Assembly (NCBI GenBank): GCA_964019165.1 | Contig: OZ025283.1 | Location: 12,594,063 to 12,658,062 of the forward strand | DNA length: 64,000 nucleotides | Direction of reading: 5' to 3' | From: Mastigias papua | Lineage: Eukaryota; Cnidaria; Scyphozoa; Rhizostomeae; Mastigiidae | Shown here: piece by piece, positions 1 to 64,000 of the stretch | Layout of the letters: every line of letters begins with the position of its first letter | How positions within the stretch are numbered: position 1 is the first letter of the stretch | Notes under the pieces: generated by a model | Databases searched by the model: none | Seen by the model: only the letters and a program-made list of their open reading frames with translations | What the model was told of the DNA's origin: nothing | Program-made: the position numbers and the translations under genes

Positions 1-548
1 TTCATCACGTGTTTGCTTTCTGTGTCTATGCATGTACTTACAACACTGTTTGTCTCCACTATACTATTGTTTCTGGCTGTATGGCAGTCATGCCTAAGGT
101 ATACAACGGTTTAACCTCGGTTGGTGTGATTGACCAAATAGAGGATGGTGAAACCACTAGTTGGTAATAGAAAAACTCATGACAGGAAATGGACACAATA
201 CAACGTTTGATGTAAACACTCAGTTTATATGGCCGTTTGAAACTATGTTAACGATAGCACGTGCTAAATGATGCCATTTGGCCTTGGAATTACTGCAAAA
301 TGACACAGAAATTCTCTCGCTGGTATGATGAAAGTCCATTTGAAACAACGGTCATTAAGGTAGGAACATCTGAAAGACAGCTCCTCTTACACAGCACACT
401 ATATGATAGGTTGATAGATACTCGTGTAGTCTCTCTTACAGACGCGCAGATTACTGGCTTTTATTATGGATATTGCTTATATCATTAAGTTCCTGCTAGT
501 TGTGTACCACTGTTTTGTGGCTGCTCAGAAACTCAGTATTTAAGCAAT
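1..548. other. Host flank left of the retrotransposon
   Basis: No gene could be recognised here. A 75-codon open frame at 261-488 matches no family I know and lacks convincing start context. The region may be intron 1 or the upstream region of the Phafin-like gene whose first recognised exon lies at 28263, because the nested transposons separate the two. No repeat or RNA gene was seen. Confidence 0.5.
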
Positions 549-552
549 ACAA

Positions 553-683
553 TGTTGTGATTGGCATAGCGGCAACCCTTTATATATATATTGGAATGCA
601 GCCAACAGAAGCTCCTTAACAAACGTTGTTACACTTTTTAGTTAGTTGTAGTTGTTTGAGATGAAATAAAGACGTTGCCATTA
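553..683 (+). repeat. 5' LTR, left part (bases 1-131 of 168)
   Basis: This matches 27781-27911 of the 3' LTR. It contains a TATA-rich tract around 581-590 and an AATAAA-like signal near 665. It ends with the left copy of the Polinton target duplication TGCCATTA. Confidence 0.95.
676..683 (+). repeat. Polinton target-site duplication, left copy
   Basis: TGCCATTA lies directly before the left inverted repeat and again at 22895-22902 directly after the right one. The intact 3' LTR holds it once. With this 8-bp reading the two termini are exact reverse complements from the first base. A 6-bp reading (TGCCAT) would leave the termini differing by two bases. Confidence 0.85.
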
Positions 684-914
684 TATATAATGATAGTAGC
701 ATGAGCTGGAACAAAAATGGGTAAAAGTGGGGTAGAGAGGGGTGTAAATTAAAAATGGAATAATTTATAATAAATTATAATGGTATAATTTAATAAATGT
801 AAAATAACAGAATTATAAAATTAGGTATAAGAATGATTTATTAAAATAGTAAAATAAAATAGTTAATTAAAATGGATTATGGAATGATTGGCGTGAATTG
901 AATGTGAATTATAG

Positions 915-1290
915 AATGGAGTTATGAAAATAGAGTTATAAAATAAATTTATAAAATGAAGTTATAAATTGGTGTTATGAAAATAGAGTTATAAAATGGT
1001 GTTATGAAAATAGAGTTATAAAATGGATTTATAAAATGAAGTTATAAAATGGATTTATAAAATGGATTTATAAAATGAATTTATAAAATGGGGGTATAAA
1101 ATGAATTTATAAAATGGATTTATAAAATAGAGTTATAAAATGGATTTATAAAATGAAGTTATAAAATGAATTTATAAAATGGTTTTATAAAATGAGTTTA
1201 TAAAATGGGGGTATAAAATGAGTTTATAAAATGGGGGTATAAAATGGATTTATAAAATGGATTTATAATATGGATTTATAAAATGGATTA
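915..1290 (+). repeat. Minisatellite within the left inverted repeat
   Basis: About thirty imperfect copies of an 11-12 bp unit resembling TTATAAAATGGA are present, with variants ending GAAG, GGGG or TAGAG. The same array lies inverted at 22288-22663. Subterminal arrays could bind element proteins or arise by slippage; nothing in the sequence decides this. Confidence 0.9.
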
Positions 1291-1659
1291 AAAAGGACTA
1301 GTATAAATAAAATGGAATAAAATATTGATATAAATGTAATGGTATTAATTTAGAATAAATGGATTAAATACAATGGAAATAATTATTAATATAATTTAAA
1401 AAAATCTTCCTATGGTATAATAAAACCACTTCGTTATTAATGGAACATATTTTATGGTTTCATGGATTGTTCTCTTTTATTTTCATTTTCAATTAGGGCG
1501 GTAGCTCTAATCTTGGTTTCTTAAATTGGGGTATTGAAAAAATCAAGGATTATGATGTCCTTGTTTTCATAAGAAATATTTATTATAAACATATTTCCAT
1601 TTATCTTATGGAATTCTTATTTATGATTTCATAGAATAATTACTTTTATTGGTTACAGA

Positions 1660-1835
1660 CACTGCCCGCGAGCCACTAAGCTAGGTTTAACGAAGTTAAA
1701 AACCGTAGGTTTTTGACAAAGTTAAACCTGGTTTAGTGGCGAGCAAGACCACGCGACGCATTAGTATTAGCGCAGCTAATACTACATAAAGCGTTAGCTT
1801 TATGTATCGTCGTGTGATACTGGTTTCAGTCACTA
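1660..1835. repeat. Hairpin cluster (cruciform-like) in the left inverted repeat
   Basis: GCCACTAAGCTAGGTTTAAC pairs imperfectly with 1721-1740 around an inner stem AAAAACC/GGTTTTT. Next is a perfect 9-bp hairpin (AGTATTAGC at 1763-1771 with 1775-1783), then a perfect 10-bp hairpin (1783-1792 with 1797-1806). ACGCGACG (1751-1758) pairs 7 of 8 with 1808-1815, enclosing the last two. The whole could fold as a branched structure. The inverted copy is at 21743-21918. Confidence 0.85.
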
Positions 1836-2060
1836 GCATATATAAAATAACTATTATTCTATAACATAATTTTATTGGTAAAATATTTTATTGTTTTTAT
1901 AAACTAGCCATTTTCCAATGACTTTACTAATTAACCCATTTTTCATTGGCGTTAATAAATAAACCTTACTTATAGGGTTACTTAATGGGGCATGGATTAT
2001 TTGTTATTTATTGGTTTTAGACAATTTAGTCTTAAACGGCCGTGAATAATGGAATCACCC

Positions 2061-2098
2061 GGCCAGATTATTTTAGCTTTAGCTAAAATAATGTGGCC
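2061..2098. repeat. Near-perfect hairpin in the left inverted repeat
   Basis: A perfect 12-bp stem ATTATTTTAGCT (2067-2078 with 2081-2092) has a two-base loop. It is extended by GGCCA/TGGCC past a single G-G mismatch. The same hairpin lies at 21480-21517 in the right repeat. Confidence 0.9.
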
Positions 2099-2402
2099 AT
2101 TCAATCAGTCAATTGTTTTATAAACTAGCAATTTTCCATTGGCCTTACTAAATAACCTTACTAAATGGGGTTATTATTTGGCATCAATTTTAATTTCAAT
2201 TTTAATTTCAATACCAATTAACCCATTTTATTGGCATTTTAGCTTAGTCACAAAGAATAGTATTATGTATTTGCAGCATTTTCGTGCGGTTTTAATTCAT
2301 TTGTTATTTGTTGATTGATTGATTGGTTGGTAACATGGGGTGTGAGATTAAAATGGGTGCGTTATGTGTATAAAATATAAATATAGTTATATATATATAA
2401 GA

Positions 2403-2903
2403 ATGAAAAAAATTTGTGATGATATTGAATTATGTGTTTCTAATTGCGATTTTGAAAGCCTTAAAACGATTTATAATTTATCACAAGAAATATCAAGGGT
2501 ATGTCAAATTGCAGCTTGTAATGGTAATTTAGAATGTCTAAAATACGCTCATGAAATCGGTTGTCCATGGGATAACGAAACTTGCACACAAGCAGCAATA
2601 AATGGTCATTTAGAATGTTTAAGATATGCTCATGAAAATGGTTGTCCATGGGGTGAAGAAACATGCTCAAGGGCTGCTGGTTATGGTAATTTAGATTGTT
2701 TAAAATATGCTCATGAAAATGGTTGTCCATGGGATTCTATAACATCTGTTGGCGCAGCTAAATATGGTAAATTAGAATGTTTTAAATATGCTGTTGAAAA
2801 TGGATGTCCTTTAGAAGATTACATTTGCGAATTGGCTGCTGAAAATGGTCATTTAGATTGTTTAGTTTATGCTCATGAACAAGGGTTACCATGGGATCAT
2901 TAA
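2403..2903 (+). CDS. Ankyrin-like 27-residue repeat protein (short)
   Basis: The 166-residue protein is made almost wholly of repeats of the type GHLECLKYAHENGCPW followed by about eleven residues, a 27-residue period. About five repeats are visible. This repeat style is common in large DNA viruses and resembles degenerate ankyrin repeats, which bind proteins. I chose the start at 2403 because it follows the element's AT-rich start box (TATATATATATAAGA); an upstream ATG at 2364 would add 13 residues. The gene begins 49 bp inside the left inverted repeat and mirrors two longer relatives at the right end. A host-interaction role is inference. Confidence 0.85.
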   Translation: MKKICDDIELCVSNCDFESLKTIYNLSQEISRVCQIAACNGNLECLKYAHEIGCPWDNETCTQAAINGHLECLRYAHENGCPWGEETCSRAAGYGNLDCLKYAHENGCPWDSITSVGAAKYGKLECFKYAVENGCPLEDYICELAAENGHLDCLVYAHEQGLPWDH

Positions 2904-2978
2904 ATATAATGTATTTTTTATTTAACCACTAAGTGGGTATTCGTAATATTATATTTTATTGTAATATAAAATATAAGA

Positions 2979-3623
2979 ATGAAGATACCTAACTTAGACT
3001 TAAATAAAAAAGTATGCGATAATAATTATCTATTAAAATGGCCATTTCGATTATTGGTCGTTGGTGACTCGTCGTGTGGCAAGACTAATTTGATCGTATT
3101 TATGATTCTCTCATGCAAGTTCTTCGATCGGCCTGATATAATTTATTATTATGGTCGAAATATTCAACAGGATAAATTACAATATTTAAAATCGATTAGC
3201 GATAAGATGAAAGAGAAAATTGGATATGATTTTTTTGTATTAATTGATGATATAAGCAAGATACCATTTTGCGATGGGTATAAAAATGATTGTAAAAAAT
3301 TAGTTATATTTGATGATCTTATGACAGCAAAAAACGCGTCTAAAAATATTATCGACCATTTTATCTACGGTCGCCAAAAAAACATATCAAGTGTGTTTTT
3401 ATCGCAGTGTTACACAGACGTTGAACAAGCTATAAGATTAAATAGCAATTATATGATTTTATATAGACCTAAGACAAAAAGGTGTATGAAGATGATTTTG
3501 CGAGAAAATTTAATTAACGAGAACGCTTTTGATAATCTAAAAGGCACGGAGCATAAACATGACTTTATTTTTGTTGATAAAGATAATGACAAATATTTAA
3601 AGAATTTTGATGAAGAAATATAA
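2979..3623 (+). CDS. Genome-packaging ATPase (FtsK/HerA, A32-like)
   Basis: The 214-residue P-loop ATPase has Walker A GDSSCGKT at residues 29-36 and Walker B KLVIFDDLM with its acidic pair at about 112-113. Downstream QKNISSVFLSQCY fits the sensor region of viral packaging ATPases. In Polintons and related viruses it is thought to pump the genome into preformed capsids. The start is preceded by AATATAAAATATAAGA. The length is near that of other Polinton ATPases. It lies directly before the zinc-ribbon and integrase genes on the same strand. Confidence 0.92.
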   Translation: MKIPNLDLNKKVCDNNYLLKWPFRLLVVGDSSCGKTNLIVFMILSCKFFDRPDIIYYYGRNIQQDKLQYLKSISDKMKEKIGYDFFVLIDDISKIPFCDGYKNDCKKLVIFDDLMTAKNASKNIIDHFIYGRQKNISSVFLSQCYTDVEQAIRLNSNYMILYRPKTKRCMKMILRENLINENAFDNLKGTEHKHDFIFVDKDNDKYLKNFDEEI

Positions 3624-3635
3624 TAATATATATAT

Positions 3636-3785
3636 ATGAGTGATATATATTGTGTGAAATGCAAAACAAAAACACCAACTGTAGATGAAAAAATTGTAAC
3701 AACAAAAAATAATAGAAATGCTATCACGGGGCAATGTCAAAATTGCGGAAGGACAAAATACATGTTTATTAAGAAACAATTATAA
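3636..3785 (+). CDS. Small zinc-ribbon protein (DUF5679-like)
   Basis: This is a 49-residue protein with Cys6-x2-Cys9 and Cys34-x2-Cys37, and a middle TTKNNRNAITG that matches the pattern of the DUF5679 zinc ribbons of phages and large viruses. It closely resembles the first 45 residues of the next gene, so the two are tandem duplicates, one free and one fused. It starts 12 bp after the ATPase stop and ends 11 bp before the fusion gene. The start box is TATATATAT. Function is unknown; nucleic-acid binding is a guess. Confidence 0.8.
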   Translation: MSDIYCVKCKTKTPTVDEKIVTTKNNRNAITGQCQNCGRTKYMFIKKQL

Positions 3786-3796
3786 GATATAGTATA

Positions 3797-5152
3797 ATGG
3801 AAATTTATTGTGTTAAATGTAAGCAGAAGACTAAAACGAATAATCCTGAGAAAATACAAACTAAGAACAATAGATTGGCAATACGAGGTAATTGTGCAAA
3901 ATGTGATATACAAAAATACATGTTTGTTAAAAATGAAGGCGGGAATTTAGATATTCATAAATTGATTGGTAAAATACCAAGGCCAAAATCAGGATGGACG
4001 CCGGGGAATTATAAATATTTAGGACCGTATAATCCTCTTGATAAACAGGTAGATTTTGATCCAGACACGGGCGAAATCCGTCAAATCCATGTTGAGCCAA
4101 AAAACGAATTAGACCGCATCGCTATGAATCATGATATATGTTATTCAGTAAACCCTCAAAATAAGGGCGATTGTGATCGTGATATGGTAAAGTCAATTGA
4201 TGACATACCGTATAAAAATATGAATAAAATGGCAATGCTGGCACGAACGATAATCAATAAAAAACAACAGCTTGGTTTAGGAGTCAAAAAAAACGACACA
4301 AAAATGGTTAATGATCAAAAACAGTACGCGAAAGAACTACATAAACGTGCTATACATAAGTTTCAACGACGTTTCGTTTATACTCCTGGTATTGATGAAA
4401 TATGGACGGCAGATTTGATTATTTTAAATAGGAAAGAATATGTAAAACAAAATAATGGGTATAAATATATATTGACAGTTATGGATACATTTAGCAGATA
4501 TGCATGGGTGCGAGTCACGAAAAATAAAGATAAACAGACAATATCTGATGTTTTCGAGGACATTATCAAAAAAAGCGGCCGTATTTGTAAAAGATTATGG
4601 ACAGATGACGGTGGCGAGTTTTTTAATAAATATTTTGAAAATACTTTAAAACGACTTAATATAATTAGATATACAATAAAAAGTTATCTAAAAGCAATTG
4701 TAATAGAACGTTTTAATCAAACACTTATGAATAAATTATCATCGTTATTTACAGAACGTAATAATTATCGTTATATTGATGACATACATAATATCGTGGA
4801 AAAATACAATAATACATATCATAGTACTATTAAGATGACACCTGCTGAGGCAAGTAAAAAAGAAAATGAAGGGTTGGTTTATTATACGATTAATAATAAA
4901 AGAATAAGAGAAAGATATATACAAAATAAAAAACCTAAATTTAAAATAAATGATCATGTGAGAATCAAAGTATCAAAAAAGCATTTTCAAAAGGGTTATG
5001 ACGAAAGATGGAGTAAACAAATATATTTAATTTATAAAATAAATTTAACACTTCCTCCAACATATAAAATTAAAGAAATTTTAGAAAATGGAAAATATAA
5101 ATATGTTACAAAAAATTTTTATGAACAAGAATTACAAAAAACAAAAATTTAA
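3797..5152 (+). CDS. Zinc ribbon-phospholipase A2-integrase fusion
   Basis: The 451-residue protein has three parts. Residues 1-46 are a zinc ribbon (Cys5, Cys8, Cys33, Cys36). Residues about 66-150 are a parvovirus VP1-type phospholipase A2 domain: calcium loop YLGPYNPLD (74-82) and the His112-Asp113 pair in MNHDICY. From about residue 178 it is a retroviral-type (rve) integrase with Asp206, Asp270 and Glu304 (D-64-D-34-E), followed by a basic tail starting PKFKINDHVRIKV that may be chromo- or SH3-like. Integrase inserts the linear element into host DNA; viral phospholipase A2 domains breach endosomal membranes. A single protein carrying both is unusual and may be split by the element's protease. 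The frame is fully open. Confidence 0.9.
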   Translation: MEIYCVKCKQKTKTNNPEKIQTKNNRLAIRGNCAKCDIQKYMFVKNEGGNLDIHKLIGKIPRPKSGWTPGNYKYLGPYNPLDKQVDFDPDTGEIRQIHVEPKNELDRIAMNHDICYSVNPQNKGDCDRDMVKSIDDIPYKNMNKMAMLARTIINKKQQLGLGVKKNDTKMVNDQKQYAKELHKRAIHKFQRRFVYTPGIDEIWTADLIILNRKEYVKQNNGYKYILTVMDTFSRYAWVRVTKNKDKQTISDVFEDIIKKSGRICKRLWTDDGGEFFNKYFENTLKRLNIIRYTIKSYLKAIVIERFNQTLMNKLSSLFTERNNYRYIDDIHNIVEKYNNTYHSTIKMTPAEASKKENEGLVYYTINNKRIRERYIQNKKPKFKINDHVRIKVSKKHFQKGYDERWSKQIYLIYKINLTLPPTYKIKEILENGKYKYVTKNFYEQELQKTKI

Positions 5153-5191
5153 AAAAAAAGACTTAAAGAAAATTTTATATATATAAATTAT

Positions 5192-8100
5192 ATGGATAAC
5201 CAATTTGAAAATTTTATTACTGTATATAAAAATATTCTTAATAAAAAAAATAATAGAGATATTAAAAAAATAATATTTTTTGCTTTACAAAGTATTAAAA
5301 ATTATGATATTACAAAATTCAAACCTAAACAGCAAATAATTATAAATCAATTAAAAAAATATTATGACAAGCCGTCAAAGAATAGTGAAAATGAATTAAA
5401 TGGTTCAATTATGCAATATTATATAGATCAAGATGATGAAATAGATGAAGACGAAGAAGGTGTAGATATTGAATTAGACGAACAAGATAATGAAATTCGT
5501 AGACATTTTATTTTCGACGATAAACAGAAATTATATTATGACGTTGAAGAGGTCGTTCAATTAGAGAAATATACAATTGAAAAATTATTGAGTGTTTATA
5601 ACATTACGTTAAAACCGCATTTAGATGATGAAATTGGTCAATGGTTTTGTGAGGACCAATTAGAATTCAGTAAACCGTATAAACGTGTATTTATAAAACA
5701 ATATATAAAAAAACATGGTATCATAAAATGTAACACAGTTGTTCAAGTTATAATGATTTCAGTTCATGATAAAAAGAAAAAAATCTATCCAATATTTCAA
5801 ACAAAATATACTATAATAAGAAACGCAGAAGACGTAGATTATTTCTTGCGTCAAAGTGAATTAGATATTAAATCACGAATTGGTATGTTTACAAAAAAGA
5901 TGAATGCAAAAGAAAGCGTTGAAACTACACAGATCAGTCCATCGGGCTTTATAGACATGGGTATTGAATATGAGAGACTGAATATCGTTAAGATAAGAAA
6001 TGTATTTGCTTCGGGTTATATTGAACTTCCTTATAGAATTATTAACACAAAGAGTTGTATTAATATTAAAAATACTGACGATAAATGTTTCTTATATTGT
6101 CATTTGTTACATGAACGATACAGAAAAAATGGATTTAAAAAAATACAAGGTGCGGAACGGCTACACGGAGAAAAGGCGTTTAATTATAATAACAAAATGA
6201 TTCATTTGAATTATGAAAATATTCATTTTCCAATACCATTTAACACGTTTCATATCATAAAACAAGTTGAAGAACAGAATCAAATAAGAATAAATATTTT
6301 TGAGTATAAAGAAAATAAGAAAAATGACGTTGTGCCGATATATCATTCTAAAAAGGAGTATGAAAATTGTATGAATTTATTAATTATTACTGATAAAACA
6401 AAAAAGAAATATCATTATGTATATATTAAAAATTTAAATGGATTATTGAGATCAAATTTTAAACGTATTGATAATAAAATTTGTCAAAACTGCTTTAAAC
6501 AGTTTTCAAACAAAAAAGCATTTGATTCAATAAATCATAAATGCAATCACAAGTATGATTCATCAGTATTGCCAAGTCATATGGCAATCGTCGATAATAA
6601 ATTAGTCAAATGCCCAATTGATATGTATGTGAAGGAATTTAACAAAAAACATACAATATTTTTACCATTTGTTATGTATTGTGATTTTGAGTCTATATTA
6701 AAAAAAACAGTAGATGAAAAACATCCTGATAAACGGCAACATGAATTATCAAGTTATTGTTATAATTTAGTCTGTCGCGAAAGACCTATTTTTAATCGAT
6801 TTAAATTATATCGAGGTAATGGCGAAGAGTCTGTAATTGATAATTTTTTGAATGAAGTTAAAACAAACGTTTTAGAGCATATAAAACAATGCAAAAAGAA
6901 ATTCTATGCTTTACCTGTTTTGACAGACGAACAATTGAAACGTCATAAGAAAATAAAAAAATGTGAATTCTGTAATGTAAAATTCAATACTGAAATTAAA
7001 AAAGTGCAACATCATAATCATTTATCGGGTGATTTTATTGCTACAATATGCCAATCATGTAACTCTAAGATTCGTGTTGATTCTACATTATATATCGTAT
7101 TTCACTATCTAAGAGGCTATGACATACACTATATCATAACTAAAATAAATGATTATTTTAAGGATTCTAATATTAATCTTTTAGGGCATAATAGCTCAAG
7201 TATTTTCCATGTTGGAATACAAAATAATATTAAAATCATTGATTCACATGAGTATATCAAAGGATCATTGAAAAGTTTATCGGAAAACTTGAAAGATAAA
7301 GATATAATTCACACACATGAATTAGTTAATAAATACGGCCGTGAATATTTAATTAAAGATATTTTCCCATTTCGATATGTCGATAGTTTTTCAAAATATA
7401 ATGAAAATACGTTTCCCGACATTGAATATTTTGACAACATAGATAAAGATACATATAATAAATACAGAAAATTTTATTATTCTATGTTTAACACCTTGGG
7501 TGAATATTCCGATTATTATTTAAGCAAGGACGTGAAACTATTATCTGATATAATGGAATCTTATAGAGGGTTGTTTATGGATAAGTACGGTACTGAAATA
7601 TTTTCGCATTATAGTATTAATTCATTGACATGGGAAGTCATGAAAAAATGGTGTCCGGTACAAATAAAGATTTTAGACAATTACAAAATTTATAGCGCGT
7701 TTGAATCGATGGTAAGAGGAGGATTATGTGATATTGCATCTATGAGATATGCATGTGCAAATAATAAATATATGAAACATTATGATCCAACCACAGAATC
7801 TTCATATATAATGCATTTTGATATAAACTCGATGTATGGACACGTTATGAGATCTTATCCGTTACCATATGATGAGTTTTCTTATTTAACAAACGAAGAG
7901 ATACAACAATTTAATATATGGGATCATGATATAAATAGCGAATATGGTTATATTCTTAATATTGACATTAGTGAAATCGATATAAAATATCATGATTTTT
8001 ATAACGATTTACCACTATTCCCTGTTAAAAATAAAATATTAAAGAAAAACTTAAGTGATTACCAAAAACAAATATTAAAAGACAAATCATTCATTTCTAC

Positions 8101-9082
8101 CGAAAAATTAATTTGTAATTTAGATAAAAAAGAAAATTACACATTACATTATCTTACATTGCAATTTTATTTAAAAATGCCTGGTTTTAAAATTAAAGAT
8201 ATAAATTATATCATTAAATTCAAACAAGCAAAATTTATGAAAGATTATATCGAATACAATCATAAAAATAGAATTGAGGCTGACAATAATAATGATAAAC
8301 TGATGTACAAACTTATGATAAATTCATGTTTTGGTAGAACGCTTTTAAATAAAATGAAATACTCAAGTAATATAAAGATGTTTAACGATGATGATTATGA
8401 AAAAGTTTTAAAAATAATATCTAGCGATCGATTTAAAGATTATGAAATAATCGATGAGAATAATGCTCTATTAAATATTGAAAAACAATGTATAAAATTA
8501 GACTCACCATCGTACATTGGCTCATGTATTTTAGACTTGTCGAAAATAATTTTCTATGATAATTTCTATAAATTGAAAAAAAGATATGGTAATAATATTT
8601 CATTAATGTATTATGATACTGATTCGTATTTATGTCATATTAAAACTGATGATGTTTACAAAGATATGAGTGAAATGGATATTTTTGACATGACATCTTA
8701 TAAATCTGATTTTAAATACTATAAACAAGGAGTTTATGAAATGGGTCTATTAAAAGATGAAAATTCTGTATATAATTCACAAATTGTTGAGGCATGTGCT
8801 TTGAAGAGTAAATTATATGGATATAGAAAAGAGAATGAAAAAGTTAATTTTAAAGGTATTAAAAATCAATTAGATTTTCAATCATTAAAAGATGCTATAT
8901 TTGATAATGAAACAATTAAAAGTGAATTTTATACAATAAAAGCTAAAGATCATAAAATATTTTCATACACAGATCAAAAATTATTAATGTCATATACAGA
9001 TAAACGTTATTTATATAATCCTGTTATGTCATATGCTTATGGTCATTACATGATTGATAATAATTATGAAAATATGATATAA
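5192..9082 (+). CDS. Protein-primed family B DNA polymerase
   Basis: The 1,296-residue pPolB replicates the linear element from a terminal protein. The exonuclease motif is YCDFESIL (Asp498, Glu500). A zinc-bearing endonuclease VII-like insert follows at about 591-625, with CEFC, HHNHLSGD and CQSC. Polymerase motif A is FDINSMYG (Asp at about 877), motif B KLMINSCFG (about 1044) and motif C YYDTDS (about 1142). The first 480 residues contain an acidic stretch, the N-terminal region typical of Polinton polymerases (TKSCINIKNTDDKCFLYC) and a C2HC-like finger near CQNCFKQF. All catalytic motifs are intact. The start follows ATATATATAAATTAT. Hairpins follow its stop. Confidence 0.97.
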   Translation: MDNQFENFITVYKNILNKKNNRDIKKIIFFALQSIKNYDITKFKPKQQIIINQLKKYYDKPSKNSENELNGSIMQYYIDQDDEIDEDEEGVDIELDEQDNEIRRHFIFDDKQKLYYDVEEVVQLEKYTIEKLLSVYNITLKPHLDDEIGQWFCEDQLEFSKPYKRVFIKQYIKKHGIIKCNTVVQVIMISVHDKKKKIYPIFQTKYTIIRNAEDVDYFLRQSELDIKSRIGMFTKKMNAKESVETTQISPSGFIDMGIEYERLNIVKIRNVFASGYIELPYRIINTKSCINIKNTDDKCFLYCHLLHERYRKNGFKKIQGAERLHGEKAFNYNNKMIHLNYENIHFPIPFNTFHIIKQVEEQNQIRINIFEYKENKKNDVVPIYHSKKEYENCMNLLIITDKTKKKYHYVYIKNLNGLLRSNFKRIDNKICQNCFKQFSNKKAFDSINHKCNHKYDSSVLPSHMAIVDNKLVKCPIDMYVKEFNKKHTIFLPFVMYCDFESILKKTVDEKHPDKRQHELSSYCYNLVCRERPIFNRFKLYRGNGEESVIDNFLNEVKTNVLEHIKQCKKKFYALPVLTDEQLKRHKKIKKCEFCNVKFNTEIKKVQHHNHLSGDFIATICQSCNSKIRVDSTLYIVFHYLRGYDIHYIITKINDYFKDSNINLLGHNSSSIFHVGIQNNIKIIDSHEYIKGSLKSLSENLKDKDIIHTHELVNKYGREYLIKDIFPFRYVDSFSKYNENTFPDIEYFDNIDKDTYNKYRKFYYSMFNTLGEYSDYYLSKDVKLLSDIMESYRGLFMDKYGTEIFSHYSINSLTWEVMKKWCPVQIKILDNYKIYSAFESMVRGGLCDIASMRYACANNKYMKHYDPTTESSYIMHFDINSMYGHVMRSYPLPYDEFSYLTNEEIQQFNIWDHDINSEYGYILNIDISEIDIKYHDFYNDLPLFPVKNKILKKNLSDYQKQILKDKSFISTEKLICNLDKKENYTLHYLTLQFYLKMPGFKIKDINYIIKFKQAKFMKDYIEYNHKNRIEADNNNDKLMYKLMINSCFGRTLLNKMKYSSNIKMFNDDDYEKVLKIISSDRFKDYEIIDENNALLNIEKQCIKLDSPSYIGSCILDLSKIIFYDNFYKLKKRYGNNISLMYYDTDSYLCHIKTDDVYKDMSEMDIFDMTSYKSDFKYYKQGVYEMGLLKDENSVYNSQIVEACALKSKLYGYRKENEKVNFKGIKNQLDFQSLKDAIFDNETIKSEFYTIKAKDHKIFSYTDQKLLMSYTDKRYLYNPVMSYAYGHYMIDNNYENMI

Positions 9083-9088
9083 AAATTA

Positions 9089-9114
9089 TGCACTTATCTT
9101 ATAATATAAGTGCA
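9089..9114. terminator. Palindrome after the polymerase gene
   Basis: TGCACTTAT (9089-9097) and ATAAGTGCA (9106-9114) form a perfect 9-bp stem with an 8-base loop, 6 bp after the polymerase stop. Two smaller palindromes follow: TTATCTCATCAGATAA and ATTACATATCATGTAAT, at about 9155-9187. A transcript-end hairpin is plausible by analogy with large DNA viruses, but this is inferred. Confidence 0.45.
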
Positions 9115-9206
9115 GTTAATACACTTATCTCGTTAATTAATTACAACATATGTATTTATCTCATCAGATAATTACATATCATGTAATTATTATAATATAT
9201 ATTATA

Positions 9207-9950
9207 ATGAAATTAGAAGATTATAAAAAACTTATTGAAATACAATTATTGACTGAATCAGGGTTGCAAAATATACTTGAAGCTAATAAGGCATATCAAA
9301 ATAATGAAATTGATAAGGATTTTAATAATGCAAAATTGTTTAAGCCATTAATAGAATCAAATAAAGAATTATTCGATCGTATCGGGAAAAAAACAGATCA
9401 AAGTGACGAAATAATAAAAAAAATTACAGACGCAATACTATTATATAATCAACAACCACAAGCACAACCACAAGCACAGCCACAAGCACAAGCAGAAGCA
9501 CAAGCAGAAGCACAAGCAGAAGCACAAGATGAAGCACAAGATGTAAAGGAAGAAGAACAAGTAAACATTGAAAAATCATCTGACTTTGTTGGTGATATAA
9601 TAAAAGGTAAGAGTATATTTTTATATACATCAAAAAAAGGTGATATATATACAGATTTAGAACTACTTAATTTACATGATTTGAATAAATTTTCAAAAGA
9701 AGAGTTAAAAGATTACTTAAACAGACCACAATTGATTTCATTGTCAAAACAATTAACTTCTCTTCATCACTATAGACCAGACAATGTAACATTAAAATCA
9801 TATCTTGATAATTTAAATGAATATAAAAAAAAAATAAATGAAATAATAGATAGTAAAAAAGATAAAGAAACAAGTAATGATACTACAAAACCTTTAAAAA
9901 CAAAGATAAAGAAAGCGAAGAAACAAGTAATGATACTACAAAACCTTTAA
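9207..9950 (+). CDS. Two-frame virion-type protein, first part
   Basis: This frame encodes 247 residues. The N-terminal part is charged and likely helical. A low-complexity run of Gln-Ala and Gln-Ala-Glu-Ala repeats follows at about residues 82-112, then a Lys-rich tail. I chose the start at 9207 because it follows ATAATATATATTATA; an ATG at 9150 would lie upstream of that box. The frame ends inside a tandem repeat whose units are 53 then 57 bp, and the following ORF continues in the -1 frame without its own start box. The two are therefore parts of one gene, joined by frameshifting or separated by a small deletion. I do not recognise the family; position next to penton and hexon genes suggests a structural role. 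Confidence 0.75.
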   Translation: MKLEDYKKLIEIQLLTESGLQNILEANKAYQNNEIDKDFNNAKLFKPLIESNKELFDRIGKKTDQSDEIIKKITDAILLYNQQPQAQPQAQPQAQAEAQAEAQAEAQDEAQDVKEEEQVNIEKSSDFVGDIIKGKSIFLYTSKKGDIYTDLELLNLHDLNKFSKEELKDYLNRPQLISLSKQLTSLHHYRPDNVTLKSYLDNLNEYKKKINEIIDSKKDKETSNDTTKPLKTKIKKAKKQVMILQNL

Positions 9951-9995
9951 AAACAATAGAAAATAAAGAAAACGAAGAAACAAGTAATAATAAAG
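9867..9995 (+). repeat. Coding tandem repeat where the reading frame changes
   Basis: GAAACAAGTAATGATACTAC begins at 9867 and 9920, and a partial third unit begins at 9977. Spacing is 53 then 57 bp. The 57-bp unit keeps frame; the 53-bp unit lacks four bases and shifts it. Confidence 0.85.
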
Positions 9996-10645
9996 ATATA
10001 ATATCACGTCCTTTTAAAATAGTGGCACGTAAAGAAGTAGAAGGTCAAGGTATTAAAAAACGAAGAAATGGTTATAAGATAGAGAATGAGAAATATGGAG
10101 AAAAGATTAAAATAAACATGGATAAATTATTTAATAATTATTACGTCGAAGCATGGTATGACGATCATATTGTTTATCAAAACCAGGGGGATAAAGATAC
10201 TGTGGAACTCTTGACAAAAGGTAGAATTAATAAGAAGAAAAAATATAGTAAAATAAGTCAACAGATTTTTAATGATATGGTTACATTATCAGGAATGGTT
10301 AAAAGAAATGGTAAAAATAAATTATTAGGCTCAAGTAATATTATTTTAAACGAGAATGACTTAAAAAAAAGGATCGCTTTATTAAGAGGTTCTGTCATTG
10401 CTGGTAACGATAACAAGAAAATACAACAGGAATTAGCAAGTCTTAGTAGTCAAAAAGACGTGGTACAAAATAAATCGATCGATAATTTATTTACTGATCT
10501 TAAAACATTAACACCGATATTAAAAACGAGTCAAGGAGACGAAAATGTTCATAATCAAGTTTATAATATTATTGATTATCTCAGAACGAATCGACATATA
10601 TCACGCGATCAATATCATAAATATATAAAAAAACATTTAATGTAA
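9881..10645 (+). CDS. Two-frame virion-type protein, second part
   Basis: The frame is open from 9881 and continues the repeat-encoded pattern of the upstream gene before a basic region (GQGIKKRRNGYKI) and a helical C-terminal half ending at 10645. It has no ATG near its beginning: the first possible non-ATG start is GTG at 10022 and the first ATG is at about 10118. Unlike almost all other genes here it lacks the AT-rich start box. It is best read as the C-terminal part of the protein starting at 9207. The family is not recognised; gene order places it among virion genes. Confidence 0.7.
   Translation, partial: YYKTFKNKDKESEETSNDTTKPLKTIENKENEETSNNKDIISRPFKIVARKEVEGQGIKKRRNGYKIENEKYGEKIKINMDKLFNNYYVEAWYDDHIVYQNQGDKDTVELLTKGRINKKKKYSKISQQIFNDMVTLSGMVKRNGKNKLLGSSNIILNENDLKKRIALLRGSVIAGNDNKKIQQELASLSSQKDVVQNKSIDNLFTDLKTLTPILKTSQGDENVHNQVYNIIDYLRTNRHISRDQYHKYIKKHLM
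9893..9899 (+). promoter_or_regulatory. Possible -1 frameshift heptamer T TTA AAA
   Basis: The heptamer lies in the overlap of the two frames (9881-9947) and is phased as xxT TTA AAA in the upstream frame. It is a permitted but weaker slippery site. No strong downstream pseudoknot was identified by eye. The unequal repeat units offer a competing explanation by deletion. Confidence 0.4.
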
Positions 10646-10656
10646 TATAATATAAA

Positions 10657-11421
10657 ATGGATTACCCTATATATATCGATACAACAAAAATTAACGAAAC
10701 CCCTAATTTATACGGTACACATAACGATTTTTATGTTGTAATGGAAGGCGATGGCTTAGAGTTCCCTAATACTAATGAAAATTATCTTGCATTAGTTACT
10801 TTTAATCTTAATTATACATGGAATAACATCGATTCTACTAAATATAATAATAATACTGTTAGATATAGCTCGGATAACGGTTCTACGTTTAAAACGATTA
10901 CATTCGCTGATGGTAATTATAGCTACTCAGATATAAGTAATTATATATCTAATTATCTTGAAAGTCAAAGTGACTCAAAAACAGGAATACAATTGTATTA
11001 CGTTAGTAGTTTAAAGAAAATATTCATTGAATTAGAGTCTAATTATAAAATCGATTTTCGATCCAATAAGAGCTTCGCAAAATTATTAGGTTTTGAGAAT
11101 TCAAATGCTATAATAGCAACAAGTGGTTATAGTAACGATACACCGGATATTACGAATTCTTTAGACAACATTAATGTTCATTGTAGTTTATTATCCGATA
11201 CGATTTACAATGGTGTGCGATCTGATATCCTTTATACATTTGGCGTCAGCGAATACCGTATAGGTTATACAATACCAATAAAAGAGCAAAATGTATTAAC
11301 TTTTCATAAGATGAATAATTATTTAGTAAAAAGAATGCGTATTCAGATTAAAGATTCGTTAGATAGACCTGTTGATTTACGCGATCCAATTACAATGTTA
11401 TTATTTATACGAAAATATTAA
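10657..11421 (+). CDS. Penton-like minor capsid protein
   Basis: The 254-residue protein has the length and beta-rich make-up of the single jelly-roll penton proteins of Polintons and adintoviruses. Features include an N-terminal strand region, YSYSDISNYISNYL as a short helical insert, a central CSLLSDTIYNGVRSDILY segment and a C-terminus ending in RDPITMLLFIRKY. Penton proteins form the five-fold vertices of the capsid. The start follows AATATAATATAAA 11 bp after the previous stop. It lies upstream of the hexon-like gene. The assignment rests on pattern and position. Confidence 0.75.
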   Translation: MDYPIYIDTTKINETPNLYGTHNDFYVVMEGDGLEFPNTNENYLALVTFNLNYTWNNIDSTKYNNNTVRYSSDNGSTFKTITFADGNYSYSDISNYISNYLESQSDSKTGIQLYYVSSLKKIFIELESNYKIDFRSNKSFAKLLGFENSNAIIATSGYSNDTPDITNSLDNINVHCSLLSDTIYNGVRSDILYTFGVSEYRIGYTIPIKEQNVLTFHKMNNYLVKRMRIQIKDSLDRPVDLRDPITMLLFIRKY

Positions 11422-11422
11422 T

Positions 11423-11440
11423 TATATCATATAATATAAG
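11423..11440 (+). promoter_or_regulatory. Element-wide AT start box (representative)
   Basis: A box close to TATATAATATAAG sits within about 0-15 bases of the ATG at 2403, 2979, 3636, 3797, 5192, 9207, 10657, 11441, 11834, 13135, 14450, 15452, 15555, 17800 and, on the minus strand, 18775, 19974 and 21185. Leaders would be almost absent if this is the promoter. The ORFs from 9881 and 14040 lack it. The general AT-richness lowers the weight of any single example; consistent placement is the evidence. Confidence 0.6.
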
Positions 11441-11818
11441 ATGAATAGAAGTTTTCGAGATGAGAAAATAAGAGATACTTATGGTTATGGCATTTCTGAC
11501 GTGTTTAAAAGTATGTTTAATTCCGCAGCTAAAAATATAGCAAGTGAATCAACAAAAAAGATAGCTAAAACTGCTATTGAAAGTGCTGCCAAATCAAGCG
11601 CAGATGTATTGGGAAAAAAGAGTGCTGAACATATAGCAAATAAAATATTTAACAATACAGATAAAAAGACTGAACAAATAATTGAACAAACACCAAATAA
11701 TGATGTAATACCAAATAAAGGCCAAATTATAGAAAAAGAATTAAAGAAGATATATAAGACAGAAGATGATATTAATAATAAAAGTGACATTTCAAAGAAA
11801 TTCAATGAATTATTATAA
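11441..11818 (+). CDS. Small virion-type protein, unrecognised
   Basis: This is a 125-residue basic, Ala-, Ser- and Lys-rich, probably helical protein. It opens with NRSFRDEKIRDTYGYGISD and has an amphipathic helix-like stretch (AAKNIASESTKKIAKTAIES). It lies between the penton-like and hexon-like genes, where related elements often encode small core or minor capsid proteins. The start follows ATCATATAATATAAG. No catalytic motif or membrane span is visible. A core-protein role is inference. Confidence 0.7.
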   Translation: MNRSFRDEKIRDTYGYGISDVFKSMFNSAAKNIASESTKKIAKTAIESAAKSSADVLGKKSAEHIANKIFNNTDKKTEQIIEQTPNNDVIPNKGQIIEKELKKIYKTEDDINNKSDISKKFNELL

Positions 11819-11833
11819 TATATAATATAAGAG

Positions 11834-13105
11834 ATGAATTTTGATTTTCGTAAAGACACTGAAAAATGCGATTTAGTAATTCAGCCACCTATTGATTCTT
11901 CACAACCAAAAAAATATATCTTCAGAATCGGTAGTTCACAGGATTATTTGCCGATTGATTGGTACAAGTCTTATTTACATGTTACATTAGATGTTAAAAA
12001 AAAATCAGACGGCTCTGCTCTTACAGGTAGTTCTAATATAGCGCTTGCCAGTGATAGTTGTTCTTTAATTAATAGCTTCAAATTTGAATCTGACAGCCGT
12101 CAAATTTATTATTCTACTGACATTAATTATGCAATGACGACTAAAAACCTTATGGAATTGAGCAATGAATATATAAATACTGCAGGAAAACGTATGTTTA
12201 TGTATCCAAGCCTTAAAAATGGTACAACAATTGCCAAATACACAATGGATACAACGACGAATACAGTGAAATCAGATAATCCATTATATAATGCTAATCA
12301 TCATAAACGAATGATTTTAACGAAATCAACGATAGATATGATAATTCCATTAAACTGTATGGAGTTCTTTCAAAGCATGAAAAACACCCTTATCCCGCCT
12401 ACTAAAGTCGAAGTTACAATTGATATTGAACAGGACGATATTCTACTTTACCGTAGTGGAGGCACTGATGCTAAAATAGTTATCAAGGATATATTTTTAT
12501 GTTATGAAAAATTGACTTTATCAGCAGCAAATCGATTACTGTATACAAAATTCTTATCAAGTCAACAAATTATTAATTTTTACAGAGAATCTATTGTCTT
12601 CCAAACAAGCTTGAAAAATCGTGAGAAAAATATCATTCTATATGAAACAATAAATAAACCAAGAGAGCTGTTTGTTTGGTTTACTTATACGGAAAATAGA
12701 ACTGGCAGACAGACCAATGATTCGTTTGAAATAGATACAAATTCAATGGCAATAGTGAATGCAACTGTTGTTGTAAATGATAATATTCATGTACCAATGA
12801 CTCCATATAATTGTTCCACACGAAGTATACAAGCTTATAACGAACTACTTAAATATATGACGAATAAAAACAAACGTGAAAGTGCGTTTATTGATTATGA
12901 ATTATTTAAGACAAAGTACATGATTTTGTATTTCGATCTTAAGAATAATATAACAGATACGTTACGTAACAGTTATTGTAAAATAGAATTCAAATATATA
13001 TTAAGGGATGAAATGGCGAGCGAATACACAATATATTCGTTGATGCTTCATGAAGATCAGTATAAGATCTCGCTTATTAACGGAAAGAGTGAGATTATAA
13101 AATAA
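11834..13105 (+). CDS. Hexon-like major capsid protein (double jelly roll)
   Basis: The 423-residue protein has the length and beta-rich composition of the Polinton major capsid protein. Blocks supporting this are YKSYLHVTLDVKKK with SLINSFKFESDSRQIYY near the N-terminus, TIDMIIPLNCMEFFQSMKNT before the second jelly roll, and a C-terminal VWFTYTENRTGRQTND region. Double jelly-roll proteins form the trimers of the capsid facets. The start follows TATAATATAAGAG. It sits between the small virion protein and the pVI-like gene, matching the order in related elements. The frame is intact. Confidence 0.85.
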   Translation: MNFDFRKDTEKCDLVIQPPIDSSQPKKYIFRIGSSQDYLPIDWYKSYLHVTLDVKKKSDGSALTGSSNIALASDSCSLINSFKFESDSRQIYYSTDINYAMTTKNLMELSNEYINTAGKRMFMYPSLKNGTTIAKYTMDTTTNTVKSDNPLYNANHHKRMILTKSTIDMIIPLNCMEFFQSMKNTLIPPTKVEVTIDIEQDDILLYRSGGTDAKIVIKDIFLCYEKLTLSAANRLLYTKFLSSQQIINFYRESIVFQTSLKNREKNIILYETINKPRELFVWFTYTENRTGRQTNDSFEIDTNSMAIVNATVVVNDNIHVPMTPYNCSTRSIQAYNELLKYMTNKNKRESAFIDYELFKTKYMILYFDLKNNITDTLRNSYCKIEFKYILRDEMASEYTIYSLMLHEDQYKISLINGKSEIIK

Positions 13106-13134
13106 ATCAATTAATCTACAATATAATATAATAG

Positions 13135-13986
13135 ATGAAATTAATTAATGTTACAATCACACAAAATCAAAAAGATAAATTAAGAAGAGCATATGATAAA
13201 CGTGAAAACATTGGATTGAAATTATTATATAATCCACATGGAGATAGTATTTATGTGAATGATAGACAATATAACAAATTAATGAAAGGGAAACCTGTGA
13301 TTATTAATTTTAATGATTCACATTTCCGCGCGATGAAACAAGATGAACAAGATGGTGGTAATTTATTAACATCGTTAATAGGACCAATAACAAAACTCGC
13401 AACTAAAGTAGCACCTGCTTTAACTAAAACAGTTTTGCCCGGTCTTGCTACAGGCGTTGCCAGTGCCCTAGGATCGTTGGGCATAGACAGTTTGTTCAGT
13501 GGTAAAGGGATTGATGGAAAAACAGCAGATCTTATAAAAGCACTCGCTGTTATTGAGAATGAAGTCAGAAAGTTAAATAAACCACAAAAAAGTAAATTTG
13601 ATGAAATTATGATGACAGGAAACGGTCAAACAGGAGGCTTTCTCGGGACCCTTCTGGCTAGTATCGGGTTACCGATCGTTATAAAGGCTCTAACGGGATC
13701 TGGTATCCATAATAGGCCTTATTATATGCAAAGTTATAAAACACACCCTAAGAAAATACCAATACCAGAAAACCAAAAACCTATTGTAAAAGAGCCTTCA
13801 GGTACTGCATTAACAGAGTGGGAATTATGGAATCCACCGCCTTTTAATGATAATCATGAAATGATTGAATACAAAGGTAAAGGTGTAAAAAAAAAAAGAT
13901 CAAAAACACACGGAGACGGAATCTTGTTCGGGAATTCAAAAAACAACCCATTTCGGGACGTGCCGTTGTTAAATATCCTGTTTTAA
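13135..13986 (+). CDS. pVI-like minor capsid, membrane-active protein
   Basis: The 283-residue protein opens with a conserved VTITQNQKDKLRRAYDKREN region. Two Gly-Gly-led hydrophobic segments follow: GGNLLTSLIGPITKLATKV onward (about residues 74-125) and GGFLGTLLASIGLPIVIKAL (about 167-190). A basic tail follows. Related proteins recur beside hexon genes in invertebrate Polintons. The hydrophobic, Gly-rich segments after Gly-Gly pairs suggest membrane-active peptides released by an adenain-type protease, as in adenovirus pVI; this is inference. Its 3' end overlaps the -1 frame leading into the protease, and AAAAAAC lies in phase at 13938. Confidence 0.75.
   Translation: MKLINVTITQNQKDKLRRAYDKRENIGLKLLYNPHGDSIYVNDRQYNKLMKGKPVIINFNDSHFRAMKQDEQDGGNLLTSLIGPITKLATKVAPALTKTVLPGLATGVASALGSLGIDSLFSGKGIDGKTADLIKALAVIENEVRKLNKPQKSKFDEIMMTGNGQTGGFLGTLLASIGLPIVIKALTGSGIHNRPYYMQSYKTHPKKIPIPENQKPIVKEPSGTALTEWELWNPPPFNDNHEMIEYKGKGVKKKRSKTHGDGILFGNSKNNPFRDVPLLNILF
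13938..13944 (+). promoter_or_regulatory. Candidate -1 frameshift heptamer A AAA AAC
   Basis: The heptamer is phased xxA AAA AAC in the pVI-like frame, a strong classical -1 slippery site. The -1 frame is open from 13881 through the protease stop at 14435. An 11-A run at 13887-13897 is a second possible slip site. The protease lacks both a nearby upstream ATG and the element's start box, which fits expression by frameshifting. Confidence 0.55.
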
Positions 13987-14039
13987 AATTTAAAGACACT
14001 AGTACAAGTAATACATATTTACAGTCATGGATTGATCAC

Positions 14040-14435
14040 ATGAAAATAAAGAACTTCGGTGGAATATATGCAAAAGATCAAATAACAACCGATATGATTA
14101 AAAGTAAACATTTTTATATCATAAATTTAGACAATATGTTTTCGCCTTCAAATGGCACACATTGGGTAGTCTTTTATGTTGATGATGATAGTATCGAGTA
14201 TTTTGACAGCTATGGATTAAAACCACCACAAATCATCAGTGAAAATTATGATTATATATATAACAGTTCGCAATTGCAGTCATATGAAAGTAAGGCTTGC
14301 GGTTATTATTGTTTATATTTTATTTATCATCGATCACATGGTTTTAATTTTTATGAGATTATAAAACAGTTTAGTCTTGTTGATCTTGATTACAATCAAA
14401 ATCTTATAAAAAAATTCTTTAATAATTATAATTAA
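14040..14435 (+). CDS. Adenain-like cysteine protease
   Basis: From its only early ATG this is 131 residues, with the adenovirus protease/Ulp1 triad: His41 in GTHWV, Asp56 in YFDSYG and Cys87 in ACGYYC, plus Gln78 or Gln80 for the oxyanion hole. It would mature virion proteins. The frame is open upstream to 13881, and the residues just before the ATG (SWIDH) continue the usual N-terminal pattern of Polinton proteases. The ATG at 14040 thus probably lies inside the domain. No AT-rich start box precedes it. Expression as a -1 extension of the pVI-like gene is the best explanation; in adenovirus a pVI peptide activates this protease. Confidence 0.88.
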   Translation: MKIKNFGGIYAKDQITTDMIKSKHFYIINLDNMFSPSNGTHWVVFYVDDDSIEYFDSYGLKPPQIISENYDYIYNSSQLQSYESKACGYYCLYFIYHRSHGFNFYEIIKQFSLVDLDYNQNLIKKFFNNYN

Positions 14436-14449
14436 TATTATATATATAA

Positions 14450-15439
14450 ATGGGAGTTCACGACGGTTCACATAAAATCGAGAATACAAACGATCAATAT
14501 ATAAAAAAACGTGAAGATATTGATATGCATAACAGAAGAATTGATAATCTAAAAACGATTTGTATGACAAATTCAACAAATAATTTAAAATATGCTATTA
14601 ACATGGAATGCTTAATAAATTATACAATAAACAGTTTGTCAGAAACGTTGTTTTGGGAATATTATCAACAAGCGACCGCATTTTATAAAATAGACACAGC
14701 GAATTCACATGAATTGACGTTTGATTCAGTGAGAAGCGTTTCGAAATTGTTTGATCAAAGTCTGTCACAATCGAATGCAGAACAAACCACATATAATTTA
14801 CAACCGACAATTTGTACGAAAGCAAATAGAATAAATAATCGTTATTATCTTGAATTTGACGGGAGTAAAAAACAAAGAATGATATCTGATATAAACTTAA
14901 ACGCAAGTGCGGGTGAAGAAGATATAATAAATATTTTTATCGTGTATTATATCGATTCATTTGGTGGTTCTTATTGGACCAGATGCGGGCTCTACGGGGC
15001 AGATAACGGTGGGTTTGATGCCTTTACTAGTTTTAGTCCACATGGCGATTTAATCGTGTCGAAAACAACTAACGATCATATAGTCATTGGAAAAAGTGTC
15101 ACAAACGGACGTTCGCCGATAGCAGATTTTCAAAATAAAGCAAATGCAGGAGAAATCGGCAAATGGATTTGTTTAAGTGTTCATTGGAATATTCCTAGTG
15201 AAACGTCATATGTTTATTGTAACGGAAAGAAATTGACGGATTTCACAAGCAGGAGTAGCATTGGAAGCACCCAAATGACATTCGGTGACTTGAACCCATC
15301 ATCTATTGCGCCGTTTTTTGGTAAAATAGCTAGTTTTTTATTATATAAAAATAAACGTATGTCAAAACATGATATTTTAATTCATCATAAAGTGCTATGC
15401 AAATGGTATGGTGTTGATCATGATGAAATTATATTCTAA
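14450..15439 (+). CDS. Lectin-like (LamG/ConA-type) attachment protein
   Basis: The 329-residue protein has an N-terminal DIDMHNRRIDNLKTI motif, like the repeats that start many viral fibre proteins. A C-terminal half follows with a concanavalin/laminin-G-like pattern: YYLEFDGSKKQRM, a central IFIVYYIDSFGGSYW strand pair, WICLSVHWN, SYVYCNGKKLTDF and a last strand GKIASFLLYKNKRMSKHDI. Such domains bind glycans or proteins. The 740-residue protein two genes on ends with a related domain (VYVNGNKIQD). Start box TATTATATATATAA. A surface-attachment role is inference. Confidence 0.7.
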   Translation: MGVHDGSHKIENTNDQYIKKREDIDMHNRRIDNLKTICMTNSTNNLKYAINMECLINYTINSLSETLFWEYYQQATAFYKIDTANSHELTFDSVRSVSKLFDQSLSQSNAEQTTYNLQPTICTKANRINNRYYLEFDGSKKQRMISDINLNASAGEEDIINIFIVYYIDSFGGSYWTRCGLYGADNGGFDAFTSFSPHGDLIVSKTTNDHIVIGKSVTNGRSPIADFQNKANAGEIGKWICLSVHWNIPSETSYVYCNGKKLTDFTSRSSIGSTQMTFGDLNPSSIAPFFGKIASFLLYKNKRMSKHDILIHHKVLCKWYGVDHDEIIF

Positions 15440-15451
15440 TATAATATATAA

Positions 15452-15544
15452 ATGAACCATCATACATTAATATATTTTATTCGCCGTTTGATTTTTACAA
15501 TACCCTTACCATTAATATGGTTAATATTATTTCAATTATTATAA
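15452..15544 (+). CDS. 30-residue membrane peptide
   Basis: The peptide starts MNHHTLIYFIRRL and continues as an almost wholly hydrophobic segment containing PLPLIWLILF, enough for one membrane span. The ATG directly follows TAATATAATATATAA, the start box used by the other genes, which is the main support that it is real. It lies between the two attachment-type genes, 12 and 10 bp from each. Function is unknown. Confidence 0.6.
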   Translation: MNHHTLIYFIRRLIFTIPLPLIWLILFQLL

Positions 15545-15554
15545 CATATATTAT

Positions 15555-17777
15555 ATGGGAAAATACGATGGAGTTATATCAGATTTTAAAGATTATGAAT
15601 CTCAAGTTAAATTTAACATGAATGATTTTCACTGGTCGAATGATAATATGATAAATATCAATAAAAATCTTAAATTTATTCTTCATAAATCACAATATAG
15701 TGATAAATTCACTATTACAAACGATACGTTAGACATCGATAAAGATAAAATTGAAATTAATCCAAAATCTATTATTCCTATAGATTCATCAGGCGTGCCT
15801 ACAAGTATTATAAGCGTAAATGGAGATGATAAATTGATATTGAATTTGTCGTCAGATTTCATGACTCTGAACAACATGCTTTATTGCAATTTGGGCGCAG
15901 GATTAACAAGAGATGATCAAAATCGTGTTACAATCGATTTATATGGCTGTAATCTCAAATTTATCAATAACAAACTCTGCTTTGACAACAGCAGTCTAAT
16001 TGATAATTTCAATTGTATAAAATTAGATGATAAACAAAGATTAAGATTAGATTATAATACAGATGATTTTATAAAAGATTCAACAGGTAAATTATGGTTA
16101 AAGATATATGATAAACATCTCAAACGTACTCAAAATGGCGTTGAATTAAATATCGATAATGATACAATAAAATTTGATACAAATGAAAGTAAATTAATTT
16201 CGAGTATCGATAAATATCTTGTTAATCAATACGCGCAGAATGGTGATATTTATTTAGATACAAACAAGAAAATGAAGATTAATATAAACAATTACGTGGA
16301 TGATAATATAGGAAGTAAAGTTGTGATGAATACAAATAACAAAATCGATCTCGATATTGTAAATCAACAGTCAGGCGAAATATATTTTGAAAAACCAAAT
16401 GAATTGGCTATCCGACCTTCACCGTATTTTACACGCGACTCATCAGGACACCTTCTACCAGTCGTAAACAATGATCATGGTTTAAATCTTAATAATTACA
16501 AATTGAATTTAGACGTAAGTCCCCCATTAAATTATTCAAATAAAAAAGTAACATTAGATTATACACCATATTTTAAATTAAGTAGTGACGGCAAATTAAG
16601 TCTTGATATAGACAAATTAATCACGGACGTTATTATACCAAAACAGAACGAGGGTATAAAATTAAATAATGACCGCACGTTATCGATAGACACGTCTGTT
16701 TTAACATCGTTACTTAATGTTGGTTCGTTATCAGCCCTGAAAATCGTAGGAAACACTCTTATTGTAGATGAGACTGAAATGTCAAAAAATATAATTCGTC
16801 TCAATTCGAACAGCCCGTTAAAAAGAAGGTCTAATAACTATTACGAGGTTGAGTGTGATAGAATTAGCATAGATAGTGACTTTACAACAGGTGCTTTGAA
16901 AGTTAAAGATACATACGTCCCATCAGTTGTAACAGAAGATTATATTAAAAATAAAGTAATTAACGAATCGTACTTTAAAGATATGTTAAAATTTCAAGGC
17001 CCAGCCATTTTAAACCGATGTAGTTTATGTTATTGGGATTTAAATAACGTGTCAGATGTTGATAAAACAATCGGAACCAATAGTGTAACAATAAACAAAT
17101 TTCATAATCAAAAGCATAAATTTAATGATTTTTATTATTTTACAACTGAAAAACAACCTAATTATAATTATAAGCACTTTTCATTTTCAGTTTTTAATTA
17201 TATAAATAACGATAATTACATATTTTTTAATAACACCAATCAAAAAATCAATTTTGTAGACTCATTTCTTAAAAAGAATCAGTTATTTTCATTTGCTTTC
17301 AATTTTATAATATCCCCAGAGAAAAAAACAGTAGATATAAATTCAACTTTATTTCAATCAGGAAGTTATGATTATATTAAAATTCTGTATAACAACCAAG
17401 GCATCATTTTTCGATTTGGGGATATGTATAATGCAAGTGGGGATTATGTATTGGAAAGTATTATACCAACACCAACGTCATTATTAAATCGGAAAAATGT
17501 TATAACAATATATTTTAATGGAATTAACGATATTAACACAAACAACAGAAAATCAATTGTTTATGTGAATGGTAATAAAATTCAAGACATTGTATTTACT
17601 ATTACCCCGTCGTTTATTTCATATACCCAACAATATAATAATTTTCAATTGTGCAATAATACTGATAATTCACAATCGTTTAACGGCAAATTCTATGATT
17701 TTTCGATGCTGCAAAATATTAGCGTAGAAGAAATGATAAATTTACATGAGTATTATAAGTATATCCATAATATATAA
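15555..17777 (+). CDS. Adenovirus-fibre-like protein with lectin-like head
   Basis: The 740-residue protein has a long central region, residues about 60-470, of short alternating-hydrophobic repeats with Gly or Asn turns, such as NGVELNIDNDTIKF, NYKLNLDVSPPLNY and LSSDGKLSLDID. This resembles the triple beta-spiral shaft of adenovirus fibres. A hinge-like segment leads to a C-terminal head (about 490-740) with laminin-G/ConA-like strands (SFAFNFIISPEKK, SIVYVNGNKIQD, FNGKFYDFSM), related to the head two genes before. The N-terminus (about 1-60) could anchor in the penton. It is probably a trimeric receptor-binding spike; this assignment is from pattern only. The start follows ACATATATTAT. Confidence 0.65.
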   Translation: MGKYDGVISDFKDYESQVKFNMNDFHWSNDNMININKNLKFILHKSQYSDKFTITNDTLDIDKDKIEINPKSIIPIDSSGVPTSIISVNGDDKLILNLSSDFMTLNNMLYCNLGAGLTRDDQNRVTIDLYGCNLKFINNKLCFDNSSLIDNFNCIKLDDKQRLRLDYNTDDFIKDSTGKLWLKIYDKHLKRTQNGVELNIDNDTIKFDTNESKLISSIDKYLVNQYAQNGDIYLDTNKKMKININNYVDDNIGSKVVMNTNNKIDLDIVNQQSGEIYFEKPNELAIRPSPYFTRDSSGHLLPVVNNDHGLNLNNYKLNLDVSPPLNYSNKKVTLDYTPYFKLSSDGKLSLDIDKLITDVIIPKQNEGIKLNNDRTLSIDTSVLTSLLNVGSLSALKIVGNTLIVDETEMSKNIIRLNSNSPLKRRSNNYYEVECDRISIDSDFTTGALKVKDTYVPSVVTEDYIKNKVINESYFKDMLKFQGPAILNRCSLCYWDLNNVSDVDKTIGTNSVTINKFHNQKHKFNDFYYFTTEKQPNYNYKHFSFSVFNYINNDNYIFFNNTNQKINFVDSFLKKNQLFSFAFNFIISPEKKTVDINSTLFQSGSYDYIKILYNNQGIIFRFGDMYNASGDYVLESIIPTPTSLLNRKNVITIYFNGINDINTNNRKSIVYVNGNKIQDIVFTITPSFISYTQQYNNFQLCNNTDNSQSFNGKFYDFSMLQNISVEEMINLHEYYKYIHNI

Positions 17778-17799
17778 TAAAATTATAATATATATTATA

Positions 17800-18243
17800 A
17801 TGGATTCACCGAGAAAAGTTATGTCGTTTATTTACAAAAATCTATATTTATTTGATAATGATAAATATAAAGACTATGATAGAAATATAATTAAAGGCGC
17901 GTTAGCATATAAATACTTATTAGCAGTTTATTTAAATATTAAGGATATTACTGTTGATGAAATTTTAATTCTTCAAGAGGACATAGGATTAATTGGCCCA
18001 GGCAGCCATAATTGCTTAGTATCCTGTTTAGAATTTTTATGTAGTAATCGAATTTGCCATACCCATAGTATTCTACATGATTCATATGGTAGGATTTTTC
18101 AATCATATAATATAGGCCGTGGTTATAATTATATGTTTAATGTGCCTAATTGGATAAGAAAATGCCCGTTGTTCGGCCATATCACCGGTTTGTTGTATTC
18201 GATTTATTATAATATCAGATATTATCGTGAATATCAAACTTAA
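17800..18243 (+). CDS. Unrecognised 147-residue protein
   Basis: The start at 17800 follows AATATATATTATA; an ATG at 17746 would overlap the fibre gene. The sequence is compact, with GPGSHNCLVSCLEFLC, then THSILHDSYGRIFQSY and a hydrophobic PLFGHITGLLYSIYY near the C-terminus. GPG followed by a His-Asp pair recalls phospholipase A2, but the spacing and other residues do not fit, so I do not assign it. Its last 29 bases overlap the 3' end of the opposite-strand VLTF3-like gene. Confidence 0.65.
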   Translation: MDSPRKVMSFIYKNLYLFDNDKYKDYDRNIIKGALAYKYLLAVYLNIKDITVDEILILQEDIGLIGPGSHNCLVSCLEFLCSNRICHTHSILHDSYGRIFQSYNIGRGYNYMFNVPNWIRKCPLFGHITGLLYSIYYNIRYYREYQT

Positions 18244-18775
18244 ATATTTCTTTTATTTTATTCCATATGATTAAATATTCGTTTGTTTTTCTAACATTAT
18301 TCCGTATTTTAATATTATGACATTTTCCATGTTTTAAGAATTCAATATATATTTGTCTGATAACATATTTTAAATTAATTTTTTTAATCATATTATTATC
18401 TTTTTGCCATTCGATAATTTTATTACAATATTCTAAGATAATATACCTTTGATATTCGCTCATAAATATACTATATTGTTTGTTAATTTCATTCAAGGAG
18501 TTTAATATATAATATTTTCTGTGATATACACTCTGTTTCTTCTTATTATAACAATCATACGGTTGTAAATCAGCGTTGAAATAATTTATTAAACATGAAC
18601 AGGTTTTGCAGTATTTCCCATTTTCATGAACATAATAATCAATACCATTACAATTCTCACATTCATCATGTTCTTTTTTGACTTGATATTTTAATATCTT
18701 AAGATATTTATCACAATAAAGACAATAGCTTTGATCCATTTTAAGAAATTGAATATGAATGTCACGATTGCACAT
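18215..18775 (-). CDS. VLTF3-like transcription factor with zinc ribbon
   Basis: The 186-residue protein has an N-terminal zinc cluster (CLYC, CENC, CKTC). A domain then begins VYHRKYYILNSLNEINKQY and continues as helices. This matches the layout of poxvirus late transcription factor 3-like proteins of large DNA viruses: a Cys-rich start followed by a Tyr-x-Arg motif and helical body. Such factors switch on late virion genes, here possibly through the shared start box. The start at 18775 follows AATATATAATATACAT on the minus strand; Met12 is an alternative. It converges with the gene before it. The family call is moderate. Confidence 0.6.
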   Translation of the reverse strand: MCNRDIHIQFLKMDQSYCLYCDKYLKILKYQVKKEHDECENCNGIDYYVHENGKYCKTCSCLINYFNADLQPYDCYNKKKQSVYHRKYYILNSLNEINKQYSIFMSEYQRYIILEYCNKIIEWQKDNNMIKKINLKYVIRQIYIEFLKHGKCHNIKIRNNVRKTNEYLIIWNKIKEIFKFDIHDNI

Positions 18776-18789
18776 ATGTATATTATATA

Positions 18790-19974
18790 TTATATTTGTT
18801 TCTTCAATATGATCTTTTTTTTGATAAATGATCTACACTTCCCATGAGATTTATCATAGGTATTTTGATCATAAAAACTATCAAATAATGCTCGATGACA
18901 AAAGACATAACTTAAACATTTTATTGAATCATTTTTTAACATATATTCAAAATCATCTTTACTTATGATAAGAGAATATTTCTTTATAAAATATTTTAAG
19001 AATACTAATTTATCATATTTAATTATTTCTTTCATAATATCCTTTGCCACAAATGAGCAGCCTTGATCAATAAGATATTTTATAACACTGATTTTTTTAT
19101 TTTGAACAGCTAAACGACACGAGTCGTCATCAAATAATAAAATATCATTTTTATGTAAATATTTAATGCAATCTAAATCACAATATTTTACAGCGGTTAT
19201 GGCAGTATATAATTCGTAATCACACATAGATTCAACCAAAAATTTTATACAATCTAATAAATTATTTTCAATAGCCAATGAAAATGTATTATGAGTTATT
19301 TTAGATCCGTTTTCGTGAGCATATTTTAAACATTCTCGTTTACCATCCTTTAAACAACATAATGTTGCGCTTAAATCATCAAATTTTAAATGCATAATTT
19401 CATGTAAATATTTTAAGATTCTTAGATCATTATTTTTACATGCTTCATTAATCATGTCTTCATCTGTTGGACATCCGTTTTCACACGCATATTCGAGACA
19501 ACCAAAATTATTATTTTGTATAGCCTTATAAATTGTCATTTCATCCCATGGACAACCATTATCATGAGCATATTTTAAACAATGTATATAACCGTACTCA
19601 GCCGCAATATCACACACTTGCGTATTCCATGGACATTTATTATCATGTAAATATCTCATAATACCTAATGCATCAGCTTTACAAGCGTTTTCCATTGTTT
19701 TTTCATCAATTGTATCACCATTATCATGTGCGTATTTTAAGCATTGTAAATTACCATAAGCTGCTGCTATATTACAAATACCTTTTAATGAACAACATTC
19801 TTCTTTATGAACTTTTTTGAGACATTTTAAATGTCCCATTTGTGCTGCAGACTTAGAACGATTTAATGAATAATCTTGATCTTCTTGTTGGTATTTTAAC
19901 TGAATATCGAAACATTTTTTAAAATCGCCCATATTCTCTTCTTGTGTGATTTCGCAAAAATAACAACTACTCAT
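18790..19974 (-). CDS. Ankyrin-like 27-residue repeat protein (long, first)
   Basis: The 394-residue protein from 19974 has about a dozen degenerate 27-residue repeats (CLKYAHDNGCPWDEMT and variants) after a short Cys-bearing N-terminus (MSSCYFCEIT), and ends in a basic tail. I chose 19974 because the box TATATATATTATA lies just before it; the upstream ATG at 20019 would overlap the next gene. Repeats here are more diverged than in the neighbouring copy. Protein-binding and possible host-interaction roles are inferred from the repeat type only. Confidence 0.8.
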   Translation of the reverse strand: MSSCYFCEITQEENMGDFKKCFDIQLKYQQEDQDYSLNRSKSAAQMGHLKCLKKVHKEECCSLKGICNIAAAYGNLQCLKYAHDNGDTIDEKTMENACKADALGIMRYLHDNKCPWNTQVCDIAAEYGYIHCLKYAHDNGCPWDEMTIYKAIQNNNFGCLEYACENGCPTDEDMINEACKNNDLRILKYLHEIMHLKFDDLSATLCCLKDGKRECLKYAHENGSKITHNTFSLAIENNLLDCIKFLVESMCDYELYTAITAVKYCDLDCIKYLHKNDILLFDDDSCRLAVQNKKISVIKYLIDQGCSFVAKDIMKEIIKYDKLVFLKYFIKKYSLIISKDDFEYMLKNDSIKCLSYVFCHRALFDSFYDQNTYDKSHGKCRSFIKKKIILKKQI

Positions 19975-20009
19975 TATAATATATATATGGCGATATTTCT
20001 TTAAGTATT

Positions 20010-21185
20010 TTAAACGCATTTATATTTTATATATTGTAAGCAATCTTTTATTTCAATATTTCTTGGTTTGATATGTTTTAATATTTTATTTTTGTCATAA
20101 TAATAATCATTTTCAATAGCATATTTCATAATTCCATAATCTCCGTTATCTACGGCAATATAAACAATCTTTTTACTCATTGGGCAACCATTTTCATGAG
20201 CATATTTAAAGCAATCATAATGTCTATTTTTAACAGCCGTTTCTCCTACTCTCATATTCCAATGACATCCGATATTACGAAGATATTTTAAACATTCTAA
20301 TTCGCCAAATTCACAAGCGAGCAAACAGACTGTCGTTTGTCTTTTGTCTATTTTTAAACCATTTTCATAAGCATATTTTAAACAATCTAAACTTCCTTTT
20401 TTAATAGCACGATAAATTGTTCTACTTTTCCATAGACAGCCATTTTCATGAGCATATTTTAAACATTCTAATTGGTTATTACTTGCAGCCAATTCGCAAG
20501 TCAAACTATCCCAATGGAATTCGTTTTTATGAGCATATTTTAAACATTCTAAATGACCAAAAGCTGCTGCATTTAAGCAAGTGTAAAGATCTTTTGGACA
20601 ACCATTTTCACAAGCATATTTTAAACAATCTAAATGGCCATTGTTTGCAGCACTTCGGCAAACATTGTCATTCCATGGACAGTTATTTTCATGAGCGTAT
20701 TTTAAACAAGCCAATCTACCATTTAAAGCAGCTATAGCGCATGTTTCATAACCCCAAGGACATCCATTTTCATGAGCATATTTAAGACAATCTAAATGAC
20801 CATTTTGTACCGATACATTGATTGTTTCCCCGTTCCATGAACAACCGTTTTCATGAGCATATTTTAAACATTCTAATTGACCGTATTCAGCGGCTGTAGT
20901 ACAAATATCCGCCCAATCATATTTTTTAATATTTAATAAATATTTTAAACAATTCATTTGCCCATATTTTGCAGCCAAATTTAAATAATGATTTTCATTG
21001 ATCATAAAGATTTCATAATCTTCATTGCTATTTTTATCAAGACCATATTTCAAGCATTCTAAATGGCCATTTCTTATAGCTTCCTCTTCATCATTTGTTA
21101 CGCAACATTTTTTATAACCATGTTTTACAGGTATCGAATTATGATCAATAATTTTTCTCGCACTTAAACATTGTAATGAAAACAT
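20010..21185 (-). CDS. Ankyrin-like 27-residue repeat protein (long, second)
   Basis: The 391-residue protein has at least ten repeats of the form GHLDCLKYAHENGCPW in 27-residue steps, closest in sequence to the short copy at the left end. The start follows a TATATATATAAATTATAAGAG box, 39 bp inside the right inverted repeat. Together with its neighbour and the left copy it places ankyrin-like genes next to both ends of the element. The near-identical repeat units within and between genes should favour unequal recombination. Confidence 0.85.
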   Translation of the reverse strand: MFSLQCLSARKIIDHNSIPVKHGYKKCCVTNDEEEAIRNGHLECLKYGLDKNSNEDYEIFMINENHYLNLAAKYGQMNCLKYLLNIKKYDWADICTTAAEYGQLECLKYAHENGCSWNGETINVSVQNGHLDCLKYAHENGCPWGYETCAIAALNGRLACLKYAHENNCPWNDNVCRSAANNGHLDCLKYACENGCPKDLYTCLNAAAFGHLECLKYAHKNEFHWDSLTCELAASNNQLECLKYAHENGCLWKSRTIYRAIKKGSLDCLKYAYENGLKIDKRQTTVCLLACEFGELECLKYLRNIGCHWNMRVGETAVKNRHYDCFKYAHENGCPMSKKIVYIAVDNGDYGIMKYAIENDYYYDKNKILKHIKPRNIEIKDCLQYIKYKCV

Positions 21186-21223
21186 CTCTTATAATTTATA
21201 TATATATAATATTTTTTTAAGTT

Positions 21224-22894
21224 ATTTTAATCTCACACCCCATGTTACCAACCAATCAATCAATCAACAAATAACAAATGAATTAAAACCGCACGAAAAT
21301 GCTGCAAATACATAATACTATTCTTTGTGACTAAGCTAAAATGCCAATAAAATGGGTTAATTGGTATTGAAATTAAAATTGAAATTAAAATTGATGCCAA
21401 ATAATAACCCCATTTAGTAAGGTTATTTAGTAAGGCCAATGGAAAATTGCTAGTTTATAAAACAATTGACTGATTGAATGGCCACATTATTTTAGCTAAA
21501 GCTAAAATAATCTGGCCGGGTGATTCCATTATTCACGGCCGTTTAAGACTAAATTGTCTAAAACCAATAAATAACAAATAATCCATGCCCCATTAAGTAA
21601 CCCTATAAGTAAGGTTTATTTATTAACGCCAATGAAAAATGGGTTAATTAGTAAAGTCATTGGAAAATGGCTAGTTTATAAAAACAATAAAATATTTTAC
21701 CAATAAAATTATGTTATAGAATAATAGTTATTTTATATATGCTAGTGACTGAAACCAGTATCACACGACGATACATAAAGCTAACGCTTTATGTAGTATT
21801 AGCTGCGCTAATACTAATGCGTCGCGTGGTCTTGCTCGCCACTAAACCAGGTTTAACTTTGTCAAAAACCTACGGTTTTTAACTTCGTTAAACCTAGCTT
21901 AGTGGCTCGCGGGCAGTGTCTGTAACCAATAAAAGTAATTATTCTATGAAATCATAAATAAGAATTCCATAAGATAAATGGAAATATGTTTATAATAAAT
22001 ATTTCTTATGAAAACAAGGACATCATAATCCTTGATTTTTTCAATACCCCAATTTAAGAAACCAAGATTAGAGCTACCGCCCTAATTGAAAATGAAAATA
22101 AAAGAGAACAATCCATGAAACCATAAAATATGTTCCATTAATAACGAAGTGGTTTTATTATACCATAGGAAGATTTTTTTAAATTATATTAATAATTATT
22201 TCCATTGTATTTAATCCATTTATTCTAAATTAATACCATTACATTTATATCAATATTTTATTCCATTTTATTTATACTAGTCCTTTTTAATCCATTTTAT
22301 AAATCCATATTATAAATCCATTTTATAAATCCATTTTATACCCCCATTTTATAAACTCATTTTATACCCCCATTTTATAAACTCATTTTATAAAACCATT
22401 TTATAAATTCATTTTATAACTTCATTTTATAAATCCATTTTATAACTCTATTTTATAAATCCATTTTATAAATTCATTTTATACCCCCATTTTATAAATT
22501 CATTTTATAAATCCATTTTATAAATCCATTTTATAACTTCATTTTATAAATCCATTTTATAACTCTATTTTCATAACACCATTTTATAACTCTATTTTCA
22601 TAACACCAATTTATAACTTCATTTTATAAATTTATTTTATAACTCTATTTTCATAACTCCATTCTATAATTCACATTCAATTCACGCCAATCATTCCATA
22701 ATCCATTTTAATTAACTATTTTATTTTACTATTTTAATAAATCATTCTTATACCTAATTTTATAATTCTGTTATTTTACATTTATTAAATTATACCATTA
22801 TAATTTATTATAAATTATTCCATTTTTAATTTACACCCCTCTCTACCCCACTTTTACCCATTTTTGTTCCAGCTCATGCTACTATCATTATATA
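21224..22894 (-). repeat. Right terminal inverted repeat, 1,671 bp
   Basis: This is the reverse complement of 684-2354, of equal length, including the minisatellite (22288-22663), branched hairpin cluster (21743-21918) and 12-bp-stem hairpin (21480-21517). It ends ...CTATCATTATATA before TGCCATTA. No gene is seen in it. Confidence 0.95.
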
Positions 22895-22902
22895 TGCCAT
22901 TA
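22895..22902 (+). repeat. Polinton target-site duplication, right copy
   Basis: This second TGCCATTA copy is followed directly by the continuation of the 5' LTR (ACTGAGTCTTTCTC), exactly as in the 3' LTR. Confidence 0.85.
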
Positions 22903-22939
22903 ACTGAGTCTTTCTCTGAGAACCCTTTAAATCGCAACA
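22903..22939 (+). repeat. 5' LTR, right part (bases 132-168)
   Basis: It matches 27912-27948 and ends GCAACA. With 553-683 it sums to 168 bp, the length of the 3' LTR. A likely primer-binding site starts at 22941 (TGGTGACAGAGG); I cannot say which tRNA it fits. Confidence 0.9.
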
Positions 22940-22973
22940 TTGGTGACAGAGGTAACAGAGAAGTGTACCCAGA

Positions 22974-23945
22974 ATGGCAACTTTTTCAATTCAACCTGAG
23001 AAGTTTGATTCAGGCGATATTGTTTCCTGGTTTCGCCAATTCGAATGCTGCTCTACTGCCAATGCTTGGAATGAGGAGAAGCAGTTACAAGTTCTACCAG
23101 CCTTTCTAAGGGGGCCTGCTGCCGCCTATTTCCATGCTTTGCCCGACGAGGTGAAAGGCTCGTATCGGAATTTGAAAGAACAATTGCTGGCCTCCTTTTG
23201 CCCTGCTGTTGATCGCGAACGAAATTTTGCGACATTTGAACATCGCCTTCTCCGGCCAGACGAGGACCCCACTATATTTTTATGGAATTTGAAGGACTTA
23301 CTTTCAAAAGCCGATCCTTCCCTCAGCGATGCTGCACGAGAGGCCCTATTAAGCAGGCAATTTATGCGTGGTTTGCCCGAAGGCATACGGTTGAAACTCT
23401 TAGAAGCCAATCCAACGCCGTCATTGGCGGAAATGGAGAACTTCGCAAAACGTTTTCGGGCTATTCGTCAAGCAGATATCCCCACTTTGACCTTTGCCGT
23501 CAAACCGGCCGCTGGAGTTGATGACGAAAAGATGGCAAGCAAATTTCACAGCCTTCAAGACACTGTGACGCAACTTACTGCCGCAGTTACTGCTTTGACA
23601 GACCGCCATAAGCACCTTGAAGCCGCGATGTCTGCCCCTACTCCTCAGCCGCCCCACCAACCTTTCACGCGCCGTTTTACCGCTCCACGTATGCAGAACA
23701 GTGCACCAGATGGATTTCACCCCCAGACACGTCAAAATACAAGATCACGGAACAACCAAGCCCGTCGCTGCTTTAATTGTAATGGACTTGGGCATTTTGT
23801 GAATTCCTGCCCCTATACTTTACAATGTGCCCTCTGTGCGGGCTGGGGCCATGAACAACACCAATGCGCCAACAACTATGTCTGTTCCTCACAAGGCTCA
23901 TCGATGTCTGGTAAGTCTTTAAACTTCAAAGGGGTGCCTCAATAG
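22974..23945 (+). CDS. gag: gypsy Gag with two zinc knuckles
   Basis: The 323-residue Gag has a retrotransposon gag domain (FRQFECCSTANAWNEEKQ to AEMENFAKRFRAI, about residues 20-165), a helical middle and two CCHC knuckles, CFNCNGLGHFVNSC and CALCAGWGHEQHQC. It would package the RNA genome. The ATG at 22974 is the first good start after the LTR and primer site. Near its end lies TTTAAAC in phase for a -1 shift into pol. Confidence 0.92.
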   Translation: MATFSIQPEKFDSGDIVSWFRQFECCSTANAWNEEKQLQVLPAFLRGPAAAYFHALPDEVKGSYRNLKEQLLASFCPAVDRERNFATFEHRLLRPDEDPTIFLWNLKDLLSKADPSLSDAAREALLSRQFMRGLPEGIRLKLLEANPTPSLAEMENFAKRFRAIRQADIPTLTFAVKPAAGVDDEKMASKFHSLQDTVTQLTAAVTALTDRHKHLEAAMSAPTPQPPHQPFTRRFTAPRMQNSAPDGFHPQTRQNTRSRNNQARRCFNCNGLGHFVNSCPYTLQCALCAGWGHEQHQCANNYVCSSQGSSMSGKSLNFKGVPQ

Positions 23946-26900
23946 AGGGCTGGGTTGAAGGTCACCCCTGTATTTTCTCTGCTGGGTCATGCACGGCTTC
24001 GTTTCAAGCCCCCAACCAGCCACTCGTTTCTTGCCTTTTCGGGGATTTAACCTTTCCCGCCTTAATTGATACCGGGTCTATGGTCTCGTTTCTATCTCGA
24101 GACACATTTAACAAATTGCGGCCTCGGCCACTTATTCAAAACACAGTTCAGCACTGCGTTGGAATAAATGGCCTGCCTTTGCCGGTTGATGGGATTGTGC
24201 AGGCTTCTCTTACCTTTCCTGGTAATGGCGATGTTTATACCGGTAAGTTCTTAATTTCCGAAAAATTATTTTCCCCCTTGGAGTGTGTTCTTGGGTGGGA
24301 CTTTCTAACCTCCAATGGGTTGGCACTAACTAGAGAGCGCACTGGCACTTATTACTTAGTAGGTCGCCATGGGAAGACCCTCATTACCCCTAGAGATGAG
24401 GCCCCCACCTCCCTTTCTCCCCCTCGTCCTCTTACCGATAGCGTCGTTAGTAATTCCGATGTGTTTTCCCAATGCCCTTCGAGGAGTCCTGTTCCTATTA
24501 CTTTAGTGAATAGTGTTTGTTTGCCAGGTAGAACCGAAGCTTTTGTTTTAGTACACGTTCCTAAAAGTGCCAAAGATCAGCTAGGCATGATAGCACCTAT
24601 CCAGCATGACTCGTTGCCAAGCCATCTCTTAGTAGCGTATTCTGTCAACCAGGCCGTAGGTAGACAGGTAGCTCTTAGAATCATGAACACATCTAATTGT
24701 GATATTACTTTACAGGCTGGACAGCGCATAGGTGAGTATTGCCCTCTCCTTGATACCCTGTCTTCTGTGGATACACAGGGCACTCCCCTACCTAATTATG
24801 CTAAAGCATTTTCTTGCCAGCCTGCCAATAAAGTTAGTCTTATTGAAGAGCTGAAAGCGGTTATCAGTCCCTCGTTGAATGACCATGATCGTCAGGTCAT
24901 TTTAAATACGCTCCTAAAGTACGCAAATGTATTTGACGAAAGTCTTGGCTATACTGACGTGATAACTCACACAATCAATACTGGTAATACTGACCCCATA
25001 CGGCAATACCCGAGGCGATTCCCATACGCTTATAGAGATGAAGTCAACAGACAGATTTCTGACATGTTGGAACAGGGGGTTATCCAACAAAGTACTTCTC
25101 CATGGGCCTCCCCCATAGTTTTAGTAAAGAAGAAAGACGGTAACTTTCGTTTTTGTGTGGACTACCGTAAATTAAACGCTGTGACGAAACGGGATGCTCA
25201 CCCCCTCCCTAGAATTGATGACCTTTTAGATTCTCTCCAGGGATCGACCATGTTCAGTACTCTAGATCTGAGATCTGGTTATTGGCAGATAGCTATGTCA
25301 CCTGAAGATCGTGAAAAAACAGCCTTTATTACTCCTGAGGGGTTATGGGAATTTCTGAGAATGCCATTTGGTGTGTCTAATGGTTGTGCCACTTTCCAAA
25401 GGGCTATTCAAATTGTACTGTCTGGCCTTAAGTATGATACGTGTTTGTGTTATTTTGACGACATAATAATTCCATCCATAAATTTACAGCAGCACTGTGA
25501 AAGGCTTGAGTTAGTTTTAGGTCGTTTTCAGCAACATAACCTTCGTGTTAAAGCCTCTAAATGTTGTTTTGGCGCTGATAGAGTCACGTATTTAGGCCAT
25601 GTCGTTTCATCTGCTGGGATTCACACGGATCCCCACAAAATTGAAGCTGTTTCTGCTCTCGCTCCTCCCACCAATGTGCAACAAGTACGGTCATTCTTAG
25701 GTTTAGCAGGGTACTACCGTAATTTTATACCCAACTTTGCAGTCCTGTCTGCCCCTCTTGTGCAGCTTACCAAGAAAGGTTCCTCTTTTTCCTGGACTGA
25801 CTTGCAGGAGCAAGCCTTTCTGCAACTTAAATCCTTACTTTGTAGCGCACCCATTCTCGCTTATCCTCAATTTGACAAACGCTTTTTCTTGCAGACGGAT
25901 GCCTCTGATAAGGGACTGGGTGCTGTACTAACTCAATTAGATAACTCTGGTCGAGAACACGTGATATCGTATGCTAGTCGTTCACTTTTAGACCGTGAGA
26001 AATGCTATTCTACCACTGAAAAAGAAGCTTTAGCCATCATCTTTGCCATTGATCATTATCGTGTATATCTACTGGGAAGAGAATTCACCTTGATTACTGA
26101 TCATAGCGCCTTACAGTGGCTCCACTCTGTAGAGCCAAAGGGACGGCTTGCTAGGTGGGTTATGGCCCTTCAGGAATTCTCTTTTGTTGTTAAGCATCGC
26201 CCTGGTACCGCTAACCAAAACGCTGATGCTTTATCTCGCATGCCATTGCCAACATCTAGTTGTCCCCCAGTTTCCTCTGACCCCCCTATTTCACCCTTAG
26301 CTACTTATGCCACTACCATGACTCCAGGCTACAATTTACAACAAGCCCAACAAGATGATCCATACATATCCACCATTATGGAGTTAAAACTAGCTGATAT
26401 GCCCAAGCCCCCGTATTTTGTATGGGCTGGCACACCATCCTTGCGCGTATTTTGGCATTGTTGGGATGATCTTTATCTAGTTAATGGACTTCTTGTCAAA
26501 AACCTTTCTGCTAATCATTCCTTGCCACGCTATTCATTTGTCATACCTGGCCACTTGGTCCAATCGGTCATGCAAGGCCTTCATTGTAGTCCTTTTTCTG
26601 GTCATTTAGGACTCAAACGCACTCTTCTTAAGGCTAAAGAGCGGTACTTTTGGCCGCATATGACTACTCAGTTACAAGATTTCGTCAAAAATTGTCAGGT
26701 CTGTGCACAAATTAAACTGGATCCTAACCACATAAAGGCTCCCTTGCAATCTATTACCGTTAATGAGCCATTTATATTTTGGGCAATGGACTATATGGGT
26801 CCCTTGCCTGAAACCACACAAGGGAACAAACATTTGCTGGTTATTATGGATCATTTCACCAAATGGTGTGAGGTGTTTCCTACCAAAGACCAAAAAGCTA

Positions 26901-27763
26901 GGACTGTTGCTGAAATCCTAGTGTCAAAAGTTTTCAGTAGATTTGGGCCACCTACCGTTATCCACTCCGATCAGGGCAGAAATTTCGAAAGCAATTTGAT
27001 GCATGAAATATGCTGCCTAATGGGCGTACATAAATCTCGCACATCAGCATACCACCCTCAGTGCGATGGTCTTGTTGAACGGCAAAATCGTACTTTGCAG
27101 GACATGCTTACCAGCTACGTCTCGAAACACCAACATGACTGGGACTGTTGGGTGGATCTAGTTGCCTATGCCTACAATACTAGCACTCACGCGTCAACCG
27201 GTTATAGTCCCTACGAAATGGTTTTTGGTCGTCTTGCTAGAACCCCACTGGAGCTAGATCTGGGGTTACCCTTAAAAAACCCTTGCAGTCAACACGAATA
27301 TGCTGCCTTGATCCGTCGTAATTTGCAGTCAGTCGCAGATGTAGCTAGAGAGAATTTAGCTCGCAGTAGACAAAAGTATAGCCAGCCAGGTAATGTAAAG
27401 AATAGTAACTGGACTCCTTTGCTCCCTGGCCAATCTGTATGGTTGCGTCGCCCTAAGGCTTGGAAATTTGGGGGGAGGTGGATTGGGCCATATAAAATTA
27501 TTTCTCATCAAGGTGTCAACTACAAATTGCGTTCTAAAGCAGGGAAAGACATCGTGGTGCACCACAATCAGGTAAAATCTTGCACAATCCCATTCAACAA
27601 GGGGGAACCACATTGTCCAGTCCGGGAAGCAGAGGAAATAGAGCTCACCACCATGCCCAGGGAGGAAGTACCAGAAAATCAAACCGGCCCTCTACATCGA
27701 CCACCTAGATTGAGGCAAAATATAAACCCCCCTTTGCGGTTTGGAGACTTCGTAACCCACTAG
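23915..27763 (+). CDS. pol: gypsy Pol polyprotein (PR-RT-RNase H-IN)
   Basis: The frame opens at 23915 and is -1 to gag; the first ATG (24080) lies just after the protease active site ALIDTGS, so expression needs frameshifting. Domains in order: aspartic protease; RT with FRFCVDYRKLN, LDLRSGYWQI and YFDD (the variable residue is Phe); RNase H with QTDASDKGLGAVL, TEKEALAI and TDHSALQWL; integrase with a zinc domain (GHLGLKRT, CQVCAQIK), catalytic Asp in MDYMGPLP, HSDQG and GLVERQNRT, and a GPY-type end (WIGPYKI). No stop interrupts it. Typical of Ty3/gypsy order (RT before IN). Confidence 0.97.
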   Translation, partial: VFKLQRGASIEGWVEGHPCIFSAGSCTASFQAPNQPLVSCLFGDLTFPALIDTGSMVSFLSRDTFNKLRPRPLIQNTVQHCVGINGLPLPVDGIVQASLTFPGNGDVYTGKFLISEKLFSPLECVLGWDFLTSNGLALTRERTGTYYLVGRHGKTLITPRDEAPTSLSPPRPLTDSVVSNSDVFSQCPSRSPVPITLVNSVCLPGRTEAFVLVHVPKSAKDQLGMIAPIQHDSLPSHLLVAYSVNQAVGRQVALRIMNTSNCDITLQAGQRIGEYCPLLDTLSSVDTQGTPLPNYAKAFSCQPANKVSLIEELKAVISPSLNDHDRQVILNTLLKYANVFDESLGYTDVITHTINTGNTDPIRQYPRRFPYAYRDEVNRQISDMLEQGVIQQSTSPWASPIVLVKKKDGNFRFCVDYRKLNAVTKRDAHPLPRIDDLLDSLQGSTMFSTLDLRSGYWQIAMSPEDREKTAFITPEGLWEFLRMPFGVSNGCATFQRAIQIVLSGLKYDTCLCYFDDIIIPSINLQQHCERLELVLGRFQQHNLRVKASKCCFGADRVTYLGHVVSSAGIHTDPHKIEAVSALAPPTNVQQVRSFLGLAGYYRNFIPNFAVLSAPLVQLTKKGSSFSWTDLQEQAFLQLKSLLCSAPILAYPQFDKRFFLQTDASDKGLGAVLTQLDNSGREHVISYASRSLLDREKCYSTTEKEALAIIFAIDHYRVYLLGREFTLITDHSALQWLHSVEPKGRLARWVMALQEFSFVVKHRPGTANQNADALSRMPLPTSSCPPVSSDPPISPLATYATTMTPGYNLQQAQQDDPYISTIMELKLADMPKPPYFVWAGTPSLRVFWHCWDDLYLVNGLLVKNLSANHSLPRYSFVIPGHLVQSVMQGLHCSPFSGHLGLKRTLLKAKERYFWPHMTTQLQDFVKNCQVCAQIKLDPNHIKAPLQSITVNEPFIFWAMDYMGPLPETTQGNKHLLVIMDHFTKWCEVFPTKDQKARTVAEILVSKVFSRFGPPTVIHSDQGRNFESNLMHEICCLMGVHKSRTSAYHPQCDGLVERQNRTLQDMLTSYVSKHQHDWDCWVDLVAYAYNTSTHASTGYSPYEMVFGRLARTPLELDLGLPLKNPCSQHEYAALIRRNLQSVADVARENLARSRQKYSQPGNVKNSNWTPLLPGQSVWLRRPKAWKFGGRWIGPYKIISHQGVNYKLRSKAGKDIVVHHNQVKSCTIPFNKGEPHCPVREAEEIELTTMPREEVPENQTGPLHRPPRLRQNINPPLRFGDFVTH
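23918..23924 (+). promoter_or_regulatory. gag-pol -1 frameshift heptamer T TTA AAC
   Basis: The classical slippery heptamer is phased xxT TTA AAC in gag, 19 bases before the gag stop at 23943. The -1 frame is open from 23915 to 27763. Confidence 0.8.
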
Positions 27764-27767
27764 ATTT

Positions 27768-27780
27768 AATGGGGGGATGG
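27768..27780 (+). other. Polypurine tract of the gypsy element
   Basis: AATGGGGGGATGG lies directly before the 3' LTR, where plus-strand synthesis would be primed. Confidence 0.75.
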
Positions 27781-27948
27781 TGTTGTGATTGGCATAGCGG
27801 CAACCCTTTATATATATATTGGAATGCAGCCAACAGAAGCTCCTTAACAAACGTTGTTACACTTTTTAGTTAGTTGTAGTTGTTTGAGATGAAATAAAGA
27901 CGTTGCCATTAACTGAGTCTTTCTCTGAGAACCCTTTAAATCGCAACA
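27781..27948 (+). repeat. 3' LTR, intact, 168 bp
   Basis: It runs from TGTTGTGATTGGC to CGCAACA. It contains a TATA tract and GAAATAAAGA as a likely polyadenylation signal. It is followed by ACAA, the retrotransposon target duplication. It is very short for a gypsy LTR. Confidence 0.95.
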
Positions 27949-28262
27949 ACAAAAAATATCTAGTGACTTACGCGGTTGGGAAAAACGGCGTCAACTTGTT
28001 TTACTATCGATTTGATTGTTGTGGAGAATATATCATTATGTTATCAAGAAAACAAAGCTCTTTGGCCATGAATTACAAACACGGCAAACTCAAATGGGAA
28101 CAAATTTGTCCAGACTGGCCATACAGCTATTAACACAAGATGTATCGAGTATTAGAGAGTATCACAGCATGTCAAGAGTGAAGAATATTTCGCAAATATT
28201 AGTTTGTCATTCAGATTATACTGGATTGTTTCACTGTTACACACATATATATTTCATTTTAG

Positions 28263-31200
28263 CCACTGTCAAAGCCAGGCCGGGTGCTTGTTGGAGAAGG
28301 AGTTCTAACGAAAATTTGCCGAAAAAAGCCAAAACCAAGGAAGGTTTGTTTGTAAAGTGTTGTTTATTAGATTACATACTGTTTTGTGCGAATAAAGGAA
28401 CTTTTTAAGATAGATATTACACAGGACGCGTAACAGCCAGTGCTGCACAACTTTTGCATAAAACTGGTTACCCGCTGTTATAAACTGGTGTAGCGTACAG
28501 AACTAGAAGTGGCGATGCAAAATAGATAGAAATTCAGAAGGGCAGAACCACGAGAATATTCTAGTGGACACATGGATGAGCACATGGATGATATCTTTTT
28601 GGCGTGAAAACGGAATTCACACTTTAATTGCATCGAAAGTTTTGTTTTGCATAAATGGTTTATGTGATTCATTTGTTTTGATTTATCAAAATTTTATTTA
28701 TCGGTGAATTTCCATCATAATCACTAATACTATCATCGCATCACTACAGCCATCATCATCATCAACAGCATTACAATCACCACCACCACCATTGTCGCCA
28801 TTGTCGTCACAATCATTAACATCATTGTCACCTCCTTCACCGCCACTATCATCGCAGCCATCATTGGTATAGTACAATCACCACTACTACCATCATTACC
28901 GTTGTCACCATTATCGTCACCACCACCGCCACCACCGCCACCACCGCCACCATTGTTAACACCGTCAATAACGCCATTATCACCCCCATCTCCCCACCAC
29001 CACCATCATCACCGCCATCACCACCATCATTACAACCATTAGTCTAGTACCATCAACGCCATCACCATCACCACCATTATGAACAGCTTTGTCACCACCA
29101 TCATTGTTGTCATCAACTCCTTAACCAAAGTCGCCACACCCACTACCACCATCATCACCATCACTATGACGACCACTACCACTGTCACCATAATCTTACA
29201 ATAATCCACACCCCAACTTTGAACTCTGATGTAGTCGTACCATCTCCATCATAATAAAAGCCAATTTCTTTTTATTTACAGTTCTTTCTCTTCAATGATG
29301 CCTTAGTCTATGGGAATATAATTATCAATGAAAAGAAAGTAAGAGACTCACTTTTTTAGGAAGCTATTTGTAAAACTGTTGCTGCCTATATCCCCCCCCC
29401 CCCCAGTATCAGTAAATTAGAAAAATCCGATGTTATTTTTCTGTTTCATTGTTGTTACTTATTTTCAAAAATAATACTATTGCGATTTGTATTGTCACAT
29501 ACACAGTATACAACTTCTTACTGAACTTCACAGTAAAAATTAATTTCCAGTGTTTGCAGCTATTGTACCTTGAATCCCAATACTCCATCTGTAGTGCCAC
29601 TCAGAGTATCAAATTTGGAATTTGTTTGACTTTTGACTGATGATTTTAAGTCCCATGCGGTGAGATCTTCTACATCGTTTTTCAGTATAACAAGCAACAC
29701 ATCTTACCATTAGAAGAAGTCAAGATTATTGGGCTTGAGGATGATGATGGTAAAGTAGTTTTCACCTCTTGTAAATTTACGCAGTAAAAGTTTTACCAAT
29801 GTGTCTTGGCCCATAGATATAAGTTAAATATTCCTCTACACTTGTACAGAGATGACCCTCAAATGCTAAGACAAAAGCTCTTTGTTTGACAGTTCTTGCT
29901 AAGTACATAGAATACTTCTAAGAAATACACAATCTTGTCTTTTGTTGAAAATTGGCCACTTCAATTTAGAGGATGAAAAGTTGAATCGCATTGGAAACTT
30001 AGGTACTATTTGTTCTATTTTGCATTTAAGTCTAAATATGTTTCTTACTCTTTACTTTCTAATGCTTGCCTATCTTTGCTAGTAGATAGTGTGAAAGTAC
30101 TCTTTGCGTTGTGAATGAACCAGAGCTGCCATAGTATGCGAAGCATGGTGAACCTTGAATTTGTTCTTCAGTTTCAGATTAGTATGAAATTATGGAACTT
30201 CTATGTGCTCCTGTACCTCATTCTAATTCCTCTGCTTGTATTCGTTGAAGGTTTGCGTAATGGTTGGCAGATCATTAGCCCTGGAAAATCATTCGCAGTT
30301 TATGCAGCTACAGGAACGGAAAAGGCGGAATGGATGGCTCATATAAACAAATGCATCGATGATCTTGTTGCTAAAAGTGAGTTAATTGTAGTCACCATGC
30401 GTCATGGGGTATATATGCTCATTTACGTTTGTCCCAGCGTTATTTATATTCCAGTTTTGAAGATATTTGTAGAGGGTACTCAAGATTTTGCATAATGAAT
30501 TTATTTGGGGTTATTGAATATCTGGAGGCCTAGAAAAGTCAGGGAGATAAAGTTGAGTTTTGGGAAAACCTGGAAGTCAGGGAATTTTTTCTAATGACAT
30601 GAAAAAACAAGTTGGAAAGTAATCCACTCTTGTTGTCTAAGTCTCCTACCACACGGGGTGACTATCTGAAGGATAGTGACATTTAAGTGATCCATCGAAA
30701 ACTGCTGGGAAATGGGGGAAAGCGTGGGAGAATTTCTGCAAACTTAGTCGGGAAAATCTGGAAAAGTCAGGTCTTTCTGTTGAACAAGGTCCCGAGTGCC
30801 CAGGTAGAACCTGTTCTTATGCTTCTTTTTGATCTCAATTTTTTATGAATCTTTGATCGCTTACAATAGTCGTTTGATATGTTGTAAACAAAACTTTCTT
30901 TTTAGTTACTCTTTTTCACTTTCATATCATTTTGTCTGTTCTTATCTTCTTAGCTGGTAAAAGGTCAACAAAGGAGCATGCTGCTGTTTGGGTCCCGGAT
31001 TCCGATGCACTGAACTGCATGCATTGCCAAAAATCAAAATTCACTCCTATCAATAGACGGGTAAGTGCCATTCATAATCTTCATCATTAGAGTCTCATAG
31101 AATAGAAAATTCAATATATTTTCAGGACAACACTTTCCCTATGCTATTTTATCTATGTTGTACATAAATATTTATATAATTAATTATGTATACATTATAT

Positions 31201-32706
31201 GCAAAAAATGTAACGATTATGTAGTAAATATCTTTTTCAATGATGTTCTTTTTTAGCATCATTGCCGTCGATGTGGCCTAGTTGTTTGTGGTAATTGCTC
31301 TTCGCGGAAGTTTCTTCTGCCGCATATTTCATCGAAACCAATCCGTGTCTGTGACACTTGTTTCGAGAAGTTATCTTCAGGCACTGCGAAGCCTACTGAT
31401 CAAGTCACACCGGAGGAGAAAGCAGCGACAATTGCAGCAGCTCGAAGCAAACAAGGTTCGCCTCCATGCTCTTGTACTCTCAGTTGTATTCAGCCCCTTT
31501 CACCAGAGTGTGGCAAGTGTGTGCATACAAGCATAGCTTGCCAAATGTTTCAGATCTCTGATCAGCTCTGTTTTCTCCCAACCTCACTGACCAATCAGCA
31601 TGCAAAGTGGGCCTAAATGTAGCTGTGGAACGCATGTGTGGTGAGAATCCTGCATAATGATTGGTCAATTAGGTTGGGAGAAAATAGATCTGATCAAACT
31701 CTCAAACATTTCGCGGCTATGCTGTGCATGCACAGTTTTCGAAGTTTAGTCTTTGATTTTAAAAGTAACTGATATATACTACATAGGACGTAATCTTATG
31801 GAGTTAAATTAACTTCATTTTTGTATATATCACATTATCTGTCTCTGGTCTTGGTTCCCAAGAAAGCAAAGGCCCCCTTTCGTCACATGTTGAATACTGA
31901 TTTTTTTGATTTTCCACACTTCAATTTTTAAGCCACTTGGCCATAATTTCTAGAGATCATATTTTGGATTACTGTACCGCTATTATCTTATGCAGCTGTC
32001 TCCCATGTTTCTTTTATTTATGCCATTCCAATTATTTCGTGCCGTGAAATTTTTCAGAAGCGTCCTCCTTATCAAGAAAGCAGTCGGAATCCCTTGCTGA
32101 AAGTGGCTCATCCGGCGATGAGAAAAGTGATGATGAAGGGAGCGATGACGGAGATGGGAGAGAATCAATTGGAACAGAGGTAATATGAGCCATCTCCACC
32201 CAAACACTCAATTTGAGAGTCCTGCTTCGAGTTTTTTTACAGTCTCTTCCATATTTCCTAGCATATCCGAGACCGACCCATAGTATTCACTCCTATGTAT
32301 GCACTGCTAAACACAGATATAAAGATGGGCCTATCGTGATTCTATTCATTTGCTATTTCCATAATCTGATACCTTACATCTCACGCCCTTATCCTCACGC
32401 GTCAGGTCGTTGTCATGGAACTTCAATATGGGGTTTGTTCACTAGCATACTAGAGCTGCGAATTAAAGTAGTTGATAATGAGAAGGAAAACCACAGTATT
32501 CTATTCTTCCCCCTTTTGGGTCACCCAAAGATCTAAAATTGTAGATGGTGGGCCCAATAGCAAACTTATCAGTTCATCAAAAAGACGTTAAGTATTATGT
32601 TTTGTAAACCTGCATTTCAACGTGAGCTTCACTATTTGTCGTTTTCTTCCAGCCAACATTCTATGAAACCGTGAAAAGGCCTGATGAACCTATGGATGAG
32701 GATTGA
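28263..32706 (+). CDS. PLEKHF2: Phafin-like PH-FYVE protein (PLEKHF), 5' end not found
   Basis: Exons read with GT-AG borders and matching phases: 28263-28343, 29282-29338, 29686-29749, 30251-30376, 30954-31060, 31257-31455, 32058-32179, 32653-32706. The first encodes PGRVLVGEGVLTKICRKKPK and the PH domain continues through FFLFNDALVYGN, YNKQHILPLEEV and GLRNGWQIISPGKSFAVYAA. The FYVE domain has the WxxD motif (VWVPD), RRHHCRRCG and RVCDTCF. An acidic Ser-rich tail follows. Phafins bind phosphatidylinositol 3-phosphate on endosomes and act in endosome traffic and autophagy. The N-terminal exon was not found and may lie left of the nested transposons, which would then sit in an intron. PLEKHF1 versus PLEKHF2 cannot be separated firmly. 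Confidence 0.9.
28730..29190 (+). repeat. Degenerate CAN trinucleotide array in a Phafin intron
   Basis: About 460 bp of ATC, CAC, CAT and CCG triplets keep a 3-base period with many interruptions, including GTC blocks. It is intronic and has no coding support. Confidence 0.85.
31521..31733. mobile_element. MITE-like inverted-repeat element in a Phafin intron
   Basis: The two ends are imperfect inverted repeats of over 80 bp: the left starts GTGCATACAAGCATAGC, the right ends GCTATGCTGTGCATGCAC. Both include TTTTCTCCCAACCT or its complement. No coding capacity. Target duplication is unclear. Confidence 0.7.
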
Positions 32707-33860
32707 TCCATCTTTGTAGACGCATTTTTAATTTAATTTTTATGAGACAGAACATTTTTGTACAAGAAACTATTAGCCAATCAGGGTCGAAAATGATTCT
32801 CTTTTTTGTCACCTTCCATGCATCCTAGAAAGTAACCCGAGCGGAGTCTAAACATTTTTGTTTATAAAGAATTATTCACTTCATATTCGAATATTTTCAT
32901 CATTTTAAACAATAGAGAACTAGCAAGCCAATTGCTTTCCTCCAAGTCGAGTTTGCATGAATCATGCAGTTCTTGTAGCAATATATCATAACTTTAGGGG
33001 TTTGTGTTGAAGCTTAAATATTTCCATATTCCTACCTTAACATTTAACACTAACACTTCTAAATACTACTAAATGCACAGTTAAAATTAATGAGTTATTA
33101 TTATGGAACCTTGCTACTATCCTGTGTTTAAAACAGATGCGATTATAAGGACCTTTCAGAAGTAGACACTAAGTTAGGATCATTACAAAGAGACACGTAT
33201 GCTATGCCACTTAAGGTAATGTGAACACACCCAATTCTGCATCATTCAGGTACCCAACTTTCCCATTCAGAACATTTTTAATTGCCGCAATTTTTCCCTA
33301 TTGAAAGTAATGCGAACAGGTTCTACAGTGTAATAAGCAGGTCGTCCACTTTTTTCAAAGGTAATTAGAAAACTGGAAGATTAAACGTGCCATTCTATAG
33401 CAGCTTGAGAAGAGAATAAAGTAAAAAGTTAAAACAAACGAGGATCAACTTGCGTCTTAGTATTTTTAATTTAACTAAGTTGAATCAAATAGTTTTTACT
33501 TACTTCGACTCTTATAAGAAGCGATAAAATTTTAAACCTAAGCACTGCATTCTAAGAACACGGCTAAAATTAAAAACACAACATTCGACTAATTGAGCAC
33601 CAGTTTACCAGTCCTTAAATAAAAGTGGAAAAGTTTCCCGTCAAAATCTACATTCTAGGCCTCTAATAGGTGCCTTTTAATCCCCAAATTTCTTAATCAT
33701 GTATTCTTCTGTAAAGCATCAAGCTGAAATGTCTCCCAGCAAGCACGAGGAAGCAATTCCTCGAATGGTCCTCTGTGAAGCAAACTGGAAAATAAGCGTG
33801 ACCAAGTGATTCTAATTTTATTGTTTTCATCAAATAGCTTCTATGGATAGCCAGCAACTT
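32707..33860. other. Tail-to-tail spacer between Phafin-like and GULO genes
   Basis: This holds the 3' untranslated regions of both convergent genes. AATAAA near 33414 could serve the Phafin-like transcript; a minus-strand AATAAA near 33820 lies about 40 bases past the GULO stop. No other gene was seen. Confidence 0.5.
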
Positions 33861-36800
33861 TCAGATCTGCATTGACCTGCTTCCAAGAATGTGGCGTTCT
33901 AAGTATTCATTTAAAAACATTCCGTTGGGATCGAGGCTCTTCCGGATCTCTAGGAATTTATTCATCTCCGGGTACATTTCGTTGAATTCTTCCGGTGTGA
34001 CTTTGTGGGCCTACGTAGATGAAAAACTGTTTATGAATTGAAACAACAAGGTATCATATCATACGGTATTAGTCAGAAAATAGAGCGATATTTGAGCCTT
34101 ACCGGGCACAATCTAGCGAAGCAATTCGCACCAAACCAAACTTCATCACCATTGGCCAAAGGACGTTCACTTTGTTTTAATAACTGCTGTCTAGTCACTA
34201 GATTCTAAATAAAAGTCCTTCCAGATCAGCAACCCAGAGGAACACCCTCTGGCAAGCTTGCAACAATGTATTCCATGCAGTTGTTGCGCAGATGCAACAA
34301 TCGACCGTATGGGTTCTGTTCAAACAGTTGTCTGATTTACATTAAATCATATCATTGGTAAACTAATACTTTAAACTTAAACAGTTAGAAAATATAGCTT
34401 TTTCAAGACATGCCGGACAAAACATCAATCAAAGTCTCCCTCCCAAGCACTAATAATTATGCGCAATGGCCGTTTTTAGGAGGAGTCCGAGGGCAAATGC
34501 TCCCTCTGAAGTAGACTGGGTGACATTTCTGCATATTGATGGACGACTACATGAACCAAAATTTAGATAGTTTGCAAAAGTTTGCAAATCTGCAAAGTCC
34601 GGATATTTACCTTTGATGTCCCACCTAAAGATCTGCATAACTCTGCATAAATTTTTTTTTGCATTTATCTTTATGTATCTTTTTATGCCTGTATATTTTA
34701 AGTTTTTGCTGAAGGGATTTTTTCGTGCATAATGTACAATAATAATAATATAATAATAATCTTATGAAAGGAGGGGTTCTAAAGGAAGAAATAAACTCTA
34801 GCATTGTCTTATACTCCATGGAAGTCTAAGCGGCGAAGGTTTGGAACCTAACTTAGTCGTCTATTTTGTTGTTTTTTTTCTCGTGGAGGAAATTCATTGA
34901 TATTTCACCGGTCCATCAGCAGCTGACACAAACTTGGGGGAGGGGCATTGTATTACGATATGAAATAAAACAGCTAGTTAATACATCTCGAAATATAATA
35001 TGGCAGCCTGCAAGATGCCTTTTTGGGGCAGGCAAGAGGGATGAAATTTGATAAATTTCTGTCGTATCGGATCCAACCATGGTGGGTCCTGCTACGTCAC
35101 TAAAGTAAGCATTGAGTCTCCCTACATCTCCTCCTCCAGAGCTACCTAGTGGGCTGATAATCCCCACCGGTGGAGTAACTGTGCCCCGCTTCCCCTAAAA
35201 AAATAAAAACAATGGGAGAAAAATCTTTGCGAGATTCACAATTTATATTTGTCCACCAAGATATGAAACAACGGGGTACAGATATGTTGCAGTGACAAAA
35301 CAAACCTTGGCCCAATGAGGCCTTCCACCAATTTCCTTCATGATTGAAATGTAGGCAGCCCAATACTTGTCTCTGCCAGGAACATCTTTGTAATATGGCC
35401 TAAAAAGACAATGCAAGCCCACTGCATCTGAATCTGACATTAAATCTCAACAAGTGTCACTAAGTTTTTAATAACCGTCATCTGTGTCATATTTACTTCA
35501 TAATAATTTGATAAAAATTACAAAATTCAATACAGAAATATTCGTTTTCTACTGTCCTTCCATGTCGTGATAAACTACAGAATTCTTCTACATCTTACAC
35601 GGTTTTCTCTGTCATTAACTTGCTCCAAAAACCTTGTACATAGCTATCTGATATTCCAGATATTCCATCATCTTAAAAGGCATCTTGAAAATCCTTGAAA
35701 TCCTGAATATTAAACAAGGAAAGCAAACTGATATGTTTCATGACCTTTGGTCATGACATAAAGTGATCATGGTCTTATGGGTGACAAAAATATCTCGCAG
35801 AAATCTTTCACTCAGTATTCACTGAAAATAATCAACAGAAATGCACAAAGTCTGAAAAACTAAAACTGTCAAAAATACCTTAAGATAGCATGATAGCCAG
35901 ATGCAAAGGAACTTGTTAAACAATACAGGATTAGAATACCAACCTGAACATCAAGATATTCATGAAAGTAACGTCTCTCTTGTAGCATGGACTGAGGTAA
36001 ATATCATCAGCCTTTCCAAAACGAACCTCGACTGAAAATACGGACAAACATTCAATTTTCTGCATTACCGACAGTCATCTGAAGAATATGTAATAATGTC
36101 CTCATGAGAAAAGAAGTACCAAGAAACGCAATCATCAAAATTCAAAGGAAATTACTAGACCATAAAAAAATAAAACATGAAATTTTTTAATGTTCCATAA
36201 GGAGGTCATCTCTAGCCATAATTACAATATGTATCGAAACAGTAATGATGACTTAAAATTACCATTCACAAATAGAAAAATTATGACGGTCTATTACCTG
36301 GAAGATGAACATGAAGGTTTTGCTTTTTGATTTGATCTTCAAGGGAGTTAAGGACAAATGCAGTCTTCTCTCTAAATCAAATAAAGGTTACATTAGCAGA
36401 TAGAGTAACAGCCAAACAAGAGAGCAAAATAAGATAAGTGAGTTCTTCACCAAAACGTTTTCTGCAAAGCAAACATTTTCTGCATCTGCTATTCCAGGCA
36501 CTTAGCTTTTCCGTTTCGGCTGCACTTTCGAAGAGAGATAGCCAAATTCTGTACGTCCGTGATAATGAAAATATCTTACGACAAGAGCGAAGACAAAAAG
36601 AGATAACATTGTTTCTTCAAAATGGAATATGTCATGAAAATCCAGTTGTGAAGAAACAATGCTTTTTCTTTTTGAGGTCATTGAGGCCTTAAGATTTATC
36701 GTGAAACTGCGTATTCCACCCTAAAACTCAACAAGTGAATAATGCATAGTTGTTCAGTAAATATGCCGTATTTTATTGCTTTGGAAACAAGACTAAAAGT

Positions 36801-39800
36801 TAACTCTTCACTAACCTTGGAAACGACCATTCCGACACGTATTGCGGGAAAAGGCAGTTGAAATGAAGAATCTGAAAAAAAGAATCTTTAATGAAAAATA
36901 TAAAGTAATGAATTCAAATTTTAACAAGCAACAGCAAAATTGAAAAAATATAACCCAGGTAGTCTCTAGCTTCTACCTGGTGAGAACATCTGGTTTGATA
37001 TAATCCACACAGCTATCATCACACTGAAAGATTCTGAAAAGTATATAGAAAATGCTTTTGAGCCATTTGGTCAAATGAGAAATCGGTGACTTCAATCCTT
37101 TCATTAGAAACTCCTCATATCAACATCTTCATGCTCCTTCCCACAAGAAAGCATTCTGCTACAAAGAATCCCAGCATGCAAAATACACTGCCAAGCGTAA
37201 TATTTTAAACAGCACCGTCAGAAACTGTTACTTGAGTAATGTTACCTTATGAGGACTATTACATCTTTCTTGAGGAGTTCGAAAGAAAATATAGTGGTAT
37301 GTGCGATTAATGCAGGTGACAAGTCGAGGGAAGAACGATCTAGAACATGATAAGACAACTGATGAAAAAAGGAAGATCAACATTGATAATACCAATATCA
37401 TCATTGCTGCAATGCCTACAGAAATACTCGGAACACCCACACAATCTTATGAATTTGCGAGTTTTCCCGTGACACCAATTACAATGTAAACTCCTTTCCC
37501 CCTCATACAATGTTGATTCGACGGCCAAAACCCATAGCGTTGTACACACACCTCACTTTTGCCCTATGGGTTCCTCATATATTCTTCATACCATATTTCG
37601 TAAAGGGGGGGATCCTATAGCTCATCTTTAGCGTAAGTCACCGCAATTGTTCCAAGACATTTGGCAGGCATTGTGTCAAAGTTCTATGTCAGTTATGGAG
37701 TCTTGCTGCGCAGTTAATTTGGAATCTTGTCCATGTCATACCATACGATAACAACCAATAGAAGATTCGACAATACAATGAGCATATTTGATTGGTCAGA
37801 TACATGAAAAACAGATAAATAAATAAACAAACAATAAATAGCATCTGAATCTTCTGATTTGGCCTGAGTTGCTGTGAGCGTGTCTATGAAGTTGATTCTT
37901 CTTCGTATTTGGCTTCAGTTTGTGGCTACCATGACTACTGGACAGTAGTCATCAAATCTTTCTTAGTACGACAAACAATTATGAGTGTTCTGTGTTGCCA
38001 CAGCAAGTTGCACATTGTCAAGAAAATTTTAAATAAGTCAGCTTTGTTGAACTAATAACTTACGCGATATACAGCAGTAATTGCAAAAAGTGAAATCCAA
38101 TTAGCATATCCCAAAACCAGCTTTCACCAGGATCGTTAACAGGCTGCAAAAATAAACAAAATTCTTGAATAGAAATATTCATGGCGTTAGAAGTCTGAAT
38201 AGAGCAACAGTTTGACATATGACAAGAAAGTGTGTAATTAAATATATTCCATTGTTACAATAGTATGTACAATACAAATAGTCCGGTTCTAAACAATAGA
38301 ACAAGGACAGAGCAAATAAATGTTTCAAAATTAAAGAGTGAAAAGTAAGGCTACAGAGGATAAGAAACATCAATCAGTTCTAGGCTTGATTTTACATTTT
38401 GAATTCCATAAAAGTTTTCATGATTTTCACAGTTCCTGAGACCGATATAGTCCGTAATATTCGTGTAATGCTTTTACTTCTTTCTTTTACTTTTAAGTAA
38501 GTAATTAAGTAAGTAGGTACACAAGTACCTAGCTTAGTAAATTAGTGACTAATGGAGGTTTGTTGTCTTTAGGCAGTCCGTCCTAATGGCTGGCTATTCC
38601 TTACCCGTCGAACGTCAACCGAAGTTAAATTAACAGCCCATTTGAATACAGTATTGTCCTATCTTGCCTATCTACCATCCAAGCAATCGTGCAGTTGGTC
38701 GATAATTCTGAAATAGCTAATACGCTGTTCTGCAAATGTATCGGATTGCCATTCGAACCGCGCACTTTCTGGTTGTTAAGCATAGGTACACACCACTTTG
38801 CAATCCCTGCACTATCAAACATACCACTATTTTAGCTAGAGTGCTTTTACACCAGAACGATGCCACAAACACCAGCCATGAATCAAATGCATATCCTGTA
38901 TGAAGTATGCAAATTTGAATAATAAACTGGGACAAGATTTATCAACAGGAGACAAAAAGTGATAGGCTTGAGTATAGATCCGTCGAAAGTGGTGCTGGGA
39001 GGGGGAGAAATGGAAGGCCAAGCAATGATGTGCTATGTGCGTATAGTGAAAAAATAGACGGTAATAATGAAAGACAGCAAGTACCTCGTCACTTCTTGTA
39101 ACATGAACCTTTACACAACGGCCAGTGTGTGGGTGAAATAGGAACTTATAATGATCGCTTTTTGCAACATCCTCCTCAAGAGTGGCGAGGGTCTACAAAA
39201 CAATCGCCATTGTATCAATTTACCCTAACTTAACAAGTACGTTAAAGATAATATTGAAAACAGGAATGGGCAAGTAGACACGTCGCTTGTTGAGCGATCA
39301 TCCACTGTGTGGAAGGTCGACAGTTCGAGGCAAGCCTAGAGTAACGGATTGCTAGACCATTGTTCATGCAGCAGCTAATAGGAATCTCGTGGCAATAGTG
39401 GGGAGAAAATGATGACAACGAAATGAGACACTGTGGCTCTGTCTTAAAGAAATCATGCCTCCGAGTAAGTTTCCTATCTATAAAGGCAACACCTAATGTA
39501 ATGATTGTATGTGAAGGCTCTGCAGATAGTTCTGGCAAGTATAATACAACTTTACTGTGGGAAATAGAAAGAGAATGTTTCTGTGAGTAACTGCTAATAG
39601 CACATTAACCACAATTACGATGCAAGAAGTAATATGTTTCATACCTAGCTCTTTTGCGTGACTTACGTGTGACAACATGAAAATCACCTTGTACACAAAT
39701 AAAGAATCAGCACGACAAAAGGCCACTGTGGAAGTCAACACCTGCTTGCCTGTCATGCTTTAGAGGTGTTTCGAGCAAAATTGCCCTAATAATCTAGAAC

Positions 39801-42800
39801 TGTACAAGTTCCCTTGTCATAGAAGTTCTTAGCAATTCTTCACATTAAAGGAAAGGGATTTTGAGACAATTACAGGCTATCCACTCAATCAAATGCCAAG
39901 CCTCGTGTTCAGCCTCCTATTCACAAACATGAAGGAAATGGCTAAATGCAAATGAAGATTAAACCAGTGGGTACTCCCACAAGTATCTACACCTACCTCT
40001 TCTGTTGTTGCAGATTCAACATATTCGTGTAAATGAAATGCGGGTTCACATTGTAACGTCACATTGAGGACAACACCAAGAGATCCAAGGTTTAGAAGTG
40101 CAGCTTTGAAAATTTCCGGATTTGACTGTCTGCTGCAGTAGATGATCTCCCCATTGGCTTTCATCATTTCAAGGTCTTTTACCTTGAGAAGAGACATTCC
40201 ATAATGATAATAAATCAGAGACGTCCTAGCCACCTTAAGCCAACTCAGTAACATAAGTTATCTGCATATTCCACAGAGAGTTTTCATGATTGCATTGTTA
40301 ATTCATGCTTGTTCCCAAGGTCTATTAAAAGTGCTTCGTGACTGCAAGCACATACCTAAGCACATAATGTGCCCGCAAATAAAAACAGGATGATACGCAT
40401 GATCAGATGCAGGTAACTTGCAAACCTGTCTTTTACCAGGTTCCCAGTTGCACTAAATGCTGCCACATTTGCATATGTAGCAAACAATCAATAGATAGAC
40501 CTGGATCAATAGCGGCTGAAGAAAGTCAGAGTGTATAATTCTTTGGCTGTAAGTGACGCTCGCGTGCTCGTGCACATGAATGAGCCCTGCTTATTCCTTC
40601 AATACAATGATAATACCTATGGTCGTGCCTTTCGATCTTACATGATTTATACACATAGGTCCCTACTTTGAGATTTGAGAATATAAATCACAAACCAGGG
40701 TTGCAATGATGCCATAGCTCTTCCCGGAGCCATGTGTAGCTGTTGCTATAATGCCTCCGATAGTGATGTCATCAATGGCTGGTAAGCTAAAATGGAAGAT
40801 ATTGCTAATAAAAAGATTTCTGTGGTATTTAATTGACTACAGGTTATAATAGATTTAAAATGTATCAATCTGTCACACAGGTAAAGCAAAAGAACTTCAT
40901 GAATACTGTAATGTAGGAAGTTAAACAAAAAAAGTCAGTCCCATACTGGGGCATGTCAAAGTAGGGAGTGTGGGATTTGACATACCCCTTACTCAAGCAG
41001 ATTCCATTGGTAATTTTTGGCTTGTCGGTAAAAGTTGTCAGAGAGATAATGGTTTCTCGGGAAATTATGCTACTTTTGCCACTTTGTCCGATGTTGTTTG
41101 CTTTATTGAACTCCTTTTCCATTGTTGAGTATTCTCGTCAGAACATCGTGGCAGCGCCTTTGCACTGTTGTACACTATTCGTTCGATTTTAGTGTGGGAG
41201 ACGTCTTTCTAGCCATTTTAGAGGGCAAAATTGACAAATTTTCTGTGGCATCGGACCCATCCAATTTTCTAGCCTCTATCAAGGAGTTTATTGTTTGTAG
41301 CCCCACTTTTTATTTGGCAGCGCCGTGCCTGATAAAGTGTTCTCAAAGACATACTCAGCCTTCAGAATTTTATAAGAGATACGGCGGCAGGGAAGTGCCG
41401 CCGCTCTGGACGTGTGCGACGGCAGACGACGGCATTTCATAAAATTGTGTACCGTAAAGTAAGAAAACTAAACCCAACGCATAGCAAAGAGATGTTTCTA
41501 TTTTCTCTTGATTAAAAACAGTTATATATTTAGTTAATGTCAACTTTTAGTTAAATTTTGTCGTAACATAAAGACAGTCAAAATTAACTTAAACAATTCA
41601 ATTTTTAGGAACGGAACAGATCTTCAAACCGGTTAACTTAATTTATCTAAAAAATTTAGATTCAACATTTAGGAATAGAGTGATACGCCAATAATTAAAT
41701 AACGAAATCCAGTTTAATTTTCGTCGGAGGATGTGGACTGAAAAGAGTTAATTAAAAAAACGCGTACCAGTTCATACGCACGATAGCTTCGGCAATTTTT
41801 TGCCGTCGCTATTGGTTTTTACCACAGCATTCACGACGGCAGTGCCGAATGCCGCCGTAAATTCCGAAGGCTGCATACTCAGAAATGGTAAGGTCCTTGT
41901 CTTATTCCGAATGAATTCCAACTAACTTGGATGCTACAAGAACGCTTTGAAAAAAGTACACGTTACTGCTGCAATTCAATATAGACTACATAAGGTTGCC
42001 GCCATGCCAATCATAACATACAAGTGCAGTTTAATTAAAGATAATAAGGGTGTGCCACTTCACCTTAGAACTAAACGTGCCCCCTAGAAGATTACCATTA
42101 AGCATGTCACTGCCCCTAACTACAATTCTATTTTAGGGAGCTTGAGAGATAATTGACGACGGAGGTTCGTTGGAAAATTTACTATTAAATCTTCAAACAC
42201 CCCCTTTCGCTGCTGGGCCTTGTCAAAGCTGCCGACAAACATCTGTTGCTGCACCCCCCGCTCTGAAGTTCCTTGATTCCATGCTTTTTGGAGTGTCTGG
42301 TAGAGAGGGCAATTATCCCGAATCAGTAGCAAATTAAGGTAGGGCGGCCAGTTACTTGCTACCTTTCTTTCCGAAGTGTTCCTACTGGTATCCATTCACA
42401 ATGAGGTAGACAGTGAGCTAGCGTCTAAACTATGGGCTGGTGGTGTGCCTCAAAACCTTCCATCTTGTACACAGCAGAACAGAATGTGCATTAGGTTTCA
42501 TAATACAGGAGAACAGGCCTTGCCTTGAGGCAAACAAAGATGCTCTAAAACGAGCTCCTTGAATAATTTAGAGCAGGCAAACAGGTAGATGATATAGACT
42601 TAATACACATACTTGCACATAGCCAGACCATTATTCTCCAGTTCATTGTTTAAATGTCTCAACATTATTCCAGCCTCAACCTTGACTGTGTTAGCAGACT
42701 TATCAATCTGAAAGAATCATTTCACTATAAGAATCAAAAGTGCATCTCACAGCACAAGTTTTGTACCAAAAACTGTATATAAACCATAACAGAAGCAAAA

Positions 42801-44841
42801 AATATCTCAAGGCATTAATATCATTAAATTACATATTAATATGATACAGCATAGTCTCAGGAGCCTAATAAAGGGAGTGAAAATACATGTTGGGCCTGGA
42901 AATTTTCTCAAAATTTAACAAATGCTGGGGAGTCAAATAACATGAAAGGGGCAAGAAGTTTGAAACACACAATATGACCTAAACCAGTTTGAAAAGTGGA
43001 CTCAAGAATATGAGTCTCCAAGAAAAATGCGCAAATATGTGTCACAAAGATAGAGAACAATATTACATGATTCACAAAAATAAACAAATGAATCCTCCTA
43101 ATAAGCTCAAGGAGGATCAGGAGAAGTTCAAAAAGCAAAAGTATTCCCTGTTTACTAGGTACTTGAGAGCAGAAAACAAAACATAAAAACAGTGACTTCA
43201 AAATATACTATTTTATGTACAGCAGCATTTCAGTGTCTGAAAACTGGCCAAATGCTTAGAGTACAATGAAAGTACTTTTTTGCCTCACACTCATCAAAGT
43301 GTGAAACTGCAAATACATATGCTCTAACCTTTCTTCAGGAGATTGCAACTATATGCACTATATGCATAGAATAAGCTACTTCTAAGGGACAATGACATCA
43401 CATGGAAAACAGTTCAATAATAGCCATAAGTCATTCCATTAAATGTCCACTGCAGATGGTTGAATGAATTATCAAATTTCAAATATGGTCCAATGAACTT
43501 CTATTGGACTGTCCATACATACATGAATTATTTTATTCAGCTTGAACAGTCGCACCATAAAGTCATCTGTACAACAGATATCAGATGGCGAATGTCCAAA
43601 GCCAATAATCTTCACTCTTTTCTTTAGCTTTTCTGCTTGCTTTAGAATCTAATTTTAAGAAGCATATGAAAGTTTAAGATGGCTGAGGTGATCTATACCC
43701 AACATGCAACTGCAGAAGGGTTGGGGGGGGGGACTATAGGCAAGAATCAGTCAGAAATTTGAGACCTTTGCTACTTTCTTGGAATGTGTTAACACAATAC
43801 CAATACTGCTTTGACATAAAGTTCAGACTTTTGGCACTGTGTTGGAAAATTCTTTGAAATTTGTGCCTTTGGTCCCCAAAAACTTATCTCCCAATATACC
43901 TACTGCCCATAGGTGTAGTAGGCATAGAAGGCATAAGAGGTGGGGGCTGATGGCTATAGTCCCCAAAGATGGCCAGAAATCCATCTCATCCCAGAAATTT
44001 CTTGAGAAAAGCAACATTTTCCCCCAAAATAGAAGCAGCTCAATATAACTGTGGGCAAGCAGTTTGCAGCCCCCTTAATTCAAAGCCCCATACACCCATG
44101 CCCTTGCCTAATGGTACTGAAGGATGCTAAGTTTACATTAATCTTTAAATGCCCCTTGTTTTATACAATATAGGAGAGAATGCACACATGTGAATTGATA
44201 ATGGGAGGATTCTGTGATCACGCACATGACTCCACCAATCAGGCCTGCAAAGAGCTCTATGGGGTCTCAGGAAAATGAAAAAAGCAGTAGCACTGGTGAT
44301 GCAGTTAGGGAAATTGAAAGTTATTGCAATCACCAAAGAATCATTTCATAGATTTTAAGGGTCTTCAAAAGTTGTAACAAAAGAAGTAACTGCTATTGCC
44401 AACAGGTCACTATGGACATGGCAAACTGGAAGCATTTTAGAAGGCCACGCCTTTCGGGACCACGCCCTTGAGTACAGCATACAAGAAAACATGATAAACA
44501 GCAATGCTACAAAATAACTAAGAATCACACTTTTATTTGAAATTTCCCAATGCTTAAAACTAATTCTCTTCAATTTCTGGCGAATTACAAACTTGATCCT
44601 GGAGATAACTGAGAGTCATGTCACCAGCCCTCCCATGGGGGTGCTACTGCGCCTCTGTTGGTGACACTGGGGTCAATATAGAGATTTCACACGAAGAGAC
44701 TATTACAGCATACAGCATTTCAAGTACCTGTGCCAATTCTTCAACATTCTGTGGCTCAAAAAACAACTCAGGATGACACGAGTAAGTCTTCGCCCAATTA
44801 GTAAAAAGATGCCCAGCTTTGCCTTGAACTGCCATCTTCAA
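33861..44841 (-). CDS. GULO: L-gulono-1,4-lactone oxidase, 13 exons
   Basis: Exons in gene order: 44728-44841, 43523-43648, 42613-42707, 40696-40786, 39997-40182, 39085-39192, 38064-38143, 37246-37339, 36816-36871, 36298-36371, 35944-36031, 35306-35399, 33861-34010. All introns are GT-AG and phases join into 451 codons, close to the 440 of vertebrate GULO. The FAD-linking His is in GFGHSPSD (about residue 57); [10 protein letters not shown] and [13 protein letters not shown] complete the FAD domain; the C-terminal signature GGRPHWAK and DPNGMFLN are present. The enzyme makes the last step of vitamin C synthesis, at the ER membrane in animals. It looks fully intact. Confidence 0.95.
38745..38822 (-). 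repeat. Possible tRNA-derived SINE head in a GULO intron
   Basis: On the minus strand TAGTGCAGGGA resembles an A box and GGTTCGAAT a B box, about 50 bases apart. No clear tRNA fold or SINE tail was worked out. It lies between exons 6 and 7 of GULO. Confidence 0.35.
41356..41873. mobile_element. MITE-like element in a GULO intron
   Basis: It begins CAGCCTTCAGAATTT and ends AAATTCCGAAGGCTG, an inverted match, with GC-rich GGCGGCA/TGCCGCC-type blocks inside both ends. CATACT at 41350-41355 and 41874-41879 is the likely 6-bp target duplication. It lies between exons 3 and 4. No coding capacity. Confidence 0.75.
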
Positions 44842-45874
44842 ACTGTAACGTCAGTTGACCAATTTGAACTGCAAATTCGAAGTGTCCTGGTAGATAAATG
44901 CTTGCAATTAGGACTATAGTCGGTTACTGGCAAAGTCTCAATGATACCAATAAAATTATGCAACAGTAGACTTTCGACAGGACAATGAAATTACATAACT
45001 GAAAAGTTTGCGGTTGTGACGGTAACTTCCTACCGTTGCATGCATTGGCAACATTCGACAAAAGTCGACAAAAGCCTTTTCTGGACTATCTTTTCTGAAA
45101 TATGTCTAGAGGTAGGTTTCCACTGTATGCCACAAAACAACCAGGTCTGGAAAACGTGTACAACTGAAATCTGCCTTTGGCAGGTAGGCAAGCTTTATAC
45201 CATCGGCAATGCAACAGAAGTCAACAAAACAGTACAAAATACGAGATACATATCTGCAAAAGAGCCCAATAGTCAACGATAAACAAGATCAGCGTTTATT
45301 CTCCAGCATGCTCTTTCTCGCTTCCCTGACATGCCAGGTTGCAAAATACTCACAAATTAACTCGAAAGCACTTTATATCGACCAAATGCAATCGTCACTA
45401 TACATGCGGCATTTTCAACTAATCACAGCATAAACTAAACTGTGAGTGAGTTTAGCTAGAATGAACGAAACACTTAACTTGCGCATACCTTTAAGTTTGG
45501 TTAGATTTCTTATCATGCAGCAATCGGCCTTGCAGATGATATTAAAATACCGATTCACTGTGAACGATTCATTACTGCGCACATGGCATATTTTGTTTTC
45601 AGGTACCTCATCATGATGACGAGGTATGATCAAGTACTGGACCTTTTCGGACTGCAATTGTATGTCTTACGCCTGAAAAGCTGGGTTTGATTTCAAAAAT
45701 TGTTAGTATGTAAAGGGGACTATAGAGGTCCCGTGGGGATGGACTGGGGTATAATATCAATGTCTGTGTTCTGTAGTAACATTCCCTCGAAATTCCAGCT
45801 TATATTTATAAATATACATACTAAGTACATAAATTGCATTAAATTTAAAAGAATCAACCAAAAATACACTTGTC

Positions 45875-46113
<239 letters not shown>

Positions 46114-46426
46114 TGTATATATATACAATCAGTAGCTAGCGAGTAACCAGGATTTCTCCTTTTTCGGTGCAAACAGAAAGGTTGATATAATGCTCAGAAA
46201 TATTTATATATATATATATGAACTCAACCAGGATTTCTCCTTTTTCAGTGCAGATAGAAACATTACTATTCTCAGAAAAATCAGGAGAAAATTAAAACTT
46301 GCCACCACCGGGAAGTATATATATATAACTATATAACTGAATCAGAGCTGCATTCGATATATATATAAATATACATATAACTGAATCAGAGCTGCATTCG
46401 CATAGTATATAAACATATATAAGAGC

Positions 46427-46545
46427 ACGAATCAAAAATATACTTTACTTAAATTATAGACGTTTCGATAAATATCTTCGTGAGTATTGATGAAGGTAAA
46501 GGTATTTATCGAAGCATCTATAATTTAACTAAAGTATATTTTTGA
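46427..46545. repeat. Long imperfect hairpin, partly duplicated
   Basis: The arms of about 49 bp, from CGAATCAAAAATATACTTTA to its complement AAAGTATATTTTTGATTCG, surround a loop of about 20-30 bases. The right arm with its loop, a TA run and CGCCAATGCCTAGAATGCC is repeated at about 46611-46830, so the unit has been tandemly duplicated and the TA run expanded. Confidence 0.8.
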
Positions 46546-46681
46546 TTCGCTCTCTTATATATATATATATATATATATACGCCAATGCCTAGAATGCCTT
46601 ATGCCTTATGAGTATTGATGAAGGTAAAGGTATTTATCGAAGCATCTATAATTTAACTAAAGTATATTTTTGATTCGCTCT

Positions 46682-46810
<129 letters not shown>

Positions 46811-47228
46811 GCCAATGCCTAGAATGCCTTATGAGTGCTATCCTCAGTAACATGTTTCTTTCCAAAACAATGTTTGACTTGAACATTGAGCTAGAATTGC
46901 CTAGAATTTCCAAAGAACATCTCCCGAATTGGTCAAAATGTTTTTCCTACTAGGAGACAAATTATGGAATGCCATTGCAAATGAAGCGAAAGAGGCATCT
47001 TTTTTTTCTCTCCTTAAGTAAGATCTTCTTTTTAACAACAAAAGTCATAACAAACTTCCTTTAAGGGACTGTTCTATGGCTATCTAACTATATTGGTGCA
47101 TGTTTACATCCATAGTTTTAGGAAGGCGCTTTATGTAACAAGTGATATGGTCCGCCCAGGGGAAAGTCACTCCACAGACCTATGACAGGCTTTAAGCCTG
47201 TACCACAGTATATAGTATTAGTATAAAC

Positions 47229-47621
47229 CTTAAGACCCTGTTTCCATTGACCCGGATAAATACGAAAACGGATAAAAATTTATCCAATTCGGCCTTGCGT
47301 TCACATGAAACGATGAAAAACGGATATTGTTGAAAACGGTGCTGAGAGCGTACATTTTTGAAAACGGATTAATTTAAAAACGCATCGTTCTTGTGGAAAC
47401 TGCACCCTGACTCGGATATTTTGAAAACGCTGCAACTGTATTGCCGTTCTGTCCTACTTCAACAAAAAAGACATCCCTTGCTTCACTTTGCATACATGTG
47501 TCAGTGGAAACAAGCGAAAATGAGCAAAAAGTCTGTCAAGCGTTTCCATTAATCCGTAGCCAGAAAGATTGATTTTTATCCGTTTTCGCAATTATCCGGG
47601 TAAGTGAAAACGGGGCCCAAG
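47229..47621. mobile_element. MITE-like element (CCGGATAA termini)
   Basis: The left end CCCGGATAAATACGAAAACG matches the inverted right end (CGTTTTCGCAATTATCCGGG) over about 45 bp with a few changes. Internal sequence also carries AAAACGGAT blocks. No coding capacity. Target duplication is unclear. Confidence 0.75.
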
Positions 47622-50600
47622 CTTTGTACTGCGTTGAATATGAACATTCATGTTGTCATCAATTGACTAGGGCCAAACGGTCGAGATCTGCTTGAATGTG
47701 CCTGCTTTAGTGTGTTTAAAGAGTAGGGTCTGCTGGGGTAAAATAAATGGGAAACCCGGGGAAAAGAGGGTAAGTGAATATTTGCATCATTAATATTGAT
47801 TTATGACCATGAAAGAGCAAAGTGCCATTTTTTTAACTTGGTACAATACCTCTCTATAAGAAATCACATAAATTAGGTAAGAAAGAAAGACAAGTGATTA
47901 ATTTGCGAAATGGTCAATTACCCATTTTACTCCGGGTTACCCACTTTACCCCAGGAGACCCTATAACAATTTTAGTGTCTCACAAAGTTTTAACACATAA
48001 ATCATGCCTTATTCAAACTTTTTTCTTGCCTCGGCAACAACTGTCTTCACGATTTTAAAGAAGTGTGCACCTCTAACATTAGTGGTACTAGGGTCCTAAA
48101 TATTTTATATGTATTTGCAAAAAAACCTGTTTTAATTAAAATCAAATGTATGTATGTGGAGGGTCCTTGAAAATCAGTATCACAGTTACTGGGTGAACAT
48201 TCTAAAAAATCTGATATGCGAAATATACAAAATAAGAAAATGCAAGTCATACACTCCCAATAAAGTCTAGGGGTGGCCTTTTCCATTTGCAATTCAGTAG
48301 CCTGTAAGCTGACAATTGAGGACTTATTTATAATTCAATGTGTACAGTGACAATAATCCACTTATTTTTGCCAAAATCAATAATATGTGATAGGTCCATC
48401 AAGAAAGAAGTACACTTGAAAAATCAAAATATCACTTCAAAACGTTTGTCAATTGCAATGCTAGTTTATGAATACAACTCTCAGTGGAAAATATTGATAC
48501 TGTTGAGGAGAGAGTGTCTTTGACATCAACTGACAGCAACCCTGCTGTACACAACCAGGCATGTCTTTGAAACAAGCAAATGCTGTTCAAATTTAAACTT
48601 TTTGGTTTAGGTGAAGAAACTATTACTCAAACAGTAACTCTGGTATAGCTGTGACTAATTTAAAAGACAAATACTGCATGGTTCAAAAGGGAAGAGTAAC
48701 ACTCATCACCCATGAAAAACTTGATAAAAAAGTTGAAGTGCTAGCAAAAGCAAAGCCTTGTTTACAACAAGTCTAAAAAGCACATGAAAATAATTTCCTC
48801 CTATTTGATGCTATGGTCTCAGAAAATGGTGACTACAAGAAATCAGCTTTGAAAAGAAGTTGTGGGAATTTAAAGTAGCATGCCATTGGGAAGTGGTGCT
48901 GAGAGCTAACAAGACATTTTTCTCTCTTTGCATTATTCTAATAATTTATGCTAATTTCTCTATCATACAACTAAACTAAACGCACCTATGAAGCAATGTC
49001 AATAAACAACACCGATGAAATGGATTCTCAAGGCTATCAAACTATCTATGTCATTTGTTCCACGGCTGAGCGAGATGGAATGAAGAGCAGGTGGCACATA
49101 CTACAGTTTGCAAAAATGGAAGGGCCTAAATATTTGGCAACAGCAATGGTACACGACTCTTAATGAAGAAAGTGCAATACTACATGCTGCAATTCAAATT
49201 CTGTGTCTAAAGGACTCTGACACTTGACAGCATAGATATGTCGAAAGAACATCATCAATACTTCTGTGGACTAAAATGACAAATAACCTGTAACAAGACT
49301 TGGACTAAAGGGTAACAAGTTGGTATTGTACAAAGCAACCAAATGACTGTCATATCCATAAACAATGAGTTAATATAAAAGAGTGAGTTGAACTCAAGCC
49401 TTCACAAATTGGAATCAACATTACAGAATTTGCTTGGTTGATAACTGAGTGTAGTCCCATATTCCCAACATAAAAACATAATTTGCAGACACAATCACTA
49501 CCTAGAAAAACTTGGTACACACAGGGAAGTGATACACAATTCTATAAAAACAGGTTCAACCTCTTCTCCTTCAGAAGGAGGTAGGCTAAACATTTGCACA
49601 GAGTAACTAAGCGTAACCTAAAACTCATGCTTTCATGTAGCATTCTCTTCTTTATAGGACAAGAAATAGAATGTGGGTGCTATGAAACCTGTCTAAGTTC
49701 TGACTGATGCACTTTTCATGCAGGTTTTGATAGTTGGTTTATTGTGAATATGCTTAGTGTTGATTTGCTATTGCCATAAGTGATTGTTCTGCAAATAGTC
49801 ACTCAATTATTGTTGGAGCAACATCTTTACAAAACCAGGAATTACAATTCAAATGACAAGCTAAGTAGTATAGCTAAAAGGAGACTTGCTTTAAACTATA
49901 TGTACAATACTGGCAGACACTTAAAGGTAATGTGGGAAGAGGGTCTTTGTTTCATGGTAAATGCTTTTGTTTACATAATGTACACAAACACAAAGGTCTA
50001 ATGTTCTGTCTGATATTGGTATGCCTTCAGTGATCAGCTGCACAGATTTTGAAACATGCAGAGAGATAGTGCATGACGCCAAAGCAAGAAAGGTAGATGA
50101 CTCAGACATTAAGATTTTAGGCAATAGCAAATGATGAGTACTTTTTGGGAAAATAAAATGGAGCCAAATAAGACTGAGAATTATGATGGGTAGAAAAACA
50201 AGCATATGGGTCACAAAATAAAGTAAAATGAGGTGTAAACAAAACTCCAAAAGTAAATGAAATGGAAATTGAAAGTTGAGTAAAACAGAAAGTCAACCAA
50301 TCTCTTAACTGCTAGCTGACTTCCTTCCACCAATATTTTCAGACAATGGGAGTTTTAACAGGTAGATAGCTCCACCCTAATGCCTAATACCAAACAATTG
50401 ATGTTGTCCTTTCATCATTGAATAAACAATGGAAGGAAATGTGTAATTCTTTAGGTCAAATAATATCCATTCTGATATTTCATTTGTCACACCTGGGCAT
50501 ACAACCAATTAGCATATGCTTTCTGCCTTAAGCAGTTTTCAACTGCATTGTCAAGGAGAACTGTCCTCTTTGGACTCTAAAGACAATTCAAACCAGACCC

Positions 50601-50907
50601 ATATGTACGTCATATACTTTTAGCTCCATTCAAATATAATTTGTGGCTTGTGTGCCAACACCATACTGGTGCAGGTCTAATGATCACAAGCAGGTGAAAA
50701 AAGCTGCTTCTGGGGAAGTTCTTAATTTAGACAAGCACCATATTGGTGTATTGGGAACCAAATGTCCCACTAAGTCTAAAAAAGTAGACATTATAGCAAT
50801 TTGCTTTCAGAACTATGCAATGACAGTTCTACTTAGTAATAGTCACCCTAATTTGCTCTATTTGTCACAAAACCTAAATTACCCATTTGCTGTAAATACT
50901 GGTACCC

Positions 50908-51789
50908 TTAGCACATGGAAATCGTGACATTTATGCCCAAGTTTCCATTATCTGCAAATAACTGTGCAATACTTGCATCAAAAACCAAACAATCACTGTT
51001 TACAATTGCAAGCTGAATACCATCATGTATGCTTCTTGGCGTAGCCTCCCAAGCAAGACGTCTTCTGTGCCCATTGAGCTCAAGTCTGTATGCAAAATTT
51101 TCTGCTTGTTTCCTTGACCCAATTAATTGCACAACAGCAAAGAACTGCTGATGCCCCTCATATTTTTCCTGCTTTTCAAGGACCAGCATGAAATTATGAC
51201 CAAAACATGATTGCATCATTACCCAATCGACTGCGCCAGGCAGGTTTATGTCTGTCGCAAGAAAAACTATGTCTTCCCCTTGTAAAGTTGTTATAGATTT
51301 GTGTGCGTGCATAAGGTGTGGCATAACTGCATCCAAAGAGCCCTGCCATTTGCAAGACGCCCCTGGGCAAGGGCAAGTGTATGGCCTAAATTCACAAGAT
51401 TCTTCGTGATCAGTTTTTTGGGTGTGTTGTAGTGTAACCGAGCAGCCAGATGAATTGTATTTGCATGGAAAAAGAACAGAATTCGCCACTTTTTCCATTG
51501 CTAAGTTCCGAATGCTTCCAAGAGGCCCACGACATGTTGGGCATATTGTCAATTTAGGCCTACAATTTGAGCAAACTAAATGACCACTACTGCATTGGAA
51601 AATCGGTGGAAGAACGTAATCAAAACAAACAGGACATTCAAAAAGGCTTGCTAAGTCATTGTTACTAGGAGTACTTGAAGATATACTGGCCGTAACATTT
51701 GGTGAAGTGATAGGACGATTAGCTTGCATAATTGTTGCGTTTCCACTTTTCTGAGAAGAACTAATTATGACTGATGGCGGACGGCTCAT
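50908..51789 (-). CDS. SIAH1: SIAH E3 ubiquitin ligase (intronless)
   Basis: The 293-residue protein from MSRPPS is nearly the full SIAH pattern: RING finger ([34 protein letters not shown]), the two SINA zinc fingers (CKYNSSGC to [12 protein letters not shown] and [12 protein letters not shown] to HLMHAH), and the TRAF-like substrate-binding domain ending [12 protein letters not shown]. It adds ubiquitin to signalling proteins for proteasome breakdown. I chose 51789 because vertebrate SIAH1 starts MSR; the frame is open to 51864, adding 25 residues. No intron interrupts it. SIAH1 and SIAH2 cannot be told apart in an invertebrate. Confidence 0.97.
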
Positions 51790-51864
51790 CGTGACTCCGT
51801 GTGTCTTGAGAACTCGGTAACTAGCTTGCTGAGAGTAAGGCAAACAGTTGGAAGATGTATACAC

Positions 51865-53534
51865 TCATACTGGTCGTTCTTGCATTGCTAGGTGGCGGTT
51901 AGGATTTGAAACAAAACCTGCGAATGCTACTACAAGTCTATTATTTTGCTTCTCGCCCATATCCTCCATTTTATCTTCTTCACAACAATTGTCTGTGGTA
52001 GGAAAATGCTTCAAGACTATGCGCACTCATACAGGCTATGTGCAGCCGCTGACTGATAGGCATAGCGGGCGAATTGGAAAGCGAAGGTAACCAAGGGTGG
52101 GGTGCACAAACCTGGGATGGAATTTTGAGGCGACTAGAGCATTATTGGTGTGTTGGAAAGGGCTAGGATTGGAGACTCGACTTTTGTCCGTCAATTATAC
52201 TGCTTTATTCATGAAAGAACACTGGGCAGGAAGGCTGGGCCACAAGAATGTCTGTACCGTGCTTTACAAAGCATATCTGCCCAAGCATACTATTGATAAA
52301 ATAACTGAGCAAGCTATATTTGATGTTTACTCGCCTGACATTAAATAAGAAAGATCTGCTGATCTGTTGTTACTGGTCAAGCATGTGTATTACTCCATTG
52401 AGTGCATAAGAAGATAAATTATTCATTATTTCCTGAGAATGCGGCCTTGACCTCCTACAAGCATAGAGATTACGAGTTGGTTTGTAAACAGAGCGATGCT
52501 TAGTAACCAAGTTTGCCATAACCATAGACTTAAAGCCGTTATTGCCTCAACCTGTAACAGTGCTGTTTATTGTTACATTTCAACGTCCTTCTAAGGTACC
52601 AGCCTCCTGAGCTGTACTGTCATACTTCTAACATCTTAGGAACAGTGTGACAGTACCCCTTTCTGCAAGGACCAGATAATTCTTGCCAAGGCCATTTGTT
52701 ATTGATTTTTGATGACTTTATACTTTCAAGACTCATCCCCCACCTTCTACGCTTATGTGCAGCATACAGTTTTTAAGATATTGGACTGGTTACTTTTGAG
52801 AATAAAGCAACAAATGCTCATTTTAGTATCAACCTCATTAGCACAAATATGCTAAAAGAATCCTGGTAGTTGAGTGCTTGTGAAAATTATCAACCGAAGC
52901 TGAGGATGTTCTGGGAGCATTTTTATTGTTTGGCAAACGGGACCTCAATGCTCCACTAAAGTGTGTTCACATATAACGAGAGCGTGCAGTGCAGTCAAAA
53001 ACCTTCTGATGGACTACGGACTGGTCCCTTCAACTATGAAGCTGTACAATACCATGTACTCACACAGTGTATGGCTTTCTGGTAGTCTGGTCCATTGTAA
53101 AGTGCTGTAACATTATACAATATCATGCATTCATGCCAGTGGCAACTTTGGGGGGGGCAGAGAATAACAGCCCCTTGTAGTAGATTAGCGGGCTTTTTCG
53201 TGTATAGTTGAACATTCTTAGTAGCTAGCTAGTGGATACTCGTAAAATATATTTTAGAAAAGTCTCAAATATGTCCTTTGCTAAAGATATTCGAGAGTCG
53301 GTCATTGCCGCCACAAAAGATAAATGAAGAAATTCGTCTTGGAAAACTATGGTGGTAGAAGTTGTCATGACGGAGCAATCCACTTCAATGATGAGAATGG
53401 TATGAAATACACTTGTCCAAGATGGAGTCTGAGAACTTATTGGAGTCGCATTCTACAAGATTGCATTAAATAAAAAGCAAGTTTATTGTGAAGCAGGATT
53501 ATTCTAGCACAGATTTGCTGCAAATTGTGGAGCT
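51865..53534. other. Spacer between SIAH and the TGFBRAP1-like gene
   Basis: The two genes diverge, so this stretch should hold both promoters. No further exon, RNA gene or clear repeat was recognised. Short open frames at 51848-52090 and 52097-52348 have no family match. Confidence 0.5.
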
Positions 53535-55590
53535 ATGAGCCTAAAAGCATTTGATATCAGCTCTGTAGTTGACAAAGTTAGTCTTGCAAATGAGAAGAGC
53601 AAGTGCCTGGTATGCAAACCTCTCGTTCATTGCTTTGGCCTAAAATTATGCTATCACATTATGTTGATATCTCCATACGTTAATTCTCCATGTAGGTCTT
53701 TAGATCAGTTTCGTGGTTATTGATGAAAGTTGTGGGGCTTAATTTGGACAGTTGAAGTTGAAAAACTGATTATGGGTGAGATATTTTGTGTTAGACCCAA
53801 AATTATTTCGGACCCTTCTTGTACCCACAGATTGGTTTAAATGCATTTCCTGATCTTTCGTGAAAATGTCTGCAAACTTCATGGCACAATTGTATCAGAA
53901 TCTACGTAAACTCTGCATGTTTAACTGTTCCATAATTGAAAAGTACCAGCGTCTTGTCATCAGAATGTAAGGTATATTTAAGCGATGTTCAGAAGCCAAC
54001 CAACTGTAAAGAGTTTTACAGCGATATCGATTTGATGTTAGCAGTCTTTGAAGAACTGCTAGAATATGACAGCAACCTGGTGTTTTTGGATATTATAATA
54101 GAAACCTTAGAAGTGTTGTGGTTAGACTGGTTGTTATTGACTCTTTTGATTCTGACTGTGTGTATTGTTCTGACTTTAGATCTCCTGTCTGGATAGCTCA
54201 TTGAAGAATCTGTATTTGGGAACATCAGACTGGTTTGCTATCATATTTATTCATACCATTACTTTAGTTGTATGATATCTTATGAAATACAGCAACCCCC
54301 CCCCCCCTCTCTAGAGATATGTACTTCCCTATGAGCCACTGGCATTGGAAAGACTTTGATTTTTGCTTTTTTGATTTTTATTTATCAAATCCTTTAAAGT
54401 TGGTATTTGTGATAGCTTGTGTACAAAAGCTAATTCAAACCAGCTATCTACAAAAATAAAAACCTTAAATAATCAAAATAATTCAAGATGAAACTAAAAT
54501 CTATGGCAATAAATAGTATTTACAAAAAGGCTTTTGACTTTGAATGAAATGAGTGAGCCAATTGTTGAACAATTAATATAAGATTGTTGGTAGTTAGAAT
54601 CATAGCTTCTTATGTGGTTGTGTTCTTTACTTATAGGGTCCCTTTATCATATAAATAAGTTCATTTAGTAATTGTTTTGCTCATAATTAGTTGACATGCA
54701 GTTCTACTACATGATGCTCTATGTCTTGTAGTTTTGTTGTCCATTACATTGTTGAGAAGGAGGTCTTGGCGAATGGCAAGATAAGCTACCAGGCATCATT
54801 GCAAAGACACAGACAGCTTGGCTTGGTATGTTCATTACTGATATCAGTTTAAGTGAGTTCATTGAACAAGTGTTGTCATTTACAGTTAAGCATAGTACCA
54901 GAAAGAATGTTGTATATATGTGTTATGTTATCAATTGGTTTTTAAGTTTCTTTGACCGATTATGGTCACAATGAATTGGCATATTTCAATTTTTAGAAGA
55001 GAGGGATCAATCAAATTTTAACATGTCCTGCTGCATCCAAATTACTTGTGCTCTGTGATGGTATGTTCTTGTTGTTTGTTAAGACACTTTTGATATGATT
55101 CATTAGCTCATAATCTGTTGTTGTACTGTTGACTGAAATCAAGATTACCCACACAACTGACAGTATATATGAAACAGACAACCTGGAGAAAAGGAATGGG
55201 GATAGACCTCTCCACAGTGAATACATATTCTTCCAAGCTATATCATTGATTGTGCTTCAGAGAAGAAGAAATGCTGAGTTACTACAGAAACATTTGTTTA
55301 GAATAATAACATTTTTGTTCAATTCATATATTGAAGTGAATTGCTGAGTAGCTATCCAATAAATATTGACTAGATTCCATTTGCCTTTTTTTGAAAGGAA
55401 AATGTTGCTCACAGTTTACTTTCTTATTCTAGGAAATATTTTCATGTTATCAATGACTGGTCTTGAGGTATGATTGCCATTTTGTTCCACTAATGGAATG
55501 AATTATTTGTTTGAATTATAAAGTGCTATATATAAATAAATAAATAAATAAATAAATATATATATATATTTATATATTTATGTATTTATA

Positions 55591-55675
<85 letters not shown>

Positions 55676-58600
55676 TATAAATAAATGTATGTGTACATGT
55701 TTATTGTTTAAATTGATATTAATTGAATTTCATTCCATAGATGAAAGCTGGTGCCACTCGTGAGATTATGCGTGGGGTATGATTTTCAGTGCTTTTGCCT
55801 CTTAGTACTCTCATAATTGTTTATTAATCACAAACTTGTAATTTGACATTTCTCATCATGTATAGCTAATAACCACTTATGGAGAAGCTTGTTGCGGACA
55901 ATCTTTGATAATGGTTGCTCTTTTTAGGCTACTGTCATGGCTAGAAATAACAGGCCTTGCAATTTCAACCCCTTTTCAGTTGAGGTATAAATTTTATGGC
56001 ATATTTACCGTTTTTTGATATATGTCTTGCAGCAAAGTGTGACCAGGTCAGCGTCTAAAGTAAGTTATTGTAAAATAAGCTGTTATGGCAGGCATATTAA
56101 TTTTCTGCACCATAGTTTTACAAGTAGAATAATTGATAAGAGGATCAATTCATTTACATTTGTATTTAGAGGCTCGTATGATCAAGTTATTGAAACTTTT
56201 GATAATTCGTAATTGTTAGTTGCTATGCCATTTGTTACGTATCAGCTCAAAGTATTTGTTTGTGTTTGTATGCGTGTATTTGTGTGTGTTTATATGTGTA
56301 TGTAGTTTTATGTATGTAGGTTTGTGCGTGTGTTTGTATGTATGTATTTGGTATTGCATGATCAAATAGGCTTCTAAAGTAAATTGAGAAGGAAATAACC
56401 TGTTATCGTAACAGTGTAAGAGGGGTGAAAACAGCATTCGGGCACCGGCGATTTCCGAGAGCTTTCCAGAAGCTGCCGGCATGAAATCCTCAAAACACAT
56501 AGAAAGCCCAGCATTAGAATCATTTCTTATAAGTATTTTTGACTCTTACATGCGACGAGCCTTGAATTTGTATGGGTGGCGAAGGATTGGCGATCCAAAT
56601 GTATACTTTGATGAGTTGGAAGAAAAGACCCTTAGAAATCAACGTAGAGGTTGTTTTGATGGGTCTAAATTCAAAAATGTTCTTCGTCACCCAACCACGG
56701 TAAGTGACAGAGCTTTTAGGTGTTTTGAAAAATTGCCCAACAGGCCAGGATTTCCCTTTTGTAGTGAGTAGCATATCCATTTTATATTCAATTGTTTGTC
56801 AAGTAGAACAATTCAAATGAGGGTTACAGACTAATGTAAATACATTTTCTTAATAACATATTCATTAGCTGCTTCATCATTAGTATCAGCTCTATCTATC
56901 CTTCTCTGTCTATATATGTATTGTACATTAGTCAAGGATAAGGTTATTACGCATAGATGTGTCGGCATTGATGCATGACGGATATATAGTTGATAAATCT
57001 GTATTATTGCAGAGATGGACTATTTGTCCTATAAATATTAATTGAGTGTATATTTGAAATGCTTGTATATCCACCATCCACCAAGCTCTAGAGGGATTTC
57101 TTTTCCGAGGCTGCCTGGGAATTACCTGGTCATAAAGGAGGCTGGAGATTGCTTGATGTTTTATGTTTCCTGATATCCCCGATGATGTATGTTGTCAGCT
57201 GGACTCGAAGCCACACTCTTAGATCATACCTAGACCACCAATAAGTTACAACGATTGTACTTGTTGTTCTTAATCGTTGAGAAGATATGTGAATGAAACT
57301 GAACGAAGATTAGATTCTTATAATATTGAAGATTTTAAGGTGTCGTAATGTAGGAACTATTGATATCGGTATATATGTTTCAGGTTTGTGTTGGCACGAA
57401 GAGGAAAGCAATACAAATATGGTCAGTTGATCATGAGAAGATCACCGTGTTAAAAGAGATAAGCGTAAATGAAGTACCTAACCTATTGGTGAGTTGGTGT
57501 GCAAGTCACCAATGTCAGCTATATTATTTATCATTTATCTTATTCAAATAATTGCCTCACAGCAAGCGTACGTAGTAAATATAGGCCACGTGACTCGTTA
57601 GTGTTTTAGTCTCATTTGGTATTCTAAGAAGTGTGCCACCTCAAACTTGTTTCTCATTTAGGCCTCTGTTCTTTGATGCTACCACGGTAGGAACTTGAGA
57701 ATAGTGTATCTGACGTTGAAATTTTCTGTCCAGATTTACTGACTGGAGGATTTACAGTCTAATAATCCTGTCAACGTTTGATTTTTGCAATGTAGTCTAT
57801 ATTGCAGCAAATAATTTTCACTCAACTGCAAATTGATAATTTGATCTAATTTGGTTTTTGTTTTTCAATTCTCTGTAGGCCCTAGATGGACAGACAATTT
57901 GCACTACACTTGGAAATCAATATTTTCTTGTCAATTATTCCTCAGGAAGGGTGAGAAAGCATGCATCAATTTTCTATGATATGTGTACTTGCTCCTTCTA
58001 CAAAAATACTCGCTCTTCTGTGTGTTGCTTCAATGAGTTTCTTGAATACAGGTAATTAAATGATAGAGGCTGAAACTTTGATTTTAAATTTCAAGTGGCT
58101 CTAGTTTTCTTCAAAAGTACCCATATGAATGGGAAATGCAGAATTATCTCTTATAGCTAAATCTTCCCTTCTAGATCCAAGAATTGTTTATGTTTGAGGC
58201 CCACAATACAAAACCAATCATAAAAGTAGTTGGAAAGGTATCAACAATTTCTTGTTTTAATCTCCTCTATCTCTTTCTTATTCTTATCCACTTTCATATC
58301 TTTTTTGCCTTCTCCCTTTACTTTTCCTCTACCTCTGTTTTCCTGGGTGCAATTTATTTCTTTTATCTCTTCTTTTTGGTTTATCATCGTATTCATCATA
58401 TCCTATCCCCTCCTCCCATGTCATTACAGTTTTAAACTCATTATGTCTTTCTCTTCTCTTTGCTTCTTCTTCATATATTTCTTATTCCTTTAACTTCCTT
58501 TTGACCCTTCCGATTCTCCTTTTTCCTTCTTAATTTTAAATGCAAAACCTTATCCCTTTGTACTCCAGTCTAATCCTAGTTAGGAGAAAGAAAATACAGA

Positions 58601-59967
58601 AACGTCCCTTTTCAAGTTCAATGCAGCTTATCCATCTTTTTTCAATTATGCAGGAAGAATTCCTCCTCAGTGGACCTACGAACACAATGGGCATGATAGT
58701 GACTGCAGATGGCTTATCTCAACATCAACCGTTGAACTGGGCGGACGGTTTGACGGCAATTGCGCATGCGTATCCTTACGCGTTGGTTCTTGGAAACAGT
58801 ACAATCACAGTCCACAGGTAGAACAAGCTAAGTCTCCGTTTACACTGTATCAGATCACTTTTTGGTCCGCTAGAAGTACCGTTCCAAGCGGTTGTATATG
58901 CTCTGTACCGGCACGGCAGTGCTCCGCTTTCGTAGCTGATGCAAAAGTTTTAGCGGTTAGCCAAACAAACCTTGTAGCGGATCACTTGCATGTGGGTATA
59001 CGGGAAGCTTTTCCTATACAACTTCTGTAGCAGATCAAAAAGTGATTCATTACACCGTAAATGAGTCTAATCCTCTTGAATATGAATAGCGCTAGCTCCA
59101 TTTTAGCAGTTTGCTCAATGACTGAAAAGTCGGCCGTATTCCGTGCTTCCATGAGAGGTCCGGATCACCCTTGATTAAGAAAATAGTCTGTTTTCCTTAT
59201 ATACTTATCAATAAATTCGATATCCAGTTATTCGGTTTTTACTATGCACAATTAATATTTACAATTGTTTGGTAAAGAACTCGTTTGACTAAACGGAAGC
59301 TTACTGAGGGGCTGATCAACTTGGGGGGCTAATTGGAGTTTCAAAATTGCATTGATTTCCATTCCCCACCACCTATGAACTTCAGTGGTGTATGTTTTTC
59401 TTTCGACAATACCTGCTGTCAAAAACTATTTACGTAGACCTAGAACTAGTCACCAGACCCCACGTACTGAGTCAGTTAATAGTTTCCGCTTATCTCGTCG
59501 TTGTAGTAGTTAGTTAGTCAATTTCATTCGTAACGATAGGACGTTAGTTTGTATGCAGTGTTATTACGTTATGTATATATTTGAGGCATGATAACTCGTT
59601 TTCCTGTGTACGGCCTACACACCTGCTGCATTTGGAGCATCTTAGATGTATTTAGTAATGAGCCACAAGTGTTTGGAAATTGCAAAACGCTGACAAATGC
59701 CTACTATGTATAATGCTTTCCAAGAATAATCTATGGCCTTCTATCGTGTTTCGCAGTGTTAGGCCGAGTTTTCATGTTTTCACAAGGATAGCAAAAGGCC
59801 TTTGGGCTTGAGCAATCCTTGTCACTATTACGTTCATTGCGTCCATTTGTAGATCAGGCCTTGTATTATCATTGACGTATTTGCCCCAATGATCTTTGCG
59901 TCACTAGTTTTGTATATTGTTTCGTAGCATGCTTGACCAACGACAGAAACAAGCAATAGCTTTCCAG
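53535..59967 (+). CDS. TGFBRAP1: TGFBRAP1/VPS3-like protein, N-terminal CNH part
   Basis: Exons joined in phase: 54732-54825, 54997-55060, 55433-55467, 55741-55776, 55928-55984, 57384-57488, 57879-57950, 58175-58237, 58654-58817, 59928-59967. They read through the CNH domain: FVVHYIVEKEVLANGK, ILTCPAASKLLVLCD, NFNPFSVE, VCVGTKRKAIQIWSV, YFLVNYSSGR, EEFLLSGPTNTMGM, SMLDQRQKQAIAFQ. A likely first exon is 53535-53609 (MSLKAFDISSVVDK), but the exon joining it to 54732 was not found. TGFBRAP1/VPS3 is a subunit of the CORVET tether on early endosomes and binds Rab5. The clathrin-repeat half is not seen before the retrotransposon at 61411; it may lie to the right or be lost. Confidence 0.85.
55535..55690. 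repeat. (TAAA)n/(TA)n microsatellite in an intron
   Basis: A TAAA run followed by TATATTTA variants and about 75 bp of TA lies between exons at 55467 and 55741 of the TGFBRAP1-like gene. Confidence 0.95.
58831..59066. mobile_element. MITE-like element in a TGFBRAP1-like intron
   Basis: The left AGTCTCCGTTTACACTG and the right end (complement ACTCATTTACGGTGTA) are imperfect inverted repeats of about 45 bp sharing ATCACTTTTTG. It starts 14 bp after an exon's splice donor. No coding capacity. Confidence 0.75.
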
Positions 59968-61410
59968 GTGACCAAATCTATTCAATAGTATTAATTTAAT
60001 ACCCACTGGTAACTCCTTTTACATCTGCCTACCCTATTTCAGAGTGTGTATGTCAACAGCAACTACGAAACCAACAATACTTTGCCCTCGTCACCCGACA
60101 AGTACTAAATGATAGTAGGCGTGGCAGGGCAAACCGCAGATCGAGGGGCAAATCACTCGGGGAAAAGTGTACGAGATTTTCAAGATTTTCAGATTTTTCA
60201 AAGATTTTTAAGATTTTTTTGTATTTCACGAAGATTTTTAAGATTTTTTTGTATTTCACGAAGATTTTAAAGATTTTTTTGGATTTCACAAGATTTTCAA
60301 GATTTTAAAGATTTTTTGGGATTTTTGGAGTATTTTATAGATTTTTCCATTTTTGAAGATTTTTGAGATTTTTGCAAGATTTTTGAGAGTTTTAAGATTT
60401 TTTGAAGATTTTTTTAAAGACTTCTATGTTCCATAAAGTACATTTCAACTCATGTAAAGGTTCTTTATCATATATTTTGTTGCAAGATGTAGTAAAGTAG
60501 CTAGTCTAATAACTAAAAACCTAAACAACAGCTGGTGTAGAGATGTAGAGCTCAGTTACCGATACAATAGGAACGTTTCTTATGTCTCGACTAAGTACCG
60601 TCAATGAACAGACAGAGCAGCATCGGCTACATTGCTAGGGTACAGTAGGGTGATTTTTCAATAGGGTTAAACGCAACTGTGTGCATACTCAATGACTCAA
60701 AGAAAACCTTCCTTTGATAAAAAGTAGCCATATTTATCCCAGTTGCACAAGACACCAATATTCCCTATGCCGCCTTTCGTCAGGTCAATAAAGTTCCTAT
60801 TGTATTGGAGTTCCCACATATTTCCTTTCAAGTATGAAAACAAAGATACTCTTCTCAGAAGAAACCTTTTATCATCGTCAATTCGTTTGAAGCCACACAG
60901 GTCATCGGCTCTAACAGTGCAGTGTTACTTGCACTCACAGGTGTTGTGGAAGGGAGCCGGCTCGGGAGGCTAGCCCCTTTTGATACAATGAAGAGAGTTT
61001 TGGGAGGCTCAGCCCCCTTTCAGTTATCTTAAACTAGTTTGGTGAACTTCTGGCTTGGTAGTACGAACCAACCCTGTACTACGGTTTTATGAATATTTTG
61101 CCTAAATTATGCGTACTTTTTGTAAAACTTTGTATGCATTCAAATTTGAACAGCCTACAGACGCCATGGGTGTGGTCATGGGTGTGGTCCAAAGAATTGC
61201 CTGCAGCTTAACCCCCATTGTTAACTCTTTAGAATGGCACGACTGTTTTCACTGACACGGTTGGGATCATAGATACCATAAATCCTTGATTTGGCCCCTC
61301 CCCTCAGAATAGCTACCCTTCAATAAGCCCCCATGCTAGAACTTCCAATTAGTTATAAGCCCCACCCTAGATCATAATGAAGTCTTTGACAAAAACCAAT
61401 TCTTACATTT
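59968..61410. other. Non-coding stretch after the last recognised TGFBRAP1-like exon
   Basis: No exon could be recognised. It holds the AGATTTTT array at 60172-60425. The rest looks like intron or intergenic DNA. Confidence 0.45.
60172..60425 (+). repeat. AGATTTTT-type minisatellite
   Basis: Repeats of AAGATTTTT and variants are present, with a repeated TTTGTATTTCACG insert, over about 250 bp. Confidence 0.9.
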
Positions 61411-63776
61411 AATAATAATAATAATAATAACAATATATTCTTTATACAGGGTTATTCAATCAGCTACAATATCTTAGCTGCTATCAATAGAAGCCCTGTT
61501 TTTAAAAGGAGATAAAAAATGTCAAATCTTAAAGTTTACAATTAAATAGTTACTATGACACTGAGTGATAAAAATATTTTACATATACCACTTAAAAAGT
61601 TAATCAATCCATAAAATGTTCTTTGAGTCCTTGCTTGAAAGGAAGGTAAAATCTCTCAGTCTTTAAATGCGTTGGCAATGCATTATAAATCTTTACTCCA
61701 CTGAAATAAAATCCTCCTTTCGTGCTCTCAGTTTTCACTTTTGGAATTTTTAAGTTTCGTCCATTGACTCTTGTAGCTTGTTGGTGGTCAACCTTCTCAA
61801 AATGGTCATGAAATACATCAGGAGCAGTTTTGTTCAAACATCTGAACACGAAATCAGCACACTGAATATTCTGCATATTGGCGAACGAGCGAAACATGCG
61901 ATCTTTTTGTTGATAGCGTGCTCCAAATATGATCTTGGCCGCCCTTTTTTCTAACTGTTCAAATTTCTTTCTATTTGTCTCCGACATAGATAAGAACGCT
62001 GTACTACAGTATGTCGTGACGGACTGTACCATTGCTTTATACAGGTCGAGGGCTGCATGTATAGTAAGTATGGGTCGAATGCGTCTCAGTAGTCCTAGTC
62101 TACTCGATGTTTTTTTGCAAACTTTATGAACATGCTCGGTCAGTGACAGCGATGGATCCAGATGGACACCCAAGTATTTATACTTATCAGTATTGCTTAT
62201 GGGTTTAGAGTTAATTTCTATGTTCATTTCATTTTCTATCTTTTTCCTTCTTGCTGCTGTGCCAAACATCATGAATTCAGTTTTTCCCCGATTTGAGTTC
62301 AGAATGAGACCGTTATTGCAAAGCCAAGTATGCAAGAGATTGGCATCGTGATTTATTGCCTTATTTATCTCAGCCTCTGTCTTGTCCGAAAACAAGAGAA
62401 CAGTATCATCAGCATACATAATAGTTTTACAGTATTCGATATGTAAGTGGACGTCGTTGATGTGAATTAGAAACAGCAAAGGACCCAGTATTGAACCTTG
62501 GGGGACTCCATATGTAATATTTTCTTCTTGTGATAGTTCTCCTTCGAAACAGGCAAGTTGTGATCTTTGTGTAAGGTAATTTTGAATCTATCTTTGCTCT
62601 GCATGCCCGATACCATAAAGAGGAAGCTTTGAAATAAAAGTGGAGTGGTCCACTGTATCGAAAGCTTTTCTTAGATCTATAAACAGGGCACCAGTAAGTT
62701 GACCCCTGTCCATGTTTTTTCTCACAATATCAGTAAAGTAGACAACAGCCGAAGATGTTGAACGGTTTCTTCTAAATCCGAATTGTTGAGATGACAGAAA
62801 CTTGTTATTTTCTAGGTACTCATAAAGCTCATTGTGAACAACCCTTTCCAGAATTTTTGAAAAGACGGGCAGTACTGAGATTGGTCTGTAGTTGTCGAAT
62901 TCCTTCGCATTTCCACTCTTAAAGATTGGAACGCATCGCGCTACCTTCCATTCCCGAGGGATGGTTGATGTTGCCAAAGAGAGATTTATGATGTGGAGGA
63001 GAGGATTGATAATTACTTTTGCTGCATCCTTCACGGTTCCTGGAGGAATGTTATCTATTCCAGGAGACTTTGATCTTTTCAAAGACATAAGCACTTTAAA
63101 AACTTCGCTTTTCGTAGCTGGTTTGAAACGAAACCTCTTATTTTGGGGATTTACTTGATGTCTGATGCCGTTAACATCTTGAGGGGCACAGGGTGGCAAA
63201 GCTGCTCGAAGTTTTGCAGCTACACTTGCAAAGAATTTGTTGAGGCTATTTGCGATTTCCTTTTTATCTTTTGTCACAATTGAATTTATATTGAATGAAC
63301 TACACCTTTGTTGGCATGATTTGTTGTCAGGTAGGCATTTCTTTATTGCTTTCCAAAATCCCTTAGGATTAGATTTGTTTTCTTGAATCAGTGTCTTGTG
63401 ATATTTGGCCTTTTTTCGCCTGATCATAGATGTGACGGTATTTCGTTTCCTTTTGTATGTTGACCAATGGTGTTCACTTCCAGTCTGTTTAGCTTTGCGA
63501 TGATGGTATTCCCTTTCATGAATTGCCCTTTTGATTTCATTGTCCAGCCAAGGAAGATCTCGTCCCTTGACACTTCTCTCAACGAGAGGGGCATGCCGAT
63601 TTAAAACGTTCAGAAAACAGTCTTTGAATAACTTCCAGCATCCGTTTACGTCCCGTTGTGCTAATACACCATCCCATGAGACTGCTTTGAGGTCGTTCTG
63701 AAAGGTCTCATAACAGTATTTGCGAAAATTTCTAGTAGTATTTTGGTGATGAATGACGTCATCAACTGTAATCTAC
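61411..63776 (-). mobile_element. Non-LTR retrotransposon (CR1/Jockey-like LINE), 5'-truncated
   Basis: A reverse-transcriptase frame on the minus strand ends with an untranslated tail and a run of TTA triplets (61411-61430), a typical 3' end for this class. Coding sequence begins about 63772 without an endonuclease domain, so the 5' part is missing. Clade is a best guess. Confidence 0.85.
61604..63772 (-). pseudogene. LINE reverse transcriptase with one nonsense codon
   Basis: A single frame runs from 63772 to 61604. It has the usual region before RT (KGRDLPWLDNEIKRAI), then SKSPGIDNIPPGTVK, FDNYRPISVLPVFSKILE, GALFIDLRKAFDTVDH, VPQGSILGPLLF and the catalytic YADD, followed by the thumb (KYKYLGVHLDPSL). 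It is broken by one TAG at 62588-62590, just after GIGHAEQR; the frame is unchanged on both sides. No endonuclease domain is present. It could have been disabled after insertion. Confidence 0.9.
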
Positions 63777-64000
63777 ACCCACTGTGTGTTAGAACTAATT
63801 ATGTAAGTGAAGAGTAACCAAACTAAGTTTCAAGTGAACAGAAACCAAGTTCATCAAGTTACAGTCAGTTTTCTATTGCTTAGTATCATTCATAGTTACA
63901 AATGAAAAGAGAATCATATCAAAGATTGTAGAGTTTATTTGGAGAGATTTGGAGAAAATCTTGCAATGCATTCGGCAAGAGGAAACCCCTCCTCTTTGTT
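63777..64000. other. Right edge
   Basis: No gene or repeat was recognised in the last 224 bases; this is the flank upstream of the truncated LINE. Confidence 0.4.

Follow-up and report, generated by a model that had tools for sequence, protein, structure and literature searches.

The window that we analysed is a stretch of 64,000 nucleotides from the scyphozoan Mastigias papua (GenBank assembly GCA_964019165.1, contig OZ025283.1, positions 12,594,063 to 12,658,062 of the forward strand), and near its start lies a complete Polinton/Maverick element that encodes a fibre-like spike (Table 1). The two inverted repeats are 100% complementary over 1672 nt. Together with a 6-bp target-site duplication, a retroviral-type integrase (Pfam rve) and a packaging ATPase (Pox_A32), they identify a Polinton/Maverick, which bears out the proposal of an earlier note, made from the letters alone, that the spike is Polinton-encoded. 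The element was inserted into the left LTR of a retrotransposon that looks Gypsy-like from its open reading frames (ORFs) at 22974-27763. The two pieces of the interrupted LTR (553-676 and 22902-22939) match their counterparts in the second LTR (27781-27904 and 27911-27948) at 100%, and this intact LTR (27781-27948) is a clean empty site with a single copy of GCCATT at 27905-27910. Because the LTR pieces are identical and GCCATT occurs once in the intact LTR, the Polinton insertion is young. Each inverted repeat holds a 13-bp tandem array of ~29 copies (909-1289 and 22289-22669). Elsewhere in the window a Sina/SIAH-type gene lies at 50911-51864, in keeping with an animal host, and nothing in Rfam matched at gathering scores.

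Table 1. Features of the Polinton and of its fibre-like gene, in positions of the window
Feature	Positions	Strand	Basis or remark
Complete Polinton/Maverick element, 22,213 bp	683..22895	.	Inverted repeats and GCCATT target duplication
Left terminal inverted repeat	683..2354	+	1672 nt
Right terminal inverted repeat	21224..22895	-	1672 nt
Target-site duplication GCCATT, 6 bp	677..682, second copy 22896-22901	.	
Genome-packaging ATPase	2979..3623	+	Pfam Pox_A32, E = 3.8e-11
Integrase, N-terminal DUF5679 and phospholipase A2-like domain	3797..5152	+	Pfam matches
DNA polymerase, 1296 aa, Polinton PolB by position and size	5192..9082	+	PHROG
Candidate penton (minor capsid), 254 aa	10657..11421	+	Position upstream of candidate major capsid gene only
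Candidate major capsid protein, 423 aa	11834..13105	+	Position and size only
Adenain-like cysteine protease, 131 aa, weak match	14040..14435	+	Pfam Peptidase_C5, solved-chain match
Second, shorter spike candidate, 329 aa, MGVHDG start, laminin_G_3-type lectin family	14450..15439	+	
Fibre-like spike, whole gene, 740 aa	15555..17777	+	Intact ORF, family members
N-terminal tail, residues 1-58, opens MGKYDG	15555..15728	+	Putative capsid anchor
Stalk, residues 59-455, roughly 20 strand-turn-strand units, adenovirus-shaft-like	15729..16919	+	
Stalk-head junction, residues 456-479	16920..16991	+	Break points of discordant pairs
Head, residues 480-740, laminin_G_3-like	16992..17774	+	Putative receptor-binding part

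The integrase ORF matched rve at E = 6.1e-11, DUF5679 at 1.3e-12 and Phospholip_A2_4 at 3.1e-7. The polymerase ORF matched the PHROG DNA polymerase at E = 1.2e-7 over residues 567-1256 and had no Pfam polymerase match at E <= 1. In Pfam the candidate penton stayed at chance level (best Tli3, 0.034) and the candidate major capsid protein had no match at E <= 1; PHROG held nothing for either at E <= 0.01, and the best solved-structure match of the candidate major capsid protein was at E 0.7. For the protease, Peptidase_C5 (adenovirus endoprotease) was found under the cut-off at E = 0.019, and the nearest solved chain was the cysteine protease S273R (E = 0.0035). IMG/VR yielded no relatives of the candidate major capsid protein or PolB. 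A 283-aa protein at 13135-13986 with a long, hydrophobic, glycine-rich middle could, from its look, be a membrane-active minor capsid protein. Ankyrin-repeat-type ORFs stand beside both inverted repeats (2364-2903, 18790-20019 and 20010-21185), that at 20010-21185 confirmed by Pfam and the other two recognised by look. The string ATAATATAA lies immediately 5' of the starts of the ORFs at 10657, 11441, 11834 and 13135, and in a looser form at 2979 and 14450; it is perhaps a shared promoter, against an AT-rich background.

The fibre-like ORF is intact from ATG to stop and comes after the candidate penton, candidate capsid, protease and lectin-spike genes on the same strand. Two protein searches listed a family of 97 members at 39-100% identity, including the window's own protein, none of which is named in its source. 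The family alignment holds 74 of the 97 rows; the 23 left out are fragments and some full-length rows. No fibre relatives were found in IMG/VR, neither fibre nor lectin-spike relatives in the phage collection, and in PHROG nothing matched the fibre below E 0.17.

The earlier note had described a long run of short alternating beta repeats followed by a lectin-like head, and this observation holds for the intact ORF. In the 74-row alignment we counted runs of four columns in which conserved hydrophobic positions strictly alternate ('1010'). Residues 59-455 hold 40 such runs where 20.0 are expected, a count reached by none of 2000 shuffles, and the head columns hold 13 where 13.6 are expected. 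The longer pattern '10101' was weaker in the stalk (11 vs 6.8 expected; 216 of 2000 shuffles as high), and the whole unit pattern occurred 4 times vs 1.0 expected (59 of 2000). We also scored the columns as a chain of strand-turn-strand units: the stalk reached 25.5, against 14.5 ± 2.8 in shuffled columns (0 of 300 as high), and the head 6.9, against 7.9. The chain fits 21 units in the stalk, a soft number because shuffled columns already give 15.8. Its score stayed high when the stalks were reversed (22.8, z 4.0), and it therefore reports alternating strands, not the direction of a beta-spiral. Taken together, the pattern tests establish that beta structure alternates here, but they do not establish a spiral. 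The alternating stretch, which had been taken to run to residue 470, ends nearer residue 455. A strict regular expression for the unit, applied to the window sequence alone, was dropped as evidence (6 matches vs 4.4; 578 of 2000 shuffles as high).

The adenovirus shaft has a step of 15 residues. Near-identical tandem repeats occur in the stalks of 2 of the 97 members at a lag of 15, with no other among the lags of 12-23 tested. Relative to the window protein, insertions in the stalk range are 15 residues long in one row, 45 in two and 1-2 in others; a further insertion of 18 residues in three rows, counted within the stalk range, is not a multiple of 15. Comparison of stalk segments with one another reached a best probability of 80% in 120 comparisons, which is supportive, not conclusive.

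We then compared the stalk with known proteins. A stalk-only profile, made from the window's protein and seven other members, was run over a set of 177,635 distinct sequences of solved structures. Only two chains came up at E <= 10, each with 'Fiber' as its deposited name: 9fae_A at 0.0088, and 3izo_F, from what we take to be a human adenovirus structure, at 4.1e-5, a value summed over four weak stretches none of which is significant alone (best i-Evalue 3.6). The 74-row full-length profile returned both 'Fiber' chains again, at 0.0016 and 0.0046, with the next match at 0.77. As a control, we reversed the eight stalks; they found no fibre among the solved structures (best 0.098). Pfam at E <= 1 recognised Av_adeno_fibre in 6 and Adeno_shaft in 3 of the 8 stalks in their natural order, and neither family in the 8 reversed ones. 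A Pfam scan of 57 of the 97 members at full length gave weak matches at E <= 0.1, with Av_adeno_fibre in 21 (best 1.4e-4) and Adeno_shaft in 9 (best 4.1e-4), and unrelated families also appeared at E 0.004-0.007 in 3-4 of the 57. Among 15 members scanned, the best Adeno_shaft value was 8.1e-6. The window protein's own Pfam fibre match, at 15.2 bits, is under the cut-off of 30, and as a single-sequence query it found nothing among the solved structures at E <= 1. HMMER bias scores were low for the fibre matches of both the stalk and the full-length profiles.

The head is less clear. When nine heads were scanned alone, Pfam recognised Laminin_G_3, a concanavalin A-like lectin family, in two (best E 0.0013), and the same family appeared in 2 of the 57 full-length members (best 0.00035). 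The adenovirus knob family was not among the Pfam matches of the nine heads at E <= 10, and a head profile found nothing below E 0.46 among the solved structures. On this thin evidence, the best reading is a head that is lectin-like rather than knob-like, in line with the earlier note's expectation. Residues 601-720, within the head, are the most variable stretch. Homology of the head to the neighbouring lectin spike was considered and is unsupported (profile probability 0.6%).

That neighbouring spike belongs to a family of which 137 members were found and 120 listed. Pfam, run on 28 of the 120 listed members, recognised Laminin_G_3 at E <= 1 in 3, and one member (P0119) passes the Laminin_G_3 cut-off (28.8 vs 27.6 bits); the window's own 329-aa lectin spike matched nothing at E <= 10. 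The two spikes share a start of the form MGxxDG, found in 76 of the 97 fibre family members and 50 of the 120 listed lectin members and in none of the other ORFs listed for the element, and beyond it we found no sequence similarity between them. The common start leads us to propose a shared vertex anchor. A tail-to-tail profile match between the families was left unused, since its rows had been preselected for the MG..DG start and it is no test. A stalk repeat in common with P0186-like lectin proteins was likewise rejected, the best match of the stalk profile (E 0.014) being of low complexity and nothing significant. For 44 of the 120 listed lectin rows, the contig is equal in size to that of a fibre row, which fits fibre and lectin genes travelling together and is uninformative for the other 76.

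Some lectin-spike relatives have phage-like surroundings or parts. One (P0192) has a phage tail-fibre-like stalk, with Phage_T7_tail just under the cut-off at E 2.8e-5, and in PHROG it matches families for head decoration at 6.6e-19 and for the tail fibre at 6.6e-16. Another, a 320-aa protein on a metagenomic contig (IMGVR_UViG_3300044453_000216, 9414-10376), is 34% identical in its best segment, at E 1e-33 among candidate stretches, and was seen on this one contig only. The contig bears the tailed-phage genes terminase, portal, protease and major head protein, and its 320-aa protein had no match in the phage collection.

We compared stalk (1-455) and head (480-740) across copies in the 64 complete rows of the 74, a completeness filter having removed 10, and found their identities to correlate only weakly (r 0.39). 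P0005 and P0032 are 99% identical in tail and stalk, and beyond a switch that lies after residue 475 their heads are 58% identical; P0010 and P0034 are 97% and 60% identical in stalk and head, and P0083 and P0090 are 95% and 40%. The reverse case, P0047 and P0086, has 47% in the stalk and 77% in the head. In eight discordant pairs the best single break points fall at residues 415-525. In quick trees of 22 rows, two pairs that are sisters by their stalks, P0005/P0032 (support 100) and P0010/P0034 (support 88), were rejected by head data, with p-AU 6.6e-49 and 2.0e-70, values that are optimistic because the pairs had been chosen for their discordance beforehand. The group P0083/P0086/P0090 was rejected as well (p-AU 1.3e-4). 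The larger group P0083/P0086/P0088/P0090 was dropped as a case of head exchange, since head data do not reject it (p-AU 0.20).

Two main head types account for 22 and 40 of the 64 rows, with two rows apart. Placed on the stalk tree, they require 20 changes; shuffled labels average 20.3, and 107 of 200 shuffles need no more than the observed number. This count may be too high, since segments of tail and stalk correlate poorly even with one another (0.01-0.40 without four divergent rows, 0.44-0.82 with them), which itself suggests recombination within the stalk. The starred branches force at least 12 head-type changes. The two head segments vary together (r 0.83) and correlate with any tail or stalk segment at no more than 0.22 in 60 rows, or 0.38 in all 64; thus the head is inherited as a block and is paired with many stalks. 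It is the near-identical pairs, not the 64-row count, that carry the argument for head exchange. The exchange is read from protein sequences, and some pairs may be assembly chimeras, yet the pattern recurs in several. Different heads on nearly identical stalks are what is new here.

The closest known system is the adenovirus fibre (PF00608 Adeno_shaft, PF06536 Av_adeno_fibre), with which the Polinton protein has in common the plan of tail, stalk and head, the stalk profile likeness, the 15-residue step (in two members) and a nearby gene for a weakly matched adenain-type protease. It differs in its laminin_G-like head, in which no knob was found, and in being carried by an integrating element. 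The N-terminal penton-binding motif of adenovirus fibres, looked for piece by piece, is absent from residues 1-60, which have the conserved MGxxDG instead. We do not class the ORF as an adenovirus fibre, because neither tail motif nor knob is found at the sequence level. The earlier note's proposal is borne out in part: the fibre likeness stands for the stalk, by its fibre-specific profile, clean reversed control and, in two members, 15-residue step. Our reading is that the spike would work like an adenovirus fibre.

Related spikes have been described elsewhere. PMC12220804 reports avian-adenovirus-fibre domains with laminin_G_3, a combination weakly matched here too, in a few proteins of Polinton-like viruses from protists (cryptophytes). 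For bacteriophage-like fibre proteins it refers to earlier reports, the adintovirus paper being one of them. Fibre and laminin proteins are thus already known from protist Polinton-like viruses, and the earlier note's statement that a fibre is not a standard Polinton gene needs that qualifier. As described there, the cryptophyte fibres are often large and modular and end in an endosialidase chaperone; the present protein has a long stalk and one head, and Peptidase_S74, the chaperone family, was found neither in it (Pfam E <= 1) nor in 57 members (E <= 0.1). PMC2588538 names the PRD1 spike and reovirus sigma1/sigmaC as other triple beta-spirals; they resemble the proposed fibre as attachment spikes with such stalks, and were absent from the stalk-profile matches at E <= 10. 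'Cah' proteins, proposed for the capsid surface of adintoviruses and adomaviruses and typically matching reovirus sigma1 in HHpred, are by definition alpha-helical and coiled-coil (PMC11071296, in part), in contrast to the alternating beta strands here. In PMC12724248, virophages are reported to carry tail fibres that are trimeric and resemble T4 gp37. The neighbouring lectin spike has the MGxxDG start and, in some members, a laminin_G_3-type head, on a stalk that is short or, in P0192, phage-tail-fibre-like. Among the matches listed, titles and abstract starts report no adenovirus-type fibre in an animal Polinton, which does not establish its absence from print, and the main texts of PMC11071308, PMC8097293, PMC4028283, PMC4642659, PMC10120064, PMC7805220 and PMC12721341 do not mention a fibre or spike.

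We consider it quite probable that the ORF encodes the receptor-binding fibre of a virion made by this Polinton, with a trimeric triple beta-spiral stalk, a tail held at the vertex and an exchangeable laminin_G-like head. The stalk, of roughly 20 repeats, would form by the winding together of three chains, as in an adenovirus fibre; the MGxxDG tail would hold the fibre on a capsid vertex, as it would the neighbouring lectin spike, and the head would bind a glycan or protein of the host-cell surface. With a generic stalk and a head that forms a module of its own, copies that recombine could swap heads and so alter attachment. The chief competitor is a trimeric attachment spike whose stalk is some other beta fibre, such as a phage-tail-fibre-like beta-prism or beta-helix, that resembles adenovirus by convergence on short alternating repeats. 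The stalk of P0192, an alternation that is not direction-specific and a head without a knob all speak for it, but the stalk profile matches only adenovirus fibre models and 'Fiber' chains, reversed stalks match none, the fibre has no PHROG match below E 0.17 and the tandem repeats step by 15 residues; we regard this reading as improbable.

Many proteins of cell adhesion contain laminin_G domains, and the ORF might instead encode a secreted or cell-surface lectin-adhesin that serves the integrated element or its host and is no part of a virion. Such a role would also agree with Maverick particles not having been observed as of 2021, as PMC8097293 states, but a gene within a run of capsid-type genes, with a start common to the lectin spike and virus-fibre-type stalk repeats, makes it very unlikely. 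Hardly credible at all is chance, by which an AT-rich gene for an Asn/Lys-rich protein would alternate by accident: the composition is biased and the single-sequence regular expression is not enriched, yet the conserved columns alternate beyond shuffles, HMMER bias scores on the fibre matches are low and the family has many long members, and the controls disfavour it. The virion fibre is thus the preferred reading, with the trimer, its triple beta-spiral, the vertex attachment and the receptor binding all putative.

A tip that varies between near-identical stalks is in keeping with a protein by which a real virus attaches to cells. To enter cells, an element would need a gene of this kind, intact and coding for a fibre whose stalk is conserved while its head varies and is exchanged, and the gene so supports a viral life for these Polintons. 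More tentatively, and with belief short of even, we suggest that the stalk in animal Polintons may be truly homologous to that of the adenovirus fibre, inherited by way of the tectivirus-Polinton-adenovirus line and fitted with exchangeable lectin heads; near-free reassortment of heads and stalks, as expected of infectious viruses under host-range selection, would then mark them as recently active viruses, not only transposons. Should the stalk be homologous to the adenovirus fibre, it would add one more gene to the link between Polintons and adenoviruses, and the fibre is a concrete protein to seek as a sign of Polinton virions.
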